Assembly: GCF_014836985.1 (NCBI RefSeq)
Contig: NZ_JACSPU010000002.1
Coordinates: 186,001-250,000, forward strand
From: Planococcus wigleyi
GTDB lineage: Bacteria > Bacillota > Bacilli > Bacillales_A > Planococcaceae
Reading direction: 5' to 3'
Length of the DNA stretch: 64,000 bases
Part shown: piece by piece, positions 1 to 64,000 of the stretch
Numbering within the stretch: position 1 is the stretch's first letter
Layout of the letters: every line of letters starts with the position of its first letter
The notes under the pieces: model-generated
Told to the model about the DNA's origin: nothing
Seen by the model: only the letters and a program-made list of their open reading frames with translations
Database searches by the model: none
Translations under genes and position numbers: made by a program

Positions 1-60
1 CGTAAGGGATGAAAGTTGACATCCCTATGGATAAATTTCCATTCATGCACGTGCACAGCG

Positions 61-66
61 TATAAT
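61..66 (+). promoter_or_regulatory. Candidate -10 box for pabA
   Basis: A perfect TATAAT lies about 50 bases upstream of the pabA start. The -35 position holds only a weak match (TTCCAT, 18-base spacer). A perfect TTGACA is at 16-21 but is much too far away. The palindrome GCACGTGC sits between them at 48-55. This is a promoter by position only. Confidence 0.4.
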
Positions 67-116
67 CAAAATAGCTGACCCATGCAAGTAACGAGTAGAG
101 TAAAGAGGTGCCATCC

Positions 117-743
117 ATGATCATCATCATCGATAACCAGGATTCATTCACCTATAACCTGGTCCATTATTTTGAGCAGCTGGATCAAAGTGTGCTTGTT
201 TTTCAAAACGACGAATTGACTGCAAAGCAAATAGAAAAGTTGATGCCGGAACTGGTTGTGCTGTCCCCGGGTCCGGGCCGGCCAGTTGAACAAGGGGCAA
301 GCCGGGAAGTGCTGACAGAATTGAGTGGAAAGATTCCGGTACTGGGCGTTTGCTTAGGGCATCAAACCATCATTGAACATTTCGGGGGGCGGATCGTCAA
401 AGGGCGCCAGCCTATGCACGGAAAAGTCTCTGTGCTGGTGCATTCGGGCAAAGGCATCTTCGCAGGCATTCCCAATCCAACGACCGTGACCCGCTACCAT
501 TCACTGGTTGCGGAAGAAGCTGCGTTGCCTGCCTGCCTGGAAGTGACAGGCCGCTCTGATGATGGCGCTATTATGGCTGTCCGTCATCGAATGCTGCCTG
601 TGGAAGGCATCCAGTTTCACCCGGAATCGATTTTGACGGTGGAGGGGTTCAAGATGCTAAAAAACAGTTATGAATTTGCGAAGCAGTGGAAAAAAGACAA
701 TAAGGGAGGTGCCGGACATGTCAAACCCTTACCTATTGTATGA
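117..743 (+). CDS. pabA: Aminodeoxychorismate/anthranilate synthase glutamine amidotransferase subunit
   Basis: This is a class I glutamine amidotransferase of about 208 residues, the usual length for PabA/TrpG. It releases ammonia from glutamine for the partner synthase encoded next. Visible motifs are the N-terminal DNQDSFTYNL, the oxyanion region SPGPGRP, the nucleophile segment GVCLGHQ and the HPES catalytic histidine-glutamate pair. An in-frame GTG exists at 108, but AAAGAGGTG at 102-110 is a good ribosome binding site for the ATG at 117, so that start is preferred. The gene overlaps pabBC by 26 bases. The fused partner points to folate rather than tryptophan, although PabA-type subunits can serve both. 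Confidence 0.93.
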   Translation: MIIIIDNQDSFTYNLVHYFEQLDQSVLVFQNDELTAKQIEKLMPELVVLSPGPGRPVEQGASREVLTELSGKIPVLGVCLGHQTIIEHFGGRIVKGRQPMHGKVSVLVHSGKGIFAGIPNPTTVTRYHSLVAEEAALPACLEVTGRSDDGAIMAVRHRMLPVEGIQFHPESILTVEGFKMLKNSYEFAKQWKKDNKGGAGHVKPLPIV

Positions 744-2481
744 GTTCCGTAGTGAAGATGGAGAGATTGAACCGCTTCTTTTCACCGATCCTTTGGAAGT
801 TTTCGAAACTCATCTACTTGCTGAAGTGCCGACGATTCTGGAAAAGCTGGAGCAAGCACTTAACAAGGGATTTTATGCAGCCGGCTATGTTTCCTATGAA
901 GCAGCCCCGGCTTTTCAGGCAGAAATGGTGACGCAACCGGCAGGTGAAATGCCGCTCGTTTGGTTCGGGATTTTCAATGCCCCCCAAAAAGCGCCTGTTT
1001 TATCTGAAGAACAGGAACCTTACAAGGTTTCGGAATGGAAAATGGCCAGTTCTGTGGAACATTATCAAAAAGGCATTCAGCAAATCAAGCAGGCGATTGA
1101 AGAAGGAGACACCTATCAGGTCAATTACACGGAACGCCTGTCAGCGGAATTTTCCGGCAGCGATTTGGCATTTTACCGCCAATTGGCCAGAAATCAGCAG
1201 GCGGATTACGGTGCCTATCTGAATCTTGGCAGGTTCCGCGTGCTTTCTGCATCTCCGGAACTGTTCTTTAAAGTCCGAAATGGCAAGCTGACCGCCAAAC
1301 CGATGAAAGGCACAGCGCCTAGGGGACGCACGACACAGGAAGACCAGGAACAGGTTGCGGCTTTGCTGGCTTCGAAGAAAGAGCAGTCCGAAAACCTGAT
1401 GATTGTCGATTTGCTCCGAAACGATATGAGCCGGTTGGCCAAACGGGGATCAGTCAAAGCCGATCCGTTATTTACAGTGGAAACCTATCCGACAGTCCAT
1501 CAGCTGACTTCGACCATCGAAGCGCAGCTGGACAAAGAGACGACAGTTTTGGAATGGTTTCAGGCTTTATTTCCATGCGGTTCCATTACCGGTGCACCTA
1601 AAATCAGTACGATGAAGTACATCGCCGGATTGGAACAAACTCCCCGGGAAGTCTATTGCGGCGCAATCGGTTTCATTACGCCTGATAAAGACGCTGTTTT
1701 TAACGTGCCGATCCGGACGGTCGTCATCGATCGGGAAAAAGGAACTGCGCGTTATGGTGTGGGCGGAGGAGTCACCTGGGACTCTACTTCTGAAGGAGAA
1801 TACAAGGAATTGCAGACAAAAGCGGAAGTGCTGACCGCCAAACGGCCGGTCTTCAGCCTGTTGGAATCGCTGAAACTGGAGAATGGGCAGTACCCATTGC
1901 TCGACTACCACTTGGCCCGTCTGCAGGATTCTGCGAATTATTTTCATTTCCCGGGAAATATTCAACAAGCTGAAAGTGAATTGATGAAACTCGCAGAAAA
2001 ACACCCGCAAGGCATTTACAAAGTCCGGCTGTTGCAAAATAAAGCAGGCAAACTAGAGCTGGAAGCGCAGGAAACTGCAGCCATTGGGCAACCGGTTAGA
2101 TGCGCAATCGCCCTTTCTGCAGTTGACGGCAAAAACCCATTCCTGTTCCATAAAACCACCCATCGCGTGGTATACAACAAGGCAAGCGAAGGTTTGCCCA
2201 AAGACGTATTTTCGATTCTGCTCTGGAATGAAAAACAGCAGCTGACAGAATTTACGATCGGCAACTTAGTGCTGGAAAAGGCGGGCTGCTTTTTCACGCC
2301 GCCAATTTCCTGCGGATTGCTGGCTGGTACGTTCAGGCAGCAGCTGCTGGACCAGCAGCGTATTGAAGAGAAAATCCTCGATAAAAAAGAGTTGGAAACT
2401 TGTGATGCCATCTGGCTGATCAACAGTGTGCGGGGCTGGCTGAAAGTAGAATTGATAAACCAGCCTTCCGAGATCATTTAA
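718..2481 (+). CDS. pabB: Aminodeoxychorismate synthase component I fused to aminodeoxychorismate lyase
   Basis: The product of about 587 residues joins two folate-pathway enzymes. The first ~370 residues are a chorismate-binding domain (GSITGAPKISTMK, EVYCGAIGF, the EENLMIVDLLRND region) that aminates chorismate to aminodeoxychorismate. The last ~200 residues are a class IV aminotransferase-like PabC domain (LLESLKLENGQYPLLDYHLARL), which would release pyruvate to give p-aminobenzoate. An upstream in-frame ATG lies at 670, but AAGGGAGGT at 702-710 places the start at 718. The gene overlaps pabA, implying translational coupling, and ends at a strong terminator. PabBC fusions are known in Bacteria. 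The fold of the C-terminal half is assigned from motif likeness only. Confidence 0.92.
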   Translation: MSNPYLLYEFRSEDGEIEPLLFTDPLEVFETHLLAEVPTILEKLEQALNKGFYAAGYVSYEAAPAFQAEMVTQPAGEMPLVWFGIFNAPQKAPVLSEEQEPYKVSEWKMASSVEHYQKGIQQIKQAIEEGDTYQVNYTERLSAEFSGSDLAFYRQLARNQQADYGAYLNLGRFRVLSASPELFFKVRNGKLTAKPMKGTAPRGRTTQEDQEQVAALLASKKEQSENLMIVDLLRNDMSRLAKRGSVKADPLFTVETYPTVHQLTSTIEAQLDKETTVLEWFQALFPCGSITGAPKISTMKYIAGLEQTPREVYCGAIGFITPDKDAVFNVPIRTVVIDREKGTARYGVGGGVTWDSTSEGEYKELQTKAEVLTAKRPVFSLLESLKLENGQYPLLDYHLARLQDSANYFHFPGNIQQAESELMKLAEKHPQGIYKVRLLQNKAGKLELEAQETAAIGQPVRCAIALSAVDGKNPFLFHKTTHRVVYNKASEGLPKDVFSILLWNEKQQLTEFTIGNLVLEKAGCFFTPPISCGLLAGTFRQQLLDQQRIEEKILDKKELETCDAIWLINSVRGWLKVELINQPSEII

Positions 2482-2493
2482 CTGAATCTGCAA

Positions 2494-2530
2494 TAAAGCC
2501 CAGCCGGATAGTTTCCGGCTGGGCTTTATT
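2494..2530. terminator. Bidirectional intrinsic terminator between pabBC and the PTS IIC gene
   Basis: The arms AAAGCCCAGCCGGA and TCCGGCTGGGCTTT enclose a five-base loop and have A- and T-rich flanks on both sides. They can end both convergent transcripts. Confidence 0.9.
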
Positions 2531-2531
2531 T

Positions 2532-3569
2532 TTATTCGAAATCGAGTTTGTAATCGGAGGCTTTGATCATTTTCAGCTTGCGTGAGAAAACGAAGAGCAA
2601 ACCGATGTTTAAAAGGATCGGCAAGACCAGGAAGGTGCTGATCATGACGGCGATATTGCGGCTGTTCCAGCCGCCTTCCGCAAGATTCATGTAATTCAGC
2701 GGTCCGACAAGGCCGGACAAGCCGAAACCGGCACTGTAAGGTGTGCCTTGTATGTTCAGGATTCCTGCGAGTGCACCGAGGACAGCTGCTGTAATCAGCA
2801 TGGGAATGGCAATCTGCGGTTTCATCAGAAAGTTTTTCATCTGAATCTTTGGAGATCCCAATACATGTGCGAGCGCTGTTCCCATGGAATTGGCTTTGTA
2901 GCTGGAAATGGCCAGCCCGACACCGGCTGCAACGATTCCAAGATTCGCAGCGCCTGCCCCGATGCCCGAAAGCATAATGACTGTGGCGACACCGACCGTT
3001 GAAATCGGCAGCAGGATAATGGTACAGAAAATCATCGCAATCAAGGCCCCCATCACTACCGGTTGCAGTGAGGTGATATGCGCAACTGCTGTGCCGATTA
3101 TGCCCGTTGATTGTTTCATGAACGGCAGCAGCAGGTAACCGACCATTCCGGGAATGAGGATGCTCAAAGTAGGCATCAGGAGAATGGCGTAAGCCTTTAG
3201 TTTATCTCCGAGAAATTGGACAAACAAAACAGTTAAGGCCGCCGTGATTCCGATATTGATGACAATGCCGATGCCGTTCAACGTCATGACGCCTTCAGCG
3301 GTCTTCTGAATGACGCCGCTGCCGACCATGGAAGCGATCCCGACACTGGCTGTCTGGATTGGAGTCAATTTAAACGTAATGCCCACCATAACACCGATCA
3401 GGACCGGCAATAAACTCATGGTAAAAACCGTAATATCAAAAAGATGCTGCAGGGGAGGAAAATGGGGAATCAGTAATTTCAGTATTTCTCCTAATAATGC
3501 GTTTGGAATCAAAGCGACGACAATGCCGATGCTCATTCCGTTTAATAACTTACTGATGAATTCTTTCAT
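2532..3569 (-). CDS. PfoR-like membrane protein of the PTS EIIC_2 family
   Basis: This 345-residue protein has about ten hydrophobic segments, starting MKEFISKLLNGMSIGIVVAL. It resembles the EIIC_2/PfoR family (COG3641). Members look like membrane components of a phosphotransferase system, but most stand alone without IIA or IIB partners, as here. No phosphorylation-site domain is present. Glycine-rich loops such as GLSGLVGPLNYM are typical of the family. Substrate is unknown, and some relatives were named as regulators of perfringolysin. It is a single gene, convergent with pabBC. Confidence 0.8.
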   Translation of the reverse strand: MKEFISKLLNGMSIGIVVALIPNALLGEILKLLIPHFPPLQHLFDITVFTMSLLPVLIGVMVGITFKLTPIQTASVGIASMVGSGVIQKTAEGVMTLNGIGIVINIGITAALTVLFVQFLGDKLKAYAILLMPTLSILIPGMVGYLLLPFMKQSTGIIGTAVAHITSLQPVVMGALIAMIFCTIILLPISTVGVATVIMLSGIGAGAANLGIVAAGVGLAISSYKANSMGTALAHVLGSPKIQMKNFLMKPQIAIPMLITAAVLGALAGILNIQGTPYSAGFGLSGLVGPLNYMNLAEGGWNSRNIAVMISTFLVLPILLNIGLLFVFSRKLKMIKASDYKLDFE

Positions 3570-3700
3570 AGCTGCAGCTCCTGTCTAAGTTGTTTGAAAT
3601 ATGTTACTACTATAATGAATATTCTGAAATAAATCAACAAAAAGTTTGTCGCATTAACGCGTTGGTGCGCGAAAGCGTTTTAGGGAGGGCAGCCTCTGTG

Positions 3701-3961
3701 CACGCCGTTTTGCCATCGACTTTCACATACCTGCTATCCTGGACCTTTCTCCGGTCCGAAATCAATTTTTCAGTAGCAGTGGCTATGGGGGCGGCAGCTG
3801 GGGCAGGGGGTATCGGATTTGAATTATTCATGGCTTCCGGTTTCTATTTCGATTTAAGCGAAGTGGGAATGATTACTTATATGATACTGGTTTTCGCCAT
3901 TGTTCTGGAATTCCTTTCGACCAGAATGAAGAACCGCTATTTCCCGGCGACAATGAAGTAA
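3701..3961 (+). pseudogene. Relic of a PhnE-type ABC transporter permease (C-terminal part)
   Basis: The last ~85 codons of an open frame starting at 3590 look like the C-terminal end of a phosphonate/phosphate-type ABC permease. They contain the EAA-loop-like signature GAGGIGFEL followed by FDLSEVGMITYMILVFAIVLE and a basic tail. Only the end of the permease is present. The codons before about 3700 (many Tyr, Cys and Asn) look like non-coding sequence. No ATPase or binding-protein gene is adjacent. This is most simply the remnant of a deleted phn-type transporter, although a short expressed membrane protein cannot be excluded. Confidence 0.6.
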
Positions 3962-3995
3962 AGACAGAGGTTCTGCTGATGCACCCTAATAGATG

Positions 3996-4024
3996 TTGTA
4001 ATATTCAGACCACTGGGGTTTAAT
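3996..4024 (+). promoter_or_regulatory. Candidate sigma-A promoter of the SDR gene
   Basis: TTGTAA at 3996-4001 and TTTAAT at 4019-4024 are separated by 17 bases, about 40 bases before the start codon. Confidence 0.5.
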
Positions 4025-4063
4025 AAGAGTGAACATTTTTTTCAACACAAGGGGGCAAAACAG

Positions 4064-4807
4064 ATGGAATTGACAGGGAAAACGGCAATTGTTACAGGTG
4101 GAGCATCCGGCATTGGGTTGGCGACAGCGAAAGCGTTTCTTGAAAAAGGGGCAAAAGTCGTCATCGCGGATTTCAATGAGGAAGGCGGCAAGCAAGCTGA
4201 GCAGCAACTGAAGCAAGGAGATGCTGAAGTGGTCTTCGTCAAAGTGGATGTGGCCAGCGAGGAATCGGTTGAACAATTGGTCGCTGCAACAGTCGAACGT
4301 TACGGAAGAGTTGACATCATGGTCAACAATGCCGGTGTTGGCGTCTTGGGTGTGACGCATGAGCTGACGTACGAGGATTACCATAAAGTAATTTCCATCA
4401 ACCAGGATGGGGTCTTTTTCGGTGCCAAGCACGCCATCAAGAACATGCTGGAAAATGGGGATGGCGGCGTCATCATCAACACATCTTCGATTCTTGGAAC
4501 TGTTGGAGAAGGCGGTGCTTTTGCCTATAACGCAACGAAAGGCGCGGTCAACCTAATGACCAAATCATTGGCTTTGCAATATGCTGAACATAACATCCGC
4601 GTCAATGCCGTGGCGCCGGGCTATGTGGAGTCAGGCATGGTCAGCAAAGAAGCATTGGGTGATTTTTACGATGCGTTGGTTGCTAAACATCCTGTCGGCA
4701 GACTGGGTCAGCCGGATGAAATTGCCCATGCAATCGTCTTCCTGGTGGAAAATGAATTTGTTACAGGCAGTACATTAATGGTCGATGGCGGATACACCGC
4801 TCAATAA
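4064..4807 (+). CDS. Short-chain dehydrogenase/reductase (classical SDR)
   Basis: This 247-residue classical SDR shows the cofactor motif TGGASGIG at residues 11-18, NNAG at 88-91, Asn113, and the catalytic Ser142, Tyr155 and Lys159 (YNATK). Asp37 after the second beta-strand (VVIADFN) suggests NAD(H) rather than NADP(H). The C-terminal VTGSTLMVDGGYTAQ is the usual SDR ending. The substrate cannot be read from the sequence; relatives include 3-oxoacyl-ACP reductases and glucose or sorbitol dehydrogenases. It is a monocistronic gene with its own promoter and a terminator. Confidence 0.9.
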   Translation: MELTGKTAIVTGGASGIGLATAKAFLEKGAKVVIADFNEEGGKQAEQQLKQGDAEVVFVKVDVASEESVEQLVAATVERYGRVDIMVNNAGVGVLGVTHELTYEDYHKVISINQDGVFFGAKHAIKNMLENGDGGVIINTSSILGTVGEGGAFAYNATKGAVNLMTKSLALQYAEHNIRVNAVAPGYVESGMVSKEALGDFYDALVAKHPVGRLGQPDEIAHAIVFLVENEFVTGSTLMVDGGYTAQ

Positions 4808-4819
4808 AATGGACGATAG

Positions 4820-4848
4820 GAGAGCTGCAGACTGCAGCTCTTTTTTTA
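4820..4848 (+). terminator. Intrinsic terminator after the SDR gene
   Basis: A perfect hairpin GAGCTGCAG/CTGCAGCTC with a one-base loop is followed by eight T residues. Confidence 0.85.
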
Positions 4849-4949
4849 TAGACGTTTTACTTTTTCTGAAGAGGGAAATTTTAAGCAAGGATGTCTTTAA
4901 ATGAAATTCATCATCATGATAGAAAAAAAGAATAATCAGGAGGGGCGGC

Positions 4950-5648
4950 ATGAAAAAACTTGGCATGATTGGTGGTACGGGACCCGAGTCGACGGTTGAT
5001 TATTACCAATCCATTATCAGTAGATTCCAGGAAGACACAGGCAGCAAGGAAAGCCTGCCGGAATTATTGATTTACAGTATCAACATGTACAAAATATTTG
5101 ATCTGCTCCAAAACAATCAGGAAGAAGAACTGGCGGAATATTTGGCTGCCGCGGTGTTGAGCCTGGAAAGGGCTGGAGCGGACTTCGCGGTCATTTCAGC
5201 CAATACACCGCATATCGTTTTCGATAAGGTCCAGCAAAAAGTGAACATACCGATGATCAGCATTGTGAAAGAAAGCTACCGGACAGCCCATCAGCTGGAA
5301 ATTGATAAGATTGGCTTGCTGGGAACCAAATTCACCATGGAAAATGATTTTTTCAAAGAACCATTCATGGCGAACGGAAAAGAGATTTTTGTGCCGAATG
5401 AACAAGACCAGCAATTTATTCACGAAAAAATCGTCAAGGAACTGGAACGTGGAATCGTCAATGAGGAAACGAAGAAGGAATTTCTGGCGATTGCTAAGCG
5501 GATGATCGAACAACATGACATTGAAGGGCTGATTCTTGGCTGTACTGAGCTTCCAATGATCTTTAAGCCGGAGGACCTGGATATTCCGCAATTGAACACA
5601 GTAGAGATCCATGTTGCCAAAATTGTCGACATGATTACAGCAGATTGA
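4950..5648 (+). CDS. Aspartate/glutamate racemase family protein, first catalytic cysteine replaced
   Basis: This 232-residue protein belongs to the Asp/Glu/hydantoin racemase fold. It has the N-terminal MIGGTGPESTVDYY motif and GCTELP near the C-terminus with Cys198. Two-cysteine cofactor-independent racemases use a Cys in both halves. Here the first site reads SANTPH, so Ser83 stands where Cys is expected, while Asn85, Thr86 and His88 are kept. Either the protein racemises with altered chemistry or specificity, or it has another activity. A good RBS (AGGAGGGG) precedes the ATG. It is a single gene between two terminators. Confidence 0.85.
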   Translation: MKKLGMIGGTGPESTVDYYQSIISRFQEDTGSKESLPELLIYSINMYKIFDLLQNNQEEELAEYLAAAVLSLERAGADFAVISANTPHIVFDKVQQKVNIPMISIVKESYRTAHQLEIDKIGLLGTKFTMENDFFKEPFMANGKEIFVPNEQDQQFIHEKIVKELERGIVNEETKKEFLAIAKRMIEQHDIEGLILGCTELPMIFKPEDLDIPQLNTVEIHVAKIVDMITAD

Positions 5649-5656
5649 AGAATTTA

Positions 5657-5703
5657 GCGAGAAAGGGGCTTTCCACCGGGAAAAGTCCCTTTTCTCGTTT
5701 TTC
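5657..5703 (+). terminator. Intrinsic terminator after the racemase gene
   Basis: The long hairpin CGAGAAAGGGGCTTT / AAAAGTCCCTTTTCTCG is followed by TTTTTC. Confidence 0.8.
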
Positions 5704-5805
5704 AATAACTAAACAAAAAAAATCCGGAAATTCTGTAACCCCTTTCTTTATGATAACGTCAGCTATTTTTCCCTAAACCCTTGCAGCAGCACGCAAATTT
5801 TGCCA

Positions 5806-5834
5806 TTGCCGATACAAAATAGAATGTTTATAGT
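5806..5834 (+). promoter_or_regulatory. Candidate sigma-A promoter of the DUF5058-M20 operon
   Basis: TTGCCG at 5806-5811 and TATAGT at 5829-5834 are separated by 17 bases, about 90 bases before the first gene of the operon. Confidence 0.55.
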
Positions 5835-5923
5835 GAACAATATGAACCGAATACGGAAGATTTAGACTAATTCGTTTTTTTCGGTGGTCTACGGACTAAT
5901 TAAACGGCAGAGAGGGTGTACGG

Positions 5924-6634
5924 ATGAGCAAAGTTATGGAAACAGCCAACAGTTTACCGCTTTGGATTATTGCAGGATTGGTGGTCAGCATTGTTATTTT
6001 TCAAGCCATCACGTTTATCAGGTTGGCTTCACGGACAGCTTCAACTGTCGGGATGAACAAGCTCGAAGTTAAGACAGCCCTCAGAACAGGGGCCATCAGT
6101 TCCCTTGGACCTTCTTTCGCTATTTTGATCGTCGCTATTTCCTTGCTGACACTGATCGGCAATCCGGTCACCTTGATGCGCATCGGCATCATCGGTTCAG
6201 CGCCGGTTGAAACAATCGGGGCGACAGTGGGAGCACAGGCAGCAGGATCTGACCTCGGATCAGCAGAGTTCACCCATCAAGCCTTCACCAACGCAGTATG
6301 GGTCATGTGCCTGGGTGGAGTCGGCTGGCTTTTGGTAACCGCGCTGTTCACTAAATCGCTCAGCAAAGCTCAAGCGAAAATTGCCGACAATGGCCAGAAA
6401 AGCGTGACGCTGTTAAAGGTGATTTCAACAGCTGCTTTACTGGGCGCTTTCAGTTACCTGGGAACGACACAAGTAATCAAAGGGATGAACGAAGCGATGG
6501 TGTTTCTTGCTGCATTTGCAGTCATGCCGCTCATCCTTTGGTGCGCTGCCAGATTCAAGCTGAACTGGCTCAGGGAATGGTCGCTCGGCTTGATTATCCT
6601 TGTGGGAATTTCAGTCGGTTATTTCATATCCTAA
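5924..6634 (+). CDS. DUF5058-type integral membrane protein
   Basis: This 236-residue protein is very hydrophobic, with about six predicted membrane spans. It resembles the DUF5058 family. A conserved-looking loop (RIGIIGSAPVETIGATVGAQAAGSDLG) lies between spans, and a glycine- and small-residue-rich reentrant-like segment suggests a transporter. It is the first gene of a three-gene unit with a second membrane protein 21 bases downstream and an M20 amidohydrolase after that. The unit suggests import of an acylated or peptide-like compound that is then hydrolysed. The start is supported by AGAGAGGGTG. Function is inferred from context only. Confidence 0.75.
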   Translation: MSKVMETANSLPLWIIAGLVVSIVIFQAITFIRLASRTASTVGMNKLEVKTALRTGAISSLGPSFAILIVAISLLTLIGNPVTLMRIGIIGSAPVETIGATVGAQAAGSDLGSAEFTHQAFTNAVWVMCLGGVGWLLVTALFTKSLSKAQAKIADNGQKSVTLLKVISTAALLGAFSYLGTTQVIKGMNEAMVFLAAFAVMPLILWCAARFKLNWLREWSLGLIILVGISVGYFIS

Positions 6635-6655
6635 AAAGAAAAGAGGAGACGGCGT

Positions 6656-7393
6656 ATGACCTTGAATAAGGAAGTGCAAAATGAAACACTGGAACAGGGA
6701 CTTGAAGGGCTTAGAGAGACAGCAGGAGTCAAGACCATCAGTTTCGAGAAATTCCATGACCGTTCCCATTTTTGGGGAAGGCTGACCATTTGGGCAGTTA
6801 TCGTCCTTTCCCTGGCTTTGCCGTTATACTTATCCTATGGCCTGGGTTTTCATCCGGGCTGGTCGGCGATATTGTCAGGTTTTCTGGCCTATGCCGCAGT
6901 CGTAGGGGTTTTATGGTTTGTTGAACCGATCAGCTATTACCCGATTTTAGGGATTTCCGGCACCTACTTAGCCTTTCTGACAGGGAATATCGGCAATATG
7001 TGTTTGCCGGCAGCTTCTATCGCCCAATCAGCCGTAGGCGTAGAACCAGGTACGAAAAAAGGTGAACTGACCGCTACACTTGCCATGGCAGCTGCATCAA
7101 TCGTCAACATCGTCATGCTGCTGTTCATCGTACTGGGCGGCTCATATGTCGTCACTTTATTGCCGCAGTCGGTTGTGGATTCGCTGGTATTCGTCTTGCC
7201 GGCGATTTTCGGAGGGCTTATTGCGCAACTGGCTATGCAAAAGCCATTGTGGGGAGTGATCGGCATCGCTTTGGCGTTGGCCGTCAATCTGGGACCGGTA
7301 CCGACTTCATTGAAAGCCTTCTGCTGTATTTTCGGCCTGGTGATCATCTGCCTGCTGCTGGAAAAACTGAAAAAGACCAAAGAAATCGCTTGA
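6656..7393 (+). CDS. Integral membrane protein, probable partner of the DUF5058 protein
   Basis: The 245-residue product has a hydrophilic N-terminus of about 40 residues followed by about six membrane spans. The segment FLTGNIGNMCLPAASIAQSAVGVEPGTKKGEL is a glycine- and proline-rich loop of the sort found in substrate pathways. I do not recognise a named family with certainty. It lies 21 bases after the DUF5058 gene and 25 bases before the M20 gene, each with a good RBS (AGAGGAG, AAGGAGGA). The three are almost surely co-transcribed, and the two membrane proteins may form one transporter. Confidence 0.7.
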   Translation: MTLNKEVQNETLEQGLEGLRETAGVKTISFEKFHDRSHFWGRLTIWAVIVLSLALPLYLSYGLGFHPGWSAILSGFLAYAAVVGVLWFVEPISYYPILGISGTYLAFLTGNIGNMCLPAASIAQSAVGVEPGTKKGELTATLAMAAASIVNIVMLLFIVLGGSYVVTLLPQSVVDSLVFVLPAIFGGLIAQLAMQKPLWGVIGIALALAVNLGPVPTSLKAFCCIFGLVIICLLLEKLKKTKEIA

Positions 7394-7418
7394 ATACATC
7401 AACAAGGAGGAAGATAAA

Positions 7419-8633
7419 ATGGTACAGCAAGCCCACTCATCTCAGCTTAAGGAGCAATTAGTGAACATGCTGGAAAGTCGGAAGGATGAAATGATCCAAA
7501 TCCGCCGCCATCTTCACCAGCATCCCGAGCTGTCATTTAAAGAGGAGAAAACCGCGCAGTTTATTGCGGATTTCTATAAAGGGAAAGACGTTGAAGTCCA
7601 GACACATGTTGGAAACGGCTATGGCATCATCGTCACTATCAAAGGCGGCAAGCCCGGCAAAACCATTGGCTTACGCGCGGATTTTGATGCACTGCCGATT
7701 CAGGAAGAAGTGGATGTTCCATTCAAATCGCAGAACGAAGGCGTCATGCACGCCTGCGGCCATGATGGCCATACCGCCTATATGCTGGTGCTGGCGGATT
7801 GCCTGATCCAGTTGAAAGAAGAAGTATCCGGTACCATCAAGATTATCCATCAGCATGCGGAAGAAACGCCGCCGGGCGGAGCGAAAAGCATCGTGGAATC
7901 CGGAGTGCTCGATGACCTGGATGCCGTCTTCGGCACCCATTTGTTCCCGACTCATCCGGCAGGCACCATCGGCTACCGCAGCGGATACGCCATGGCCGGA
8001 AGAACGTATTTTAAAATGAAAATCCAGGGGCGCGGCGGCCATGGATCGTCTCCGCAAAACGCCAATGACCCGATTGTCGCCGGTGCCCATTTTATCACCG
8101 CCGTGCAGACTGTCGTCAGCCGCCGCCTGAACCCGTTTGAAATGGGCGTCGTGACCATCGGTTCTTTTGACGGCAAAGGTTCCTTTAACATCATCAAAGA
8201 CAGCATCGAAATCGAAGGTGACGTCCGGTACATGAACGACAAGACACAGCAGCTGATCGACCGGGAAATCCATCGCATCGTCAGCGGCATTGAACTGCAG
8301 TTTGATGTGGCGTGCGATTTGGTCTACACTGCCGATTATCCGCCGCTTCGCAATGATGAAGCCGTAACGGAAGAAGTCGTTGCCATACTGAAAAAAGCGG
8401 CGGATTCCGATATCAAGGAAGTCGTCGAATATCCGGTGTTTTCGGGTTCGGAAGACTTCGCTTATTACTTGGAGAAAACGCCGGGCCTATTCTTCAATAT
8501 CGGCTGCAAACCGAAAGGCCGGGAAGAAGTCTTTTTTAACCATCACCCGAAATTCGATATCGACGAAGATGCTTTGCTGGTTGCCGCTAAAGCAGTTGCT
8601 TACGTGGTTTGTGATTACGGAAGATCCAATTGA
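7419..8633 (+). CDS. M20 family metallo-amidohydrolase
   Basis: This 404-residue protein matches the M20D amidohydrolases (aminoacylase, hippurate hydrolase, N-acetyl-amino-acid and IAA-conjugate hydrolases). Visible are RRHLHQHPELSF at 29-40, the metal ligand motif HACGHDGH at 111-118 with Cys113, the general-base pair HAEETPPGGA (Glu148-Glu149), and a dimerisation lid region (GRGGHGSSPQNANDP). It cleaves amide bonds of N-acylated or conjugated amino acids in the cytoplasm. The two upstream membrane proteins probably supply the substrate. It ends at a strong terminator. The exact substrate cannot be read from sequence. Confidence 0.9.
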   Translation: MVQQAHSSQLKEQLVNMLESRKDEMIQIRRHLHQHPELSFKEEKTAQFIADFYKGKDVEVQTHVGNGYGIIVTIKGGKPGKTIGLRADFDALPIQEEVDVPFKSQNEGVMHACGHDGHTAYMLVLADCLIQLKEEVSGTIKIIHQHAEETPPGGAKSIVESGVLDDLDAVFGTHLFPTHPAGTIGYRSGYAMAGRTYFKMKIQGRGGHGSSPQNANDPIVAGAHFITAVQTVVSRRLNPFEMGVVTIGSFDGKGSFNIIKDSIEIEGDVRYMNDKTQQLIDREIHRIVSGIELQFDVACDLVYTADYPPLRNDEAVTEEVVAILKKAADSDIKEVVEYPVFSGSEDFAYYLEKTPGLFFNIGCKPKGREEVFFNHHPKFDIDEDALLVAAKAVAYVVCDYGRSN

Positions 8634-8641
8634 AGTGAAGC

Positions 8642-8676
8642 ATAGCCGTTCCCATCTAGGGAGCGGTTATTTTTTG
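8642..8676 (+). terminator. Intrinsic terminator after the M20 gene
   Basis: A 12-base-pair stem (ATAGCCGTTCCC / GGGAGCGGTTAT, two G-U pairs) is followed by TTTTT. Confidence 0.85.
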
Positions 8677-8757
8677 TGCTGATTTTCAACGCTTCTGGAA
8701 GCAATCCCTTGGATGGAAAATGGCCGCTGGATAAAGTATGATAAAGAGAAACTCAAT

Positions 8758-8783
8758 CAGTGGGAAGTTTCATTCCCCCACTG
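8758..8783 (+). other. Hairpin in the 5' leader of the FusB-type gene
   Basis: CAGTGGGAA pairs with TTCCCCCACTG across a short loop, with one bulged C. No T run follows, so it is not an obvious terminator. It may stabilise the leader transcript or take part in regulation. Confidence 0.4.
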
Positions 8784-8843
8784 ACCGTTAAAGCGGGATG
8801 AAAATACAAGTAAAACCCCTATCTTCAAAGGAGGTGGTATCAG

Positions 8844-8942
8844 ATGACAATCGCGGTTCAATTGTCAGCGTCAGGAAACACTCATGCAAAGCCTGGTATT
8901 TGGAATGGCGATACTTTGCATGGGGAGACAAGCAAGTTTTAA
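8844..8942 (+). CDS. Putative 32-codon leader peptide upstream of the FusB-type gene
   Basis: A 32-residue ORF beginning MTIAVQLSASGN has a near-perfect Shine-Dalgarno sequence (AAAGGAGGTGG) at the right distance from its ATG. Its second half lies within a long hairpin (8888-8982). Its stop codon is in the hairpin loop, 84 bases before the start of the EF-G-binding protein gene. Short translated ORFs with alternative RNA folds are the known device for translational attenuation of ribosome-directed resistance genes, and such control has been proposed for plasmid fusB. I read it as a regulatory leader, not a functional protein. Confidence 0.55.
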   Translation: MTIAVQLSASGNTHAKPGIWNGDTLHGETSKF

Positions 8943-9016
8943 TCGCTCCCGCAAGACCCAGCCGTTCTTTATGCCAGGCTTTCTTCCTTATACATCCGGT
9001 AAATAAAACATAAGGA
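8888..9016 (+). promoter_or_regulatory. Leader hairpin and RBS-sequestering stem, putative translational attenuator
   Basis: AAAGCCTGGTAT (8888-8899) pairs with ATGCCAGGCTTT (8971-8982). GGAATGGC (8902-8909) pairs with GCCGTTCT (8961-8968). Together they give a stem of about 20 pairs with a symmetrical TT/TT interior loop. Directly 3', TCCTTA (8985-8990) can pair with TAAGGA (9011-9016), which is the Shine-Dalgarno sequence of the next gene. Ribosome stalling in the leader ORF would disrupt the long stem and could free the downstream RBS. Confidence 0.5.
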
Positions 9017-9026
9017 GTGGGCTCAT

Positions 9027-9713
9027 ATGATCCATACAAAAGAAACGAACGACAATAGTGGCAGCACGGCGGAAAATCCAAAAGCGTTTATCCGGAATGA
9101 CCAATACAATTTTATTAAAGACCAGACGAAAATACTGGTGGCTGGGCAAGCCAGCGTCAATGATGCAGAAGTGCTCAATGTCCTGCGGCACTTGGCGCAT
9201 GAGAAAGTCTATAAATTGTTCCCATCATTGACTGAGGAACAGAAGAAAATCCTCAATCCATTGGTGCAGGTGAAGGAGCTCGGCGAGGCGGAAGCATTTC
9301 TGGAAACACTTCAGCCCTACATCATTCCATTTAAATCAGTCGGCGTCCCGGGACTGAAGAAATTGTTCCCGAAAGCGAAAAAATTCAAAGGTCCAAAACT
9401 CGAAACGATCAATTTCAACAGAACTTCCTACCTGGCTTGGACGGAAAGTTCCAATCTGATGTATTTGGTCACTGAAGAAGATGACCGGTTGATCGGCATT
9501 CAAGGCAGTTTTACACGCAGCGGCAAACAGGGCATCTGCACTATCTGCAACCGCCACAGCGAAGTCGGCATGTTCATCGCCAAGACGAAAAGCTCGGGGC
9601 AGGATCAGTTTATCAAGCGCGGCAATTACATCTGCCAGGATGCTGCAGCCTGCAATGACCATATTAAAAGCTTGGACAAGCTGCATGAATTCATTGGCCG
9701 CTTAAAAAAATAA
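9027..9713 (+). CDS. FusB/FusC-type elongation factor G-binding protein
   Basis: This 228-residue protein resembles the FusB/FusC/Fbp family. An N-terminal helical domain binds EF-G. A C-terminal treble-clef-like zinc domain follows, here with Cys171, Cys174, Cys203 and Cys209 (CTICNRH, YICQDAAAC). Family members release EF-G from stalled post-translocation ribosomes and so protect against fusidic acid. Chromosomal homologues are common in Bacillales and Listeria. The basic stretch LKKLFPKAKKFKGPK in mid-protein is typical. It is preceded by a leader ORF and a structured RNA, which suggests drug-induced translation, and is followed by a terminator. Confidence 0.9.
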   Translation: MIHTKETNDNSGSTAENPKAFIRNDQYNFIKDQTKILVAGQASVNDAEVLNVLRHLAHEKVYKLFPSLTEEQKKILNPLVQVKELGEAEAFLETLQPYIIPFKSVGVPGLKKLFPKAKKFKGPKLETINFNRTSYLAWTESSNLMYLVTEEDDRLIGIQGSFTRSGKQGICTICNRHSEVGMFIAKTKSSGQDQFIKRGNYICQDAAACNDHIKSLDKLHEFIGRLKK

Positions 9714-9723
9714 GAAAGTAAAC

Positions 9724-9759
9724 AAAAAGTTTTCCGGCGCAACCGGGAAGCTTTTTTTA
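9724..9759 (+). terminator. Intrinsic terminator after the FusB-type gene
   Basis: The stem AAAAAGTTTTCCGG / CCGGGAAGCTTTTTTT has a five-base loop and a T tract. Confidence 0.85.
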
Positions 9760-9824
9760 TTGGATAATGAAAGAATACATCAAAACAGTTAGTATCCCTC
9801 TAATAAATAATTGAATTTTCTGTT

Positions 9825-9842
9825 ACTGTTTAACTAAACAGT
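9825..9842 (+). promoter_or_regulatory. Palindromic operator-like site before the FAH-family gene
   Basis: ACTGTTTAACTAAACAGT is a perfect inverted repeat (7-base arms, 4-base spacer). It sits about 20 bases before the start codon and near a TTGAAT -35-like box (9811). Its form is typical of TetR-family operators. No TetR gene is in the neighbourhood. Confidence 0.5.
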
Positions 9843-9863
9843 TTTAAAAGGGGGAATGGACAG

Positions 9864-10754
9864 ATGCGTTTAGCGACCATCAGACAGGAAAATCAAGAAA
9901 GCGCAGCGTTGGTGCTTGAATCCGGAGTGGTCCCGCTTAAGCGATTAAACGAAATCTTCAACCAGCGATGGGCAACCGATCTGTACGGATTGATCGAATC
10001 AAACCAATTGGACGCCTTGAATCATTGGTATCGGGATGAGTTTCAGCAGAAGATAAAAGAGGAAGCCTTTAAGGAACTGATCATCCCGTTCGATCAAGTC
10101 ACGTATGCGCCGCTGTATCGACACCCGCGAAAGATTTGGGGAATTGGTTTGAATTATGTGGAACATGCCGCTGATCTGCACGAAGTGTCCCCCAATACCG
10201 AACCGGCAAGCTTTATGAAACCTGATACGGCGATCATCGGTTCAGGCGACACCATTCAAGTGCCTATGCAGTCGGAACGAACCACTGCCGAATCCGAATT
10301 GGGCATCATCATCGGCAAAACATGCAAAGATGTATCGGAAGAAGACGCGCTGGATGTCGTGGCAGGCTACACGACAATCATCGACATGACGGCGGAAGAC
10401 ATCCTGCAGAAAAATCCACGTTATTTGACGCGTGCCAAAAGCTTCGATACATTTTTCAGCTTTGGTCCTCAGCTGGTTACGCAGGATGAAGTGGACGATG
10501 TCCTTGAACTGAAGGTGGCGACCATCATCAACGGCAGCGTGCATCGCGAAAATACGGTTTCGAATATGACATTCCAGCCGCAGTTTCTGATTTCATTCCA
10601 TTCCAAAGTCATGACCTTGTTGCCAGGGGATATCATTTCAACCGGAACGCCGGGTGCGGTGGTGATTCGACAAGGGGACATCGTGAGCTGCCGGATCGAC
10701 GGTTTTGAACAACTGGACAATCCGGTGGAGGACCTAAAGGAGGCTGGAAAGTAA
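9864..10754 (+). CDS. Fumarylacetoacetate hydrolase family protein
   Basis: This 296-residue protein has the FAH C-terminal fold. It shows IWGIGLNYVEHAADL, PASFMKPDTAIIGSGD, the metal ligands in AESELG (Glu143, Glu145) and Asp174 in TIIDMTAEDI, the KSFDTFFSFGP segment and GDIISTGTPGAV. Such enzymes hydrolyse or decarboxylate acylpyruvates and related 2-oxo compounds with a divalent metal. The N-terminal ~80 residues form the usual small domain. The specific substrate is not readable. It is a single gene with a palindromic operator-like site upstream and a shared terminator downstream. Confidence 0.88.
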   Translation: MRLATIRQENQESAALVLESGVVPLKRLNEIFNQRWATDLYGLIESNQLDALNHWYRDEFQQKIKEEAFKELIIPFDQVTYAPLYRHPRKIWGIGLNYVEHAADLHEVSPNTEPASFMKPDTAIIGSGDTIQVPMQSERTTAESELGIIIGKTCKDVSEEDALDVVAGYTTIIDMTAEDILQKNPRYLTRAKSFDTFFSFGPQLVTQDEVDDVLELKVATIINGSVHRENTVSNMTFQPQFLISFHSKVMTLLPGDIISTGTPGAVVIRQGDIVSCRIDGFEQLDNPVEDLKEAGK

Positions 10755-10762
10755 GACTGCTG

Positions 10763-10813
10763 AAAAAAAAGACCGCTGTTTTCCCCGTAGGATGGGAGCA
10801 CAGCGGTCTTTGG
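10763..10813. terminator. Bidirectional terminator
   Basis: AAAGACCGCTGT and ACAGCGGTCTTT form a perfect 12-base stem around a GC-containing loop, with an A tract on the left side. It serves the FAH gene and the convergent membrane-protein gene. Confidence 0.8.
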
Positions 10814-10832
10814 CATGAAAGGGAGCACACCT

Positions 10833-11195
10833 TTAAAATGCATATTGGAATAAAGCGTAATAGAGAGGGCCAAGGAGAACCAGCATCATTACACCCGAAA
10901 TGACGGTCATGGACGCACTTCCGGCTTCCGGTTCGGTTTCCGTAAAATAAGCCTTGATAAAGAAGAAAAACAATAAGTCCCACAACACCACAGCTGCAAG
11001 AACCACTTGCCAGACGAATGGCGTGAAAATCTGGTAATGGGTTACAAAACCGAACAGGCCGACCCAGGCGATAACGGAGAATGCCAAATCAATCAGGAAA
11101 ATAGGGCTCTTATAGCCGCCGTGAATGAAGAATCCGATTGTGGACGTAGCCAAAAATGCAGCGTATATGTACCAAAAAATTTGTATCATGAGCAT
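10833..11195 (-). CDS. Small integral membrane protein, unknown function
   Basis: This 120-residue protein has four strongly hydrophobic segments (near residues 4-22, 30-50, 62-82 and 97-117) and short charged loops. I do not recognise the family. It is a single gene transcribed away from adaA, with a terminator shared with the FAH gene. The intergenic region of about 230 bases toward adaA must hold both promoters, but I see no convincing box pair. Confidence 0.65.
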   Translation of the reverse strand: MLMIQIFWYIYAAFLATSTIGFFIHGGYKSPIFLIDLAFSVIAWVGLFGFVTHYQIFTPFVWQVVLAAVVLWDLLFFFFIKAYFTETEPEAGSASMTVISGVMMLVLLGPLYYALFQYAF

Positions 11196-11429
11196 AATCC
11201 CTCTTTCATAGACATCTTATCCATTATAAGAGATGGGGGCAGGAAATAAAATTCTTCCGTCTGTAATTTTTTTCGGACCATAAAGATAAGATTGAGGAGG
11301 CACAGGGCAACTGAGCATTATAGAATGAAGAAAAGGAAAAGCCGAAAGCTGAAGAAAGTCGCGTACCGGCATATAATAGAGGAAAGGACAAGACATCGTA
11401 TAGGCAGTTCAAGTGGAGGAGGGATAGAG

Positions 11430-11999
11430 ATGGAAAGAGCTTATTTTACTTTTGATGAAATGTGGGGAAAAATCATTGCCTGCGACCGGAGATATGACGG
11501 TCTTTTTTATACAGCTGTTAAAACGACCAAAATCTATTGCCGGCCTTCCTGCCGCTCGCGGAAACCTAAAAAGATCAACGTCGAGTTTTATTCGACTATG
11601 GCCGAAGCCGAAACGAAAGGATTCCGTGCCTGCAAAAGATGCCGGCCTGAAACCGACTATACGCCGGATGAAGAACTCGTCCACAACGTAATGGCTTACC
11701 TGACCGCCCGTTATAAAGAAAGCATCAGCCTGCAGGACATCGCAGTTCATGTCGGCCTAAGTCCATCTTATCTGGAACGTGTGTTCAAGCAGGAAACAGC
11801 GGAAACGCCGCATGCCTGCCTGGAGAGAATCCGGATCGACAAGGCAGCGCATCTGCTGACACACACCCGTTTATCCAACCTTGACGTCTGTTTTGAAGCG
11901 GGATTCCAAAGCCCGTCCAATTTCTATAAAATCTTCCGCAAACGCAAAGCCCATTCACCGAGCGAGTTCCGCAAGTTGAGCGAGGCTGTTCCTTCATGA
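11430..11999 (+). CDS. adaA: Methyl-sensing transcriptional activator AdaA
   Basis: This 189-residue protein joins an Ada metal-binding N-terminal domain to an AraC-type DNA-binding domain. The zinc cysteines are Cys37, Cys41, Cys68 and Cys71 (IYCRPSC, ACKRC). In the family the first accepts methyl groups from DNA phosphotriesters and turns the protein into an activator. The AraC helices begin around residue 90 (SLQDIAVHVGLSPSYLERVFK). An open frame extends upstream to 11292, but GGAGGAGGG at 11416-11424 marks the ATG at 11430. It overlaps alkA by four bases (ATGA) and heads the alkylation-damage operon. Confidence 0.92.
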   Translation: MERAYFTFDEMWGKIIACDRRYDGLFYTAVKTTKIYCRPSCRSRKPKKINVEFYSTMAEAETKGFRACKRCRPETDYTPDEELVHNVMAYLTARYKESISLQDIAVHVGLSPSYLERVFKQETAETPHACLERIRIDKAAHLLTHTRLSNLDVCFEAGFQSPSNFYKIFRKRKAHSPSEFRKLSEAVPS

Positions 12000-12892
12000 A
12001 GAGAGTGCACGAAGAACAGTATTCAGAGATTGCAACGCCCGCGGATTTTAATTTTGAGGAATGCCTGGTTCATCTCGGCAGGTCGTCGCAGGAGAATTTG
12101 TACCGGCTTGATGACAGCGGGATCACGAAACTGTTGAAAATCGGCGGACAGCTTGTGTTGTTTCGCATCGTGCCGGCAGCCGGTGCCTTGCGAATCGAAT
12201 TTCCTCTTGGCGTGCCGGCTTATCAGGAAAGAGACGAGGTTGCTGCCTATATCGAGGATTGGTTCGATCTGCAGACGGACCTGCAGGGATTTTATGCCAT
12301 TGCGGAAACAGATCCAGTGTTGAAGAGTGTGGTCCGGCAGCATTATGGTTTGCGGGTCATCGGCGTACCGGACTTGTTTGAAGCGCTGGTCTGGGCAGTA
12401 ATGGGCCAGCAGATCAATCTGACATTTGCTTACACATTGAAGAAACGGTTCGTTGAAAATTTCGGGGAATCCCTGTTTTATGAAAATGAGCGTTATTGGA
12501 CATTTCCAAGTGCCGAGAAAATCGCCTCGCTGAACGTCGCTGATTTGCGTGCCTTGCAGTTGACCGTCAGAAAATCCGAGTATATTTTGGGGATTGCGCA
12601 AGCGATGGCGAGGGGCGAATTGCAGAAGCAGCGCTTGCTTCAGGAACCGGACATGGAACGCGTGTTACTGGAAATCCGGGGCATCGGCGCCTGGTCAGCC
12701 AATTACGTCATGATGAAATGCCTGCACAGCCAGTCGGCCTTTCCGCTCGCGGATGTTGGTTTGCACAATGCATTGAAAGCCCAATTGCAGCTCGACCGAA
12801 AACCGACACCGGTAGAAATCATGGAGCTCGCGAAAAATTGGGAAGGGTGGCAGGCATACGCCACATTCTATCTATGGAGGTCTTTATTATGA
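11996..12892 (+). CDS. alkA: DNA-3-methyladenine glycosylase II (AlkA)
   Basis: This 298-residue AlkA-type glycosylase excises alkylated purines. The helix-hairpin-helix segment LLEIRGIGAWSANYVMM is at 224-240, with the substrate-stacking Trp233. The catalytic Asp253 is in PLADVGLHN. The N-terminal ~100 residues correspond to the AlkA_N beta domain. It starts within the adaA stop and ends within the ogt start (ATGA overlap on both sides), so the three proteins are translationally coupled as an adaptive-response operon. Confidence 0.93.
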   Translation: MKRVHEEQYSEIATPADFNFEECLVHLGRSSQENLYRLDDSGITKLLKIGGQLVLFRIVPAAGALRIEFPLGVPAYQERDEVAAYIEDWFDLQTDLQGFYAIAETDPVLKSVVRQHYGLRVIGVPDLFEALVWAVMGQQINLTFAYTLKKRFVENFGESLFYENERYWTFPSAEKIASLNVADLRALQLTVRKSEYILGIAQAMARGELQKQRLLQEPDMERVLLEIRGIGAWSANYVMMKCLHSQSAFPLADVGLHNALKAQLQLDRKPTPVEIMELAKNWEGWQAYATFYLWRSLL

Positions 12893-13392
12893 ATCAAATA
12901 CATCGTGCAGAATTCCAATCGCCGATCGGCATCGTGGAAATCACCGGAACAGATAGAGCAATCCTCTCCATTCTGTTCAGCGAAAAAACCGACGTGGAAC
13001 ATCCAATCGGTCCGGACAGCCCGGCGGTCATCGTAAATTGCCAGCGGCAGCTGGAAGAATACTTTAAAGGAGAGCGTACAGAGTTCAGCATTCCCTTCAC
13101 TTCTGCAGGCACTGAATTCCAGCAGAAGGTCTGGTCGGCTTTGACCAGCGTGCCGTACGCGGAAACCGTCTCCTACGGGGCAATCGCTAAAGCGATCGGC
13201 AGCGATAAAGCCGTGAGGGCAGTAGGGAACGCCAACAGCAAGAACAAACTGACCATCGTCGTGCCTTGCCACCGCATCATCGGGTCGAACGGCAAACTGA
13301 CCGGCTACGCCGGTACGCTGACCCGCAAAGAATGGCTGCTCCGGCACGAAAAAGAAGTGGAGAAAAAGCGTCAATCTGCTGGTTTGGTATAA
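12889..13392 (+). CDS. ogt: Methylated-DNA--protein-cysteine methyltransferase
   Basis: This 167-residue O6-alkylguanine-DNA alkyltransferase carries the suicide motif PCHRI at 126-130 with acceptor Cys127, preceded by the helix-turn-helix VSYGAIAKAIGSDKAVRAVGNANSKN. TATGGAGGTC is the RBS. A longer open frame in the same phase starts inside alkA at 12718 and is not used. The ATG overlaps the alkA stop by four bases. The gene corresponds to adaB/ogt in other Bacillales, so adaA, alkA and ogt form one unit here. Confidence 0.93.
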   Translation: MNQIHRAEFQSPIGIVEITGTDRAILSILFSEKTDVEHPIGPDSPAVIVNCQRQLEEYFKGERTEFSIPFTSAGTEFQQKVWSALTSVPYAETVSYGAIAKAIGSDKAVRAVGNANSKNKLTIVVPCHRIIGSNGKLTGYAGTLTRKEWLLRHEKEVEKKRQSAGLV

Positions 13393-13415
13393 CGAAATAC
13401 ATGAAGAAAAAACGA

Positions 13416-13454
13416 TAAGACCGCCAATTCGCAGCTGAATTGGCGGTCTTAAAA
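13416..13454. terminator. Bidirectional terminator after the ada operon
   Basis: A 14-base perfect stem (AAGACCGCCAATTC / GAATTGGCGGTCTT) has a six-base loop and A/T-rich flanks. It lies between ogt and the convergent lipoprotein gene. Confidence 0.85.
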
Positions 13455-13473
13455 TGTTGTCGAATTGAAGCCT

Positions 13474-14064
13474 TTATTCCTGTATGGCTTGATTCAACCC
13501 ATCCTGGTCATCGAATTGGATTTTTCCGATCTTTCCTTTTTCCGGAACAATGGAGTTGCCTTCGAAACTGTAGACACCGGTTTCGCCGGACTCATTTTCA
13601 TAGTTGACATCGAAAGTGAAATTATAAAGCGTAGGTTCGTTTTCGCTTTGTGTAATTTCAAGGTCATCGGTGTTGAGTGTGTAGTCCTTTTCAGAAAAAC
13701 TATACGCAAAAGCACCCGTTCTGCTGAAGGTTTCGTATGCATTCGCAGTGAAATAAGGAGCATACGTTTCTTCCATGTAATTCAGCAGTTCCTTGTATTC
13801 AGGCGTTTCCTGGAAAGCGTTATATTCTTCCTCATCCATGTCATCTGTCTGGAAAGCCATTGCGGCTTCCCACAATTCTCTGTACTTTTTGTCAGGGCCA
13901 TTAAACTCTTTCTCGATGACCGCCTGAATCGCTTCTTTATTTTCATCAGCAACATTGTTCTGCTGGGCTTTCCCGCTTTGCGAACAACCGGCGACAGCCA
14001 GAGAAACGCAGGCCAGAAGCAGTATAAGCATTGATTTTCTAAAAGATAACTTCAAACCATTCAT
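13474..14064 (-). CDS. Predicted lipoprotein, unknown function
   Basis: The 196-residue product has a lipoprotein signal peptide (basic start, hydrophobic core, lipobox VAGC around residue 26) and then an acidic soluble domain. A frame extends 14 codons upstream, but AAAGGGGGA sits correctly before the ATG at 14064. No known domain is recognised. It follows a small membrane-protein gene by 26 bases on the same strand, so the two are probably co-transcribed. Confidence 0.7.
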   Translation of the reverse strand: MNGLKLSFRKSMLILLLACVSLAVAGCSQSGKAQQNNVADENKEAIQAVIEKEFNGPDKKYRELWEAAMAFQTDDMDEEEYNAFQETPEYKELLNYMEETYAPYFTANAYETFSRTGAFAYSFSEKDYTLNTDDLEITQSENEPTLYNFTFDVNYENESGETGVYSFEGNSIVPEKGKIGKIQFDDQDGLNQAIQE

Positions 14065-14090
14065 CACAATTCCCCCTTTTAAAGAATAGG

Positions 14091-14354
14091 TTAAAAATAA
14101 AACCAACCCGCTAAAGCTAAGAAGATGGCACTTAAGATCAGCTTACTGATCAAAAAGGCTTTCTTTTTCTTAACAATCAGCTTCTTTTCCATATTTCCAA
14201 GAAAAATAATCATCAACCAAAGGCCTGCGAAAGTCAAAATATACCCTGGGCTGTCCTGGATTTTTAGGAATCGAAGTGCGCCCAAACCGATAAGAAAGAA
14301 ACCTGCATATCCGATAAGAAAGGAGAGCATAGGGTCCTTTTGTCTCTTTTCCAT
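14091..14354 (-). CDS. Small membrane protein, unknown function
   Basis: This 87-residue protein has three hydrophobic segments and a basic loop (KKLIVKKKKAF). An AAGGAGGAC-like RBS precedes the ATG. It is the first gene of a probable two-gene unit with the downstream lipoprotein. Family not recognised. Confidence 0.65.
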   Translation of the reverse strand: MEKRQKDPMLSFLIGYAGFFLIGLGALRFLKIQDSPGYILTFAGLWLMIIFLGNMEKKLIVKKKKAFLISKLILSAIFLALAGWFYF

Positions 14355-14427
14355 CAGCGTCCTCCTTTTTTAGTATCCATACCTTTAATACGAATGGAGT
14401 CCCAAGAAGTTCCATTTAATATCAAAT

Positions 14428-14494
14428 CAAAAAAAGAACACACTCAGTCCGCGTTTCAGGTTAATGAAAACCATGCGGACAGGGGTGCTCTTTC
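14428..14494 (-). terminator. Terminator of the sortase operon
   Basis: A long imperfect hairpin (core GTCCGC/GCGGAC, extended by AAGAaCAC/GTGcTCTT) is followed, in minus-strand reading, by seven T residues. Confidence 0.65.
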
Positions 14495-14508
14495 AATTAT
14501 TTGGTTGT

Positions 14509-15480
14509 TTACTTTACCTGGGCTTGCGCTTTTTCGGACTCGTTCAAATCGACATCAACCGAAGTGACGAAATAGCGTTTGGCCTCATCCGTTTTGAGTT
14601 CGACTTTCTTTCTGTCGAACAAGGAAACAGTTTCGATTTTCTTCATTTCGCCTGTCTGGATATCTTCTTCATAGATGCGGTATCCAATAATGGCGTCATC
14701 ACGCACCGCATGCCAGGAAACATTAAATGCCGTAGCTACTACGTTTTCTGGAGGTGCTGGCTGAGTTGTTTCAAGGCTTGAATCGGAAACCAGCTCGGCA
14801 GTCACCACCAGGCGCTCTTCATGGGAGCCGATGTCGCGGTTAAAATCACCCGTACACGTAATGAGATTGATCATCCGTTTGTCCGAGTTGCCGAAAATCT
14901 CTTCAATCGGTGCTTCGTCCGTTTCATAGCTGGTCAGGTTTTTTACCTCAAATACCATCTCGCGTCCATCCGCATCCGTCAGAATTACGGTTTCTCCAAC
15001 TTTTACATCTTTCAATTCATAAAAGACAGCCGGCCCCGTCAAACTGTCGACATGGCCAGCCAGCACGGCATGGCCTTTGGCGCCGGCTTTAAAGCCAGGT
15101 TCAAACCAGCCGACCTGATCGACATCTTCCGGCACACCCATTTCGCCATTGTCCAGAATGCCAGTCGCTTCGATCTTTGCCTTTACTCCGATGGAAGGAA
15201 CTTCAATCTGGGCAGGTTCCATGCCTTTGATGCTTTCCTGGCGTTCCCGCTGCAGCATCTCCAATTTTTCCCGCTGTTCCGGAAAGATCGGAAACTCCGC
15301 AATCTTATCTGTGTCACTGCCGGAAGCTGTATCCTCAGCTTCTGCTTTCTCACTTTGTTCTTCGGGTTCAACAGCTCCGGCTTGTTCTTCAACAGTCGGA
15401 CTGGCGGCTAAAGGCTTTAAAATAATAAACAGCACCAGGCATAGAACGATGGCTGTTCCCATGGTGATAAGCTGCTTCAT
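14509..15480 (-). CDS. Class F-like sortase with C-terminal fibronectin-like domain
   Basis: This 323-residue protein has an N-terminal signal anchor (residues 5-24) and an acidic linker (30-60). The sortase domain from about residue 90 has His143 (AGHVD), catalytic Cys209 (LITCTG) and Arg223 (EERLVV). It attaches proteins with an LPXTG-like signal to cell-wall or surface amines. After the sortase domain, residues ~238-323 look like a fibronectin type III-type beta domain (VSWHAVRDDAIIGYRIYE), which is unusual for the class. The gene directly upstream encodes a protein with a sorting signal, 59 bases away, so this is a dedicated enzyme-substrate pair. Confidence 0.85.
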   Translation of the reverse strand: MKQLITMGTAIVLCLVLFIILKPLAASPTVEEQAGAVEPEEQSEKAEAEDTASGSDTDKIAEFPIFPEQREKLEMLQRERQESIKGMEPAQIEVPSIGVKAKIEATGILDNGEMGVPEDVDQVGWFEPGFKAGAKGHAVLAGHVDSLTGPAVFYELKDVKVGETVILTDADGREMVFEVKNLTSYETDEAPIEEIFGNSDKRMINLITCTGDFNRDIGSHEERLVVTAELVSDSSLETTQPAPPENVVATAFNVSWHAVRDDAIIGYRIYEEDIQTGEMKKIETVSLFDRKKVELKTDEAKRYFVTSVDVDLNESEKAQAQVK

Positions 15481-15539
15481 CTGCGATCTCTCCTTCCCAA
15501 TCAGGAACAGAGAGAGCCAACTTGGCCCTCCTTGAACAA

Positions 15540-16874
15540 TTATTGCTGGTTTTTACTTTGACGATAAGTGATGGTGCCAGCTGCCAATAAAATCATCAGG
15601 CTCAATGTAATCCAAAGAACCATGGTGTTTGTTTGTCCAGCTGTGCCGCCAAGCCCTGTTGCCGGCATTTTTTCAGGTGCGGTGTTCTCGAAGTTCTCAG
15701 GGAATTGATCGACCACTGCGCCGCTCAATCCTTTGCCGATATCAAACATGATAGCATAGCCTGTGCGGTAACTTTCATAAGATGCTGTGTAATCTCCCGC
15801 TGCGTATTGCTGGAACGTGTCAACAACAGATGTTTCATGTGCCTGTACACCGGCAATGGTTTCATCCAAAGGCATGCGGTCTTCAGTTGCGCTGTTCAGG
15901 AAGGTGCCAAGGTCAGTCGCAAATGTGCTGGTCAAAGTAGAAGTAGCTTCTTCAACAGCGGCTTGATCGTCAGCTGCTGCAGCGGTAGCCAAATCACCTT
16001 GAACGGAAATGTGTTCGTTGTTCCACAGCTCGGCAAATTGATTGCTTGCTTCTTCACCGTAGACAGAAGCAAGTGCTGCACGGAATTCCTCGGTGTTCTG
16101 ATCTTGTGCCCAATCGGCAAAATCAAAGTCATCAGATCCGTTATAGCCTTTGGTCATGCTCAGTTGCGCCAAAGCGAAATGCTCGGCCGCAATGCGGTTC
16201 ACCGTCGAACGGAAATCACCGGCTGGAGTGTTCGGATCGGAAAATTGGTCAGGAAACTGAGTGGAAATAGCTCCGCTGATGGCACTTCCTGCTCCAAAGA
16301 TTTGTGTGAAACCTTCCAGGTAAGAAGTATAAGCGGCTTCAAAATCACCGGCTGCGTAAAGGTCGAACGTGTTCTGAACAAAATCTTCGTGTTGGCGAAG
16401 CGCTTCAGTCGCTCCGTCTTCCGGCAGGTTGCCTTCAGTTGCTGTGCCAAGGAAGGCACCCATGTCATCAACGAATGACTGGATCTCGTCCAACGCTTCC
16501 TCCTGCATCTCTTCGTCGCCAGCTTTAACAGCTGCGGCGTAATCGTCGGTGCCTGTGTTGTGCTTGTCAAAAATCTCTACAAAAGCGGCTCCGCCTTCTT
16601 CACCATAAACAGAAGCGATGACCGGCTCCATATCTGCTGTGTTGGCATCAAGTGCTGCCATCGCTGCTTCTGCCGCTTCGTCTTCGTCATAAATCTTCAT
16701 CATCGAATCCACAGCCAGCGCGTAATGCTCCGACAATAAAGAATCCAATGTAGCGCGAAGTTCCACGCCCGTCGTTTCCGTCGGCGGAAGTTCATCCGCG
16801 AATGCCGCCGTTCCCATGCCAGGTACTAAAAGTGCGGCTCCCAATACAGGTGCCATTACTTTTTTCCAATTCAT
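15540..16874 (-). CDS. Wall-anchored two-repeat surface protein with LPXTG-like signal
   Basis: This 444-residue acidic protein has a signal peptide (cleavage near AFADE). Two related repeats of about 175 residues follow, each with a helix-rich pattern (SEHYALAVDSMMK... and AEHFALAQLSMTK...; ASVYGEE twice; LYAAGDFEAAYTSY and QYAAGDYTASYESY). A sorting signal MPATG is at 403-407, with a hydrophobic span and the basic tail RQSKNQQ. The motif differs from canonical LPXTG in its first residue. It is the likely substrate of the adjacent sortase and is encoded first in that operon. Similar repeats are sometimes annotated as copper amine oxidase-like, which I regard as unsupported. Function unknown. 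Confidence 0.8.
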   Translation of the reverse strand: MNWKKVMAPVLGAALLVPGMGTAAFADELPPTETTGVELRATLDSLLSEHYALAVDSMMKIYDEDEAAEAAMAALDANTADMEPVIASVYGEEGGAAFVEIFDKHNTGTDDYAAAVKAGDEEMQEEALDEIQSFVDDMGAFLGTATEGNLPEDGATEALRQHEDFVQNTFDLYAAGDFEAAYTSYLEGFTQIFGAGSAISGAISTQFPDQFSDPNTPAGDFRSTVNRIAAEHFALAQLSMTKGYNGSDDFDFADWAQDQNTEEFRAALASVYGEEASNQFAELWNNEHISVQGDLATAAAADDQAAVEEATSTLTSTFATDLGTFLNSATEDRMPLDETIAGVQAHETSVVDTFQQYAAGDYTASYESYRTGYAIMFDIGKGLSGAVVDQFPENFENTAPEKMPATGLGGTAGQTNTMVLWITLSLMILLAAGTITYRQSKNQQ

Positions 16875-16967
16875 CTAAACCACTCCTCATTTTTTAATTC
16901 TTACAGACATAACGGAGTGGATTGGAAATTAGATCACATTTTTTGCGGGAAAAAGAAGGGTGTTTCG

Positions 16968-17212
16968 TCCGTGAGCGGATTTTGCTCACGGACACAGGCA
17001 GTTTGCTGAGGCAAACTGTTTCCATTCGGGCCTTTTTTGTTGGGAATTTGGGTTTCTCTAGGAAATTGGGCGTTTGGAAAGTATTTGGACTGTATTGGAA
17101 AGTAAGGAAGCGGTTTTGGAAAGTATTTCGTTTGGAATGGAAAGTATTTAAGCGATTCCAGAAAGTATATCCAATTAACTGGAAAGAACGTTCTTATATA
17201 AAGCAATAAAAG
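16968..17212 (+). repeat. Structured 21-base-period repeat element, copy 1
   Basis: The element begins with two hairpins: TCCGTGAGC/GCTCACGGA at 16968-16992, and CAGTTTGC/GCAAACTG at 16999-17018. A T-rich stretch follows, then six units headed GGAAAGTA (variants AGAAAGTA and GGAAAGAA) at 17076, 17097, 17118, 17139, 17160 and 17181, an exact 21-base period. A copy in the same orientation lies at 26753-27005. The period makes both strands read as 7-residue repeats (for example WKVFGLY, WKVRKRF), but these short frames have no good RBS, and I take the element as non-coding or structural. Confidence 0.85.
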
Positions 17213-17683
17213 CTAAAATTTCAACATAGTGCGGCCATAGATAAAACAGCGGTTAATGAAAAAACTTTTTCTGGATGATATTTCCCCTTTTTGTTAAGAC
17301 TTAATGACAATCTTTATTGAAGCAATCTCAAAACACATAAAATAATTATCTAAATAGTGTACTATTCTCCTATTTTTTATAATAGACAAGGGAAGTAAGT
17401 CGATAATTAGTTCTTTTCAATTTTTAAATCAACTCATTCAGCTCTTTTTCAACAAAGAACGAATTTTTGTATATAAATAAGGAGATTGGGACATTGTTAA
17501 CGTAAACGGATTGTATTTAACTCGTTTTGGGCTGAATATCCATTTAATAGAATGAAAAATGGGAGAAGTTTAAATCCAAAACACTTTCTTTGCTAGCTAG
17601 AAAAGAAGCGTACATATTAAAAAACAAAGACTTATAAAAGATAGTCCAATATAGCTTGACATCAAAGGAAAAACAAGTAAAAA
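17213..17683. other. AT-rich intergenic stretch without a recognised gene
   Basis: About 470 bases between the repeat element and the lacI-type gene hold no open frame with a credible RBS. The stretch is AT-rich and probably carries the promoter of the regulator gene, but I cannot point to a single convincing -35/-10 pair. Confidence 0.5.
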
Positions 17684-17705
17684 TTAAGTAAAACAATTTA
17701 CTTAA
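17684..17705 (+). promoter_or_regulatory. Operator-like palindrome upstream of the LacI-type gene
   Basis: Nine-base arms TTAAGTAAA and TTTACTTAA are separated by ACAA, 17 bases before the RBS of the regulator gene. The AGTAAA/TTTACT half-sites recur before the ABC transporter operon (18775-18792), consistent with autoregulation by the encoded repressor. Confidence 0.5.
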
Positions 17706-17735
17706 GTCTTTTTAAATAATATGGAGGTGAAAACT

Positions 17736-18728
17736 TTGGCAACAATCAAAGATGTTGGGGAAAAATCCGGATTTTCTATTTCGACAGTGTCGCGTGTATT
17801 GAGCAACGATCCAAGCTTGTCGGTACCGGAAGAAACCCGCGAAAAAATATTTGAGGCTGCGGAACAACTGGGTTACCGCAAAAAAACGATTAAATCCTTA
17901 GTGAAAAATATTGCTTTTTTGTATTGGCTTACTGACCGCGAAGAGCTGGAAGACGTTTACTTTAAAACAATGAGAATTGAAATAGAGAAAATGGCCAAAC
18001 TTTCCAATGTGGAATTGACGACTTATAAAATAGATGGCGGTATCAGCCAAATCCCAGACTATATTGAAGGGTTTATCGCAGTCGGCACATTTTCAGATGT
18101 TGAAATTGCTCATTTGCGAAAACTGACACCTCATGGGGTGTTCATTGATTCGACACCGGATCCGGAGCATTTTGATTCTGTAAAACCAGATTTGGCTCAG
18201 ATCACTAGAAAGACAATTGATTTTCTCATTGAAAAAGGTCATGAAAAGATTGGTTTTATTGGAGGTACCTATCACAATCCGAATACCGATGGCGATGAAA
18301 TGGATATACGTGAAGTGACTTTTCGGGATTATATGGAGAAGAAAGGATTATTGGAGAACCGGTATGTCTATTGCCATAGAGGATTTTCGGTAGATAATGG
18401 ATACCGACTGATGACAAAAGCGATTAATGAGTTAAATGATGAGCTGCCTACCGCCTTTTTTATTGCGGCAGACCCCATTGCAGTCGGCTGTCTCCAAGCG
18501 TTGAACGAATACGGTATTCAAATACCGAAGAGGGTCAGTGTGGTAAGCATAAACAATATCAGCATTGCTAAATACATTTCTCCGCCTTTAACCACTTTTC
18601 ATATTGATATTGCAGAAGCGTGCAAAAATGCGATTTCTTTATTGCTGGAGCAATTGTTGGAAAAACGGAGCTCTACAAAAACCTTGTACTTGGGAGCGAA
18701 TTTAATAGTGAGGAAAAGCACTAATTAA
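17736..18728 (+). CDS. ganR: LacI-family transcriptional regulator of the galactan locus
   Basis: This regulator of about 330 residues has the LacI helix-turn-helix at its start (ATIKDVGEKSGFSISTVSRVLSNDPSLSVPEETREKIFEAAEQ in the protein) and a periplasmic-binding-protein-like effector domain. An ATG at 17721 is in frame, but it lies directly on the ribosome binding site GGAGGTG (17723-17729). TTG at 17736 gives the typical (M)ATIKDV start and is preferred. It is divergent in role from, but co-directional with, the transport and hydrolase genes it precedes, and is separated from them by a terminator. It probably senses galactose or galacto-oligosaccharides. The name rests on gene context. Confidence 0.82.
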   Translation: MATIKDVGEKSGFSISTVSRVLSNDPSLSVPEETREKIFEAAEQLGYRKKTIKSLVKNIAFLYWLTDREELEDVYFKTMRIEIEKMAKLSNVELTTYKIDGGISQIPDYIEGFIAVGTFSDVEIAHLRKLTPHGVFIDSTPDPEHFDSVKPDLAQITRKTIDFLIEKGHEKIGFIGGTYHNPNTDGDEMDIREVTFRDYMEKKGLLENRYVYCHRGFSVDNGYRLMTKAINELNDELPTAFFIAADPIAVGCLQALNEYGIQIPKRVSVVSINNISIAKYISPPLTTFHIDIAEACKNAISLLLEQLLEKRSSTKTLYLGANLIVRKSTN

Positions 18729-18730
18729 GG

Positions 18731-18763
18731 AAACAGCCTAGTAAAATAGGCTGTTTTTTATTT
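18731..18763 (+). terminator. Terminator after the LacI-type gene
   Basis: The stem AAACAGCCTA / TAGGCTGTTT is followed by TTTTATTTT. Confidence 0.85.
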
Positions 18764-18765
18764 TC

Positions 18766-18792
18766 GTAAAAGTTTTTACTGTTTTCAGTAAA
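18766..18792 (+). promoter_or_regulatory. Overlapping operator-like inverted repeats before the gan operon
   Basis: GTAAAA-GT-TTTTAC (18766-18779) overlaps TTTACTG-TTTT-CAGTAAA (18775-18792). Both carry the half-site seen upstream of the regulator gene, and both lie just before the -35 box. They are candidate binding sites of the LacI-type repressor. Confidence 0.45.
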
Positions 18793-18799
18793 TTAATTG

Positions 18800-18849
18800 T
18801 TTACAGTTTTTTCTAATGGTGCTATATTTATTTTCAGGAAGCGCTTTCA
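18800..18849 (+). promoter_or_regulatory. Sigma-A promoter with overlapping cre-like site (gan operon)
   Basis: TTTACA (18800-18805) and TATATT (18823-18828) are separated by 17 bases. AGGAAGCGCTTTCA at 18836-18849, around the expected transcription start, matches the catabolite-responsive element consensus TGNAANCGNTNNCA at all but its first defined base. This predicts CcpA-mediated repression by preferred sugars. Confidence 0.65.
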
Positions 18850-18899
18850 TCAGAAACTTGTGGAAGAGTTTTGAAAATGACTTGAAAGGGTGTATATTC

Positions 18900-20177
18900 G
18901 TGAAGAAATCTAACAAGTATATCGGTTTGATGAGTGGAGTTGCGTTAAGTCTGTCTTTAGTTGCATGTGGACCTCAAGAAAGTGGAGACGGGTCTTCCGG
19001 TGGAGAAGCGGAAGCGCAGGATCGGGAATTAGTTATTTGGGAAGATATCGAGAAATCCGATGGCATTAAAGATGCGGTAGCAAAATTTGAGGAAGAAAAC
19101 GACGTCACAATAAAAATCGTTGAAAAGCCATATGCTCAACAAATTGAAGACTTGCGCCTGGATGGGCCGGGCGGAACCGGTCCGGATGTTTTGACAATGG
19201 CAGGGGATCAGATCGGAACAGCAGTTGTTGAAGGATTGGTTAAAGAAGTAGCAGTGGAAGAAGACGTTCAATCCATCTATACGGATGCGGCGATGCAATC
19301 GCAAATGGTGGATGGAAAAGTCTTCGGATTGCCTAAAGCAGTAGAATCGACAATTCTTTATTACAACAAAGACTTGATTACTGAAGAAGAGTTGCCGGCC
19401 ACTCTTGAAGAATGGTACGACTATTCGAAAGAAACGACAACGGGTGACCAGTTCGGATTTCTGGCATTATTTGACCAGATTTACTATGCACAAAGTGTCA
19501 TGAGCGGATACGGCGGCTATGTCTTTGGGCAGGATGCTGATGGCAATTATGATCCAACAGATGTGGGATTAAATAGTGAGGGTTCTCTGGAAGGTGCCAA
19601 CTATATTCAGAAATTCTATAGTGAAGGTTTATTCCCGGCTGGAATCATTGGGGAACAAGGCATTAACGTGTTGGAATCCCTGTTTACAGAAGGGAAAGCA
19701 GCTGCGATTATTTCTGGCCCATGGAATGTTGATCCTTTTACCGATGCAGGCATCAACTTCGGAATGACAAAATTGCCTGAACTGGAAAATGGCGAAAACA
19801 TGAGCTCCTTTATCGGCGTGAAAAGTTACAATGTCAGCGCTTATTCCGAAAATGCGGAGCTTGCTGAAGAATTGCTTGTATTCCTGGCAAATGAAGAAAA
19901 TTCCCGTACACGCTTTGAAGAAACACAGGAAGTTCCTGCGATAGAAACTCTAGCCAACGATCCTATTGTTGCAGAAAGCGAAGTTGCACAGGCAGTTGCG
20001 GAACAATCGATTTTTGCTGAACTGACACCGAATATCCCGGCTATGAATGAAGTGTGGACTCCGGCAGACTCAGCGTTGCAGACAATTGCAACGGGCAAAG
20101 CACAGCCGAAAGATGCATTGAACCAAGCGGTAGAAACAATTGAAGGACAGATAGAAGCCACTCATAGCGGTAACTGA
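18900..20177 (+). CDS. ganS: Galacto-oligosaccharide ABC transporter binding lipoprotein
   Basis: This solute-binding protein of about 425 residues belongs to the maltose/multiple-sugar class. A basic N-terminus and hydrophobic core end in the lipobox LVAC, then a Gly/Ser/Glu-rich linker and the family 1 fold (DIEKSDGIKDAVAKFEEENDVTIKI..., GPGGTGPDVL). An upstream in-frame ATG (18816) exists, but GAAAGGG before GTG 18900 fits better. It is the first gene of the import operon and is followed by a hairpin (20192-20228) that could raise its expression over the permeases. No ATPase gene is present; such systems share MsmX-type ATPases encoded elsewhere. Confidence 0.87.
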   Translation: MKKSNKYIGLMSGVALSLSLVACGPQESGDGSSGGEAEAQDRELVIWEDIEKSDGIKDAVAKFEEENDVTIKIVEKPYAQQIEDLRLDGPGGTGPDVLTMAGDQIGTAVVEGLVKEVAVEEDVQSIYTDAAMQSQMVDGKVFGLPKAVESTILYYNKDLITEEELPATLEEWYDYSKETTTGDQFGFLALFDQIYYAQSVMSGYGGYVFGQDADGNYDPTDVGLNSEGSLEGANYIQKFYSEGLFPAGIIGEQGINVLESLFTEGKAAAIISGPWNVDPFTDAGINFGMTKLPELENGENMSSFIGVKSYNVSAYSENAELAEELLVFLANEENSRTRFEETQEVPAIETLANDPIVAESEVAQAVAEQSIFAELTPNIPAMNEVWTPADSALQTIATGKAQPKDALNQAVETIEGQIEATHSGN

Positions 20178-20191
20178 TCTGTAAATGAGAT

Positions 20192-20228
20192 AAATGGTAT
20201 CAAACAGTTTTAGCGTTTGGCACCATTT
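20192..20228 (+). other. Intercistronic hairpin between ganS and ganP
   Basis: AAATGGT-ATCAAAC pairs with GTTTGG-CACCATTT without a following T run. Such stems often stabilise the binding-protein part of an ABC operon mRNA. Confidence 0.55.
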
Positions 20229-20287
20229 GTTATAAAATCCGGTAAGCACGAGGTGCAGCCGGAACATACATAAATGAGGTGAGAAAA

Positions 20288-21544
20288 GTGCAAGTTCGTA
20301 AAATCGCTTTACTGTTATCAATCATTCCGGGAATCGGCCAATTTTACAATAAGCAGTGGATTAAAGGGCTGTTGTTCCTCGGTTTAGCCATTTCTTTTGT
20401 CTTGGTATTCGGAGATCTCTTGAATATGGGATTCTGGGGACTTTTTACACTTGGGACTGAAGTGCCGCGCGACAACTCGATTTTTCTTTTAGCAGAAGGT
20501 CTGATAGCTGTTATTGTGACAATTTTCGGCTTGGGCTTCTATTATGTGAATTTGAAGGATGCTTATAAGAATGGCAAACTCCGTGATGAAAATCAGCCGC
20601 TGAGTTCACTGAAAAGAGATTATCAGAACCTGTTAGCAAACGGTTACCCGTATTTAATCAGTGGACCATCTTTGTTCATCTTGATTTTCGCGGTCATTTT
20701 CCCGATTTTGTTCAGTTTTGCCCTAGCTTTTACAAATTATGATTTATACCATTCCCCTCCGGCCAATTTAGCTGATTGGGTAGGTTTTGATACATTTGCC
20801 AAGATATTCACTGTCGACATCTGGCGCTCAACTTTCTTCAGTGTTTTGGGCTGGACGGTCATCTGGACGCTTGTCGCTTCTACTTTCCAAGTCGCTTTAG
20901 GGATTTTTATGGCCGTGTTAGTCAATCAAAAAGACCTTCGCTTCAAGAAATTTTACCGGACGGTTCTGGTGCTGCCTTGGGCAGTTCCGGGATTCGTAAC
21001 GATTTTAATTTTTGCCGGTTTATTTAATGACAGCTTCGGCGCCATTAACAACGACATTTTATCCATGATGGGAATCGATGCCATTCCTTGGCTGACGGAT
21101 GAGAACTGGACAAAAGTGGCGTTGATTCTGATGCAGGGTTGGCTGGGCTTTCCGTTTATCTTTCTGGTTACGACAGGGGTTCTTCAATCCATCCCGGATG
21201 ACTTATATGAAGCTGCACGAATTGACGGTGCCTCGATTTTTGCACAGTTCCGCAATATTACCATGCCGATGATTTTGATTGCCACGTCACCGGTGATTAT
21301 TACGCAGTATACGTTCAACTTCAACAATTTCAATATCATTTACTTATTCAATGGCGGAGGGCCTTCTGTTCCAGGCTCTACAGCCGGCGGAACAGACATC
21401 CTCGTATCATGGATCTATAAGTTGACGCTGCAATCAAGCCAGTATTCGCTGGCGGCGGCATTGACGATACTGCTTTCCGTTTTCGTTATTGCGATTGCCT
21501 TATGGCAATTCAGACGGACTGATGCATTTAAGGAGGGAGCTTAA
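20288..21544 (+). CDS. ganP: Galacto-oligosaccharide ABC permease, MalF type
   Basis: This permease of about 418 residues has around eight spans and the EAA loop DLYEAARIDGASIFAQFRNITMPMI near residue 310. Like MalF it has an extra N-terminal hydrophobic region (GIGQFYNKQWIKGLLFLGL) before the core. Two GTG codons are possible starts (20279, 20288); the RBS GAGGTGAG favours 20288. It pairs with GanQ to form the membrane channel for galactan-derived oligosaccharides. The GanQ start lies two bases after its stop. Confidence 0.87.
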   Translation: MQVRKIALLLSIIPGIGQFYNKQWIKGLLFLGLAISFVLVFGDLLNMGFWGLFTLGTEVPRDNSIFLLAEGLIAVIVTIFGLGFYYVNLKDAYKNGKLRDENQPLSSLKRDYQNLLANGYPYLISGPSLFILIFAVIFPILFSFALAFTNYDLYHSPPANLADWVGFDTFAKIFTVDIWRSTFFSVLGWTVIWTLVASTFQVALGIFMAVLVNQKDLRFKKFYRTVLVLPWAVPGFVTILIFAGLFNDSFGAINNDILSMMGIDAIPWLTDENWTKVALILMQGWLGFPFIFLVTTGVLQSIPDDLYEAARIDGASIFAQFRNITMPMILIATSPVIITQYTFNFNNFNIIYLFNGGGPSVPGSTAGGTDILVSWIYKLTLQSSQYSLAAALTILLSVFVIAIALWQFRRTDAFKEGA

Positions 21545-21546
21545 GA

Positions 21547-22386
21547 ATGAACAAAGCAAAATTTTTTCGGCTCCTGGCTTCCCATGCAATTTTAATTTTT
21601 ATGGCCGTCATTATTATCTATCCGTTGCTATGGACAGTGGGTGCCAGTTTTAATCCCGGCAACAGTCTTATTAGTACGACCATGATTCCCCAGAACCCCA
21701 CATTGGCCCATTACCGGGAGCTCTTCGCCGGTAGTGAAAGCCTGCAATATGTCCAATGGTACCTAAATTCTTTGAAAATCAGTTTCTTTACGATGGTCGG
21801 GGCCGTGTTTTGCGTCTCCTTCACGGCTTATGCTTTTTCGAGATTCCGATTTAAAGGCAGGCAGAATGCATTAACCTTGTTCCTGTTACTGCAAATGATT
21901 CCTCAGTTTTCCGCGTTGATTGCGCTTTTCGTTTTAGCACAGATTCTGGGGATGATGAACAGTCACTGGCTGCTGATTTTGCTCTATATCGGCGGGTTGA
22001 TTCCGTTGAATACGTATTTGATGAAGGGCTATATGGATTCCATCCCGATGGATTTGGACGAAAGCGCCAAAATCGATGGAGCAAGCAATACCCGGATTTT
22101 TTTGCAGATTATTATGCCATTGTCAAAACCGATGATTTCTGTAGTGGCGATGACCGGCTTTACAGGTCCGCTTGGAGATTTTATCCTGGCGTCGACGATT
22201 CTGCGTTCGCCTGAATATTATACCTTGCCGATCGGCTTATATAATTTAGTGAATGATGTCATGGGTGCCAGCTTTACGACCTTTGCTGCGGGCGCAATCC
22301 TCATCAGTATACCGATTGCCATTATTTTTATACTGCTTCAGAAGAACTTTGTATCTGGCTTGACGGCAGGGGGAACAAAAGGCTGA
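21547..22386 (+). CDS. ganQ: Galacto-oligosaccharide ABC permease, MalG type
   Basis: This 279-residue protein has six spans. The EAA loop DLDESAKIDGASNTRIFLQIIMPLSKP contacts the shared ATPase. It starts two bases after ganP and is followed 34 bases later by the beta-galactosidase gene. It is the second permease of the heterodimer. Confidence 0.88.
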   Translation: MNKAKFFRLLASHAILIFMAVIIIYPLLWTVGASFNPGNSLISTTMIPQNPTLAHYRELFAGSESLQYVQWYLNSLKISFFTMVGAVFCVSFTAYAFSRFRFKGRQNALTLFLLLQMIPQFSALIALFVLAQILGMMNSHWLLILLYIGGLIPLNTYLMKGYMDSIPMDLDESAKIDGASNTRIFLQIIMPLSKPMISVVAMTGFTGPLGDFILASTILRSPEYYTLPIGLYNLVNDVMGASFTTFAAGAILISIPIAIIFILLQKNFVSGLTAGGTKG

Positions 22387-22420
22387 CAGCAGAAGCTGCA
22401 GCAATTGGAAGGAGAACATT

Positions 22421-24478
22421 ATGCTTAAAAATGAAAAAACTTTTACCACAGCGGCTGATTTCATGCTGCACGGCGGAGACTATAACCCTGACCAATGGTT
22501 AGACCATCCTGAAATCTTACAGGAAGACTTAAAGCTGATGAAGCTTTCGAACAGCAATACGTTTTCACTGGGGATCTTTGCATGGAGCACACTTGAGCCC
22601 CAAGAAGGCGACTATCACTTCGAGTGGTTGGACAAGATTATCGACAACATCCATAGCATTGGGGGACGCGTCATTCTGGCAACGCCGAGCGGCGCGCGTC
22701 CATCTTGGATGTCTCAGAAATACCCTGAAGTCCTGCGGGTTGACGGAGCACGAGTGAAGCAATTGCACGGAGGCCGGCATAACCATTGCTTTACATCGCC
22801 GGTTTACCGTGAAAAAACTGCCCAAATGAACCGTCTGTTGGCGGAGCGCTATGGCAAACATCCCGCTTTGCTGATGTGGCATATTTCTAATGAATATGGC
22901 GGTGAATGCCATTGCGAAAGATGCCAGGACGCTTTCAGAAACTGGCTTAGAGACAAATACAAAGAAAATTTGAAAGCCTTGAATGATTCCTGGTGGGGGC
23001 CTTTCTGGAGCCATACCTTCAGCGATTGGTCACAAATTGAATCGCCTTCTCCAATTGGTGAAAACATGGTCCACGGCCTGAATTTGGATTGGAAACGCTT
23101 TGTGACAGACCAGACAATTTCATTTTTTGAAAATGAAGTGACAGCAATCAGGGAGTTGACGCCAGAAATTCCGATTACCACTAATTTCATGGCTGATACC
23201 CATGATTTGATTCCGTTCCAGAGTTTGGACTACAGCAAATTTGCCAAACACTTGGACGTCATCAGCTGGGACGCTTATCCAGCATGGCACAACGATTGGG
23301 AAACGACAGCCAACCTGGCAATGAAAGTCGGCTTCATCAACGATCTGTACCGGAGTTTGAAACAGCAGCCGTTTCTGCTGATGGAATCTACGCCAAGTGC
23401 CGTCAATTGGCACAAGATCAACAAAGCCAAACGACCAGGTATGCATCTGCTGTCTTCGATGCAGATGGTTGCCCATGGTTCTGACAGCATCCTGTATTTT
23501 CAGTGGAGAAAATCGCGTGGTTCCTCAGAAAAATTTCACGGCGCCGTAGTCGACCATGACAATAGCGTGGATAATCGAGTCTTTAAGGAAGTGTCAACAG
23601 TCGGCGAGACGTTAGAGAAGCTGTCTCAAGTGGTCGGAACCAATCGCCCGGCAGATGTTGCGATCCTTTATGATTGGGAGAGCAATTGGGCGCTCAACCA
23701 TGCCCAAGGTTACGGAACAGAAACCAAATGTTATCCGCAAACGCTGCAGGAGCATTACCGGACATTCTGGGAACAGGATATTCCTGTTGATGTCATTACG
23801 AAAGAACAGGAGTTTTCAAGATATAAATTGCTGATTGTCCCCATGCTGTATCTGGCAAGCGAAGAGACAATCGCCCGGCTTAAACAGTTTACGGCTGAAG
23901 GGGGCACCTTGGTTATGACTTATATCAGCGGCATCGTCAACGAGCATGATTTAACTTATTTAGGAGGATGGCACCAAGATCTGCAGGCTGTTTTCGGAAT
24001 CAATCCAGTTGAGACAGATACACTTTATCCGGGGGATAGAAACTCAGTCCAGTATAGCAACCGTTCATATGAATTAACCGATTACGCAACAGTGATAGAA
24101 ACACATTCGGCAGCTGTCGATGGCATATACGAAGCAGATTTTTATGCTGGTTCACCAGCCATGACAAAGAATAGCTATGGAAAAGGGCGAGCTTACTATA
24201 TTGGAGCCCGTTTGGAAGAGCAGTTCAACCGTGATTTCTATCAAGAGTTGATCACCGATTTATCGCTCCAATCAGTATTGCCTATTGAACATGGTCCTGG
24301 CGTTTCGGTTCAGGTACGGCAGGATGGAGATGTTAATTACGCATTCGTTATGAATTTCACCGAGCAGGAGCAAACCGTGTCAATCCATGTGGTAGCGAAA
24401 GACTTGATGACAGGTGAAGAGCTTTCGGGTGAACTATTGTTGGCGAAGTATGAGGTACGGATTCTAGCGGTAAAGTAG
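22421..24478 (+). CDS. ganA: Beta-galactosidase, glycoside hydrolase family 42
   Basis: This 685-residue GH42 enzyme has no signal peptide and so acts in the cytoplasm on imported galacto-oligosaccharides. The acid/base Glu158 is in HISNEYGG and the nucleophile Glu322 in LLMESTPS. Four cysteines (Cys123, 163, 165, 168) form the zinc cluster known in this family. The C-terminal ~280 residues carry the trimerisation (glutamine amidotransferase-like) and small beta domains. The RBS AAGGAGAAC precedes the ATG. It is the last gene of the import operon, before a weak terminator at 24633. Confidence 0.93.
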   Translation: MLKNEKTFTTAADFMLHGGDYNPDQWLDHPEILQEDLKLMKLSNSNTFSLGIFAWSTLEPQEGDYHFEWLDKIIDNIHSIGGRVILATPSGARPSWMSQKYPEVLRVDGARVKQLHGGRHNHCFTSPVYREKTAQMNRLLAERYGKHPALLMWHISNEYGGECHCERCQDAFRNWLRDKYKENLKALNDSWWGPFWSHTFSDWSQIESPSPIGENMVHGLNLDWKRFVTDQTISFFENEVTAIRELTPEIPITTNFMADTHDLIPFQSLDYSKFAKHLDVISWDAYPAWHNDWETTANLAMKVGFINDLYRSLKQQPFLLMESTPSAVNWHKINKAKRPGMHLLSSMQMVAHGSDSILYFQWRKSRGSSEKFHGAVVDHDNSVDNRVFKEVSTVGETLEKLSQVVGTNRPADVAILYDWESNWALNHAQGYGTETKCYPQTLQEHYRTFWEQDIPVDVITKEQEFSRYKLLIVPMLYLASEETIARLKQFTAEGGTLVMTYISGIVNEHDLTYLGGWHQDLQAVFGINPVETDTLYPGDRNSVQYSNRSYELTDYATVIETHSAAVDGIYEADFYAGSPAMTKNSYGKGRAYYIGARLEEQFNRDFYQELITDLSLQSVLPIEHGPGVSVQVRQDGDVNYAFVMNFTEQEQTVSIHVVAKDLMTGEELSGELLLAKYEVRILAVK

Positions 24479-24622
24479 TTTAATGGAAATTAATTCGCTG
24501 ATTTATCCCTTAATCCACATTCAACACGGACATTCAGCAAAGAAATCTGCTGTCATGTTGTGTTTTGTGGCAGTTCTTTCAATGCCTGACAATTCTACAG
24601 GCAAATTAAATCCCTTATATAA

Positions 24623-26722
<2,100 letters not shown>

Positions 26723-26752
26723 TAAATACAAGTTCAATGGAGGAATTAAAGA

Positions 26753-27005
26753 GCATCGAGTCGGGAGTGAGCGTAAGCGCTCACGGACACAGGCAGTTTG
26801 CTGAGGCAAACTGTTTCCATCCGGCTCTTTTTGTTGGGAATTTGGCTTTTTCTAGAAAATCGGGCGTTTGGAAAGTATTTGGACTGTATTGGAAAGTAAG
26901 GAAGCGGTTTTAGAAAGTATTTCATTTGAAACGGAAAGTATTTAAGCGATTCCAGAAAGTATATCCAATTAACTGGAAAAATAGCTCTCATATAAAGGAA
27001 TAAAA
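26753..27005 (+). repeat. Structured 21-base-period repeat element, copy 2
   Basis: This copy lies in the same orientation as that at 16968. The hairpin GTGAGCG/CGCTCAC (26767-26784) differs in loop from copy 1 yet keeps pairing, and the second hairpin CAGTTTGC/GCAAACTG is identical. An outer stem GAGTCGG/CCGGCTC leads into TTTTT. Six repeat heads are at 26870, 26891, 26912, 26933, 26954 and 26975, again exactly 21 bases apart. The two copies bracket the galactan locus. Confidence 0.85.
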
Positions 27006-27046
27006 CATAAATTTCAGCTTCCAGCAAATAACCTCCTAATATAAAA

Positions 27047-27083
27047 TGAAAAAAACCGCCACATTGGGCGGTTTTTTTCATTT
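27047..27083. terminator. Intrinsic terminator at the end of the aldo/keto reductase gene
   Basis: AAAAAACCGCC / GGCGGTTTTTTT forms a short stem with A and T tracts on the two sides, active in both directions. Confidence 0.85.
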
Positions 27084-27896
27084 TGCGCGAACATCTTCGA
27101 ATGCATCAAGCTTCTGGACATCTTCTGGAGAAATGCTGAAGTCCAATTGGCTGTTTTCGATAATTCGTGCTTCATTAGTCGATTTCGGAAGCGGCAATGT
27201 GCCGTGCTCCAAACAATAACGAATGCACAATTGAGCAGGCGTTACGCTATATTTAGCAGCCATCTCTTTGATTTCAGCACTGTCTAAAATCTGTCCGGTT
27301 GCAAGTGGCGAGTAAGCTTCGACAACAATATTGTGTTGTTTGCAGAATTGCAGCAGCCCCGCTTGATCGCGGCCGATATAGAATGGAATCTGGTTGGCCA
27401 TCGGTACAATGTCGCAAGTATCCAGAAGTGCCTGGATATCGCTTTCGGAAAAATTGGAGACACCGATTGCCCGGATCTTGCCGTCTTTGTACAGCTTCTC
27501 CATCGCTTTCCAGGATTCGATATTGCCTTCTGTACAATCCTTGCCAATTTCATCCCATGGCCAAGGCGCATGAATCAAGTAAAGATCCAAATACTCTACA
27601 CCGAGATTTGAGATGGTTTCTTCAAAAGCCGACAGTGTTGCATCATAGCCTTTGATTTGAGCCGGCAGTTTGCTGGTGATAAAAACCTTTTCCCGGGAAA
27701 TATCAAAATCCCGGATTGCTTTGCCGACGTTTTCTTCATTCTGATAAGCTAAAGCCGTATCAATATGTGTATAGCCATTCTTAAGGGCAGTCGTCACTGC
27801 CGCATATGCCTCTTCATTCGGAATCTGCCAAGTGCCGAATCCGATGTCTGGAATTTTCACCTCATTATGGAATGTAAAAAATCTGTCGTTTGCCAT
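27078..27896 (-). CDS. Aldo/keto reductase
   Basis: This 272-residue AKR has GFGTWQIP, the catalytic region GYTHIDTALAYQNEENVGKAI (Asp and Tyr of the tetrad), KVFITSKLPAQIKGYD (Lys), and LDLYLIHAPWP (His). The C-terminal LPLPKSTNEARIIEN binds NADPH. It reduces aldehydes or ketones; the substrate is not readable. The frame is open upstream to 28049, but GGGGAGGAAATT before the ATG at 27896 fixes the start. Single gene. Confidence 0.9.
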   Translation of the reverse strand: MANDRFFTFHNEVKIPDIGFGTWQIPNEEAYAAVTTALKNGYTHIDTALAYQNEENVGKAIRDFDISREKVFITSKLPAQIKGYDATLSAFEETISNLGVEYLDLYLIHAPWPWDEIGKDCTEGNIESWKAMEKLYKDGKIRAIGVSNFSESDIQALLDTCDIVPMANQIPFYIGRDQAGLLQFCKQHNIVVEAYSPLATGQILDSAEIKEMAAKYSVTPAQLCIRYCLEHGTLPLPKSTNEARIIENSQLDFSISPEDVQKLDAFEDVRAK

Positions 27897-28029
27897 TGAT
27901 AAATTTCCTCCCCTTTGCTCAACGTTCTTTCTCATTGTAAAGCTCATACGGTAAAAGGGTCCAGAATTTAGGATGCTGAAACGAATGAAGTCTTCGAAAA
28001 CCGAAACTTCCATTAACCTGAACCGTAAA

Positions 28030-28047
28030 GTTAGATACAGATCTAAC
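28030..28047 (+). promoter_or_regulatory. Inverted repeat before a small membrane-protein gene
   Basis: GTTAGAT-ACAG-ATCTAAC is a perfect palindrome 4 bases before an A/G-rich RBS. It is an operator or a hairpin in the leader; which one cannot be told. Confidence 0.35.
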
Positions 28048-28066
28048 AAAAGGGGGGTGGTCGATT

Positions 28067-28354
28067 ATGTGGCCAACCATATTCACTTTACTAATACTCA
28101 TCGCATTCGGATTTTCTATTAAAAAGATCATCACGAAAAGGAAAGCAGCATCAATTACAGGCTGGAAATCCCTCGGGACGTCCCTCTGCTTTTTCCTGAT
28201 TGCTGCAATCAACTTATTGGCATACTGGTTTGATTTGATCGGAATCATTTCACTGAGCCTGACAATCCTGCTTCTCATTATAGGGGCGTACTTTACCCGC
28301 TACTTGCCAGCAAACTATGAGAATGGAAGGAGGGGGAACCATGCCAAACTGTGA
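28067..28354 (+). CDS. Small membrane protein, unknown function
   Basis: This 95-residue protein has three hydrophobic segments and a basic loop after the first (KKIITKRKAAS). A strong purine-rich RBS (AAAAGGGGGGTGG) precedes the ATG. It overlaps the following CXXC protein gene by 14 bases, so the pair is translationally coupled. Family not recognised. Confidence 0.65.
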   Translation: MWPTIFTLLILIAFGFSIKKIITKRKAASITGWKSLGTSLCFFLIAAINLLAYWFDLIGIISLSLTILLLIIGAYFTRYLPANYENGRRGNHAKL

Positions 28355-28649
28355 AAACTGCGGCCGGAAATGGCAATGGAAGACGATTGTCTCAAAAACA
28401 TTGAAACTCACCAATAAAGTAACTTGTCCATATTGCGGAAAACCCCAATACATCGTACCGAAGTCCAGAGTCCTCACCGGTTTTTTCAGCTTTTTGCCCA
28501 CTTTTATCATCATCATGATCGGAATGGTTTTTGACATTAATGTATGGCAGGTCTTGTTGAGTGCGGCGGGGCTGCTGCTTGTGTTTTTGGCTATCTATCC
28601 ATTTACCATGAAACTCGCCAGCGAAGATAAATCACAAACTCTTCTTTAG
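28341..28649 (+). CDS. CXXC-about-20-CXXC zinc ribbon membrane protein (TIGR04104-like)
   Basis: This 102-residue protein has an N-terminal zinc ribbon (Cys4, Cys7, Cys29, Cys32; MPNCENCGRKW and VTCPYCGK), then two membrane spans. It fits the cxxc_20_cxxc family common in Bacillaceae and Planococcaceae, whose function is unknown. GGAAGGAGGGGG precedes the ATG at 28341. It overlaps the previous small membrane-protein gene and ends at a terminator. Confidence 0.8.
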   Translation: MPNCENCGRKWQWKTIVSKTLKLTNKVTCPYCGKPQYIVPKSRVLTGFFSFLPTFIIIMIGMVFDINVWQVLLSAAGLLLVFLAIYPFTMKLASEDKSQTLL

Positions 28650-28687
28650 AAAAAGCCGTTCCTGAATCAACAGGAACGGCTTTTTTC
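28650..28687. terminator. Bidirectional terminator
   Basis: AAAAGCCGTTCCTG / CAGGAACGGCTTTTTT is a perfect stem between two convergent genes. Confidence 0.88.
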
Positions 28688-28692
28688 TTGTT

Positions 28693-29502
28693 TCATTCAT
28701 CAGTTTCAGGAAACTGCTTTTCATAAATAAACTGGACCATGGCATAATCTTCGTCCCATTCAGCTTTGGCGTCAGCCATTGCCAGCCGCTTGGCTTCGGT
28801 ATCAAGTGTTTGGGCTTCAATCCACTGGTAAGCTTGAAGCTGCCGTCTATATTCATGGCGAATTACAATGTAATTGTCGGGGTAATCTACTTTAGCTATC
28901 TCAATCAATCGTTTTTCGAGAGGCGGAAGACGGCTATTGTTTATTTCCTCATAAGCTGCAAGTTGATCCATGTACTCGGAATGCATATTGCGGAAACTCG
29001 GCACCATTTCCTGGATGGCGTTGTTCAACAGCGTTTCTTTATGCGGTGCATCGATTTCCATTGCTGACAGCTCCGACAAAGCGGTCATTTGCTTTTCGCT
29101 AAAGTCGTCCTGTAACCGTCGGTTGTCAGGCCATTCCTCTTGAGCCAATTGCTTAACAGCAAGGCTTGCTTCGGATGAATTGATCAAAGTGAGCGTATTG
29201 ACCAGTTCATCGGCTCTGTATTGTTCCTGGCGAATTTTTTGGGCCTCCGCCACTTGTTCTTCAATGGTCGAACTCGCGGACAACGGTTCCGATTCTGCCA
29301 TATCGCTTTTATCCAACTCCTGCAATTGCGTGTATAACAAACCGATCTCCATTAGAAAAACCAAAGCGGAAATGCCGGCGACACGTCCACCGTAATGAGG
29401 CTTTTTCGTGACGCTCCCGACAATCATCCAACCGATGCCGATTAAAATGCCGACGATTCCTGCCAGTAAAAGCATGAGTATTAATTCCATCAGACCAGCC
29501 AT
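28693..29502 (-). CDS. Membrane-anchored coiled-coil-like protein, unknown function
   Basis: The 269-residue product has two N-terminal membrane spans (residues 5-28 and 42-58) followed by about 210 acidic, mainly helical residues. The C-terminal half contains related segments around YMDQLAAYEEINN and YRRQLQAYQWIEAQ, suggesting two repeats of about 55 residues. No known domain recognised. Single gene. Confidence 0.65.
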   Translation of the reverse strand: MAGLMELILMLLLAGIVGILIGIGWMIVGSVTKKPHYGGRVAGISALVFLMEIGLLYTQLQELDKSDMAESEPLSASSTIEEQVAEAQKIRQEQYRADELVNTLTLINSSEASLAVKQLAQEEWPDNRRLQDDFSEKQMTALSELSAMEIDAPHKETLLNNAIQEMVPSFRNMHSEYMDQLAAYEEINNSRLPPLEKRLIEIAKVDYPDNYIVIRHEYRRQLQAYQWIEAQTLDTEAKRLAMADAKAEWDEDYAMVQFIYEKQFPETDE

Positions 29503-29929
29503 GCTGCCGCTCTTCTCAGAAACGTCTATTGAACTTAACCTTAGAGAGTTTTAACGGATTCCGCAACGGAAATTGGCAATAATTTCTTTCTTCTTTCAAA
29601 TTAAAAGAATATTCAAAACATCATATATTTGAAAAAAAGAAGACATGGATGTTTGGAAATGAAAAATGAGGAGGAATTATGAAAGGGGTATTTTCTTTTA
29701 AATTGTTTAAGAGAGGCTTTTCTGCCGCTTCCTGACCAAATCAATTGATGATTCGAAGTCTCTCATCAAAAGCAAAAGGACCAAATTATTATTTTTGGAA
29801 AGAAAAGTACTATTTTCAATTAAACCAATAAAATGGAAAAAACTTTGTGATACCATTTTTTACGTAGTCATTCTATTTCGAGTAAACATTCATGAGGGAC
29901 TGCAAAACTAAAAAATGGGGGCAAGACAC
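29503..29929. other. AT-rich intergenic stretch with one tiny ORF
   Basis: This is the only stretch above 400 bases in this segment without a normal gene. It holds an 18-codon ORF at 29679 and a weak stem AAAATGG/CCATTTT followed by TT (about 29830-29861). I see nothing else. Confidence 0.45.
29679..29735 (+). CDS. Possible 18-residue peptide with strong RBS
   Basis: The ORF reads MKGVFSFKLFKRGFSAAS and follows GAGGAGGAATT, a strong Shine-Dalgarno sequence at ideal spacing. The peptide is cationic and rich in Phe, with an amphipathic look. It could be a leader, a short regulatory or membrane-active peptide, or chance. Only the RBS supports it. Confidence 0.3.
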   Translation: MKGVFSFKLFKRGFSAAS

Positions 29930-30517
29930 ATGAGAAAAAGAATGGAAAAATGGTTGATCGCATTAACTGCTTTATTCTGCTTGAACTTTGCGTTTGTGCA
30001 AGGAGCATCTGCACAATCTGCGGGTGGAACAGAATTACAGCTTTCGGATCTGACTGCGGAAAAATTAGAAGCATTAGGCAACAGCATTTATTTTGATGTC
30101 GACAACAGCTTGAAAATTGATGAGAAAAAAGCACGCCAAGCGTACAAGAAATTTACTGGAAAAGAACTGAAAAGCATTGCCGGACAATTAGCGGCGATCC
30201 CTGAAGAACGCGTTCTTGAGTTAAAGCAAATTGCTTTGGCTGAACAGGCAGCAGGCGAAGGCGAAGTTCAAGTAATGGCCATTCCGTTGATTGTTTGGGC
30301 AGGCATTGGAGTAGCCGGCATTTTGGCAGGCGGTGCAGCCATTTACTTTACCGGTAAATACATGAGCTGGCAGGAAAAGAAATACTTAGTGGACACTTGC
30401 TATGCAGCGGGCGGACGTCCAATTCTTGATAGTGGGGATACAGCCGGCATTAATTCGGCTCCTAAAAAAGCATGGTGGAAATTCGGAAGCACGTACAGCT
30501 TCGAATGTGCAAAATAA
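29930..30517 (+). CDS. Exported protein with C-terminal CxxxGG...C module
   Basis: This 195-residue protein has a signal peptide (MRKRMEKWLIALTALFC... cleaved near ASAQS) and a helical, charged domain. A hydrophobic glycine-rich segment follows (IPLIVWAGIGVAGILAGGAAIYF), then a short C-terminal domain bounded by two cysteines (DTCYAAGGRPIL ... WKFGSTYSFECAK) that could form a disulphide. The next gene, convergent, ends with the same kind of module. Start at 29930 follows GGGGGCAAG. Family not recognised; the glycine-rich span recalls some bacteriocin and pore-forming proteins, but this is only a resemblance. Confidence 0.6.
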   Translation: MRKRMEKWLIALTALFCLNFAFVQGASAQSAGGTELQLSDLTAEKLEALGNSIYFDVDNSLKIDEKKARQAYKKFTGKELKSIAGQLAAIPEERVLELKQIALAEQAAGEGEVQVMAIPLIVWAGIGVAGILAGGAAIYFTGKYMSWQEKKYLVDTCYAAGGRPILDSGDTAGINSAPKKAWWKFGSTYSFECAK

Positions 30518-30528
30518 GTCAGGACATG

Positions 30529-30567
30529 AAAAAGCCCTTTCCCTCAACAAGCAGGGAAAGGGCTTTT
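30529..30567. terminator. Bidirectional terminator
   Basis: AAAAAGCCCTTTCCCT / CAGGGAAAGGGCTTTTT is a near-perfect stem between convergent genes. Confidence 0.85.
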
Positions 30568-30578
30568 TGAATCCACTT

Positions 30579-31319
30579 TTAGTTTTGGCTGCAGGTCACG
30601 GAATTGAGTCCGTACCAATTGGTTTCTTCACTGACAACAGTTCCACCATTATCCAGGCATTTTTCTGCCTGCTCCAGGTTGGCTTCATGGGTACTCTTCA
30701 TTTGGAAAATGGCAGTGGCGGTAATCGCTGCTACGAGAACGAGTATACCTACAACGACCAAAGGAGCAGTCTTCCGCAGATTCTTTTTCGTCTGAACCGG
30801 CTTTTTAGGCGCAGGCGTGTCATCCGCATAATCGGTATCGCCTGAGAAGTATTTGCGGACTTCCAGGTAATACAGCAAGTTCTGGATGATGAACACCAGG
30901 CATAAAGCGACGATGAACACGTAGCGGTTGAACGGAAAAAGCATCAGCAAAATGATCAAGGGCAGGAATTGCCAATAGAACACATATACTTTTCGTGTGG
31001 CATTTTGCGTCACTTGCTGAAGCATTTCATCGTCATCGATAAACTCACCGGGTTTGAACAAGGAAAACCCGTCAATCTGCTGGTGAGGGTACCGTTTATT
31101 GTGCTTATGTATTTTCACTGCATATAGAACAAGGAACAGGAGCATTAGGAAAGTTCCACCAAATAGAGCGGTGATTGCGGCAATGTTCCAGTTGTGGGAT
31201 TCCAGCCCGTTCATCAGAAGGTCCACGGCATAGATCACCCCGTAGGTCCAAATCATGAAAATGAACCATAACGCGATATTCCATAAAGGGAATTGGACAC
31301 GAAAATCGTTGTTATTCAT
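30579..31319 (-). CDS. Membrane protein with C-terminal CxxxGG...C module, coupled to an XRE regulator
   Basis: The 246-residue product has five hydrophobic spans (two pairs in the N-terminal 150 residues and one near 195-215). It ends with a short extracytoplasmic domain (EKCLDNGGTVVSEETNWYGLNSVTC) whose two cysteines, GG and Trp match the end of the neighbouring exported protein. Its ATG at 31319 lies inside the regulator gene's 3' end (8-base overlap), so the regulator and this protein are co-translated. Pairs of a YgzD-like XRE regulator with a membrane protein are common in Bacillales; function unknown. Confidence 0.65.
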   Translation of the reverse strand: MNNNDFRVQFPLWNIALWFIFMIWTYGVIYAVDLLMNGLESHNWNIAAITALFGGTFLMLLFLVLYAVKIHKHNKRYPHQQIDGFSLFKPGEFIDDDEMLQQVTQNATRKVYVFYWQFLPLIILLMLFPFNRYVFIVALCLVFIIQNLLYYLEVRKYFSGDTDYADDTPAPKKPVQTKKNLRKTAPLVVVGILVLVAAITATAIFQMKSTHEANLEQAEKCLDNGGTVVSEETNWYGLNSVTCSQN

Positions 31320-31524
31320 CAAATTCCTCCTCTTCCAACCAAAAGATATCATCCACTGTTGTCTCCAAATGAGCCGCCAGGCGAAGCGCCAATGCAACAG
31401 AAGGCGAAAATCCGCCTTTTTCGATAAAGCCGATCGTTTGACGGGTGACGCCTACACGTTTCGCCAATTCAACCTGAGAAAACCCGTGGCGTGCCCGTAA
31501 TTCTTTTACACGATTTTTAAGCAT
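31312..31524 (-). CDS. XRE-family transcriptional regulator
   Basis: This 70-residue helix-turn-helix protein (RARHGFSQVELAKRVGVTRQTIGFIEKG) is of the short YgzD-like type. It has an acidic C-terminal tail (DDIFWLEEEEFDE). It overlaps the downstream membrane-protein gene by eight bases and is preceded by a long inverted repeat that covers the promoter area, which suggests autoregulation. Confidence 0.88.
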   Translation of the reverse strand: MLKNRVKELRARHGFSQVELAKRVGVTRQTIGFIEKGGFSPSVALALRLAAHLETTVDDIFWLEEEEFDE

Positions 31525-31551
31525 AATGGAGTCCTTTCGATTTGGTATTGG

Positions 31552-31586
31552 TTAACTATACTATTCATAATGTATAGTATAATTAA
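31552..31586 (-). promoter_or_regulatory. Promoter-overlapping inverted repeat of the XRE gene
   Basis: TTAAcTATACTA and TATAGTATAaTTAA form a large, nearly perfect palindrome about 30-60 bases upstream of the XRE start. It contains -10-like sequences on the minus strand. Probable operator of the regulator. Confidence 0.55.
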
Positions 31587-31640
31587 CATAATGTCAAGAA
31601 TACTTGTCCTGCTATCTTAGAAAAACCTCTCACAATAAAT

Positions 31641-31678
31641 AAAAAAAGCTTTTCCAATCCGGTTGGAAAAGCTTTTTC
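31641..31678 (-). terminator. Terminator of the vmlR gene
   Basis: AAAAAAGCTTTTCCAA / TTGGAAAAGCTTTTT is a perfect stem just after the vmlR stop codon. Confidence 0.85.
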
Positions 31679-31692
31679 AAAACTAAAATTCA

Positions 31693-33324
31693 TTAACGAT
31701 GTTTCTTGATTTCCTGCGTCAATTCATTGAATCGCCGGTCAAGCTCCCCGTACTGAGGATCTTTTGCTGTCATAAAACTCAATTTTCCCAGCACTTCCTG
31801 CCGCTCCGTTTCAAGCCGCATCAGCAATTCGCCCGTGTCATCGCGCTCCGGAGCCGGAGCATCGAGCTGCTTCTCAATCCGGTGATCTGCGATGACCAAT
31901 TTGCTGGTGGTGGTTTTCTCGCGGAACGCCTGGTCATGGGAGACAACCAGCAAAGTGCCCGTATAGTGGGACAGCGTTTCCTCAAGCTGCTCGCGTGACG
32001 GCAAATCAAGGTGGTTGGTCGGCTCATCCAGAATCAGCGCATCCCGTTCTTCCAGGATATAGAGCATCAACTTGCATTTGATGCGTTCGCCCATGCTCAT
32101 GGCGCTGATGGGCTCGTTCCACTGCTCCGCCGTGAAGCCGAGATGCCTCATGAGGTTCTGGACCTTTCCGCGCGCTTCGAAGGTTTCCTTATAGAACAGC
32201 TCTGCCGGTGTTTCCTCAAGCGGCAAGTCAAACACTTCCTGCGTCAAGTAGCCGACACTCGCCGAAGGGGACATCCAGACTTCGCCGTCTGCGGTTTCCT
32301 GTCCCAGCAGAATTTTCAGCAACGTCGTTTTGCCGCTGCCGTTTGGGCCTTCAATGGCGACTTTTTCACCGTGGAGAATGGTGAAATCCGCTTGATCGAA
32401 CAGCAGATTCCCGTCAAATGATTTCGACAACCCCTTCGCTTCGAGAAACCGCTTGCCGGTTTTATGCGTGGCTTTCATGGAGAAGTTGACTTCGTATTCC
32501 GGCTCGAGCGGTTCAGCGTTGATTTTCTCCAACTCTTTTTCCAGCCGCTTCTGCTTGGATTTGACCTGCTTGTCCATGCGTTTCGCTTTCAGGCGGTAAT
32601 GTTCTTTATAGCCTTCCTGTTTGGTCGATTCGGCATGCGCTTTGTGCGACCAGGAAGTCAGCTCGTCCATCTGCGCTTCGATGCGCCCGACCATTTTCTG
32701 CTGCTGGTCGTATTCGCGCTGCTGGGCCAGCCGTTTTTGCTGCCGCGCTTCCATATAGCTGGAGTAATTGCCTCGGTGCTCGATAAGCTTCCGGTTTTCC
32801 AAGGACCAGATCTTGGTTGCGACAGCGTCCAGGAAATGCCGGTTATGCGACACCAGAATGAGAGTTCCGGGATACTTGCGAATCTGGTTTGTCAGCAGCT
32901 CAATGCTGCCGCTATCAAGGTGATTGGTCGGTTCGTCCAGCAACAACAGGTGGGCATTTTGTGCAAAGCCTGCAGAAAGCCGGGCTTTCAGTTTTTCCCC
33001 GCCGCTGAGAAGCGAAAAGTCGTGTTCCGGCACCTGCCACCTGTGCAATAAAACCGTTTCGGAAGCGGACACCTCATCGAACGAGTGGGTTTCCGTTTCC
33101 TGTTCCACAAAAACAGTTTCCGTATTTGGCTGAAGCCAGTCCAACTGGCCGCCTGATGGAACCAATTCTCCGGCGATCAAGCGAAGCAAGGTCGACTTGC
33201 CGGCACCGTTTTTGCCGATGATGCCGATCACGTCGCCTTGCTGGACGCTCGCATTTACTTCTTCAAAAATCACCAGATCCTTTATTTCGTATCGTACATT
33301 TTGCAGTTTCAGCAATTCTTTCAT
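31693..33324 (-). CDS. vmlR: VmlR-like ABC-F ribosome protection protein
   Basis: This ABC-F protein of about 543 residues closely resembles B. subtilis VmlR, which displaces lincosamides, streptogramin A and pleuromutilins from the ribosome. It has two ATPase domains and no membrane span. The first Walker A is GKNGAGKST at 37-45, with SGGEKLKAR and LLLLDEPTNHLD. A charged interdomain linker (the antibiotic-resistance domain) lies near residues 200-290. The second domain has EGPNGSGKTT, MSMGER and ILDEPTNHLD. Start at 33324 follows GAAGGGA. A long leader with a transcription attenuator lies upstream, so expression is probably induced by the drugs it counters. Confidence 0.92.
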   Translation of the reverse strand: MKELLKLQNVRYEIKDLVIFEEVNASVQQGDVIGIIGKNGAGKSTLLRLIAGELVPSGGQLDWLQPNTETVFVEQETETHSFDEVSASETVLLHRWQVPEHDFSLLSGGEKLKARLSAGFAQNAHLLLLDEPTNHLDSGSIELLTNQIRKYPGTLILVSHNRHFLDAVATKIWSLENRKLIEHRGNYSSYMEARQQKRLAQQREYDQQQKMVGRIEAQMDELTSWSHKAHAESTKQEGYKEHYRLKAKRMDKQVKSKQKRLEKELEKINAEPLEPEYEVNFSMKATHKTGKRFLEAKGLSKSFDGNLLFDQADFTILHGEKVAIEGPNGSGKTTLLKILLGQETADGEVWMSPSASVGYLTQEVFDLPLEETPAELFYKETFEARGKVQNLMRHLGFTAEQWNEPISAMSMGERIKCKLMLYILEERDALILDEPTNHLDLPSREQLEETLSHYTGTLLVVSHDQAFREKTTTSKLVIADHRIEKQLDAPAPERDDTGELLMRLETERQEVLGKLSFMTAKDPQYGELDRRFNELTQEIKKHR

Positions 33325-33354
33325 CCAATCAATCCCTTCAGGAGAGGGAGAATC

Positions 33355-33386
33355 AAAAAATCCTCCCAAATAAATTTGGAAGGATT
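33355..33386 (-). terminator. Attenuator terminator in the vmlR leader
   Basis: In minus-strand reading AATCCTTCCAAA pairs with TTTGGGAGGATT (one G-U) and is followed by six T residues, about 30 bases before the vmlR start codon. It would stop transcription before the gene. Confidence 0.85.
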
Positions 33387-33387
33387 A

Positions 33388-33514
33388 GCCGTATCGTGCC
33401 CGTTCTAAATAAGCCATCAACGTACAATGGCTCGACAGTTGTTGCAGGTGGGCAGACTAATCCTATTTCGCGTGAGTTGAAATCTGTAATTTCAGCCGCT
33501 AAAACAAGATTAGT
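33388..33514 (-). promoter_or_regulatory. Antiterminator/anti-antiterminator elements of the vmlR leader
   Basis: In minus-strand reading ACTAATC (33514-33508, at the leader stop codon) can pair with GATTAGT in 33463-33456. The same region, GGATTAG plus TGCCC (33463-33450), can instead pair with GGGCA (33401-33397) and CTAATCC (33388-33382). That CTAATCC includes the 5' arm of the terminator. The folds are mutually exclusive, as in ribosome-mediated attenuation. Confidence 0.65.
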
Positions 33515-33521
33515 TACGCAT
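33510..33521 (-). CDS. Possible three-codon leader ORF of vmlR (Met-Arg-Asn)
   Basis: ATG CGT AAC TAA follows GGGTGG at rather short spacing. Its stop codon overlaps the first switching segment ACTAATC, so a ribosome held here by an antibiotic would mask that segment and favour antitermination. An alternative longer frame starts at 33532 in another phase and runs into the terminator. Confidence 0.4.
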   Translation of the reverse strand: MRN

Positions 33522-33558
33522 CGTCCACCCATCAGCCTTTCTGTCGTTTGATAAGGCC

Positions 33559-33587
33559 AGTATAACATAAGAAATCATCCTTTTACA
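33559..33587 (-). promoter_or_regulatory. Sigma-A promoter of vmlR
   Basis: In minus-strand reading, TGTAAA (33587-33582) and TATACT (33564-33559) are separated by 17 bases. This predicts a leader of about 230 bases. Confidence 0.65.
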
Positions 33588-33684
33588 GCAGGGCTGTCCA
33601 TCCCAATCCGCTGTTTTGTAAAGCAGTCCAACGGGTAACCTAAGACTGTCTTGTTTTTAAAAATACAGTTTTCAGGAGGCTATC

Positions 33685-34755
33685 ATGGAATATATCTATC
33701 TCGGAAATTCAGGTTTGCGGGTTCCGAAGTACATACTCGGGACGGTCCCTTTCAGCGGAACAAACGGTTTTGAAGCAGCCGGCAACATCGATGACAAACT
33801 GGCGCGCCGCATGGTCGACATGTCACTCGAAGCGGGCATCAATATGTTCGATACGGCGAATCTCTATTCGAAAGGGGATGCGGAACGGGTCTTGGGTTCA
33901 GCCATCAAAGAGCGCCGTGAAGACGTATTGCTGACATCGAAAACCGGTTTCCATATGGAAGACAACCCTAACGCAAGAGGAGCTTCAAGAAGCAACATCC
34001 TTCGGTCCATCGATCAAACGCTTGAACGTTTGGGAACAGATTACCTCGATTTGTATTTTGTTCACCTGTGGGACGGGCAAACACCGGTCGAAGAAACCGT
34101 CGAGACGATGACCAGTCTCGTGAAGTCCGGAAAGATCCGCCATTGGGGCGTATCCAATTACAGCGGGTGGGCACTGGCACGGACGTTCACCGTCGCAGAG
34201 CAAGGCGGCTATATCCCGCCGATCACACAACAGATCTATTACACGCCGGAAGCGCGGGAAGCGGAATACGAACTGCTTCCGGCAGGCCAGGAGCTCGGCA
34301 TCGGTTCAATGATCTGGAGTCCGCTCGGCGAAGGGCTTTTGAACGGCAAAATCGGACGCAACAAACAAGCGCCTGAGAACACGCGCCAAGGTGCCGGATG
34401 GCCGGAGCCTTGGGTGCAGGACCAGGAGCGGCTTTACCAGGTCATTGATGCATTAGAAGAAGTTGCAGCTAATCACAATGCTTCTGTGCCGCAGATCGCC
34501 TATGCATGGGTACGCGACCGTCCGAACGTCGGGCCAATTGTCATCGCAGCGCGCAACGAAGAACAGCTGAAGGAAAACATCGCTTCTTTCGACATCAAGC
34601 TGACGCAGGAAGAACACGACCAAATCGAAGCCGTCGCACGTCCGGTGCCGATCTACCCGAACTGGCACCGTGCCATGAGCTCGTTCGACATGAGCAGTTC
34701 GTCCGAGAAAGTATATTTGGAAGGCTATAAGAAATCAATGGGGATAGAAGAATAA
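33685..34755 (+). CDS. Aldo/keto reductase, voltage-gated K+ channel beta-subunit-like
   Basis: This 356-residue AKR has the pattern YIYLGNSGLRVPKYILGT, NMFDTANLYSKGDAERVLGSAIKERR (Asp and Tyr), VLLTSKTGF (Lys) and LDLYFVHLWDGQTPVEET (His). The C-terminal IVIAARNEEQLKENI binds NADP(H). It is typical of the larger YghZ/AKR14-like group that reduces aldehydes and methylglyoxal. Substrate not determined. RBS AGGAGG precedes the ATG, and it ends with a terminator. Confidence 0.9.
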   Translation: MEYIYLGNSGLRVPKYILGTVPFSGTNGFEAAGNIDDKLARRMVDMSLEAGINMFDTANLYSKGDAERVLGSAIKERREDVLLTSKTGFHMEDNPNARGASRSNILRSIDQTLERLGTDYLDLYFVHLWDGQTPVEETVETMTSLVKSGKIRHWGVSNYSGWALARTFTVAEQGGYIPPITQQIYYTPEAREAEYELLPAGQELGIGSMIWSPLGEGLLNGKIGRNKQAPENTRQGAGWPEPWVQDQERLYQVIDALEEVAANHNASVPQIAYAWVRDRPNVGPIVIAARNEEQLKENIASFDIKLTQEEHDQIEAVARPVPIYPNWHRAMSSFDMSSSSEKVYLEGYKKSMGIEE

Positions 34756-34756
34756 G

Positions 34757-34808
34757 AAAACGCACCGGTCCTGAGCGCTAAATGCCTCTGGATCGGTGCG
34801 TTTTTTGA
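34757..34808 (+). terminator. Terminator after the aldo/keto reductase gene
   Basis: AAAACGCACCGGTCC / GGATCGGTGCGTTTTTT is a stem with one G-U pair, with a T tract. Confidence 0.85.
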
Positions 34809-34862
34809 TTTTGTAACTTTTCACCAGGCGAAAGGTCTAATGGATGCGAAGGGGGCAAGAAA

Positions 34863-35348
34863 ATGAAATTCAAGCAGTTAGCTCTGGCCGTGGGTATCCT
34901 GCTGGTACTCGCAGCATGCTCAGAAGAAAAAGCGGCAAAACCCGCTGATCCTGTCATGGAAAGCAGAAAGGATGTGGAAGAAGCACTTCCAATCCTTGAC
35001 GTAACGATAGATGGAAGGGAGCAACCGACTATCCGGGGCGGCTATAGCTGGAGCTTCTTTGACGAGAAGGACAATGCGTCGGCAACAATCGAAGCGGAAT
35101 CCCTTTCGCCTTTGGAGTTGGCCGAGAACCAGAAAGCGCCGAAAGTGAATGGCGAAACGACGATCGATCTCCATTTCAACAAGCAACCGGACAGCTGCTA
35201 TGTGCAAATCTGGGATTCGGAAGGCGTTGCCAGGGGACCTTTTGATGACATCGTGCTTGGGGAGTCCAGCGGGAAAATGGTGTATCAGATTATTGCGGAG
35301 TGGGAACAGGGGACGGCTACATATATTTTCTCGCTGACGCTTGAATAG
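34863..35348 (+). CDS. Predicted lipoprotein, unknown function
   Basis: This 161-residue protein has a clear lipoprotein signal (MKFKQLALAVGILLVLAAC, lipobox LAAC with Cys19). A soluble domain rich in beta-like segments follows (IRGGYSWSFFDEKDNAS, VNGETTIDLHFNKQPDSCYVQIWD). It is probably exposed on the outer face of the membrane. No family recognised. GAAGGGGGC is the RBS. Single gene. Confidence 0.75.
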   Translation: MKFKQLALAVGILLVLAACSEEKAAKPADPVMESRKDVEEALPILDVTIDGREQPTIRGGYSWSFFDEKDNASATIEAESLSPLELAENQKAPKVNGETTIDLHFNKQPDSCYVQIWDSEGVARGPFDDIVLGESSGKMVYQIIAEWEQGTATYIFSLTLE

Positions 35349-35579
35349 CAGATGTTCTCACGGACATACCGGGTTTCTGTAGAGAGGATAAGCTGTCAGA
35401 AAATTTACATTCTGAAAGGGCAGGCTGTGATAAACTGGAATAGGGAGAGGGATATTCACCTGAGATAAAACCGGGACTCAAACTGAGCCAGCAGAATAAA
35501 TTCTCTGTGCGGCAAGCAATCGAAGATTGAATTCAACAAAGGCAGGCATCATGAAACAAGCGAAAAGGGGTTGGGACGG

Positions 35580-36029
35580 ATGGGCGAAAACGAAGACTTG
35601 TTCAGCAGAAAACCGAAAGAAGAACGCAGATTAGGGGAACCGACCGGGGCGTTTAAAGGCGCAGCCTGGGGCTCATTGCTGATCGGGGTATCGGCATATT
35701 TGATCGGACTGTACAATGCGCTGATGGAATTGAATGAAAAAGGCTATTATATTACTTTACTAATTCTTGGGCTTTATGCCGCAGTCTCCCTTCAAAAAGC
35801 AGTCCGCGACCGCGACGAAGGAATCCGGGTCACCAACCTGTATTTCGGCATCAGCTGGTTTGCACTGATTGCCGCGATAGCGCTTATGGCAATCGGTCTG
35901 TTCAATGCCGGAAGCATCACCTTAAGCGAGAAAGGCTTTTACGGCATCTCGTTCGTCTTGAGTTTGTTCGCAGTTGTTACTGTGCAGAAGAATGTAAGGG
36001 ATACGGAAGAGGCGAATCAGGATAAGTAA
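35580..36029 (+). CDS. YiaA/YiaB two-helix-domain membrane protein
   Basis: This 149-residue protein contains two copies of the YiaAB two-helix unit (GLYNALMELNEKGYYITLLILGLYAAVSLQKAVRDR and GLFNAGSITLSEKGFYGISFVLSLFAVVTVQKNVRD). It has four membrane spans after a hydrophilic start. Function of the family is unknown. The ATG at 35580 is nine bases after AAAAGGGG; an in-frame TTG at 35571 is less likely. The 230 bases upstream show no recognisable element. Confidence 0.82.
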   Translation: MGENEDLFSRKPKEERRLGEPTGAFKGAAWGSLLIGVSAYLIGLYNALMELNEKGYYITLLILGLYAAVSLQKAVRDRDEGIRVTNLYFGISWFALIAAIALMAIGLFNAGSITLSEKGFYGISFVLSLFAVVTVQKNVRDTEEANQDK

Positions 36030-36069
36030 ATTGTTATTCAGAAGGACGTCTTAGTAAAAGAAAAAAGCG

Positions 36070-36105
36070 GAAAACACCTGACTTTTTTGAGTCAGGTGTT
36101 TTTTG
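36070..36105. terminator. Bidirectional terminator
   Basis: AAAACACCTGAC / GTCAGGTGTTTTTT lies between the YiaAB gene and the decayed ABC exporter. Confidence 0.8.
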
Positions 36106-36112
36106 TGAGGAT

Positions 36113-37117
36113 TTAAGTTTCCAGTGTCAACACGCCGTCTTCCGTGCGGTAGACTTTATCGCAAAACTCAAGTATACGCTCATCATGTGTCACCATAATG
36201 GCTGCTTTGTTGCGGTCTTTCACTTCTTTTCGGATTTGTTTAACGACTTCAAAAGCACGGTTCGAGTCTAAGCTTGCTGTAGGTTCATCCGCTAGAATGA
36301 TGTTGGAATTGTTGACGAACACAGGGGCAACCGCAACGCCCTGACGTTCCCTCCTGGATAACATGGAGCCCAGAACAGAAACAATCAATAGAATCCCATC
36401 ATAAATCAAGACCATTTTAAAGTCCAGATTGAACGGCATGCCTGCTGGGAAGAGCAGCGCCGTCAAATAGGTCAATGCGATACCGGCAATGATGCTGACC
36501 AATGACAACACAAGAACACGGCAATGATAACGGCTGAGATGACGAACAAGAAAGTAAGCATTATGTAGATTGTCGCGTTTTCTTCTTTATAGCCCGGCAT
36601 ACCCCATCACGGCTTCTGATTTCATGAACGTTTCGATTGCATCGTAATTGCTGTTGGTTTGATTTCCGTCAATTGAGTCGCCCTGAAGCGCAATGATCGT
36701 TATGGAATTTTCAAGGCCATTGTCAGACCTGGGTGCGGCAAATGCATACGACTGCCAAGTTTCAAGATTTCCAAAGACAGTCGGCAAATGGTTGAACGTT
36801 TCGTCTTCTGTGAAGCCGATGACTTCGAGTTTGATATCGTAGCCTTTTTCATGTAAGTATTCATCAATTATAACACTGAATGAATCGTTGGCATCAAGCT
36901 GCCGGCCTTCTACAACTTCCGGCTCGATAAACTTGCCGGGTTCGATACGATAAAAGTGACGTCATTTTTTCTTTCGAATCTGAAACGACTTCGTTTTGGA
37001 CAATGATTGTAGATTGTCCAAACTTCGCAGCGTTGTTGACACCGTAGTTGCCTTCGATATCATCCGCAATCGTGCCCGTCAATTTCGTTTTCATCAACGC
37101 TGCTTCAGAGTCTTCTA
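36113..37117 (-). pseudogene. Decayed HrtBA-type ABC exporter (permease plus ATPase)
   Basis: On the minus strand, permease pieces (TGTIADDIEGNYGVNNAAKFG, then FIEPEVVEGRQLDANDSF...LEVIGFTEDETFNHLPTVFGN) are broken by frameshifts and stops. They continue as FtsX-like spans (LSLVSIIAGIALTYLTALLFPAGMPF) and then join directly to the C-terminal third of an ATPase (FVNNSNIILADEPTASLDS, IMVTHDERILEF). The N-terminus of the permease, the junction of the two genes and the ATPase Walker A are all missing. The intact form would resemble heme-efflux HrtB-HrtA. The break at about 37117 coincides with the start of the AT-rich defence island. Confidence 0.8.
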
Positions 37118-37234
37118 GAAAATATAAAAGGTTCTTAAAAAGGATACAGAAAGAAAAGGTTGACTAATTTTGGTTAAGGTTAAATAAAGAAAAGTTTATT
37201 ATTAGAATATAATGTAAATTAAGACCTCATATTG

Positions 37235-37240
37235 TATAAT
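37235..37240 (+). promoter_or_regulatory. Candidate -10 box upstream of the DISARM-like operon
   Basis: A perfect TATAAT in very AT-rich sequence lies 75 bases before the first gene of the operon. No good -35 is seen at the right distance, so this is weak support. Confidence 0.3.
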
Positions 37241-37314
37241 TATTAAAACAATTTATTTTATGATAAATTTTTGTAAAGTTTATTTGTAGTTTAGATAGAT
37301 GGAAGGTGAGATTT

Positions 37315-38274
37315 ATGAGGGATATAAGTAAATGGACATATAAATGTAATAGTGAATATTTAGCTTTAGAAGAGTGGATGTTATTTGCTATGGGAATTGG
37401 TGGGTATATTCGTGACTACTCAAAAAAAAATAAGAGTGAAATACACATTTACTTATCATTACCGAACAGTTTATTATTCTCTTACTTTATTGCAACAGGT
37501 ATTTTTAATGAAAAAATGTCTGAAGAAGTAACAGATGAAACTATATTAAATTATTTTAAAAAGCTAACACATGGTGATCAAATTTATTATTTTGATAACG
37601 AGGAGTGGAAACGCTGTTCAGTGATTAATCTTATCCAAGGGAAGACGAGAGAAGATTCTTGGCATTTACTAATTCGTAATCATAAGCAGATTGCTCATTA
37701 CATTCCTTTGAGCCAGTGGAAAGAAAAAATTATTATCTCAGGGAATAGAACATCTGAAATAAAAAATGCACTAGTAATTAAAGATTTTAAACGTGCAAGT
37801 ACAGGAAATCTACAATATGTATATCCAGAAAAATCTTTACAGTCACATGAGCTTCTGAATGAAGTATGTGTAAATATTGCTGGTACTAAGTCAGAGTTTC
37901 TTATGTATTCAAATGCTATTTCACTGAAGATTAATCAGAAGGAATTCACCTTCGCGGACTTCTTATATGATGGAAGTTCAAGTGAATTTAAGAACATTAA
38001 ATGGATTTCTAAAGTTCCTGTATTAGAAGGAGAAATAACAATGTTTTTAAATGCCTCGAAAGGAATTTCTGACATGCATTACTATAAAAAAACCTCAAGA
38101 ATCTTTTTGGATGACAGACATGATAATAGAGAGAAGTCCGAGTTACTACGAATGTCGATTGAACAAGAACTGATTCAAGGGAATTTGGAAATCATCACAT
38201 CTTTCTTGATAGAGGAATTGAAAAAAAAATCAATAAAAGTTCCTCAGGGGGTGGAGATTCTTGCGTGGAAATAG
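37315..38274 (+). CDS. DISARM-like operon protein, possible N-terminal part of a split DrmE
   Basis: This 319-residue protein is very AT-rich in its coding sequence, with no domain that I recognise. RBS GGAAGGTGAG precedes the ATG at 37315. It has no membrane span and no signal peptide. It overlaps the next gene by 14 bases in a different phase. Together the two make about 820 residues at the position where class 2 DISARM has drmE. So it is either the first half of a drmE divided into two translationally coupled genes, or a separate subunit. Confidence 0.6.
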   Translation: MRDISKWTYKCNSEYLALEEWMLFAMGIGGYIRDYSKKNKSEIHIYLSLPNSLLFSYFIATGIFNEKMSEEVTDETILNYFKKLTHGDQIYYFDNEEWKRCSVINLIQGKTREDSWHLLIRNHKQIAHYIPLSQWKEKIIISGNRTSEIKNALVIKDFKRASTGNLQYVYPEKSLQSHELLNEVCVNIAGTKSEFLMYSNAISLKINQKEFTFADFLYDGSSSEFKNIKWISKVPVLEGEITMFLNASKGISDMHYYKKTSRIFLDDRHDNREKSELLRMSIEQELIQGNLEIITSFLIEELKKKSIKVPQGVEILAWK

Positions 38275-39766
38275 AAAAGTAAACTTAGAAATGGTGAATT
38301 CTCATTTTAACTTGCCTAAGAGTATTCATTTTTTGTACGCGGATAGCCATGATTTAGAAAAACTTTATAGCTTATGTAAAGAGTTCTCTAAAGAAATCTG
38401 GAAAAGTTATGAGCATGAAGTATATTTGAAAGAAACTTTTAGTGAATTAAGAAGAACTATTAATCGTTTTTTTACTTCGATTGAAAATTACAGCGTTACA
38501 ATAAGCAGGCATTTGAAGGACGTATTAAATTTATTGAAGAGTTTAAAAAGCGGATACCCTATTATATTTGAGAATTATTGTATTCCATTAGCGGCCTCTT
38601 TAAAAAAGATTCAAGAAGATTATGGAGAAATTAATTTTTTGCAGAATTCTATTAGAGAAAAAATAGCAACTCAGATTAATGGAAATACATATATTTTGAC
38701 TAGGTTCCAAAACGGCATTGATCATATTTTGATAAACGGATATGAAGTGCCGGTATTAAGGGCCAATGATTTTATTAACAAGAATATTTTTGCTGATAAT
38801 ATTATATTTATTGGATCACCATATAACTTTGAAGAAAAGTTTTCTACTCTATTTTTTGCTAAAACCATCTATTTTATAAATTATAAAATGTTCGAGAATC
38901 AGTTGAGGGTAAAGAGTAACTTTAATAATTTAGGCATAAACGCTACATATAATAGCATTTATGAAAATGTAAGCATCAATAAGGGACTATTAGGAGAAAA
39001 AATGGAATTTGGCATTGATATAATTACAGAAGTTCTTGATGAAGACGAAGTATTGAAAGATTATAGAATGAACAATAAAGTGATAAATGAAATTGATAAA
39101 ATAGAAACTCGTGTAATATTCTTAGCGAATAAATGCTATATTTTTGTACCCGTTTTATCAAAGATAAGGAAATTAGACAAAGTAACAGGCGAGTTTTTCT
39201 CTGCCGAATTAAAATCAATAGAAAATGACGACTTATTGTTATTCAGAAATAATAGTTCGGTTGATTTAATAGTAGAAGTTGCTAATGTGATAATGGGAGA
39301 AAAAGCTTCCATATATAGAAAGTACCAAAATATCTGGAAAAAGACTTTAAGGGGCTATATAAAGAAATATGGAGCGAAGAAGTTTGCATTGTATTTAAGA
39401 AATAGAGGTATACCGACTGCAAATGAAGTGAATCTGAGGAACTGGATTTCACCTGAAAATATTGCTCCCAATCACCTTGTAGAGCTGCTCACAATATTTC
39501 AATATAGTCCAGAACGTATTGAAAAAATAGTAATTTCAACAAAAAAAATAAAGTCTGCTCATTTAAGAGCGGGAATATATATTTCTAAGAAACTACTTGA
39601 AGAGTTAAACGAAGATTTATTGGAAGGCTTAGAAGATGAGGGCTATGTCACTTTCTCTTCTGAATTGTTCAAGGGAGCTTCATTTAATATAGAAATTGTA
39701 AAAAATATTAGTGAAAAAGTGATGGTCATTGATAGAAAAGATGTTCTTAAGATTTTTAGGGGGTAA
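38261..39766 (+). CDS. drmE: DrmE-like DISARM component
   Basis: The 501-residue product starts with TTG, with GGTGGAG four bases upstream and a 14-base overlap with the preceding gene. The middle (DNIIFIGSPYNFEEKFSTLFFAKTIYFINYKMFENQ) has the alternating pattern of an alpha/beta RecA-like fold without a Walker A. The C-terminal part (WKKTLRGYIKKYGAKKFALYLRNRGIPTANEVNLRNWISPENIAPNHL) looks like the helix-turn-helix end of DrmE-type proteins. Placement directly before drmA and drmB supports this. The name is tentative. Confidence 0.55.
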   Translation: MRGNRKVNLEMVNSHFNLPKSIHFLYADSHDLEKLYSLCKEFSKEIWKSYEHEVYLKETFSELRRTINRFFTSIENYSVTISRHLKDVLNLLKSLKSGYPIIFENYCIPLAASLKKIQEDYGEINFLQNSIREKIATQINGNTYILTRFQNGIDHILINGYEVPVLRANDFINKNIFADNIIFIGSPYNFEEKFSTLFFAKTIYFINYKMFENQLRVKSNFNNLGINATYNSIYENVSINKGLLGEKMEFGIDIITEVLDEDEVLKDYRMNNKVINEIDKIETRVIFLANKCYIFVPVLSKIRKLDKVTGEFFSAELKSIENDDLLLFRNNSSVDLIVEVANVIMGEKASIYRKYQNIWKKTLRGYIKKYGAKKFALYLRNRGIPTANEVNLRNWISPENIAPNHLVELLTIFQYSPERIEKIVISTKKIKSAHLRAGIYISKKLLEELNEDLLEGLEDEGYVTFSSELFKGASFNIEIVKNISEKVMVIDRKDVLKIFRG

Positions 39767-39770
39767 TTTT

Positions 39771-42700
39771 ATGGGAGTTACAATGAAGAATGCTTTAGTC
39801 AATCGTGAAAAACTAATTAATGCAGTGAAAGTTGAAATAATTGGTCCTAGCGAAGTACATGAGAATTCAACTCAATTCCATCCACATGAAGAAATAGTTC
39901 TTAGTTATGATGAATCCCAAAAAAACTATTATTGGAATCACTGTGGAATAAAAGAGGAAGTGCTCCAAACAGATTTTCCTTCACGAAGGTATTCTGCAGG
40001 TATGCTTTATCCGATGAAGTCTATCCAAGCTGAACTTGTGAAGCTTGATCGTGTTTCGCCTTTAGAAAATGAAGAAAAGATAACGCTCAACGAAAACCTA
40101 GTAGAGAAGGATGAAAAGTATCTAGATAGCGATGCTACAACTGAGACGAAAGCAGTCTCGGAAAGTGATTTTTTACCTACCTCGCTAGGACTGACAAGCA
40201 GAGTTTCCAAAGAAACAAAGCAAATGAAAGTAAAATTTACAGGTGGCATATATAACAGCCATCGAGTTCAAATTGGAGATAAAAAATTCTTTAAAAATTG
40301 GTGGTTGAGAGAGACGATATCGGGTGAGTACACAATAGATTTTACAGAGCGGGATAGTGATTTTAAAGTATCGGAACCATTATTGATTTATAATTTATCG
40401 AGTGAGAAAATCGATAAAATAAATCTAACGATTGATGTGAAATGTAGAGTTTCAAGGGGCGAAAAGCTTGTTACTGTTTATATAACAAATAGAACAAATA
40501 CAAGAAAAGAAAAAGGACAAGCTGATGAGGTAACAGTATTTCAATCGGAAATTAAAATTGAGTTGTTAGATGACACCTTTTTTCTGAACTATCCTAAACA
40601 TTACCAAAGAAGTCTTCCAATGAATGAGAACCAAAAAAAAGATGAGCTATTGTATCGAAACAAAATTAATTATGCATTTGGACATGGATGTGCAGCACAA
40701 TGGAATAATAATCTAAAAGATATTAAAGAAATAAAGACAACATTTCTTCCTACCTACGAAACAACCAGCATGACCCCAGACGTCAAGCTTAGTGTGCAAG
40801 GAGAAGAAAAACCACTTGAAATTAAGATGATTGATTTAGCGACTGCAAGTAACTTCGAAGAAATTAAAGGTACACTTGAACCATTAATTGAAGGATATCG
40901 CTCTTGGATTGAATATCAAAAAGATAATGAAGTGCCATCATTACCAAAAAACTTAAGAAAAGTAGCTTCTGATAATTTGGATTTATGCGAAGAGAGTCTT
41001 GAAAGAATGATAAGGGGACTTGATTACTTGCAGGATGAAAAAGTCCGTAGCGGATTTATACTTGCTAATAAAGCTATGTTGCTTCAACAAGTAAATGGAA
41101 AAAAGTTGAGAACACCTTATTTGACGTCTTTGTCTCTAGACTATGATATTACGCTAAAAGAAACTGTAAGTACTATTCAGGATTTAATGGATAGCAAAAA
41201 TAAATGGAGAGCATTTCAAATGGCATTTTTCTTGATGTCTATTGAATCCATAGTCAATGAAAAATCGGAAGAAAGAGAGATAGTTGATTTGATTTGGTTT
41301 CCTACAGGAGGAGGGAAAACTGAAGCCTATTTGGCTGTTGCCGCATTTCAAATGTTTTACCGAAGACTTATAGATTCAAGTGATGCCGGTGTTGATGTAA
41401 TTATGCGATATACTCTACGCCTGCTTACTACAGATCAATTTCAAAGGTCGTCAAGATTAATCTGTGCGATGGAGTACCTGCGGGAAGTAGAAGATATACC
41501 ATTGGGGGACACCCCCTTTTCTATTGGAATGTGGGTTGGTAACAAGACTTCTCCTAATTCTAATAAAGAAGCAATAAGTCAAATGACTGAAATGAATCGT
41601 GGTAAACGAACAGAAGGATTTTTATTAAATCGGTGTCCATGGTGTGGGAGTGTTCTAGGGAAAGTGAAGGCTAAAGGTGCAAAACCTAATTCTAAATCAA
41701 TTCTTTTTGGTTTTAGATCAGAAGAACAGAGATTAGTAGCTTATTGTCCTGATTCTAGTTGTCACTTTCACAAAGAAATTCCGGTTTATTTTGTAGATGA
41801 AACAATTTATCAAAAACGTCCAACATTTTTAATCGGTACAATTGATAAGTTCGTTCAGTTAGCTTGGAATCCCAATGTGCGTTCTTTATTTGGATTAGAT
41901 TTAGATGGTAATCAAAAGGTCAGCCCGCCAAATCTTATTATTCAAGATGAATTACATTTAATTTCGGGGCCCCTTGGTACTCTATCGGGATTGTTTGAAT
42001 CCGTGATAGAAGAACTTTGTACTAAATTTTCAAATGGAAAATTCATAAAACCGAAAATCATATCTGCAACTGCGACTATTAAAGAATTTCAACAGCAAGC
42101 AAAAGATTTATTTGCCAGAGAAGAAGCGAGGATTTTTCCAAGTCCAGGATTAGATATAGACGATTCTTTTTTTGCGAAAGTAGCGGTGGATAAAATAACG
42201 CAATTACCACTTCCGGGTCGGAAATATGTAGGGATTTTCACTTCAAATGTTGGTTTAATGATGTCGGAAGTCCAAACTTTTTCAGCAATATTGCAGGAAG
42301 CTAATCGATGGCCAAAAGACGAATGCGACCCTTACTGGACCCTTTTAGCGTTTTATAATAGTCTAAGAGATTTGGGCGCAGGTATTAATCTTTGTAACAT
42401 GGATATACCTACCTATATGAAATCGATAGCTCGGCGAGAAAACTATGTAGAGAATCGATATATTAAAGAACCATTGGAATTAACTTCCCGGATGCAAAGT
42501 CATGAAATCGCACAAACGATTGATAATTTAAAAGAAGAGTTTGATATAAAAAGTAAGGTGAAGCCATTAGATGTTTGCTTAGCTTCAAATATTATTGAAG
42601 TCGGGGTAGATATAGATCGTTTATCGGTAATGGCAGTAGTGGGACAACCAAAAACGACGGCCCAGTATATTCAAGTTACAGGACGCGTAGGGCGTAGATG

Positions 42701-43280
42701 GGAAGAAAGACCAGGTGTTATATTTACCATCTATTCAAATCGCAACTCACGAGATAAGTCTCATTTTGAACATTTTATAGAGTATCATCAACGGCTATAT
42801 GCACAAGTGGAAACAACTAGCGTTACTCCATTTTCTGATGCCAGTCTTGAAAGAGGACTAAGTGCAGTTGTCATTTCATTTATTCGTCAGCGCTTCTCGA
42901 AATTTATTGCCAGTACTCCTGATTCTCAAGAGTTTGCTAAGCTGAAAGAAACACGTGAATACAAGCATTTTAAACAAAGTATGGTCAATAGATTAAAATT
43001 GATAGATATTGAACAAGCGGAGGAATTTAAATCTATTTTTAAAAGAATCGAAGATACCTTATTGAGTGGAAACTTTACTTCTTGGAAAATAGAAGAAGGT
43101 AAACAAGGATTGATGTATATGAGTGGTGATCCAGTGGCCAAAGTAAATAATCCAAATGCGCTAGCGGTAATTAATTCATTAAGAAGTGTTGACGCAGAAA
43201 GTAGAGGGAAAATTAATTCAAATATAGTAAATCAAGTTTCAAGTGAGTCCGATGACGATTGGGGAGATTTTGGTTTATGA
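39771..43280 (+). CDS. drmA: DISARM helicase DrmA
   Basis: This large SF2-type helicase is about 1,169 residues long. Walker A PTGGGKT is at 511-517, with the Walker B variant DELH at 726-729, SATAT, and motifs V/VI VGVDIDRLSVMAVVGQPKTTAQYIQVTGRVGR ending at 975. A zinc-ribbon insert (RCPWCG ... YCPDSSC) lies between motif I and II. The ~500 residues before the helicase core are the usual DrmA N-terminal region. Start at 39771 follows AGGGGG. It ends in an ATGA overlap with drmB. With DrmB it forms the DNA-engaging core of the DISARM anti-phage system. Confidence 0.88.
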   Translation: MGVTMKNALVNREKLINAVKVEIIGPSEVHENSTQFHPHEEIVLSYDESQKNYYWNHCGIKEEVLQTDFPSRRYSAGMLYPMKSIQAELVKLDRVSPLENEEKITLNENLVEKDEKYLDSDATTETKAVSESDFLPTSLGLTSRVSKETKQMKVKFTGGIYNSHRVQIGDKKFFKNWWLRETISGEYTIDFTERDSDFKVSEPLLIYNLSSEKIDKINLTIDVKCRVSRGEKLVTVYITNRTNTRKEKGQADEVTVFQSEIKIELLDDTFFLNYPKHYQRSLPMNENQKKDELLYRNKINYAFGHGCAAQWNNNLKDIKEIKTTFLPTYETTSMTPDVKLSVQGEEKPLEIKMIDLATASNFEEIKGTLEPLIEGYRSWIEYQKDNEVPSLPKNLRKVASDNLDLCEESLERMIRGLDYLQDEKVRSGFILANKAMLLQQVNGKKLRTPYLTSLSLDYDITLKETVSTIQDLMDSKNKWRAFQMAFFLMSIESIVNEKSEEREIVDLIWFPTGGGKTEAYLAVAAFQMFYRRLIDSSDAGVDVIMRYTLRLLTTDQFQRSSRLICAMEYLREVEDIPLGDTPFSIGMWVGNKTSPNSNKEAISQMTEMNRGKRTEGFLLNRCPWCGSVLGKVKAKGAKPNSKSILFGFRSEEQRLVAYCPDSSCHFHKEIPVYFVDETIYQKRPTFLIGTIDKFVQLAWNPNVRSLFGLDLDGNQKVSPPNLIIQDELHLISGPLGTLSGLFESVIEELCTKFSNGKFIKPKIISATATIKEFQQQAKDLFAREEARIFPSPGLDIDDSFFAKVAVDKITQLPLPGRKYVGIFTSNVGLMMSEVQTFSAILQEANRWPKDECDPYWTLLAFYNSLRDLGAGINLCNMDIPTYMKSIARRENYVENRYIKEPLELTSRMQSHEIAQTIDNLKEEFDIKSKVKPLDVCLASNIIEVGVDIDRLSVMAVVGQPKTTAQYIQVTGRVGRRWEERPGVIFTIYSNRNSRDKSHFEHFIEYHQRLYAQVETTSVTPFSDASLERGLSAVVISFIRQRFSKFIASTPDSQEFAKLKETREYKHFKQSMVNRLKLIDIEQAEEFKSIFKRIEDTLLSGNFTSWKIEEGKQGLMYMSGDPVAKVNNPNALAVINSLRSVDAESRGKINSNIVNQVSSESDDDWGDFGL

Positions 43281-45133
43281 GAATATTGCCTTTAAGAAGA
43301 AGTCAATTAGTCGGTTCAAATGGTCCTGGCTCACTTGTTGTCAGTCCGGAAGGTGAGACGGCAATTGTTGGTGCACTAGATTATTGGTTTCAAAATTCTA
43401 GTGGAAAAGAGGTTACTTCACGTGCAGAGTTCGAAATTCATGAACCCCGTTTAAAAGGGTTTTTAGGAGTAAATAAGCTTTATTCTCCACCGGATTTTAG
43501 GGATGTCAGTAGTGACATCGCAAATTCAAAACTTTATATTCCTTTGTTAAGGTTTCCAAAATGGCATTATTGTTCATTCTGCAGCATGATGCGTGAGTTT
43601 AATTACACAATCGAAAATACAAGAAGTTATTGTAATGAATGTAATAAACAACAATATTTTAAACAAGTACCTTTTATAGTGATTTGTTCAAATGGCCACA
43701 TTTCCGATTTTCCTTGGCACGAATGGGTACATGAAAATGAAGGTTCAACATGCAGAGGTCGATTGAAACTTATAACTATGGGGGGAGCCACTTTGGACTC
43801 CTGGGTTGTAAAGTGTTCTTGTAATAGCAAGAGAAGCTTAAAAGGAATTACTTCCAATGCCTCTGAGAAAAGGGGTAGTAGTGTTTTAGGGGAGCGATTG
43901 AATTCGCATAGTTCAGAGTATAAGTGCAGGGGGCATAAAGCGTGGTGTGGAGATGAATATGAAGAATGTCACGAAAGTCCTGTTGCTATTCTTAGAAACT
44001 CCATTAACGTCTATATGCCCCAAAAAGTTAGTGTAATTTCTATTCCAGGCGAAAAAAATATGGAAGTTGATAGAATATTAAATACTTTGGAAAAGAATAT
44101 AGTTATTAAAGGTTTGCTTTCAACTACTGAAAACATTGATGAAAAGATAGAAATCTTATTGAATTCTTTAGGAACTCTTATTAATGCTGAAAGAGAAGAT
44201 TATGAAAAGGCGATACTATATCTGGATGGAAGTATAGTTGAAAACGGAAATACTATTCAAACCGGCTCTCCAGCCTTATTAAGATCGAAAGAATTTGAAA
44301 AATTGCAACAAAATTGTTCTGAGCCTTATTTGAAGGTACTGGAAGAATGGATAAAAGATGAGGACGCTGATAGTCAATCCAATATATATGCTCCATACTT
44401 TGAAAAAATTAATCGCGTCACAAAATTACGTGAAACAACAGCATTATCTGGTTTTAAAAGATTGAGTCGGACAGACGAAGAAGGGCAATATTCATATTCA
44501 GCCTCATATGACTCTTTATACCATAAAAAGTTACCAAATAATCAAAAGTGGTTACCAGCTTCAACAGTATATGGGGAAGGTATTTTTATAAAATTTGATT
44601 TAAAAGAAATTGAGGAGTGGGAAAAACGCGGTGAAGTGCGCGATTACTTCAAACAGTATATGAAGAGAATCTCAGGTATGAATCATTCCATACCTGAGAT
44701 TATCAGTAACCCTAGAAACATAATGCTTCATACTTTATCTCACTTACTGATTGAAGAAATAGCAAATACAAGTGGATACAATATGGCATCAATCAGAGAA
44801 AGAATGTATCTTCAAACTAATCAAGCATCTCTATTAATTTATACCTCGGCGGGAGATATGGATGGAACTTTCGGAGGCTTAGTACGTATGGGCAAAAAAA
44901 GCAGTTTCTTTGAGTTAGTAGATAAAGCTGTAGCAAATGCTCGTTGGTGTAGCTCTGATCCAGTATGTAGTGAATTAGGGTTCCTTCAAGGGCAAGGTTT
45001 AAATGGAGTGAATGGTGCTGCTTGTTATAATTGCAGTCATTTGCCCGAAACCTCATGTGAGATTGGAAACATGTATTTAGATAGAACTTTTTTAATCGAT
45101 TCTAAAATCGGTTTCTTTAATAATGTCTTTTAA
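43277..45133 (+). CDS. drmB: DISARM protein DrmB with DUF1998 domain
   Basis: This 618-residue protein starts in the drmA stop codon (ATGA). N-terminal zinc-binding pairs are CSFCSMM and YCNECNKQQYF; further Cys and His residues are in ICSNGHISDFPWHEW and CRGHKAWCGDEYEECH. The C-terminal third is the DUF1998 domain (IMLHTLSHLLIEEIANTSGY...) with the final cluster CYNCSHLPETSCEIGNMYLDR. DrmB forms a complex with DrmA that binds DNA. No phospholipase-D-type drmC gene follows, unlike standard DISARM. Confidence 0.88.
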   Translation: MRILPLRRSQLVGSNGPGSLVVSPEGETAIVGALDYWFQNSSGKEVTSRAEFEIHEPRLKGFLGVNKLYSPPDFRDVSSDIANSKLYIPLLRFPKWHYCSFCSMMREFNYTIENTRSYCNECNKQQYFKQVPFIVICSNGHISDFPWHEWVHENEGSTCRGRLKLITMGGATLDSWVVKCSCNSKRSLKGITSNASEKRGSSVLGERLNSHSSEYKCRGHKAWCGDEYEECHESPVAILRNSINVYMPQKVSVISIPGEKNMEVDRILNTLEKNIVIKGLLSTTENIDEKIEILLNSLGTLINAEREDYEKAILYLDGSIVENGNTIQTGSPALLRSKEFEKLQQNCSEPYLKVLEEWIKDEDADSQSNIYAPYFEKINRVTKLRETTALSGFKRLSRTDEEGQYSYSASYDSLYHKKLPNNQKWLPASTVYGEGIFIKFDLKEIEEWEKRGEVRDYFKQYMKRISGMNHSIPEIISNPRNIMLHTLSHLLIEEIANTSGYNMASIRERMYLQTNQASLLIYTSAGDMDGTFGGLVRMGKKSSFFELVDKAVANARWCSSDPVCSELGFLQGQGLNGVNGAACYNCSHLPETSCEIGNMYLDRTFLIDSKIGFFNNVF

Positions 45134-45452
45134 AAAGAACATAGTAAGAGAAGTTCGAGATTTTCACTGTGATTATGGTTAAGAAAATATACCATCTCTG
45201 TCTTCAAGAGAGCTACCTTCTGTATATTTTGGTTTGTGAAGTATTGCGCAAATTAGATTTATAGAAGGTTTTTTAAACGTTCAAATAATAAGAAATCCTG
45301 TAGTTTAATGTTTTGGAGGGAGTTGAGAATGTATTTATTATTTACTGTTAAATGTGTAAAAATAAGGAACTTAAATATTTTTTTATCCATTAAAATATAA
45401 TAAAAAAGTAAATGAAAATAATTATCAAACTATTCTAGCGAGGTGTATAAAA
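45134..45452. other. AT-rich gap after drmB
   Basis: In this 319-base stretch the only frame with a good RBS (GGAGGGAGTTGAGA) is a 23-codon ORF starting at 45329, which has no other support. No drmC remnant or terminator is evident. Confidence 0.4.
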
Positions 45453-46259
45453 GTGATTTATGAAGAGCTAGCTACTGGGTTATTAGAGGGTGTAAAAAAT
45501 GGGGATTCTAAGTTTATCTGGGTGGAAAGGTTCGGATTTACTTATAGAAAAAACTATGAAGGTGATATGGCAAAGCCTCACAATGATAAAGTAGTTCAAA
45601 AACAAGGTTATTTTGATTTTGTTATTAATGCAGGGTCTTGGGGAAGTATCAATCACCACAAATTTTTAGAAGAGATTTTGAAAGATTCTAGTATAGAGGC
45701 CTGTGAAGAAGTATGGGCAGGAAAAGCACCATTCGATATTGCAGAAACAAGGAAAGAGCGAGAATTGCTTATTACTTTAACACTGTTAATGTTTGAACAA
45801 GAAGTGAACTGGGGAAATGAGGTTTGGCAAAGAAAAAGTAATTTTAGTCCAGATTTTAATACACCTTTTTTGCAACGACCAAGAGACATGTTGATGGGGT
45901 TTATTAACATGGCTTTTACTTATAACTCTGTTGATGCCATACCGCACTGGAGGTATCGAAATGATGTTAAAAGCAGTCCAACTTTTAAAAAAAGATTTCG
46001 AGATTATGACACATCGTTTAAATCTCATTTTACACAATATCAGAATGATGAAAGAGCCTTGCCTTTAATGCATTCTTTTAGAGAGAATTTTCTTGAGGTA
46101 CTGGAAGGAACTAAAGACAACCCAAATTACACCCCCCCCTCTTTATGCATAACTTGTAATAGAGAGCTTTCTACGAAAGTGGTAGATTATTGCACCAAAA
46201 ACGAGCGGAGATTTGAAGGTAAACTATATTGTTTTAACCACCAGAAAATAGTGAAATGA
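45453..46259 (+). CDS. Unrecognised island protein with C-terminal zinc-finger-like motif
   Basis: This 268-residue soluble protein starts with GTG after GCGAGGTG. The last ~45 residues contain CITCNRELSTKVVDYCTKNE followed by LYCFNHQ, i.e. Cys-x2-Cys ... Cys ... Cys-x2-His, a probable zinc site. The rest is rich in aromatic and charged residues, with no catalytic motif I know; in particular there is no HxKx4D phospholipase-D motif, so it is not drmC. AT-rich codon use matches the DISARM-like genes upstream, so it probably arrived with them. Confidence 0.65.
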   Translation: MIYEELATGLLEGVKNGDSKFIWVERFGFTYRKNYEGDMAKPHNDKVVQKQGYFDFVINAGSWGSINHHKFLEEILKDSSIEACEEVWAGKAPFDIAETRKERELLITLTLLMFEQEVNWGNEVWQRKSNFSPDFNTPFLQRPRDMLMGFINMAFTYNSVDAIPHWRYRNDVKSSPTFKKRFRDYDTSFKSHFTQYQNDERALPLMHSFRENFLEVLEGTKDNPNYTPPSLCITCNRELSTKVVDYCTKNERRFEGKLYCFNHQKIVK

Positions 46260-46298
46260 AATACTAAAAACTTACTAGCATCGAAGGAGATAAACATC

Positions 46299-46474
46299 AT
46301 GGAGAAAGAACTGAGAAGGATTTTATCTAGAATGTATAGAGAGGCTCCTGAAGGCAATAAAGTAACTTTCATTCATCTATAAAACCTTCGTTTGCAACCG
46401 AAGTTAACAAAGAAATTAAATTAGCTAAATATGTAAGGGTAAAGTATACACAATTAATGTATTTAATTTACTAG
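46299..46474 (+). pseudogene. Frameshifted small gene (HTH-like domain type)
   Basis: A strong RBS (GAAGGAGAT) and ATG open a frame MEKELRRILSRMYREAPEGN... that stops after 27 codons. The following phase continues naturally with PSFATEVNKEIKLAKYVRVK to a stop at 46474. Both pieces look like one short DNA-binding-type protein family often found near restriction genes. The middle is deleted and the frame lost. Confidence 0.4.
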
Positions 46475-46524
46475 TGATAGCAAAAAAACTGTAATAGAGA
46501 ACTTAGTGTTAAGGGGGAGCGGTA

Positions 46525-48006
46525 GTGAGAGCAAATTATTATGACGAGAAAAATCCGTTAAGTATCGAGGAATACGCAAAAAAATTAATTGGGAAGAGCT
46601 TTTTGGATGTTATACACGAAGCGGATCTGGACACAGAACTTAGAGTTGAAATCATCGACAAGTACGGTAACCCTAGAAGAAAAGGCGGACTTGGGAACCT
46701 TCTCGAGGAGGTTTACTTCGGTTATAAAGCCAACAGCAACCAGCAAGCAGATTTTCATGAAGCAGGGGTCGAACTTAAGGTGTCAGCCTATGAATTGTTA
46801 AAAAAAGGAGATTTCCGAGCCGGTGAGAGGTTAGTTATCACGATGATTAGTTACGAAAAGCCCATCGAATTGTACTTTTACGATTCAAAGATACTGGAGA
46901 AAATCGCCGTCATATTATTAGTGTACTATTTGCGGGATAAATCTTTGGGGAGCAACCTTCTCTATCCTATAGATTTCGTCAGCCTATTCTCTCCCCCGCC
47001 AGAGGACATGGAGATTATAAAAAACGATTATGAAAAAATTGCCGAGAAAATCCAGGAGGGCAATGCACATCTACTTTCGGAAAGCGATACGTTATATTTG
47101 GCGGCATCCACCAAAGGGGCAACGGCTTTAAAGAGTACCGTTCCTCAATACTATAATGCTCTAGTTCCTGCTAGAAAGAGGGCATTCAGCCTCAAAAATT
47201 CCTACATGACTTATGTGTTGAACGAATACCTACGGAAAGATGTCGTCACCTATGAGCCGATTGTTAAGGACATCCGTATCTTGAAAGAAAAGTCCTTTGA
47301 AGATTATATAACCGAGAGAATTAATTCGCATATAGGAGTAACCGATGCGGAGCTCTGCAGAATATTCGATAGGGAATACAACAACAACAAATATCAGTGG
47401 GTTGATTTGGCATATCGGATGCTCGGTATAAAATCAAATAGAGCGGAGGAGTTTGAAAAGGCAAATATAGTGGTTAAAGCCATTAGGCTTGAAGAGGACG
47501 GTCGGATGATAGAGAGTAGTTCACTTCCATCTATCAAACTTAAGGAATTCGTCGAGGAGGAATGGGAGGAGTCGACGCTGTATTCATACTTCGAACAGAC
47601 GAAATTCCTGTTCGTGGTTTTTAGGAAATCCGGGAATGTCTATACTCTGAAAGGGTCACAAATGTGGAATATGCCATTGGATGATTTAGAAATCAAAGTA
47701 AGAGATGGCTGGGAGAAAATCAGGAAAACCATAGTGGATGGAGTTGTATTTAATCTGGCGGAAAACAAGAACAAAGAAATAATCGTCAAAAATAATCTGC
47801 CGAAAAAAGAAGATAATCCTGTTATACACATTAGACCCCATAGCCCTAAGCGGTTTTACCTTTTCGAAGACGGTACAACCGTAGGTAATGGTACTTTTAC
47901 ACACGGTGAGGAATTGCCCGATGGTAGATGGATGACGAGACAAAGCTTTTGGATAAACAATACGTACATCTTAGAACAGCTTAATGAGAAGTTGAAAGAG
48001 AAATAA
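46525..48006 (+). CDS. Sau3AI-like type II restriction endonuclease
   Basis: This 493-residue protein starts with GTG after AAGGGGGAG and is almost the same length as R.Sau3AI. The N-terminal domain has the MutH/Sau3AI signature KGGLGNLLEEVYFGY and the catalytic set Asp76 ... Glu83-x-Lys85 (ADFHEAGVELKVS). The C-terminal half is a second related domain, as in Sau3AI, which helps cleavage by dimer formation or DNA looping. The expected target is GATC, unmethylated at cytosine. It is convergent with a cytosine methyltransferase gene. Base composition is less AT-rich than the DISARM-like genes. Confidence 0.87.
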   Translation: MRANYYDEKNPLSIEEYAKKLIGKSFLDVIHEADLDTELRVEIIDKYGNPRRKGGLGNLLEEVYFGYKANSNQQADFHEAGVELKVSAYELLKKGDFRAGERLVITMISYEKPIELYFYDSKILEKIAVILLVYYLRDKSLGSNLLYPIDFVSLFSPPPEDMEIIKNDYEKIAEKIQEGNAHLLSESDTLYLAASTKGATALKSTVPQYYNALVPARKRAFSLKNSYMTYVLNEYLRKDVVTYEPIVKDIRILKEKSFEDYITERINSHIGVTDAELCRIFDREYNNNKYQWVDLAYRMLGIKSNRAEEFEKANIVVKAIRLEEDGRMIESSSLPSIKLKEFVEEEWEESTLYSYFEQTKFLFVVFRKSGNVYTLKGSQMWNMPLDDLEIKVRDGWEKIRKTIVDGVVFNLAENKNKEIIVKNNLPKKEDNPVIHIRPHSPKRFYLFEDGTTVGNGTFTHGEELPDGRWMTRQSFWINNTYILEQLNEKLKEK

Positions 48007-48087
48007 GTTCATGAGATTTCAGAAACGGTTCATTATTGAATATCACCAATGAGAACAATATTTCCTTAAGGTTTTTTATAACCATAG

Positions 48088-48114
48088 AAAAAAGCTGACA
48101 TCTATAATGTCAGC
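48088..48114 (-). terminator. Terminator of the cytosine methyltransferase gene
   Basis: GCTGACAT / ATGTCAGC with a five-base loop, followed by TTTTTT in minus-strand reading. The stem overlaps the methyltransferase stop codon. Confidence 0.75.
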
Positions 48115-49372
48115 CAAAAGCCGGGAATTCCATTTGGAGTTCGTTCACTTCATTCGCTTTTTCTATCTCTTCAATCCGGATGCCCATCCGCTCAATCAAA
48201 TCCACCACAAGGGCATTTCCCATACAGAAGTAACGCATACGATCCGTCATCCCTGAAGTCCAATTATCTGGAAATCCGTTTAGACGCTCACATTCGACGG
48301 GAGTCAAGAAACGCTTCCTGCCATCGACTTCGACAATATGGGTGCTCCGGTTGATCGACCCTTCGCTCGTCAGCATGGTCCGCCCCGGCTTGTCCAATTC
48401 ATCCACAGGGGACATCCCACCTTCGGCGAAATGGTAGATATGGCCTTCCGCGGTTTTCCGCTCAATCCGCTTCGGTCCGCGCAGATAGGCGAACTTCTCG
48501 ATATTCGCTTCGGTGAGGTAGAACTTTTCCGGTACCGCCTCCTCGTCGATCAGGATATCCTTCAGCGGAATCGGCTCCTCTAATTTAGGGGAGAGGTGTG
48601 CCGTGAATACTTTGCCGTCCTTCATATAGCCTGAATTATGGAATCCATAGGAGAACTCATCGGAAATCTCCACGATATCCGAAGGGAGCTCGACAGAGGA
48701 GATGCGGTCCTTGTAAGGTTCCTCTTCGACCGGAAAAGGCTTGGCGAAGAACCCTTCATTGAATACGATCTCTTCAGGGGAGAAGGTTTTCTGCTCGCCC
48801 TCGAAGGAGATGCCGTTCTTATAGGCGAAGATGAATACCCGGCGACGGCGCTGCGCCATGCCGTATTCTGCCGCGTTGATGACACGCCACTCGACGGAGT
48901 AGTTCATATCCCGGAAAGTGGCCAGCATGACTGCGAAGTCGCGTCCTCTTTGGGAGGAAGGGGATTTCAGCAGGCGGTCGACGTTCTCCAGTAGGACATA
49001 TTTCGGGTGGGTGTTTTCAATCACCCGTTTGATTTCCCAGAAGAGGACGCCCTTCTTGCCTTGGATTCCCTGCTCGCCTGACTTGGTGCGTGCCACCGAG
49101 TAGTCCTGGCAAGGGAAGCCGCCGACGAGGAGGTCGGCTCGGAGGTCGTGGAATGTATCATCAGAGACCTTGGTGATGTCTTCCTTCGAATGGATTCCTG
49201 TATCGAAATTGCGTGCATAGCAGTCGAAGGCGTCCTGCGCTTTGCGCGAAGGTTCCCATTGGTTGCCCCATACTACATCAAAAATTTCATGGTTGGCTTT
49301 CTGTAATCCGAGCCGGAATCCGCCGACGCCGGCGAAGAGTTCGATGACTCGGAGTGTTTTTGTCTGTTCCAT
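48110..49372 (-). CDS. DNA (cytosine-5) methyltransferase, Sau3AI type
   Basis: This 420-residue C5 methyltransferase has motif I LFAGVGGFRLG (12-22), the catalytic PCQ (Pro87-Cys88), ENV (129-131), QRRRRVFIFA, and the C-terminal motifs RTMLTSEGSINRSTHIVE and RLNGFPDNW. It is similar in length to M.Sau3AI. As partner of the Sau3AI-like nuclease it should protect GATC by methylating its cytosine. RBS AAAGGATGTTC precedes the ATG. It is transcribed toward the nuclease gene and downstream of vsr, from which it is separated by 107 bases. The gene is clearly richer in GC than the rest of the island. Confidence 0.9.
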   Translation of the reverse strand: MEQTKTLRVIELFAGVGGFRLGLQKANHEIFDVVWGNQWEPSRKAQDAFDCYARNFDTGIHSKEDITKVSDDTFHDLRADLLVGGFPCQDYSVARTKSGEQGIQGKKGVLFWEIKRVIENTHPKYVLLENVDRLLKSPSSQRGRDFAVMLATFRDMNYSVEWRVINAAEYGMAQRRRRVFIFAYKNGISFEGEQKTFSPEEIVFNEGFFAKPFPVEEEPYKDRISSVELPSDIVEISDEFSYGFHNSGYMKDGKVFTAHLSPKLEEPIPLKDILIDEEAVPEKFYLTEANIEKFAYLRGPKRIERKTAEGHIYHFAEGGMSPVDELDKPGRTMLTSEGSINRSTHIVEVDGRKRFLTPVECERLNGFPDNWTSGMTDRMRYFCMGNALVVDLIERMGIRIEEIEKANEVNELQMEFPAFG

Positions 49373-49479
49373 ATACCGAACATCCTTTCGGTTTTTCTTA
49401 ATTATAGCGAATTGTCAAAGAAAGATCAAGAAATAGTTTCAAAGACATCAATTTTATCTCAAATCCATCGATTATGCCA

Positions 49480-49911
49480 TCAATGGGGCTTCCTATATTC
49501 TCTCATGGCTGCCTTGACGAATTCCAGTGCCGAATCGGCTGTTTCGTCCAGATTCTTACGGATTTCATGTTCCCATATCCGGCGGACATGCCAGCCCATC
49601 TCGATGTAGTGGGCATCCACTTCCTTGTCCCGCTCCCTGTTCCGCGCGATTTTGGCATCCCAGAACTCCTGGTTGCTCTTGGGGCGTTTGAAGTGGGTCG
49701 GGCAGCCGTGCCAGAAGCAGGAATCTACGAAGATGACCACCCTATACTTTTGGATAGCGATGTCCGGGGTTCCGCGCAGTTTGCGGACATTCTTCCGGAA
49801 GCGGAGTCCTCTTCTCCAAAGGGCTTTACTGAAGAGGTTCTCCAATTTAGATTGGGCACGGATGGCCCCCATGGTTTTGCTTCTTTGCTCTTTAGTCATC
49901 CGATCTGCCAT
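49480..49911 (-). CDS. vsr: Very short patch repair endonuclease Vsr
   Basis: This 143-residue protein has the Vsr features MTKEQRSKTMGAIRAQSKLE, catalytic Asp50 in GTPDIA, the zinc-site stretch DSCFWHGCP (Cys65, His68, Cys70) and RIWEHEI. It nicks next to T:G mismatches that arise when 5-methylcytosine deaminates, so it limits mutation at sites methylated by the adjacent enzyme. AAAGGAGGTC precedes the ATG. GC-rich like the methyltransferase gene, so the two probably moved as a unit. Confidence 0.92.
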   Translation of the reverse strand: MADRMTKEQRSKTMGAIRAQSKLENLFSKALWRRGLRFRKNVRKLRGTPDIAIQKYRVVIFVDSCFWHGCPTHFKRPKSNQEFWDAKIARNRERDKEVDAHYIEMGWHVRRIWEHEIRKNLDETADSALEFVKAAMREYRKPH

Positions 49912-49930
49912 TGATAGACCTCCTTTTAAC

Positions 49931-50047
49931 CTTTATACCCAGGTGAATGAAGAGAATAAAAGTTTAGAAGTGATATTTCAAATCATTAAAAACGGTGAGA
50001 GCCAAAAAGCAAATGTATTCTGCGAAATTCTTTTAAAGGAATTCTAA
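49931..50047 (+). pseudogene. Possible C-terminal remnant of an interrupted gene
   Basis: Just outside the vsr start, a frame reading VNEENKSLEVIFQIIKNG... to EILLKEF and stop has natural-looking AT-rich codon use, but neither a start nor an RBS. It looks like the 3' end of a gene cut by insertion of the restriction-modification module. Confidence 0.3.
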
Positions 50048-50219
50048 CACGTAAAGAACTAAATACTAATTAGAAGAAAGAACAAATGCAAAAATTTCTT
50101 TGTTTTTCCTGATATCTTGACTGAAGGTGAGTGCATAGTAAGGTTACAAAAAAAGCTCTACTTAGGTAATCACAAGTTTGATTAATAAGAAACTGAGAAA
50201 TAGAGAAAGTGGTGAGAAA
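50048..50219. other. AT-rich gap between the vsr side and the PD-(D/E)XK gene
   Basis: About 170 bases with no frame or RNA element recognised; it presumably holds the promoter of the next gene. Confidence 0.35.
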
Positions 50220-51314
50220 ATGGTTAAACAAGTAAAATCTAGTTTCAAATTATATCAAAAATTTAATTCTAATTCTGAATCTACTCTATTCGAATTGGTC
50301 AGTGGTAAAAATAATGAAACTAAACAAACTAAATGCTTGGCTTTTTTAATATCTAAGTCTCCAACTGTCTTAAGTAAAATATTAAAGATTAGTAATATCA
50401 AAAATACTCTGAAAAATATAGAGAGCTTAAAAAATTATAATTATGATTTTTATAGAGTTGACGCTGAAATGATTTCTGAAGGTACACCTAGAATAAGAAG
50501 AGACATAACAATAAGTTTCTATAAAGAAAACAAGATGAAGTTTGTGATTGTTATCGAGGCAAAAAGTGTCCTTATTAAGAATGTTAATAGGTTAACACCT
50601 CAGTTAGAACAATATTTGGATAAGCGTCACTATTCTCTTGATACACCTGTGCCGATAGTTGGGGTAGCTCTTTCTAAATATCCATATATTTTCTCAACTG
50701 AAAAAAATCATTTTATAAGTATCACTTGGCTTGAAATAATAAATATACTATACGAATTAAGAAAAACTCATATTACGGATTACGAAGATTTTCTTATAGA
50801 TGAATACTTTAAATTTATTACAGGAGTTGATACTGAAATGAAGTTTTTTGAACAAGAAGTACTTTCTGTCTCTGCCTCTACTTCTTTTGATAGTATAGTG
50901 AAATATCATATCCACGGATGTCCACACAATCAAAGAGGATATAAGTATAAAGATACTCTTTTTATTACATTCAGAAAATCAGGAGTAATGAATAAGTTGT
51001 ATAAAATTGAAGAAGTATTGGTAGTAGACACTTCCTTTGCTTCATATGAAACTGAATTAAAAAAATCTCATCCTCATGTTGCCAATCGTATTTTAGACTA
51101 TATGAAAGAAGAGGACGTTAAAAATAATTGGCTGAAAAACGCAAAAACAAAAATATATCGTTTCTATGTTTTATCAAAAAAAGAAAGTATAGAATTATTA
51201 CATAAACCTAGAATTCCTAATTCTTCAGTAAGAAATGGAATATATTTTAACCTTTCAGAACTTTTGGATACTACCATACCGTTTGTGAAAACTTCATCGA
51301 AAATTCAAGTATGA
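50220..51314 (+). CDS. PD-(D/E)XK nuclease-fold protein, unknown target
   Basis: The 364-residue product shows a nuclease-type core: Asp95 in RIRRDITISFY, then strand KFVIVIEAKS with Glu113-x-Lys115, and a later helix with QLEQYL. This spacing is the PD-(D/E)XK signature of restriction-like enzymes. The C-terminal half contains HIHGCPHNQRGYKYKDTLFITFRKSG, unrecognised. ATG 50220 follows GTGGTGAG. Strongly AT-rich. Its position in the defence island suggests a solitary nuclease or an effector of a small system; no partner is obvious. Confidence 0.65.
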   Translation: MVKQVKSSFKLYQKFNSNSESTLFELVSGKNNETKQTKCLAFLISKSPTVLSKILKISNIKNTLKNIESLKNYNYDFYRVDAEMISEGTPRIRRDITISFYKENKMKFVIVIEAKSVLIKNVNRLTPQLEQYLDKRHYSLDTPVPIVGVALSKYPYIFSTEKNHFISITWLEIINILYELRKTHITDYEDFLIDEYFKFITGVDTEMKFFEQEVLSVSASTSFDSIVKYHIHGCPHNQRGYKYKDTLFITFRKSGVMNKLYKIEEVLVVDTSFASYETELKKSHPHVANRILDYMKEEDVKNNWLKNAKTKIYRFYVLSKKESIELLHKPRIPNSSVRNGIYFNLSELLDTTIPFVKTSSKIQV

Positions 51315-51681
51315 ACATGTTTGCAGACTACGAATTATGAGTAAATATTCACGATGTATCAAAGTATGAAAAAAGTTTGAATTTAGAGTTTCTTAGTTAA
51401 GGTTCTTTACTTACACTGATTTCCAGTCGCTTTTGTTATGAGATAAGAGTTGCTATTAAAACTATATGATTATGGTCAAATTTGCATCAAGTGCATATTT
51501 ATATTTTCTATGCTATAAGGTTTATTATATTTATTTTTTATAACTTTTCATGTAATTCAACTGTTATCCAGATAACGTAATTCGCATTTTCTATTAACAT
51601 TCATAAACAAAGGAGAAGAAAGTAAGAGTATAGAATGATAATAGTGTAATGAATTTTAAAGAGTATTAAGGGGGAAACAGA
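51315..51681. other. AT-rich gap without a recognised feature
   Basis: In these 367 bases I find no gene, hairpin with T run, or repeat array. It may hold the promoter for the small gene at 51682. Confidence 0.4.
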
Positions 51682-51942
51682 ATGACAGTTGACATTATTT
51701 TGGGTAATAATGTTGATACTAAAATGTGGATAGATGAATTAAGAGGGAATGAATCAGAACACATAATTGTCATCGATTATGAAAGCGATGAGAAACTTAA
51801 AGAGATAGATGGAATCAATTATATGGAACCTAGTTATGCTCTGACATATATCAAAAAATTCGATACAAAAAACTTCTACAAATCTGTGTATGCATTCCCT
51901 GGTATGTCTGGCACTATGTCTTCCCTATACTGTAAAAAATAA
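51682..51942 (+). CDS. Small island protein, unknown function
   Basis: This 86-residue soluble protein is preceded by AAGGGGGAAACAG. It begins MTVDIILGNNVDTKMWIDEL and ends SGTMSSLYCKK. No motif recognised. AT-rich like its neighbours. The position after the PD-(D/E)XK gene is not close enough (367 bases) to prove an operon. Confidence 0.5.
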   Translation: MTVDIILGNNVDTKMWIDELRGNESEHIIVIDYESDEKLKEIDGINYMEPSYALTYIKKFDTKNFYKSVYAFPGMSGTMSSLYCKK

Positions 51943-52313
51943 GAACGGAAGTAGTATGTTAAGTCAATCTTGAAATTTTTTAATAAGGAGTTCATTTAGA
52001 CCTATCTACAGTAAAGTAGTTTACTATGAAATACCCGAAATAATTGAAAAGACGACATAGATTTATCAATTCGTATTCTGAAAAAGTAGTATAATTTCAA
52101 AGTGAAAAAGAAAATAGGCGAAGAATTAGAAGGAAATAAATATTTATGTATGGGGATGGGATATGGCGGAGTATCGCTTGCATGCTTATTACGAAAGGAA
52201 AGCGATTTCTGCAAAAACGAACTGAATTAAAGGGTAAATTCAACGTTTTTATGTACAGGTCCTTTAATCTATTGGCTATTCTCCCGTAAACAGGTAATAT
52301 AAAACCAACTACT
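51943..52313. other. Right end of the island, no firm gene
   Basis: AT-rich, with a 42-codon GTG-started frame at 52102-52230 that lacks an RBS (its product would begin with KKKIGEELEGNKYLC) and is probably a relic or chance. The composition changes to that of the core chromosome by about 52,380. No integrase gene, tRNA or obvious direct repeat marks the border. Confidence 0.4.
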
Positions 52314-52342
52314 AAAGGTCATCTGCCAGTCAGGTGGCCTTT
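52314..52342 (+). other. Leader hairpin of the Prs paralogue
   Basis: AAAGGTCATCTG pairs with CAGGTGGCCTTT (12 pairs, two G-U) around CCAGT, with no T run. It may be a leader stem or a degenerate terminator. Confidence 0.45.
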
Positions 52343-52401
52343 AAGTGAGCCAGAAATCTGTCAGGTTCCACAAACTAATCTTCACGGAGGGGGATTCGAA
52401 A

Positions 52402-53373
52402 TTGCCTTATCAATTACGAAAAAACTTTAAGTTGTTCACTTTGAATTCAAACCCGGAATTGGCACAGGAAATCGCTGACTTGCTTGGCTGCGAAATGGGG
52501 AAAAGCTCCATTACCCGCTTTAGCGATGGGGAAGTCCAAATCAACATAGAAGAAAGTGTCCGGGGAGCAGAAGTCTATCTGGTCCAGTCGACATCGCAGC
52601 CTGGAAACGAACACGTGATGGAACTGTTGATCATGATCGATGCGTTGAAACGGGCGTCTGCGGAAGCCATCAACGTGGTCATTCCCTATTACGGCTACGC
52701 ACGCCAGGACCGGAAAGCGAGTTCACGCGAACCGATTACGGCCAAATTGGTAGCGAATATGCTGGAGACGGCTGGGGCGACCCACGTCATCACCATGGAT
52801 CTGCATGCACCCCAACTTCAGGGCTTCTTCGATATGCCGGTTGACCAGTTATTGGGCGGAACGGTCTTGTCGAAGCATTTCGCTGACAAGGGCTTGGAAG
52901 ATGCCATTGTTGTGGCGCCGGATAACGGAGGTTTGGGAAGAGCCCGTAAACTGGCGAATTACCTGGATGTGCCGATTGGCTTTATCGACAAACGCCGGAT
53001 GCAGCCGGATGAACCTGAAATGATCAATATTGTCGGCGACATCAAAGGCAAAAACGTCATCATCATTGTGGACATCATTGATACGGCAACGACCATCTCA
53101 TTGGCTGCCAACGTGCTCGCTGAAAATGGCGCGAAAGCCATTTATGCCTGCTGTACGCACGCCGTCTTATCCGGACAGGCGGTTCAACGGATTGAAGAGT
53201 CGGCTCTGACGGAACTGGTGGTCACCAATACCATCCATATTCCAGAAGAAAAACGCATGCCGAAAATCAAAATCCTTTCCGTCGCTCCTTTGTTGGCGGA
53301 AGCGATCGAACACGTTCATAACGAGAAACCGGTAAGTCCGTTATTTGAAAACATTCCGGTCAGCGATCAGTAA
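52402..53373 (+). CDS. Ribose-phosphate pyrophosphokinase paralogue
   Basis: This 323-residue Prs-family protein makes PRPP from ribose 5-phosphate and ATP in the family. Conserved: [38 protein letters not shown] and RARKLA...KRR. Two usually invariant spots differ: PDHGG is PDNGG (173-177), and the ribose-phosphate loop DDIIDTAGT reads VDIIDTATT (223-231). That marks it as a divergent second copy rather than the housekeeping enzyme next to glmU. The start is TTG 52402 after GGAGGGGG; an upstream frame from 52345 has no RBS. A strong terminator follows. Confidence 0.85.
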
Positions 53374-53398
53374 AGGTTTCCCGGTAAATAGATCCATA

Positions 53399-53434
53399 CA
53401 AAAACACCGCAGAAAACTTTCTGCGGTGTTTTTG
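53399..53434. terminator. Bidirectional terminator
   Basis: AAAAACACCGCAGAAA / TTTCTGCGGTGTTTTT is a near-perfect stem between the Prs paralogue and a convergent small gene. Confidence 0.88.
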
Positions 53435-53441
53435 CTGTCTT

Positions 53442-53609
53442 CTAGACACGTTGGCTTTGTTTCTTATGGAGCATATAAAAGAATGCGGCAATGGCTAAGG
53501 AAGCAATAAAGGCACCGATTGTAACTTCACCTGGAAGCAGGAACATCAAAGCCAAAAAAGCCGCTCCGACTACTACCATGAAGATAGACAATAAGAGATT
53601 TACATTCAC
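53442..53609 (-). CDS. Small two-span membrane protein
   Basis: This 55-residue ORF starts with GTG (53609) behind GGAGGAATT. It has two hydrophobic stretches (LLLSIFMVVVGAAFLALMFLL and VTIGAFIASLAIAAFFYML) and the basic tail HKKQSQRV. Strong RBS, coding-like composition and a terminator immediately downstream support it. Function unknown. Confidence 0.65.
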   Translation of the reverse strand: MNVNLLLSIFMVVVGAAFLALMFLLPGEVTIGAFIASLAIAAFFYMLHKKQSQRV

Positions 53610-53751
53610 AGACAATTCCTCCGTTCAATCAGACGTTTCATCTATCAATCCATTCCCCTTTTTCGGGAAAATAAAAGTAATAACTAAAATCTATGTCATA
53701 ATAGATTTATACATAAATTGAATTATTAGTAAATTTAGGAGGGGGAGGCAG

Positions 53752-53967
53752 ATGGATTCAAAAAGGACGGCAAAAGAAAACGGGGAACGTGCCCGGCAGA
53801 AAGAACTGAAAAATAATCCTGGAGGATCTTTGCGTGATGGAGTGGACGGTGGAGCAGGTAATGGCAATATGACCGACATCGCAGGAGATATGGGCTGGAA
53901 AGGCATGGTGCTGTTGATTGTTCTTTTGATTGCAGGCTACGTCATCTACCAACTCTTTTTCAATTGA
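53752..53967 (+). CDS. DUF6366-like small membrane protein
   Basis: This 71-residue protein is hydrophilic at first (ENGERARQKELKNNPGGSLRDGV) and has one C-terminal span (MVLLIVLLIAGYVIYQLFF). It fits the DUF6366 family of Bacillales, of unknown function. RBS AGGAGGGGGAGG. The DUF4181 gene follows after 32 bases and is probably in the same transcript. Confidence 0.75.
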   Translation: MDSKRTAKENGERARQKELKNNPGGSLRDGVDGGAGNGNMTDIAGDMGWKGMVLLIVLLIAGYVIYQLFFN

Positions 53968-53999
53968 AAGAGGATCTGTAATCTTGAGGAGGAAATATA

Positions 54000-54407
54000 A
54001 TGTTTGGTTTGAAAATTGGAGTGGCACTGGTGATTGTATTCGTTTTGATGTCACTAGTGAAATTTACTTTAAGAAAAATATTTAAGATTGATAAAGAAAA
54101 AAAGAACTGGTTTTCCTATAACCACATCAACAAAACACACCAGAAAGTCGATTGGTTCGTAAGGATTGGGACGGCGATTGGGTTGGTTACCGTCTTATAT
54201 CTGACACTGTACAAAGAGTATTCGGCCGCTCTTTTTCTGGCTTTATTGATTCTTTTCACGATACTGGATTACTCCGTCAGAATATATTTTGAATGGAGGT
54301 ATTCAGATTCTCCGAAACAATCGATCCTGACACTAGGGGAGATGATCGTTTTAGTCACTTCCATCATCGCCATTCTTCAATTTGATTTGCTGAATCTGGC
54401 TTACTGA
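54000..54407 (+). CDS. DUF4181 membrane protein
   Basis: This 135-residue protein has four spans and the motif KNWFSYNHINKTHQKVDWFVR typical of DUF4181. Function unknown. Preceded by GAGGAGGAAAT, probably co-transcribed with the DUF6366-like gene, and ended by a terminator shared with the MFS gene. Confidence 0.78.
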   Translation: MFGLKIGVALVIVFVLMSLVKFTLRKIFKIDKEKKNWFSYNHINKTHQKVDWFVRIGTAIGLVTVLYLTLYKEYSAALFLALLILFTILDYSVRIYFEWRYSDSPKQSILTLGEMIVLVTSIIAILQFDLLNLAY

Positions 54408-54436
54408 ACAAACCAGCTATTCTCTTTAGAACCATC

Positions 54437-54476
54437 AAAAAACACACCAGCCCTATCAAAGGACTGGTGTGTTTTC
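54437..54476. terminator. Bidirectional terminator
   Basis: AAAAAACACACCAG / CTGGTGTGTTTTC is a stem between convergent genes. Confidence 0.85.
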
Positions 54477-54481
54477 ATCTT

Positions 54482-55891
54482 TTATTTAACAACTTCCCGG
54501 TTGTTTCTAATAAACACTGAACCGATCAAGCCGAGAACTGCAGCGATCAATACCGCATAGAACGCGTGATGGGTGCCGAATGCCAAAAACTCAGCAGGGT
54601 TGACGGCGCCAAATTCCGCGATGTAATTCTTTTGGCCGGCTGTGAACAAGGTGATGGCGATTGCCGTACCTGCAGCTCCAGCGACCTGCGTCAGTGTGTT
54701 CATCGCAGCTGAACCGTCTGCGTACAGTTCCCGCGGCAACTGATTCATGGCATGGGTCTGTGCAGGCATGATGGTCATGGAGATCCCCAGGAACAGGATG
54801 CATAGAGCGCCAATGACCTGCCATACCGGTGTCGTAGCTGACAAGATCAACAGGAAGACGATGGCTCCCACGGTGATGAAGGAAAACCCAAGGCGTGTAA
54901 AGATGCGGGCGCCCACTCGGTCAAAATTAGAACCGACGATCGGCGCCATGATGATGTTCAAGAGGTTGGCCGGCAGCATCAACAAGCCCGCGGCGATGGA
55001 TGTATAGGCCAAGACACTCTTCAAGTAGATGGGAATCAGGATCGCCACCGAAAGGATGACGAACAAAGTGATGACCATCAATACTGTGCCGAGTGCGAAC
55101 ATCGGGTACTTGAAGACGCGCAAGTCGACCATCGGCTCCGGCATCTTCAGCTGGCGGAAGATGAACAGCCCAAGTGCTGCAATGCCTGCCAGAAGCGGTG
55201 CCCAGACGGCCGGGCTTGCAAACGGTGTTTCGGCCAGTGTCGATAAGGCATAGATGAGGCCCCCGAAAGCGACCGTCGACAGCAGGAGCGAAACGACATC
55301 AATTTTCGGTTTAGAGATATCGGAGACATTTTCGATGTTCAAGGCGCTGATCAACAACAGCACATTCAAAATCACCATCACCCAGAAGATATAATGCCAA
55401 CTGCTGGCACTGATGATCAATCCGCTTAACGTAGGGCCGAGAGCAGGGCCGGCAGTAATGACCAGACCGACAATGCCCATCACCGCTCCGCGTTTTTGGA
55501 TCGGGAATATCAGCATAATCACGCTGAACATAAGCGGCAGGAAAATCCCTGTGCCGATCGCTTGAACCAGACGGCCGGTCAACAGCACGGCAAAGCTTGG
55601 TGCCACTGCGGCAAGTGCAGCACCGAGTGAAGAAATGACCAATGCGGCGACAACCAACTGGCGTGTCGAAAACCAGCGGACCAAATAGGCCGATAAAGGA
55701 ACCAGAATTGCCAACACCAATAAATAGCCGGTTGTCAGCCATTGCGCAGTTCCGGCACTGATGGCGTAGTCTTCCATAATGTTGGTCAGCGCCATATTTA
55801 ACGCTGTTTCACCAAACAGGCCGATAAACGCGCCAAGCATCAGAATAGCTGCCATCGTTTTCGGTTTTTTTACTTGTACATGAGAGTTCAT
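54482..55891 (-). CDS. MFS multidrug exporter, DHA2 (14-TM) family
   Basis: This 469-residue protein has about 14 spans. Motif A variants and motif C (LVITAGPALGPTLSGLI) identify an EmrB/QacA/LmrB-type drug:H+ antiporter. Asp in NIMEDYAISAGTAQW of TM1 and the RLVQAIGTGIFLPL segment are typical. It exports toxic compounds; substrates unknown. RBS AGAAGGAAA. Monocistronic, with no regulator gene adjacent. Confidence 0.88.
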   Translation of the reverse strand: MNSHVQVKKPKTMAAILMLGAFIGLFGETALNMALTNIMEDYAISAGTAQWLTTGYLLVLAILVPLSAYLVRWFSTRQLVVAALVISSLGAALAAVAPSFAVLLTGRLVQAIGTGIFLPLMFSVIMLIFPIQKRGAVMGIVGLVITAGPALGPTLSGLIISASSWHYIFWVMVILNVLLLISALNIENVSDISKPKIDVVSLLLSTVAFGGLIYALSTLAETPFASPAVWAPLLAGIAALGLFIFRQLKMPEPMVDLRVFKYPMFALGTVLMVITLFVILSVAILIPIYLKSVLAYTSIAAGLLMLPANLLNIIMAPIVGSNFDRVGARIFTRLGFSFITVGAIVFLLILSATTPVWQVIGALCILFLGISMTIMPAQTHAMNQLPRELYADGSAAMNTLTQVAGAAGTAIAITLFTAGQKNYIAEFGAVNPAEFLAFGTHHAFYAVLIAAVLGLIGSVFIRNNREVVK

Positions 55892-56156
55892 AAATCGGTT
55901 TCCTTCTATCTATATGTAATTTTAACTTGCCGGCTTTCCCGGACATTTCCTTAAATTGAAGAAATGCTTTCACTAGAGCCGTTGAGTCACTTTGCAACTA
56001 TACAAAAACTCCTGCAAGAACTCAATACTATTCAGGCGTTTTTTAGGAATTCATTGGAAATTCAGACGCATTTTCTTCCGAAAAATCGCAATAGCTTACC
56101 CGTCAGATAAAGAAAAATATAGGGAAACGAGTGGAGATAAAAAGTGAAAGCCGCTT

Positions 56157-57116
56157 TTATTTGTAGGAAATGCTGCGTTTTCGAAAAACCAGCAACAGCT
56201 GCGAAGTAACAGCGAGAACCGGCAATTCAAGCAAAGGGCCAATGACCAAGGTCAATGCGATCAGCGGCTGCTCGGGAAATGCAGTCATGGCAATCGCCAG
56301 TGCGATGGGTGAGTTTCTTGCCAAAGCGACAAGGCTCAGGCTGGCTTTGTCTTCATAGGAAAACTTCAGCAGGTTGGCGGCGTTTTGCGCAATTATGAAA
56401 TTCACCGTAAAAAACAGCAGGATGGGGACAAGGAGCTGGCCCAATAAATCCAAATTGCCGAGCAGCAGTCTGCCTTGTGAAGCAAACATCGCTGTGATGG
56501 CAAGGGCTAGAAAAATCATAGGCAATGCACTCAATTTAGCTGTCAGGCTTGCATTCAGCCAGGTATTGTTTCTAAGAAGCCTTTTTGTAGCGATGGCCAG
56601 CAATAACGGAAGCGCCAATACGGCAACCACGTTCTCCATTAAAAAAGAAAGTTCGAGTGCACCGGCTGTTCCGCTGAAAAGTAGTAAATAAAGCGGCAGC
56701 AGGATAATCTGAAGGATCAGGTTTACCGGTAGAATGGCAGTGGACAAGGCCACGTTTCCCTTGGCGATTCCAGTGAAGACCAAATACCAGTCCGTACAGG
56801 GTGTCACCATCAACATAATAAACCCGATGTACAGGGCTAGCTGGTCTCCCAAAAACAGCGAAGCCAGGAACCAGGCAAAAAGCGGTGTCCACAAAAAATT
56901 AATCAGCAATGAAGCAGAGGCGAATTTGGCATTGCCGAAAGCCTGTTTCGCTTGTTGGAGCGGGATTTGCAAGAACGTGAGATAAAGCATCACCATCAGT
57001 AAGGGAACGATGAAATGCTCCGCGTTTTCCTGAATCATCTCAATGCGCCCTGCGCCAATGCCGATCACCGCAGCAGATAGAATTATGACTGTATATAGCT
57101 TTTCGACTATGTTCAT
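56157..57116 (-). CDS. ACR3/BASS-type transporter (arsenic resistance protein family)
   Basis: This 319-residue, ten-span protein belongs to the bile acid:sodium symporter superfamily. It carries a PCTDWYLVFT segment in the place of the ACR3 cysteine motif, plus NSPIALAIAMTAFPEQPLIAL. ACR3 relatives pump arsenite out; others carry organic anions. No arsR or arsC lies beside it, so arsenic specificity is uncertain. Single gene, divergent from the riboswitch region. Confidence 0.75.
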   Translation of the reverse strand: MNIVEKLYTVIILSAAVIGIGAGRIEMIQENAEHFIVPLLMVMLYLTFLQIPLQQAKQAFGNAKFASASLLINFLWTPLFAWFLASLFLGDQLALYIGFIMLMVTPCTDWYLVFTGIAKGNVALSTAILPVNLILQIILLPLYLLLFSGTAGALELSFLMENVVAVLALPLLLAIATKRLLRNNTWLNASLTAKLSALPMIFLALAITAMFASQGRLLLGNLDLLGQLLVPILLFFTVNFIIAQNAANLLKFSYEDKASLSLVALARNSPIALAIAMTAFPEQPLIALTLVIGPLLELPVLAVTSQLLLVFRKRSISYK

Positions 57117-57303
57117 CGCTTTTCCACACCTCGCTGGATCGGAATATTCCGTAAAGCTTATATTATCATAATAGACAGAGGCAGCAGATTGACAAGACAG
57201 GACAAAGTGCTTTTACTATAGAAGAAAAAAGTTGAGGGAACTGAAATCATTCATTGCCTCACTGATTTACGTAATTATGAACTTAAGCGAGTTATTGATT
57301 TTG

Positions 57304-57312
57304 TGGTATAGT
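57304..57312 (+). promoter_or_regulatory. Extended -10 promoter before the cobalamin riboswitch
   Basis: TGG-TATAGT is an extended -10 about 25 bases before the first riboswitch bases; the -35 is poor (TTAAGC). Confidence 0.5.
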
Positions 57313-57332
57313 AACACTAATTACATAACGTG

Positions 57333-57490
57333 TAGGAATAGGTGCTTATGCAAATAAGCTTAAAAGGGAAGCTTGGTGAAAATCCAACACTGTCCCGCAA
57401 CTGTAAATTCGGAGCGAGTCATAACAAGCCACTGTGAAAATGGGAAGGCATGATGAGCGTAGATGAAAAGTCAGGAGACCTGCCTTATTC
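57333..57490 (+). ncRNA. Cobalamin (B12) riboswitch
   Basis: The conserved core is unmistakable: GGGAAGCTTGGTGAAAATCC, then CACTGTCCCGCAACTGTAA, AAGCCACTG, GGGAAGG, GATGA and finally AAAGTCAGGAGACCTGCC. Such RNAs bind adenosyl- or methylcobalamin and switch off downstream genes by folding a terminator or hiding an RBS. Here a strong terminator (57587-57624) follows, and then only a 60-codon ORF of unknown function. The usual targets (B12 transport, metE, nrd genes) are not present downstream. Confidence 0.93.
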
Positions 57491-57586
57491 CAGTACACAC
57501 CAAATACCTGCGTGGAAATAGGTGGTGCTTTGTGCGAATCTGACGTTTATTGAGATTTTAACGTTTTTTTCTTATGCATAAAAAGT

Positions 57587-57624
57587 GGAAGGCTATTTCT
57601 GGAAAACAGAAATGGCCTTTTTTA
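57587..57624 (+). terminator. Terminator between the riboswitch and the 60-codon ORF
   Basis: GGCTATTTCTG / CAGAAATGGCC (one G-U) is followed by TTTTTTATTT. This is the expected expression platform of a transcription-terminating riboswitch. A weaker stem with a T7 run precedes it near 57543-57570. Confidence 0.85.
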
Positions 57625-57660
57625 TTTGGGTTATGTAAAAAGAAAGAGGAGGAATAAAAT

Positions 57661-57843
57661 ATGTCGTCACAATCAAGTGCTTTTTACGAAGAACAATTCA
57701 GGGTATGCGTTATGCAAAGAATATCAGAAGGCAAATCCACAGACTTAAAATCGTTCCAGCAACAGTTGATTGATGAAAACAAAAAAGAATATGCAACAAT
57801 TAATTCTGCTTATCTGAAAGTGAAAAAAGAATTACTGGGTTAA
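57661..57843 (+). CDS. Small protein downstream of the B12 riboswitch
   Basis: This 60-residue, mostly helical and charged protein is preceded by the excellent RBS AGAGGAGGAAT. The sequence MSSQSSAFYEEQFRVCVMQRIS... has one Cys (Cys16) and no known motif. It lies 37 bases after the riboswitch terminator and is followed by its own terminator, so it seems to be the only gene the riboswitch can control. Function unknown; control by cobalamin is an inference from position. Confidence 0.6.
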   Translation: MSSQSSAFYEEQFRVCVMQRISEGKSTDLKSFQQQLIDENKKEYATINSAYLKVKKELLG

Positions 57844-57849
57844 GGAAGG

Positions 57850-57879
57850 TGAGGCAGCGGCTGTACGCTGCTTCTTTTT
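57850..57879 (+). terminator. Terminator after the 60-codon gene
   Basis: AGGCAGCG / CGCTGCTT with a six-base loop, then CTTTTT. Confidence 0.75.
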
Positions 57880-57968
57880 AAAAAGGGTAGAACAGAAGAA
57901 AATCAAAAAATACGTTTATGGATATTTTTGGTATGATTGTTTGAAATAATATTGAAAGGAAGAAGCGG

Positions 57969-58430
57969 ATGAAATATCTGGTGAACGAAGACCACTGGGA
58001 TTTAGTGGGTTATGCAGAACAGAGAGAAAAAATTCTGAGCAGATTCAATCAAGAAACAGCGGCCTTTTTGAAGAATGATTCATTTCATGACGGCAAGATT
58101 GTTTCGATTGATATCGTGAATCAGGAAAATGGAGAGATGAAAGATCCGACATCCATCAAGATGGTGATTGAGCATTACAGTGGAGGAATTTATGAAATTC
58201 ATTGGACCCATGTCCGGAAGTTCTTTATGGATTATGATATTACCCGAAATGTATACGGCAATGCACCTCATAAAATCGCTTTTGGCGGGAGACGAGGTCT
58301 CGATGAATGGGGCTATGATGAACTTCTTCCCTTAAGCAAAAGAAAACTCCAGCATGAGATTCTGTTGTTTTCCCGGACAACGATCATCATCCATTGCGCA
58401 AATGTGAAAATCAGAAAAATCAAAGCCTGA
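57969..58430 (+). CDS. Conserved-looking protein of unknown function
   Basis: This 153-residue soluble protein, RBS GAAAGGAAGA, is rich in beta-type segments (GKIVSIDIVNQENGEMKDPTSIKMVIEHYSGGIYEIHWTHV). It ends in TTIIIHCANVKIRKIKA. I do not recognise the family. It is the first of a run of small genes. Confidence 0.6.
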   Translation: MKYLVNEDHWDLVGYAEQREKILSRFNQETAAFLKNDSFHDGKIVSIDIVNQENGEMKDPTSIKMVIEHYSGGIYEIHWTHVRKFFMDYDITRNVYGNAPHKIAFGGRRGLDEWGYDELLPLSKRKLQHEILLFSRTTIIIHCANVKIRKIKA

Positions 58431-58480
58431 CTGCAACTTAATGTGAATTCAACCGTAAGTAGAAGAAGGAGGTGTTCGCC

Positions 58481-58726
58481 GTGGCACTTTTCGCTCATAC
58501 GAGCACACGATATGTACTTTGGTCATCCGTTATTTTCTTACTGCATTTCATGGATTCGCTCTCTATTTTCACATTGTTCATCGTTTCTCTACTATTGATT
58601 GGAGCCAATTATTTTTTTGAGAAAACCGGGCAAGAAAAAGAGTTTGAAAACAACCTGGTTGATTGGCTGTGGCTGCCGATTTTGGTGGGCACAATGGGGT
58701 TCATTGTGTCGCATTACGTTTTTTAG
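58481..58726 (+). CDS. Small membrane protein, unknown function
   Basis: This 81-residue protein has three spans and starts with GTG after GAAGGAGGTG (an earlier in-frame GTG at 58472 is part of the RBS). It ends MGFIVSHYVF. Followed closely by two further small membrane-protein genes on the same strand, probably one transcript. Confidence 0.62.
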   Translation: MALFAHTSTRYVLWSSVIFLLHFMDSLSIFTLFIVSLLLIGANYFFEKTGQEKEFENNLVDWLWLPILVGTMGFIVSHYVF

Positions 58727-58769
58727 AAGATACATAAGCTGGGAGCAATAGACGAGAGGGGGAAATAAA

Positions 58770-58862
58770 TTGCTTAACGTAGGAGATATCATTTACACCG
58801 TATTATTTTTCATCGCGGTTGTTTTTATTTTTAACTTGGTGAAAAGAAAAATGTCGAGGTGA
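58770..58862 (+). CDS. 30-residue single-span membrane peptide
   Basis: TTG start after GAGAGGGGGA. The product is one hydrophobic helix (DIIYTVLFFIAVVFIFNLV) followed by the basic tail KRKMSR. Its stop is six bases before the next gene, which supports translation of both. Function unknown. Confidence 0.5.
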   Translation: MLNVGDIIYTVLFFIAVVFIFNLVKRKMSR

Positions 58863-58868
58863 TGCAAG

Positions 58869-59081
58869 GTGAATAGGAAAGTTTTGAAATGGTTTTTGGT
58901 GATTCTGGGGCTGTCTGCATCTTTAGTGAGCATCGGAATCGGTATCTATGTCTACAGCAATCCGTTGGCTGACAACGCGCAATTCTTGCTGCAGCTTCCC
59001 TTTTTGCTGATTACGGTGACACTGGCTTCGGCCATCGCGGTTAATGGGTTAAGAAAGACCGAAAGGAGACGCATCGATTAA
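58869..59081 (+). CDS. Small two-span membrane protein
   Basis: This 70-residue protein starts with GTG after AGGTGATG. It has two hydrophobic segments (FLVILGLSASLVSIGIGIYV and FLLQLPFLLITVTLASAIAV) and a basic end (RKTERRRID). It follows the 30-residue peptide gene directly. Family not recognised. Confidence 0.6.
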   Translation: MNRKVLKWFLVILGLSASLVSIGIGIYVYSNPLADNAQFLLQLPFLLITVTLASAIAVNGLRKTERRRID

Positions 59082-59107
59082 ATGGCGGTGCACATCCAAA
59101 AATGGAT

Positions 59108-59293
59108 TTAATGCGTCTCTTTCCCGGTGATGAAGTTTCGTACAAAAGAAATGACACCCATTGTAAAGCATAGAAACGTTGACATGAAAACTTCAGGCCA
59201 TGAAGAACCTATCGCACGAAACCATACAACAGCTAAAATCCCTGTAATGAAATAGACGGGTATAAATTTTTTTGACAGCAAAAATTCAATCAC
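59108..59293 (-). CDS. Small two-span membrane protein
   Basis: This 61-residue protein starts with GTG behind AAGGAGTTG. It has two hydrophobic segments (FIPVYFITGILAVVWF and VFMSTFLCFTMGVISFV) and ends RNFITGKETH. Convergent with the preceding gene. Function unknown. Confidence 0.55.
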   Translation of the reverse strand: MIEFLLSKKFIPVYFITGILAVVWFRAIGSSWPEVFMSTFLCFTMGVISFVRNFITGKETH

Positions 59294-59392
59294 ACGTAAA
59301 CAACTCCTTAAAACAAAAATGGCGGTCAGAATGCACCGGCTTTAATTAGTGTAACGGAAGCTTGCGGCCGAAATCTATGGGAGGTGAAGACG

Positions 59393-59560
59393 ATGTTCAA
59401 TGAAAGTCCGAAATGCTCTGTATGTGGCAAGGAAATTGAAGGGGACGAAGTGGTCTTCATCAAAATGCGCTACCCGAAAAGAAAAGGCTTTACGGAAGTT
59501 AAAGCGTATTTAAAGAATGAAGGCCAGTTTATCTGCGAAGGCTGCTACGATAAAAAGTAA
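59393..59560 (+). CDS. Small zinc-ribbon protein
   Basis: This 55-residue protein has two CxxC pairs (PKCSVCGKEI and ICEGCYDKK) that make a zinc ribbon around a basic beta segment (KMRYPKRKGFTEVKAYLK). RBS GGGAGGTGAAG. Similar short proteins are widespread in Bacillales; function unknown. Confidence 0.68.
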   Translation: MFNESPKCSVCGKEIEGDEVVFIKMRYPKRKGFTEVKAYLKNEGQFICEGCYDKK

Positions 59561-59584
59561 AGAGATCGATTGGTCGTATACCTG

Positions 59585-59617
59585 AAAAAGCAGAGAAGGA
59601 AAGACCCTTCTCTGCAG
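59585..59617 (-). terminator. Terminator of the small lipoprotein gene
   Basis: GCAGAGAAGG / CCTTCTCTGC, followed by TTTTTC in minus-strand reading. Confidence 0.8.
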
Positions 59618-59622
59618 CTTGG

Positions 59623-59769
59623 TTATTCTTCCTCTTCTTGTTTCTCATCTTTATTGTCTTTGAGATCAATCGTGAATCCGTCTTCTTGCTCCGGATCTGC
59701 ATCACGCACTTCAAATGAACAACCGGCCAATAACAAGGCTGCTAATCCCACTAAAAAAATTTTCCTCAT
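59623..59769 (-). CDS. Small lipoprotein
   Basis: This 48-residue ORF has AAGGAGGG upstream of its ATG. It has a short lipoprotein signal (MRKIFLVGLAALLLAGC, lipobox LAGC at Cys17) and then a highly acidic tail (DPEQEDGFTIDLKDNKDEKQ). It is followed by a terminator on its strand. Probably a surface-exposed acidic peptide anchored by lipid; function unknown. Confidence 0.68.
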   Translation of the reverse strand: MRKIFLVGLAALLLAGCSFEVRDADPEQEDGFTIDLKDNKDEKQEEEE

Positions 59770-59957
59770 CGGACATCCCTCCTTATTTTATATTTCCGAA
59801 ATGGTATTACTGGAGAATACGGATGGATTCCTAAAAAGTTTCCAATTGACTGGAAATAGTTTTTCCGGATTTCGGTTTCAGTTGATTAGTTTTGCTGTGT
59901 TCTGCAAAGCGATGGAAACCGGGTATATCGAGCTTAGAAGTTTAAGGAGGCCATACT

Positions 59958-60251
59958 TTGTCGGCGAAATTGAAAATTATTTTCTCGTTTTTTATTTTAT
60001 TTGGCGCAGTGCTGTTGTTGGCGAAAGTCGATCAAACCTTCAATCTTTATAACGCGCCTTCCATTCTGATAGCTGCCGGTGTGATTGGCCTGATTTTTTC
60101 TTTGCTGGCCACCAACAAGGAAAGCAGTTTGTTGTGCCGGATTGGTTTGCATAAGTACAAACGGGGCCAACGAGATAGCGAAGTGCCGGCCATGTACGTC
60201 TACACATGTGAAAGATGCGGCAAGAAGAAAAAAGCGGCTTCGGTTGTTTAA
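59958..60251 (+). CDS. Small membrane protein with C-terminal zinc-ribbon-like end
   Basis: This 97-residue protein has a TTG start after TAAGGAGG and two spans (IIFSFFILFGAVLLL and ILIAAGVIGLIFSLL). A cytoplasmic end reads LLCRIGLHKYKRGQR ... YTCERCGKKKK, like the DUF1660-type Cys/His cluster. Followed after 21 bases by the DUF3885 gene. Function unknown. Confidence 0.65.
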   Translation: MSAKLKIIFSFFILFGAVLLLAKVDQTFNLYNAPSILIAAGVIGLIFSLLATNKESSLLCRIGLHKYKRGQRDSEVPAMYVYTCERCGKKKKAASVV

Positions 60252-60272
60252 TGAAAAGAATGAGGTGAACAA

Positions 60273-60914
60273 GTGGAATTTACAGATTTTATGCAAGAGA
60301 ATTTTCCGGATTTAGAACTCACGCCACCTTTGTTTTACAACTGGGATGTTGGCATCCGCTTCGAATTAGGGGTGGATTACAAACGGGGCGAGTGTTCCCC
60401 GAACAGTGCATATCTTAAAGGTGTTTACCACAGGGCTATCACGCTGTTCAATTCCCTGCATCTTCAAGAGGATGAAATTTTTCTGGTCGTAAACGTACAT
60501 GATTTCGGGAAGAACACGAGCTTAAGACGCAAACTGAATATTTTCTCCAAGTACACAAAAAATCAATCGGCTTTGAACAAATTGAAGCACCTGACACTGC
60601 CTTATATCATTCCGGAAGACGATGAAGATGGAAATTACCGGACCCATCGATTTGTCCTGAAATGCAAAGTGTCGGACCTCAGGTACATGCCTTTGTTAAA
60701 AGCAATCTGTAATACCGATATGGGATACAAGCCGGCTATCCATCATGATGTTTTCTTTATCAGCCTTAAAAATAAAACCATTTTCCATGTATATGATGAC
60801 AGGGGCTGTGACTTGGTGGCGGCATCAAAGGAAGACATTCGCCATATTTACAATACGCATAACGATTGGATATTGGATTATGACAGAGATGAGATTGACC
60901 AGGTGTTTAGGTGA
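60273..60914 (+). CDS. DUF3885 domain protein
   Basis: This 213-residue protein starts with GTG after GAGGTG. It contains the DUF3885 pattern FYNWDVGIRFELGVDY near residue 22 and the end segment IYNTHNDWILDYDRDEID. Found in many Bacillales, sometimes near toxin immunity clusters; function unknown. Likely co-transcribed with the preceding small gene. Confidence 0.82.
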   Translation: MEFTDFMQENFPDLELTPPLFYNWDVGIRFELGVDYKRGECSPNSAYLKGVYHRAITLFNSLHLQEDEIFLVVNVHDFGKNTSLRRKLNIFSKYTKNQSALNKLKHLTLPYIIPEDDEDGNYRTHRFVLKCKVSDLRYMPLLKAICNTDMGYKPAIHHDVFFISLKNKTIFHVYDDRGCDLVAASKEDIRHIYNTHNDWILDYDRDEIDQVFR

Positions 60915-60980
60915 GGAATGATTAGGCAGTGGGACTTGGAAGATGGAAATCAAATTCAATAGGAAGAGGTGAATGGGATA

Positions 60981-61700
60981 GTGGGAGATGGAAACAAGTT
61001 AAACCCAGTTGAAGCAGCAAGGCTCTTTGTAAACAAGTATTTTCCGCATTGTGAAGGAGCTTTATTGGCTGGCAGTGTTATTCGAGGGGAAGCAACGGAA
61101 ACATCTGATCTTGATATTGTTGTATTCGATAAACAATTTCATACTTCTTATAGGGAATCAATGGTCGCTTTTGGATGGAGAATCGAAGCATTTGTACATA
61201 ATTTAACTTCTTATAAAGAATATTTTTTCAGTGATTATGAGAGAGCTCAGCCTTCAATGCCGAGAATGGTAGCAGAAGGCATAATTTTAAAAGATGAGGG
61301 AGTCATTGGTCCGATTAAAGAGGAAGCTAAAGAATTGCTGGATAAAGGGCCTAAAGAATGGTCAACAGAACTAATAAATACAAAGCGCTATTTTATTACG
61401 GATGCATTGGATGACTTCATTGGGTGCACTAATCGAGCAGAGGCGATTTTTATAGCCAGTAGCCTGGCAGAATCAGTAAGTGAATTTGTATTGAGAATTA
61501 ACAAACGATGGGTTGGTACTTCTAAATGGATCATACGGTCATTAAGATACTACGATGTTGAGTTTACCAATCAATTTGTCGAAGCTTTTGACGAATTTTA
61601 TAAGAACGAAGACAAGCAAAAGATTATCCAACTCGTTGATGAAGTGTTGGAGCCCCATGGGGGACGTTTATTCGAAGGCTTTTCTCTAGGGGAAAGTTGA
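60981..61700 (+). CDS. Nucleotidyltransferase-fold protein
   Basis: This 239-residue protein has the pol-beta-type nucleotidyltransferase signature GSVIRGEATETSDLDIVVF (GSxxxG...SDxD) at about residues 32-50, followed by an all-helical domain. Relatives include aminoglycoside adenylyltransferase-like and antitoxin-like enzymes; the true substrate is unknown. Two GTG starts are possible (60969, 60981); AGGAAGAGGTG favours the second. The gene is more AT-rich than its upstream neighbours. Confidence 0.78.
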   Translation: MGDGNKLNPVEAARLFVNKYFPHCEGALLAGSVIRGEATETSDLDIVVFDKQFHTSYRESMVAFGWRIEAFVHNLTSYKEYFFSDYERAQPSMPRMVAEGIILKDEGVIGPIKEEAKELLDKGPKEWSTELINTKRYFITDALDDFIGCTNRAEAIFIASSLAESVSEFVLRINKRWVGTSKWIIRSLRYYDVEFTNQFVEAFDEFYKNEDKQKIIQLVDEVLEPHGGRLFEGFSLGES

Positions 61701-61764
61701 TTTTTCACCCATGTAATTTTAATTGGCAATTTTTCAGGGTGGAAAATCAGAAGGGAGTGAGTAC

Positions 61765-62211
61765 ATGACAAGTTTAGCAATCCATTTTGCAGTAGACCCA
61801 ATCTTAACCTTAGATAAGAAGTTGGTTCGTCAAAAGAACGGAAAACTATTGATTGATGTGCAGGGAGAATTAAAGATTATGTTTGAGGAGTCATGCTTCT
61901 TTCACGAACCATCTCTGGCACTCCTTGAACTGGGAGTCAGTTTAAAAAAGTGGCGGACTAGAGATCCGGGAGCGACAGAAAGCTTTTATTATTTCACGAT
62001 GGAACATGATGAAAAAGAAGGGCCTATTTTAGCCTTCATTCAGAAAAGCGAAGACGAGTGGCAACTCTTTTCCATTTGGCAGGAGTTTGAACACCAAGAG
62101 ACGATCTCCCTTAATGTATTGCTGGGGGCAGTAGATCAATATTTATCTGAATTGGAAGAGCTGTTGATGAACAGATCCCGTATCAGGTATTCTGATTTTG
62201 CAAAAGTATAG
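61765..62211 (+). CDS. Unrecognised small soluble protein
   Basis: This 148-residue protein, RBS AAGGGAGTGAG, has an acidic, mixed alpha/beta look (FAVDPILTLDKKLVRQKNGKLLIDVQGEL..., SLKKWRTRDPGATESFYYFTMEHDEKEGPILAFI). An ORF extends upstream but lacks an RBS. It resembles immunity-type or DUF proteins of Bacillales, but I cannot name the family. Confidence 0.55.
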   Translation: MTSLAIHFAVDPILTLDKKLVRQKNGKLLIDVQGELKIMFEESCFFHEPSLALLELGVSLKKWRTRDPGATESFYYFTMEHDEKEGPILAFIQKSEDEWQLFSIWQEFEHQETISLNVLLGAVDQYLSELEELLMNRSRIRYSDFAKV

Positions 62212-62259
62212 AATGAGAACCGCGTTCAAGCGCATCACCTCCACTGCGAAGAATTGAGA

Positions 62260-62409
62260 CTAAGTTAAAAGAGGAACAAGTATCCACTCAATGAACCACT
62301 TGAGGAGAAACATAAAAACAGTCACAATTACTACTCCAGCTAAAAAGTAGAGGCTTAATCTCGAATTGTCTATAAGGGCACCGGTCAAATCCTTCAAAAA
62401 ACTGATCAT
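62260..62409 (-). CDS. Small single-span membrane protein
   Basis: This 49-residue ORF on the minus strand has TTGGAGGC before its ATG. One hydrophobic helix (LYFLAGVVIVTVFMFLLKWFI) is flanked by charged residues. Not otherwise supported. Confidence 0.5.
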   Translation of the reverse strand: MISFLKDLTGALIDNSRLSLYFLAGVVIVTVFMFLLKWFIEWILVPLLT

Positions 62410-62480
62410 GGTTTATGCCTCCAATTTTATGGATTTGAATTTCTTTAAAGAAGTCAGTTAAACAGTAATTAGTACCTACG

Positions 62481-62603
62481 ATGACGAAATCAGAAAATAA
62501 GAGTTTCTTTATTAATGATCATTTTAATCATAATTGGTCTGTCATCATTCTTTCAGCCATTTTATTGGTAAGATGGATCATCAAGGAAAAAACTAATTTT
62601 TAA
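62481..62603 (+). CDS. Possible 40-residue membrane peptide
   Basis: The frame encodes a hydrophilic start (MTKSENKSFFINDHFNHN) and one hydrophobic helix (WSVIILSAILLVRWII) with a basic end. No RBS is visible, so this may be chance or a remnant. It precedes a terminator at 62632. Confidence 0.3.
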   Translation: MTKSENKSFFINDHFNHNWSVIILSAILLVRWIIKEKTNF

Positions 62604-62631
62604 AAAAATATTAGACTAACAAGTTTTCATC

Positions 62632-62669
62632 AAAACCTCCCAATCTTAATCAGACTGGGAGGTTTTTTT
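62632..62669. terminator. Bidirectional terminator
   Basis: AAAACCTCCCAATCT / AGACTGGGAGGTTTTTTT is a strong stem at the end of the minus-strand small-membrane-protein genes. Confidence 0.85.
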
Positions 62670-62855
62670 AGAAGTTTTTCTTCGCGATTTGTCTGTGAAA
62701 ATAAAATAGAAAATAGTGATGAGCAGCGATTGCATAAAGTTATCCAACCATTCGAATGAACCAATTTTAAAATAATCGAAGGCCATGAGAATAGAAAACA
62801 CGCCTATAAATGACAGTAAATAAAAATAGGGGCGACTGATTTTCATTTTCCTCAC
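62646..62855 (-). CDS. Small two-span membrane protein
   Basis: This protein of up to 69 residues has two hydrophobic segments (FYLLSFIGVFSILMAFDYF and FMQSLLITIFYFIF) and a basic tail (KSRRKTSKKTSQSD). The start may be GTG 62855 or ATG 62846; neither RBS is ideal. It follows the DUF3784 gene by 27 bases, so they are probably co-transcribed. Confidence 0.58.
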   Translation of the reverse strand: MRKMKISRPYFYLLSFIGVFSILMAFDYFKIGSFEWLDNFMQSLLITIFYFIFTDKSRRKTSKKTSQSD

Positions 62856-62882
62856 TCATTTCTTTAGGGTTTTCCCGGTGTT

Positions 62883-63209
62883 CTATTCTTCTTTTTTCAA
62901 GTAACGATTGCCTGTATTGATATAAATGATGCCAACCAAGATGATGACGACCATCAAGACAACCCCGGCAATGATGAGCCCTTCCACTTGGAATAACTCC
63001 CCTAAAAAGATGAAAACCGTGGAAAACGTAATACCGAACATCATTTTTCCGGTCGCTTTGCATAAAGCCTTTTCGTCGTATTTTGCCTTTTCCTCATCTG
63101 AAAGTGTATTGTACCCGGCGATTAGCCAAGCCCCTTTTCCTTGCAGCAGCGCAATACCCAGAATCAAGAGCAATATCATTCCAACCAGTGGAATAAGCAT
63201 TTCCATCAT
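62883..63209 (-). CDS. DUF3784 membrane protein
   Basis: This 108-residue protein has three spans and the family segment GKGAWLIAGYNTLSDEEKAKYDEKALCKATG after the first. AGGAGGTGTTT precedes the ATG at 63209. Function unknown; widespread in Firmicutes. First gene of a two-gene unit. Confidence 0.82.
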   Translation of the reverse strand: MMEMLIPLVGMILLLILGIALLQGKGAWLIAGYNTLSDEEKAKYDEKALCKATGKMMFGITFSTVFIFLGELFQVEGLIIAGVVLMVVIILVGIIYINTGNRYLKKEE

Positions 63210-63355
63210 AAACACCTCCTGAAGAAAAATGGCCTGTATGTACTATACCGATTTGTTTCGGATAAAGTTTCGTTTTCTATAAAAAGATACCAGTTAAAAT
63301 GTTCTCGGAATTTCCAATCCACCCCGCAAAGAGTCTGAGTTTCCATACCGGCTGA

Positions 63356-63388
63356 CAAAAAAAGAACTCCGTGGCGAGTTCCTTCTTG
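63356..63388 (-). terminator. Terminator of the TPR protein gene
   Basis: GAACTC / GAGTTC stem extended by A-T pairs, followed by TTTTTTT in minus-strand reading. Confidence 0.75.
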
Positions 63389-63392
63389 TTAA

Positions 63393-64000
63393 TCAGCATA
63401 AAAGCGCAATTTGATAATACTTAGCGGCCATCTTATAAGCGCGAACTTCGTTATAATGTTCTGCTAGTTCGGTACTGATTTCTTTGGCCAGCAATGAATA
63501 CTTGCCTTTTTGTGCCAACTGAACCGCCTGCTGCAGTTCTTTCTCATAGGAAGGAAAATCAAAGCGTGCTTTGTAGATCTGGGATCTCAAGTGCAAAAGC
63601 TGAATATAGGAATTGGGCAGGTTATACAAAGTGGTCAGGCGAAAGCCTTTCTTTAAATAGTCATCAGCTTCTTCCCAATTCTTTCTTTGAATGCTGATAT
63701 CACTTAGAACTTCAAGGGCATGAATGGTTTCTTCTTCTTTATCTGCGTTTATGTCATATTCAATGCTCTGGAGCATGTATGCGGCCGCTTGATCGAATTG
63801 CTTCTGTTTTTGATAAACGCGTCCATAATTATAAGCCAAAATGGGTGCATAATAATCTTTATTAAACCCCTCCGAGAACTGGAAAAGTTCATCCAAAGTC
63901 TTCAATGCGTCATCATATAAATCGTTTCGATGGTATTGGATGGCTAATTGGGCCAAAGAATTTGCGATTCCCCCTTTAAAATCCTGGTCTTTGAAGATTT
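63393..64000 (-). CDS. TPR protein, 5' end beyond the window
   Basis: The last ~200 residues of a tetratricopeptide protein; the frame stays open to the window edge. Several TPR-like helical pairs are visible (GGIANSLAQLAIQYHRNDLYDDALKTLDELF, PILAYNYGRVYQKQKQFDQAAAYMLQSI, EEADDYLKKGFRL, LAEHYNEVRAYKMAAKYYQIAL). The length and spacing resemble the C-terminal domain of XRE-TPR regulators of the RNPP/Rap type, but the N-terminus is not visible, so the class is open. Confidence 0.7.
   Translation of the reverse strand, partial: IFKDQDFKGGIANSLAQLAIQYHRNDLYDDALKTLDELFQFSEGFNKDYYAPILAYNYGRVYQKQKQFDQAAAYMLQSIEYDINADKEEETIHALEVLSDISIQRKNWEEADDYLKKGFRLTTLYNLPNSYIQLLHLRSQIYKARFDFPSYEKELQQAVQLAQKGKYSLLAKEISTELAEHYNEVRAYKMAAKYYQIALLC

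Follow-up and report, generated by a model that had tools for sequence, protein, structure and literature searches.

The window, a stretch of 64,000 nucleotides from Planococcus wigleyi, carries a four-gene operon that is probably a drmC-less variant of DISARM, in which DrmE was split once into two proteins that act with DrmAB and in which the mark of a neighbouring restriction-modification (RM) system is used. The observed basis of this reading is the gene content, the homology to DrmA, DrmB and the C-terminal part of DrmE, a conserved split that falls in a single clade, the absence of drmC from the window and the nearness of a C5 methylase.

Gene content and layout of the operon

ORF calls place the four genes on the plus strand in the order 319-aa gene, 501-aa gene, drmA and drmB (Table 1). 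The tight operon described in the first-pass annotation was confirmed in its coordinates, in the 14 bases common to the drmE-N and drmE-C reading frames, in the ATGA overlap that joins drmA to drmB, and in the DrmA motifs PTGGGKT (511), QDELH (725) and QVTGRVGR (968). A scan for promoters and terminators was uninformative (45 promoter-like sites vs 38.2 expected; 6 terminator-like sites vs 4.2 expected). The operon may be inactive.

Table 1. Features of the operon and its RM neighbour, in window coordinates.
Feature	Position	Strand	Start or context	Basis
drmE-N, 319 aa	37315..38274	+	ATG start	ORF; homologues 5' of C-piece elsewhere; weak colinear profile match
Shine-Dalgarno-like AGGGGGTGGAG	38246..38256	+	Inside last drmE-N codons, 5' of drmE-C TTG start	
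drmE-C, 501 aa	38261..39766	+	TTG start	NF038316 match; hhalign with one-piece DrmE
drmA, 1169 aa SF2 helicase	39771..43280	+	ATG start	PADLOC DrmA; NF038325; PDB 7s9v chain A
drmB, 618 aa, MrfA-type Zn-binding (MZB) domain	43277..45133	+		NF038324; MZB; PDB 7s9v chain B
Sau3AI-family type II restriction endonuclease	46525..48006	+		NF040973, 527 bits (cut-off 300)
C5-cytosine DNA methylase	48110..49372	-		PF00145, 239 bits
Vsr mismatch endonuclease	49480..49911	-	Adjoins methylase	TIGR00632, 132 bits

Two proteins expected of DISARM, the DrmA helicase and DrmB (DUF1998), are both present as judged from sequence. DrmA matches the PADLOC DrmA model with 707 bits and NF038325 with 906 bits, just below the curated cut-off of 950, and aligns with PDB 7s9v chain A over residues 119-1046 of 1169 (483 bits). 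DrmB exceeds the cut-off of NF038324 (414 bits, cut-off 240), contains the MZB domain and aligns with 7s9v chain B in two stretches (222 bits), the better of which covers 371-608 of 618. Residue V1140 of DrmA lies in a conserved C-terminal motif and is valine in 27/29 DrmA proteins; it may correspond to the methyl-sensing V1296 of Serratia.

The gene at 45453 adjoins the operon on the same strand, 319 bases past the end of drmB, and it had been suggested as the effector of DrmAB. Its position is in keeping with that role. No homologue was found among 369 ORFs of the other split loci (fetched stretches of about 10-20 kb each) and its relatives occur in other genomes and plasmids, so the suggestion is unsupported; the gene was rejected as the missing effector, a role that is very unlikely.

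A DrmE probably divided in two

The 501-aa protein is firmly identified by its sequence as the C-terminal part of DrmE. It matches positions 317-826 of 838 in the DrmE family profile NF038316, with 54.7 bits against a cut-off of 80, and hhalign comparison with one-piece DrmE gave probabilities of 99.1 to 99.8 when fuller sequence sets were used. NF038316 was matched by 11/15 C-pieces at E 0.01.

The 319-aa protein is tentatively assigned as the N-terminal piece on account of its position and a weak colinear profile similarity. Alone it gave only weak unrelated matches to family profiles, with SAVED and DUF3698 both below cut-off. The proposal that drmE is divided is supported firmly for the C-piece and, for the N-piece, by position and weak similarity. 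When DrmE models were tried on both proteins, the C-piece was recognised by NF038316 (below cut-off) and by no PADLOC model, and the N-piece by no DrmE model at all. Structure prediction of the two pieces, which had been put forward as a check, lent no support: with three sequences each, AlphaFold gave models of poor quality (pLDDT 44 and 56). Foldseek of the modelled C-piece against the PDB gave nothing at E <0.001, and viral contigs scanned with the C-piece alignment yielded no match.

The 319-aa protein might instead be a separate subunit unrelated to the N-terminus of DrmE, with the 501-aa protein being a short DrmE. Consistent with this, none of 16 N-pieces matched a DrmE profile or any credible family (best unrelated E 0.005 and 0.008), and PDB sequence searches with either piece gave no credible match (best N-piece E 0.08). 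The hhalign probability of the N-piece against one-piece DrmE also varied with the alignment used, from 0.6 to 69 percent, and the first such alignment fell in the wrong place (probability 0.7). Several observations nevertheless make a separate subunit improbable. The lengths of the two pieces sum to 820 (319 + 501), near the 838 positions of the DrmE profile, and the C-piece match starts at profile position 317. Later alignments of the N-piece ran colinearly along the DrmE N-terminus, with scores of 48 and 40 for the best pair and of 22 and 30 for the two subsets; four decoys scored 14-17. The two pieces, moreover, occur together in the same order at 16/16 loci found.

Recurrence and origin of the split

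Two-piece DrmE was found at 16 loci in three phyla and one-piece DrmE at 13 loci, in genome draws that share members and do not sample bacteria at random. At the 15 other split loci a homologue of the N-piece lies directly 5' of the C-piece. The C-piece starts separately: the two genes overlap by 4-62 bases at 11 loci and are separated by 3-6 bases at four, and at the sixteenth split locus a transposase gene stands between them. A G-rich motif resembling AGGGGGTGGAG precedes the C-piece start at 10/15 loci, with start contexts judged by eye. In a Priestia plasmid record the C-piece itself is broken into two genes.

Trees of DrmA and DrmB took in the 15 of 16 split loci that have both proteins (L075 gave neither), and in both trees all 15 form a single clade (support 100/100) nested among one-piece loci. 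One ancestral fission of DrmE is therefore the simplest history. The DrmA tree was built without L028, L030, L073 and L074, and a larger earlier tree that included these gave the same split clade; the DrmB tree was built without L028, and L029, L032 and L089, from which no full DrmA was obtained, are in no tree.

The overlapping reading frames in the window and the broken C-piece of the Priestia plasmid could point to a frameshift, to an error of sequencing or to programmed frameshifting that connects the two frames. This reading is extremely improbable. Since the census of related loci found the pair 16 times, a sequencing error is excluded, and the gap at four of these loci, the transposase gene at one and the single clade likewise stand against the reading as a whole.

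Present models detect this clade poorly. PADLOC DrmE models matched 0/15 C-pieces (of the 13 one-piece DrmE, four were run through PADLOC), and the NCBIfam DrmE cut-off was passed by one of four split genomes of one draw (G074, 86 bits), the window copy falling below it. Split-DrmE loci may therefore be logged as incomplete DISARM.

Absence of drmC

The absence of drmC noted earlier holds for the window: a three-sequence DrmC profile run against all six frames (stretches of at least 40 aa) gave a best E of 3, and a drmC hidden in another frame was rejected. In a search of 16 genomes, including 11 with the split, DrmC was never above cut-off, a threshold of 133 that the positive control, the DrmC-like gene of a congener with one-piece DrmE (G005, locus L030; PADLOC DrmE 677 bits), also failed to reach, at 97 bits in this search and 98 bits in another. 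Two weak matches in the window's own genome, in frames of 489 and 524 aa, are regarded as background since such matches occur in 11/14 control genomes, and a drmC elsewhere in the genome was likewise rejected. The genome search can miss weak matches, as it omitted a 408-aa PLD protein of L037 that scored 30.5 bits in another search. The absence is not new in itself, since the Serratia DrmAB study (PMC9142583) describes DrmC as dispensable and notes that annotated operons often lack it.

The neighbouring C5 methylase

No DNA methylase, a further component expected of DISARM, is encoded inside the four-gene operon. The earlier statement that there is no adjacent methylase thus stands for the operon itself and fails beyond it, where a C5 methylase gene starts 2976 bases past drmB on the opposite strand. 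With the endonuclease it forms a putative Sau3AI-type RM system (Table 1), and no other PF00145 match was found in the genome.

C5 methylases above cut-off were found in 11/11 split genomes vs 46/100 relatives, or 43/97 when the three split genomes among the relatives are removed (Fisher P 0.0003). Of 12 split loci in genome assemblies, 11 have a C5 methylase no more than 16 kb from the C-piece, compared with 0.23 expected by uniform placement, a null that ignores the clustering of defence genes. For this statistic 26 methylase rows were merged by hand into 22 methylases, and four plasmid records stood outside it, those of Priestia and Rhodococcus (methylase near) and two of Nostoc (none). The partner genes of the nearby methylases differ, forming Sau3AI-, NgoPII-, NaeI- or McrB-like cassettes. 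The fetched stretch contains a C5 methylase at 10/13 one-piece loci, as DISARM would predict. In calling ORFs, longer frames were given precedence and those overlapping them were discarded, and an annotated methylase in the G+C-rich L062 was missed, so that the absence of a methylase there carries little weight.

Defence genes tend to cluster, and nearness of a methylase therefore need not imply shared function. The RM cassette could be a mere defence-island neighbour, with split DISARM alone telling self by DNA ends and not by methylation. Several features agree with this possibility: two Nostoc loci (L061, L075) have no methylase profile match in the fetched stretch; the nearest C5 methylase of G074 is 20 kb away; the methylase and Vsr genes have a G+C of 53 percent vs 34 percent for the operon, which points to a different history; and four congeners that lack the split operon also have the methylase (identity 84-95 percent) and Vsr, beside different partner genes. 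Against it, the methylase near the operon is the sole C5 methylase found in 5/11 split genomes (G000, G424, G485, G547, G150). A mere neighbour is possible but doubtful. For a methyl mark borrowed from the Sau3AI-like neighbour, as the first-pass annotation had proposed, the proximity speaks in favour and is circumstantial.

Proposed mechanism and significance

In the favoured reading, the two DrmE pieces would be translated separately, probably re-associate by binding each other, and together do the job of one-piece DrmE with the DrmAB helicase complex. By analogy with Serratia DrmAB (PMC9142583), DrmAB would be autoinhibited until it meets phage DNA bearing a 5' overhang and loads onto it, would be more active on unmethylated DNA, and would then block or unwind the DNA. 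The self mark would be 5-methylcytosine placed by the neighbouring RM methylase, with the Sau3AI family of the endonuclease predicting GATC marked at its C, and any destruction of DNA might fall to the neighbouring endonuclease or a host nuclease.

A bolder and rather speculative extension is that the split-DrmE operon is a plug-in DrmAB motor on any C5 RM cassette, with the conserved methylase-Vsr pair serving as a genus hub for exchangeable restriction modules. If so, an operon without its own methylase or nuclease would read the methyl mark of whatever cassette is at hand. Because the operon is paired with C5 cassettes of several types, DISARM's need for its own methylase becomes directly testable. 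The split also divides DrmE into two natural parts, each open to separate expression, deletion and binding tests; the Serratia work (PMC9142583) leaves the interplay of DrmE with DrmAB to later research.

Comparison with known systems

The genes of class 2 DISARM are DrmE, DrmA, DrmB, DrmC and DrmMII. The window shares with it homologous DrmA, DrmB and the C-terminal part of DrmE, as well as a C5 methylase nearby, and differs in having DrmE in two genes, no drmC, and a methylase that lies outside the operon on the opposite strand beside an endonuclease and Vsr.

At 8/13 one-piece loci a NERD-helicase (~580 aa) lies between drmE and drmA; the window has neither one-piece DrmE nor NERD-helicase, whereas a split locus on a Rhodococcus opacus plasmid does carry the helicase. 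Five of these eight loci are the sister group of the split clade in both trees, L086 is further out, and neither L032 nor L089 yielded a full DrmA. The eight loci showed no strong DrmC match, and at 7/8 the fetched stretch includes a C5 methylase.

The Serratia DrmAB structures (PDB 7s9v/7s9w) come from a class 1 type operon, which differs in being without DrmE. The window's DrmA and DrmB align with this complex (PMC9142583) over the stretches given above. The Sau3AI-type RM system is matched by an endonuclease above the curated cut-off with C5 methylase and Vsr alongside, and the difference is that methylase and Vsr also occur in the four congeners with other partners.

The operon and its DrmAB core

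Re-derived reading frames in the window bear out the four-gene operon described by the first-pass annotation, and AGGGGGTGGAG precedes the TTG start of its second gene. The operon looks acquired because its G+C content (34 percent) is lower than that of both flanks (46 and 43 percent). Models from both PADLOC and NCBIfam identify DrmA and DrmB, the NCBIfam DrmA score lying slightly below cut-off, and sequence comparison with the PDB matches both proteins to the solved structure of Serratia DrmAB (7s9v). Helicase motifs are kept in DrmA. Near its C-terminus it also has the motif S-[LM]-R-x-V, and the valine of this motif may be the counterpart of Serratia V1296.

Coordinates of features in the window and in loci of relatives (prefix L)
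Feature	Position	Remark
N-piece gene, 319 aa	37315 (start)	ATG
C-piece gene, 501 aa	38261 (start)	TTG; 14-base overlap with end of 319-aa gene
drmA	39771-43280	
drmB	43277-45133	
Flank	17700-36100	G+C 46 percent
Flank	52345-64000	G+C 43 percent
268-aa protein gene	45453-46259	Cys/His cluster at C-terminus
Methylase-Vsr pair	48110-49911	recurs at L102, L103, L104, L105
378-aa protein gene	50178-51314	G+C 28 percent
PLD protein, 408 aa	L037:14991-16217	other strand, adjoins drmB
Broken C-piece	L060:9001-10502	Priestia megaterium plasmid record
NERD-helicase	L031:9303-11051	
NERD-helicase	L033:8838-10559	
NERD-helicase	L034:8719-10482	
NERD-helicase	L086:7664-9400	
NERD-helicase	L087:7369-9132	
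NERD-helicase	L062:6266-7960	split Rhodococcus locus

Identity and distribution of the probably divided DrmE

The reading of drmE as divided between the 319-aa (N-piece) and 501-aa (C-piece) proteins holds for the C-piece, which aligns with positions 317 to 826 of 838 in NF038316 (DrmE_fam) at 54.7 bits, not reaching the cut-off of 80. NF038316 is matched at E 0.01 by 11 of 15 C-pieces; the PADLOC DrmE models are matched by none of the 15 and by all four that were tried of the 13 one-piece (single-gene) DrmE proteins found. Compared as profiles, C-pieces and one-piece DrmE scored 99.0 to 99.8 percent. None of the 16 N-pieces matched DrmE or any other credible model in the model search, and their profile comparison with one-piece DrmE gave 0.7 and 69 percent in two separate runs and, in a third, 34 percent (all one-piece DrmE) and 0.6 and 3.7 percent (two subsets), with four decoys at 0.1. 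The N-piece was colinear with the DrmE N-terminus in the 69-percent and third runs, the 0.7-percent run standing apart; homology to that N-terminus is likely. Sequence searches of the PDB found nothing credible for the C-piece (best a designed protein, E 0.0013) or the N-piece (best E 0.08).

The C-piece itself, the alignment built on it, or the DrmE model served as query in the genome searches, each of which counted the window's own genome. Matches were found in 3 of 100 genomes, 21 of 398 (eight one-piece, four split, nine short weak matches), 8 of 261, 6 of 398 (two split, four one-piece) and 8 of 398 (five one-piece, one split, two short weak matches). Genomes and plasmids combined, 16 loci carry the split: the window, L002, L003, L035, L036, L037, L038, L055, L056, L057, L058, L059, L060 (Priestia), L061 and L075 (both Nostoc) and L062 (Rhodococcus), the last four on the plasmid side; L002 and G487 were treated as the same locus, as were L003 and G485, each counted once. 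The two genes overlap at 11 split loci (by 4 to 62 bases, depending on the starts used), are separated by 3 to 6 bases at four, and have a transposase gene between them at L061. The L060 copy may be inactive because its C-piece is annotated as two genes.

History of the split and the absence of drmC

Trees of DrmA (25 and 29 rows) and DrmB (28 rows) all place the 15 split rows in a single clade with full support; five one-piece loci with a NERD-helicase gene adjoin it and other one-piece loci lie outside. One fission event would suffice to explain this arrangement; the root position is less sure because the outgroup rows are long branches. Among the split rows, Rhodococcus, which still has the NERD gene, branches deepest in the DrmA tree; the DrmB tree instead groups it with Nostoc and L059.

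The first-pass annotation had also reported no drmC, and a profile built from three DrmC proteins likewise found none in the window. Over the loci fetched by then, the only matches of this profile at E 0.01 were the proteins it was built from and, weakly, three PLD proteins (L037, 408 aa; L059, 808 aa; L088, 786 aa), and NF038319 gave nothing above cut-off across 16 genomes. The absence is no novelty, since PMC9142583 reports DrmC as dispensable and frequently missing. The L037 protein, weakly DrmC-like (30.5 bits), is a possible nuclease substitute. A conserved NERD-helicase of about 580 aa lies between drmE and drmA at 8 of 13 one-piece loci and at the split Rhodococcus locus; loci with it gave no strong match to the DrmC profile, and it may substitute for DrmC.

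C5 methylase and neighbouring genes

The C5 methylase family PF00145 occurs in 11 of 11 split genomes, and above cut-off in 46 of 100 relatives, three split genomes being among those 100. Of 12 loci, 10 have a C5 methylase no farther than 12 kb from the C-piece and 11 no farther than 16 kb, and at the twelfth the nearest is 20 kb away; in five split genomes (G000, G424, G485, G547, G150) this nearest methylase is the sole one found. The Priestia and Rhodococcus plasmid loci have one nearby, and none was found in the fetched stretch of either Nostoc locus. Such nearness is usual for both forms, as 10 of 13 one-piece loci have a C5 methylase within the fetched stretch.

What differs at the split loci is the methylase's partner: a Sau3AI-type endonuclease (window, L002, G535, G488 and, divergent and below cut-off, L003), NgoPII (L038), a McrB-like ATPase (L036, below the McrB model cut-off; homologue at L058), an uncharacterised protein of 572-587 aa (L056, L076, L077), NaeI with Vsr (Rhodococcus), or, in G074 (L079), a protein with weak AlwI/BpuJI-like matches close to that genome's remote methylase; the list holds no entry for G140 C4. 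A Sau3AI-type endonuclease is also near the one-piece locus L030, from a congener (G005), where one-piece DrmE, a DrmC-like gene, a methylase and Vsr stand close to that endonuclease and a second methylase. Within the genus, encounters between DISARM and such a cassette may thus have occurred more than once.

The window's C5 methylase recurs at 84 to 95 percent identity in four congeners lacking the split operon, paired there with Vsr beside differing modules: a PLD-SNF2 helicase (L102, L103), or UvrD-like helicases together with a Sau3AI-type endonuclease of just 39 percent identity (L104, L105). Methylase and Vsr thus appear to stay paired while the genes around them change.

The 268-aa protein has no credible family match; its relatives occur on Bacillota plasmids, one adjoining restriction genes (L107). 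The 378-aa protein, with an HSDR_N_2 match below threshold (14.3 bits), is perhaps a further restriction-type gene.

Comparison with known systems

The term DrmE is absent from the main text of PMC9090908 and PMC8565338; a split DrmE may nonetheless have been published before. We expect that the N-piece and C-piece would re-associate. As described in PMC9142583, Serratia DrmAB is autoinhibited, loads at 5' overhangs and has its ATPase lowered on methylated DNA. By analogy, the DrmAB of the window would likewise be autoinhibited and load at 5' overhangs, and its ATPase would be lower on methylated DNA.
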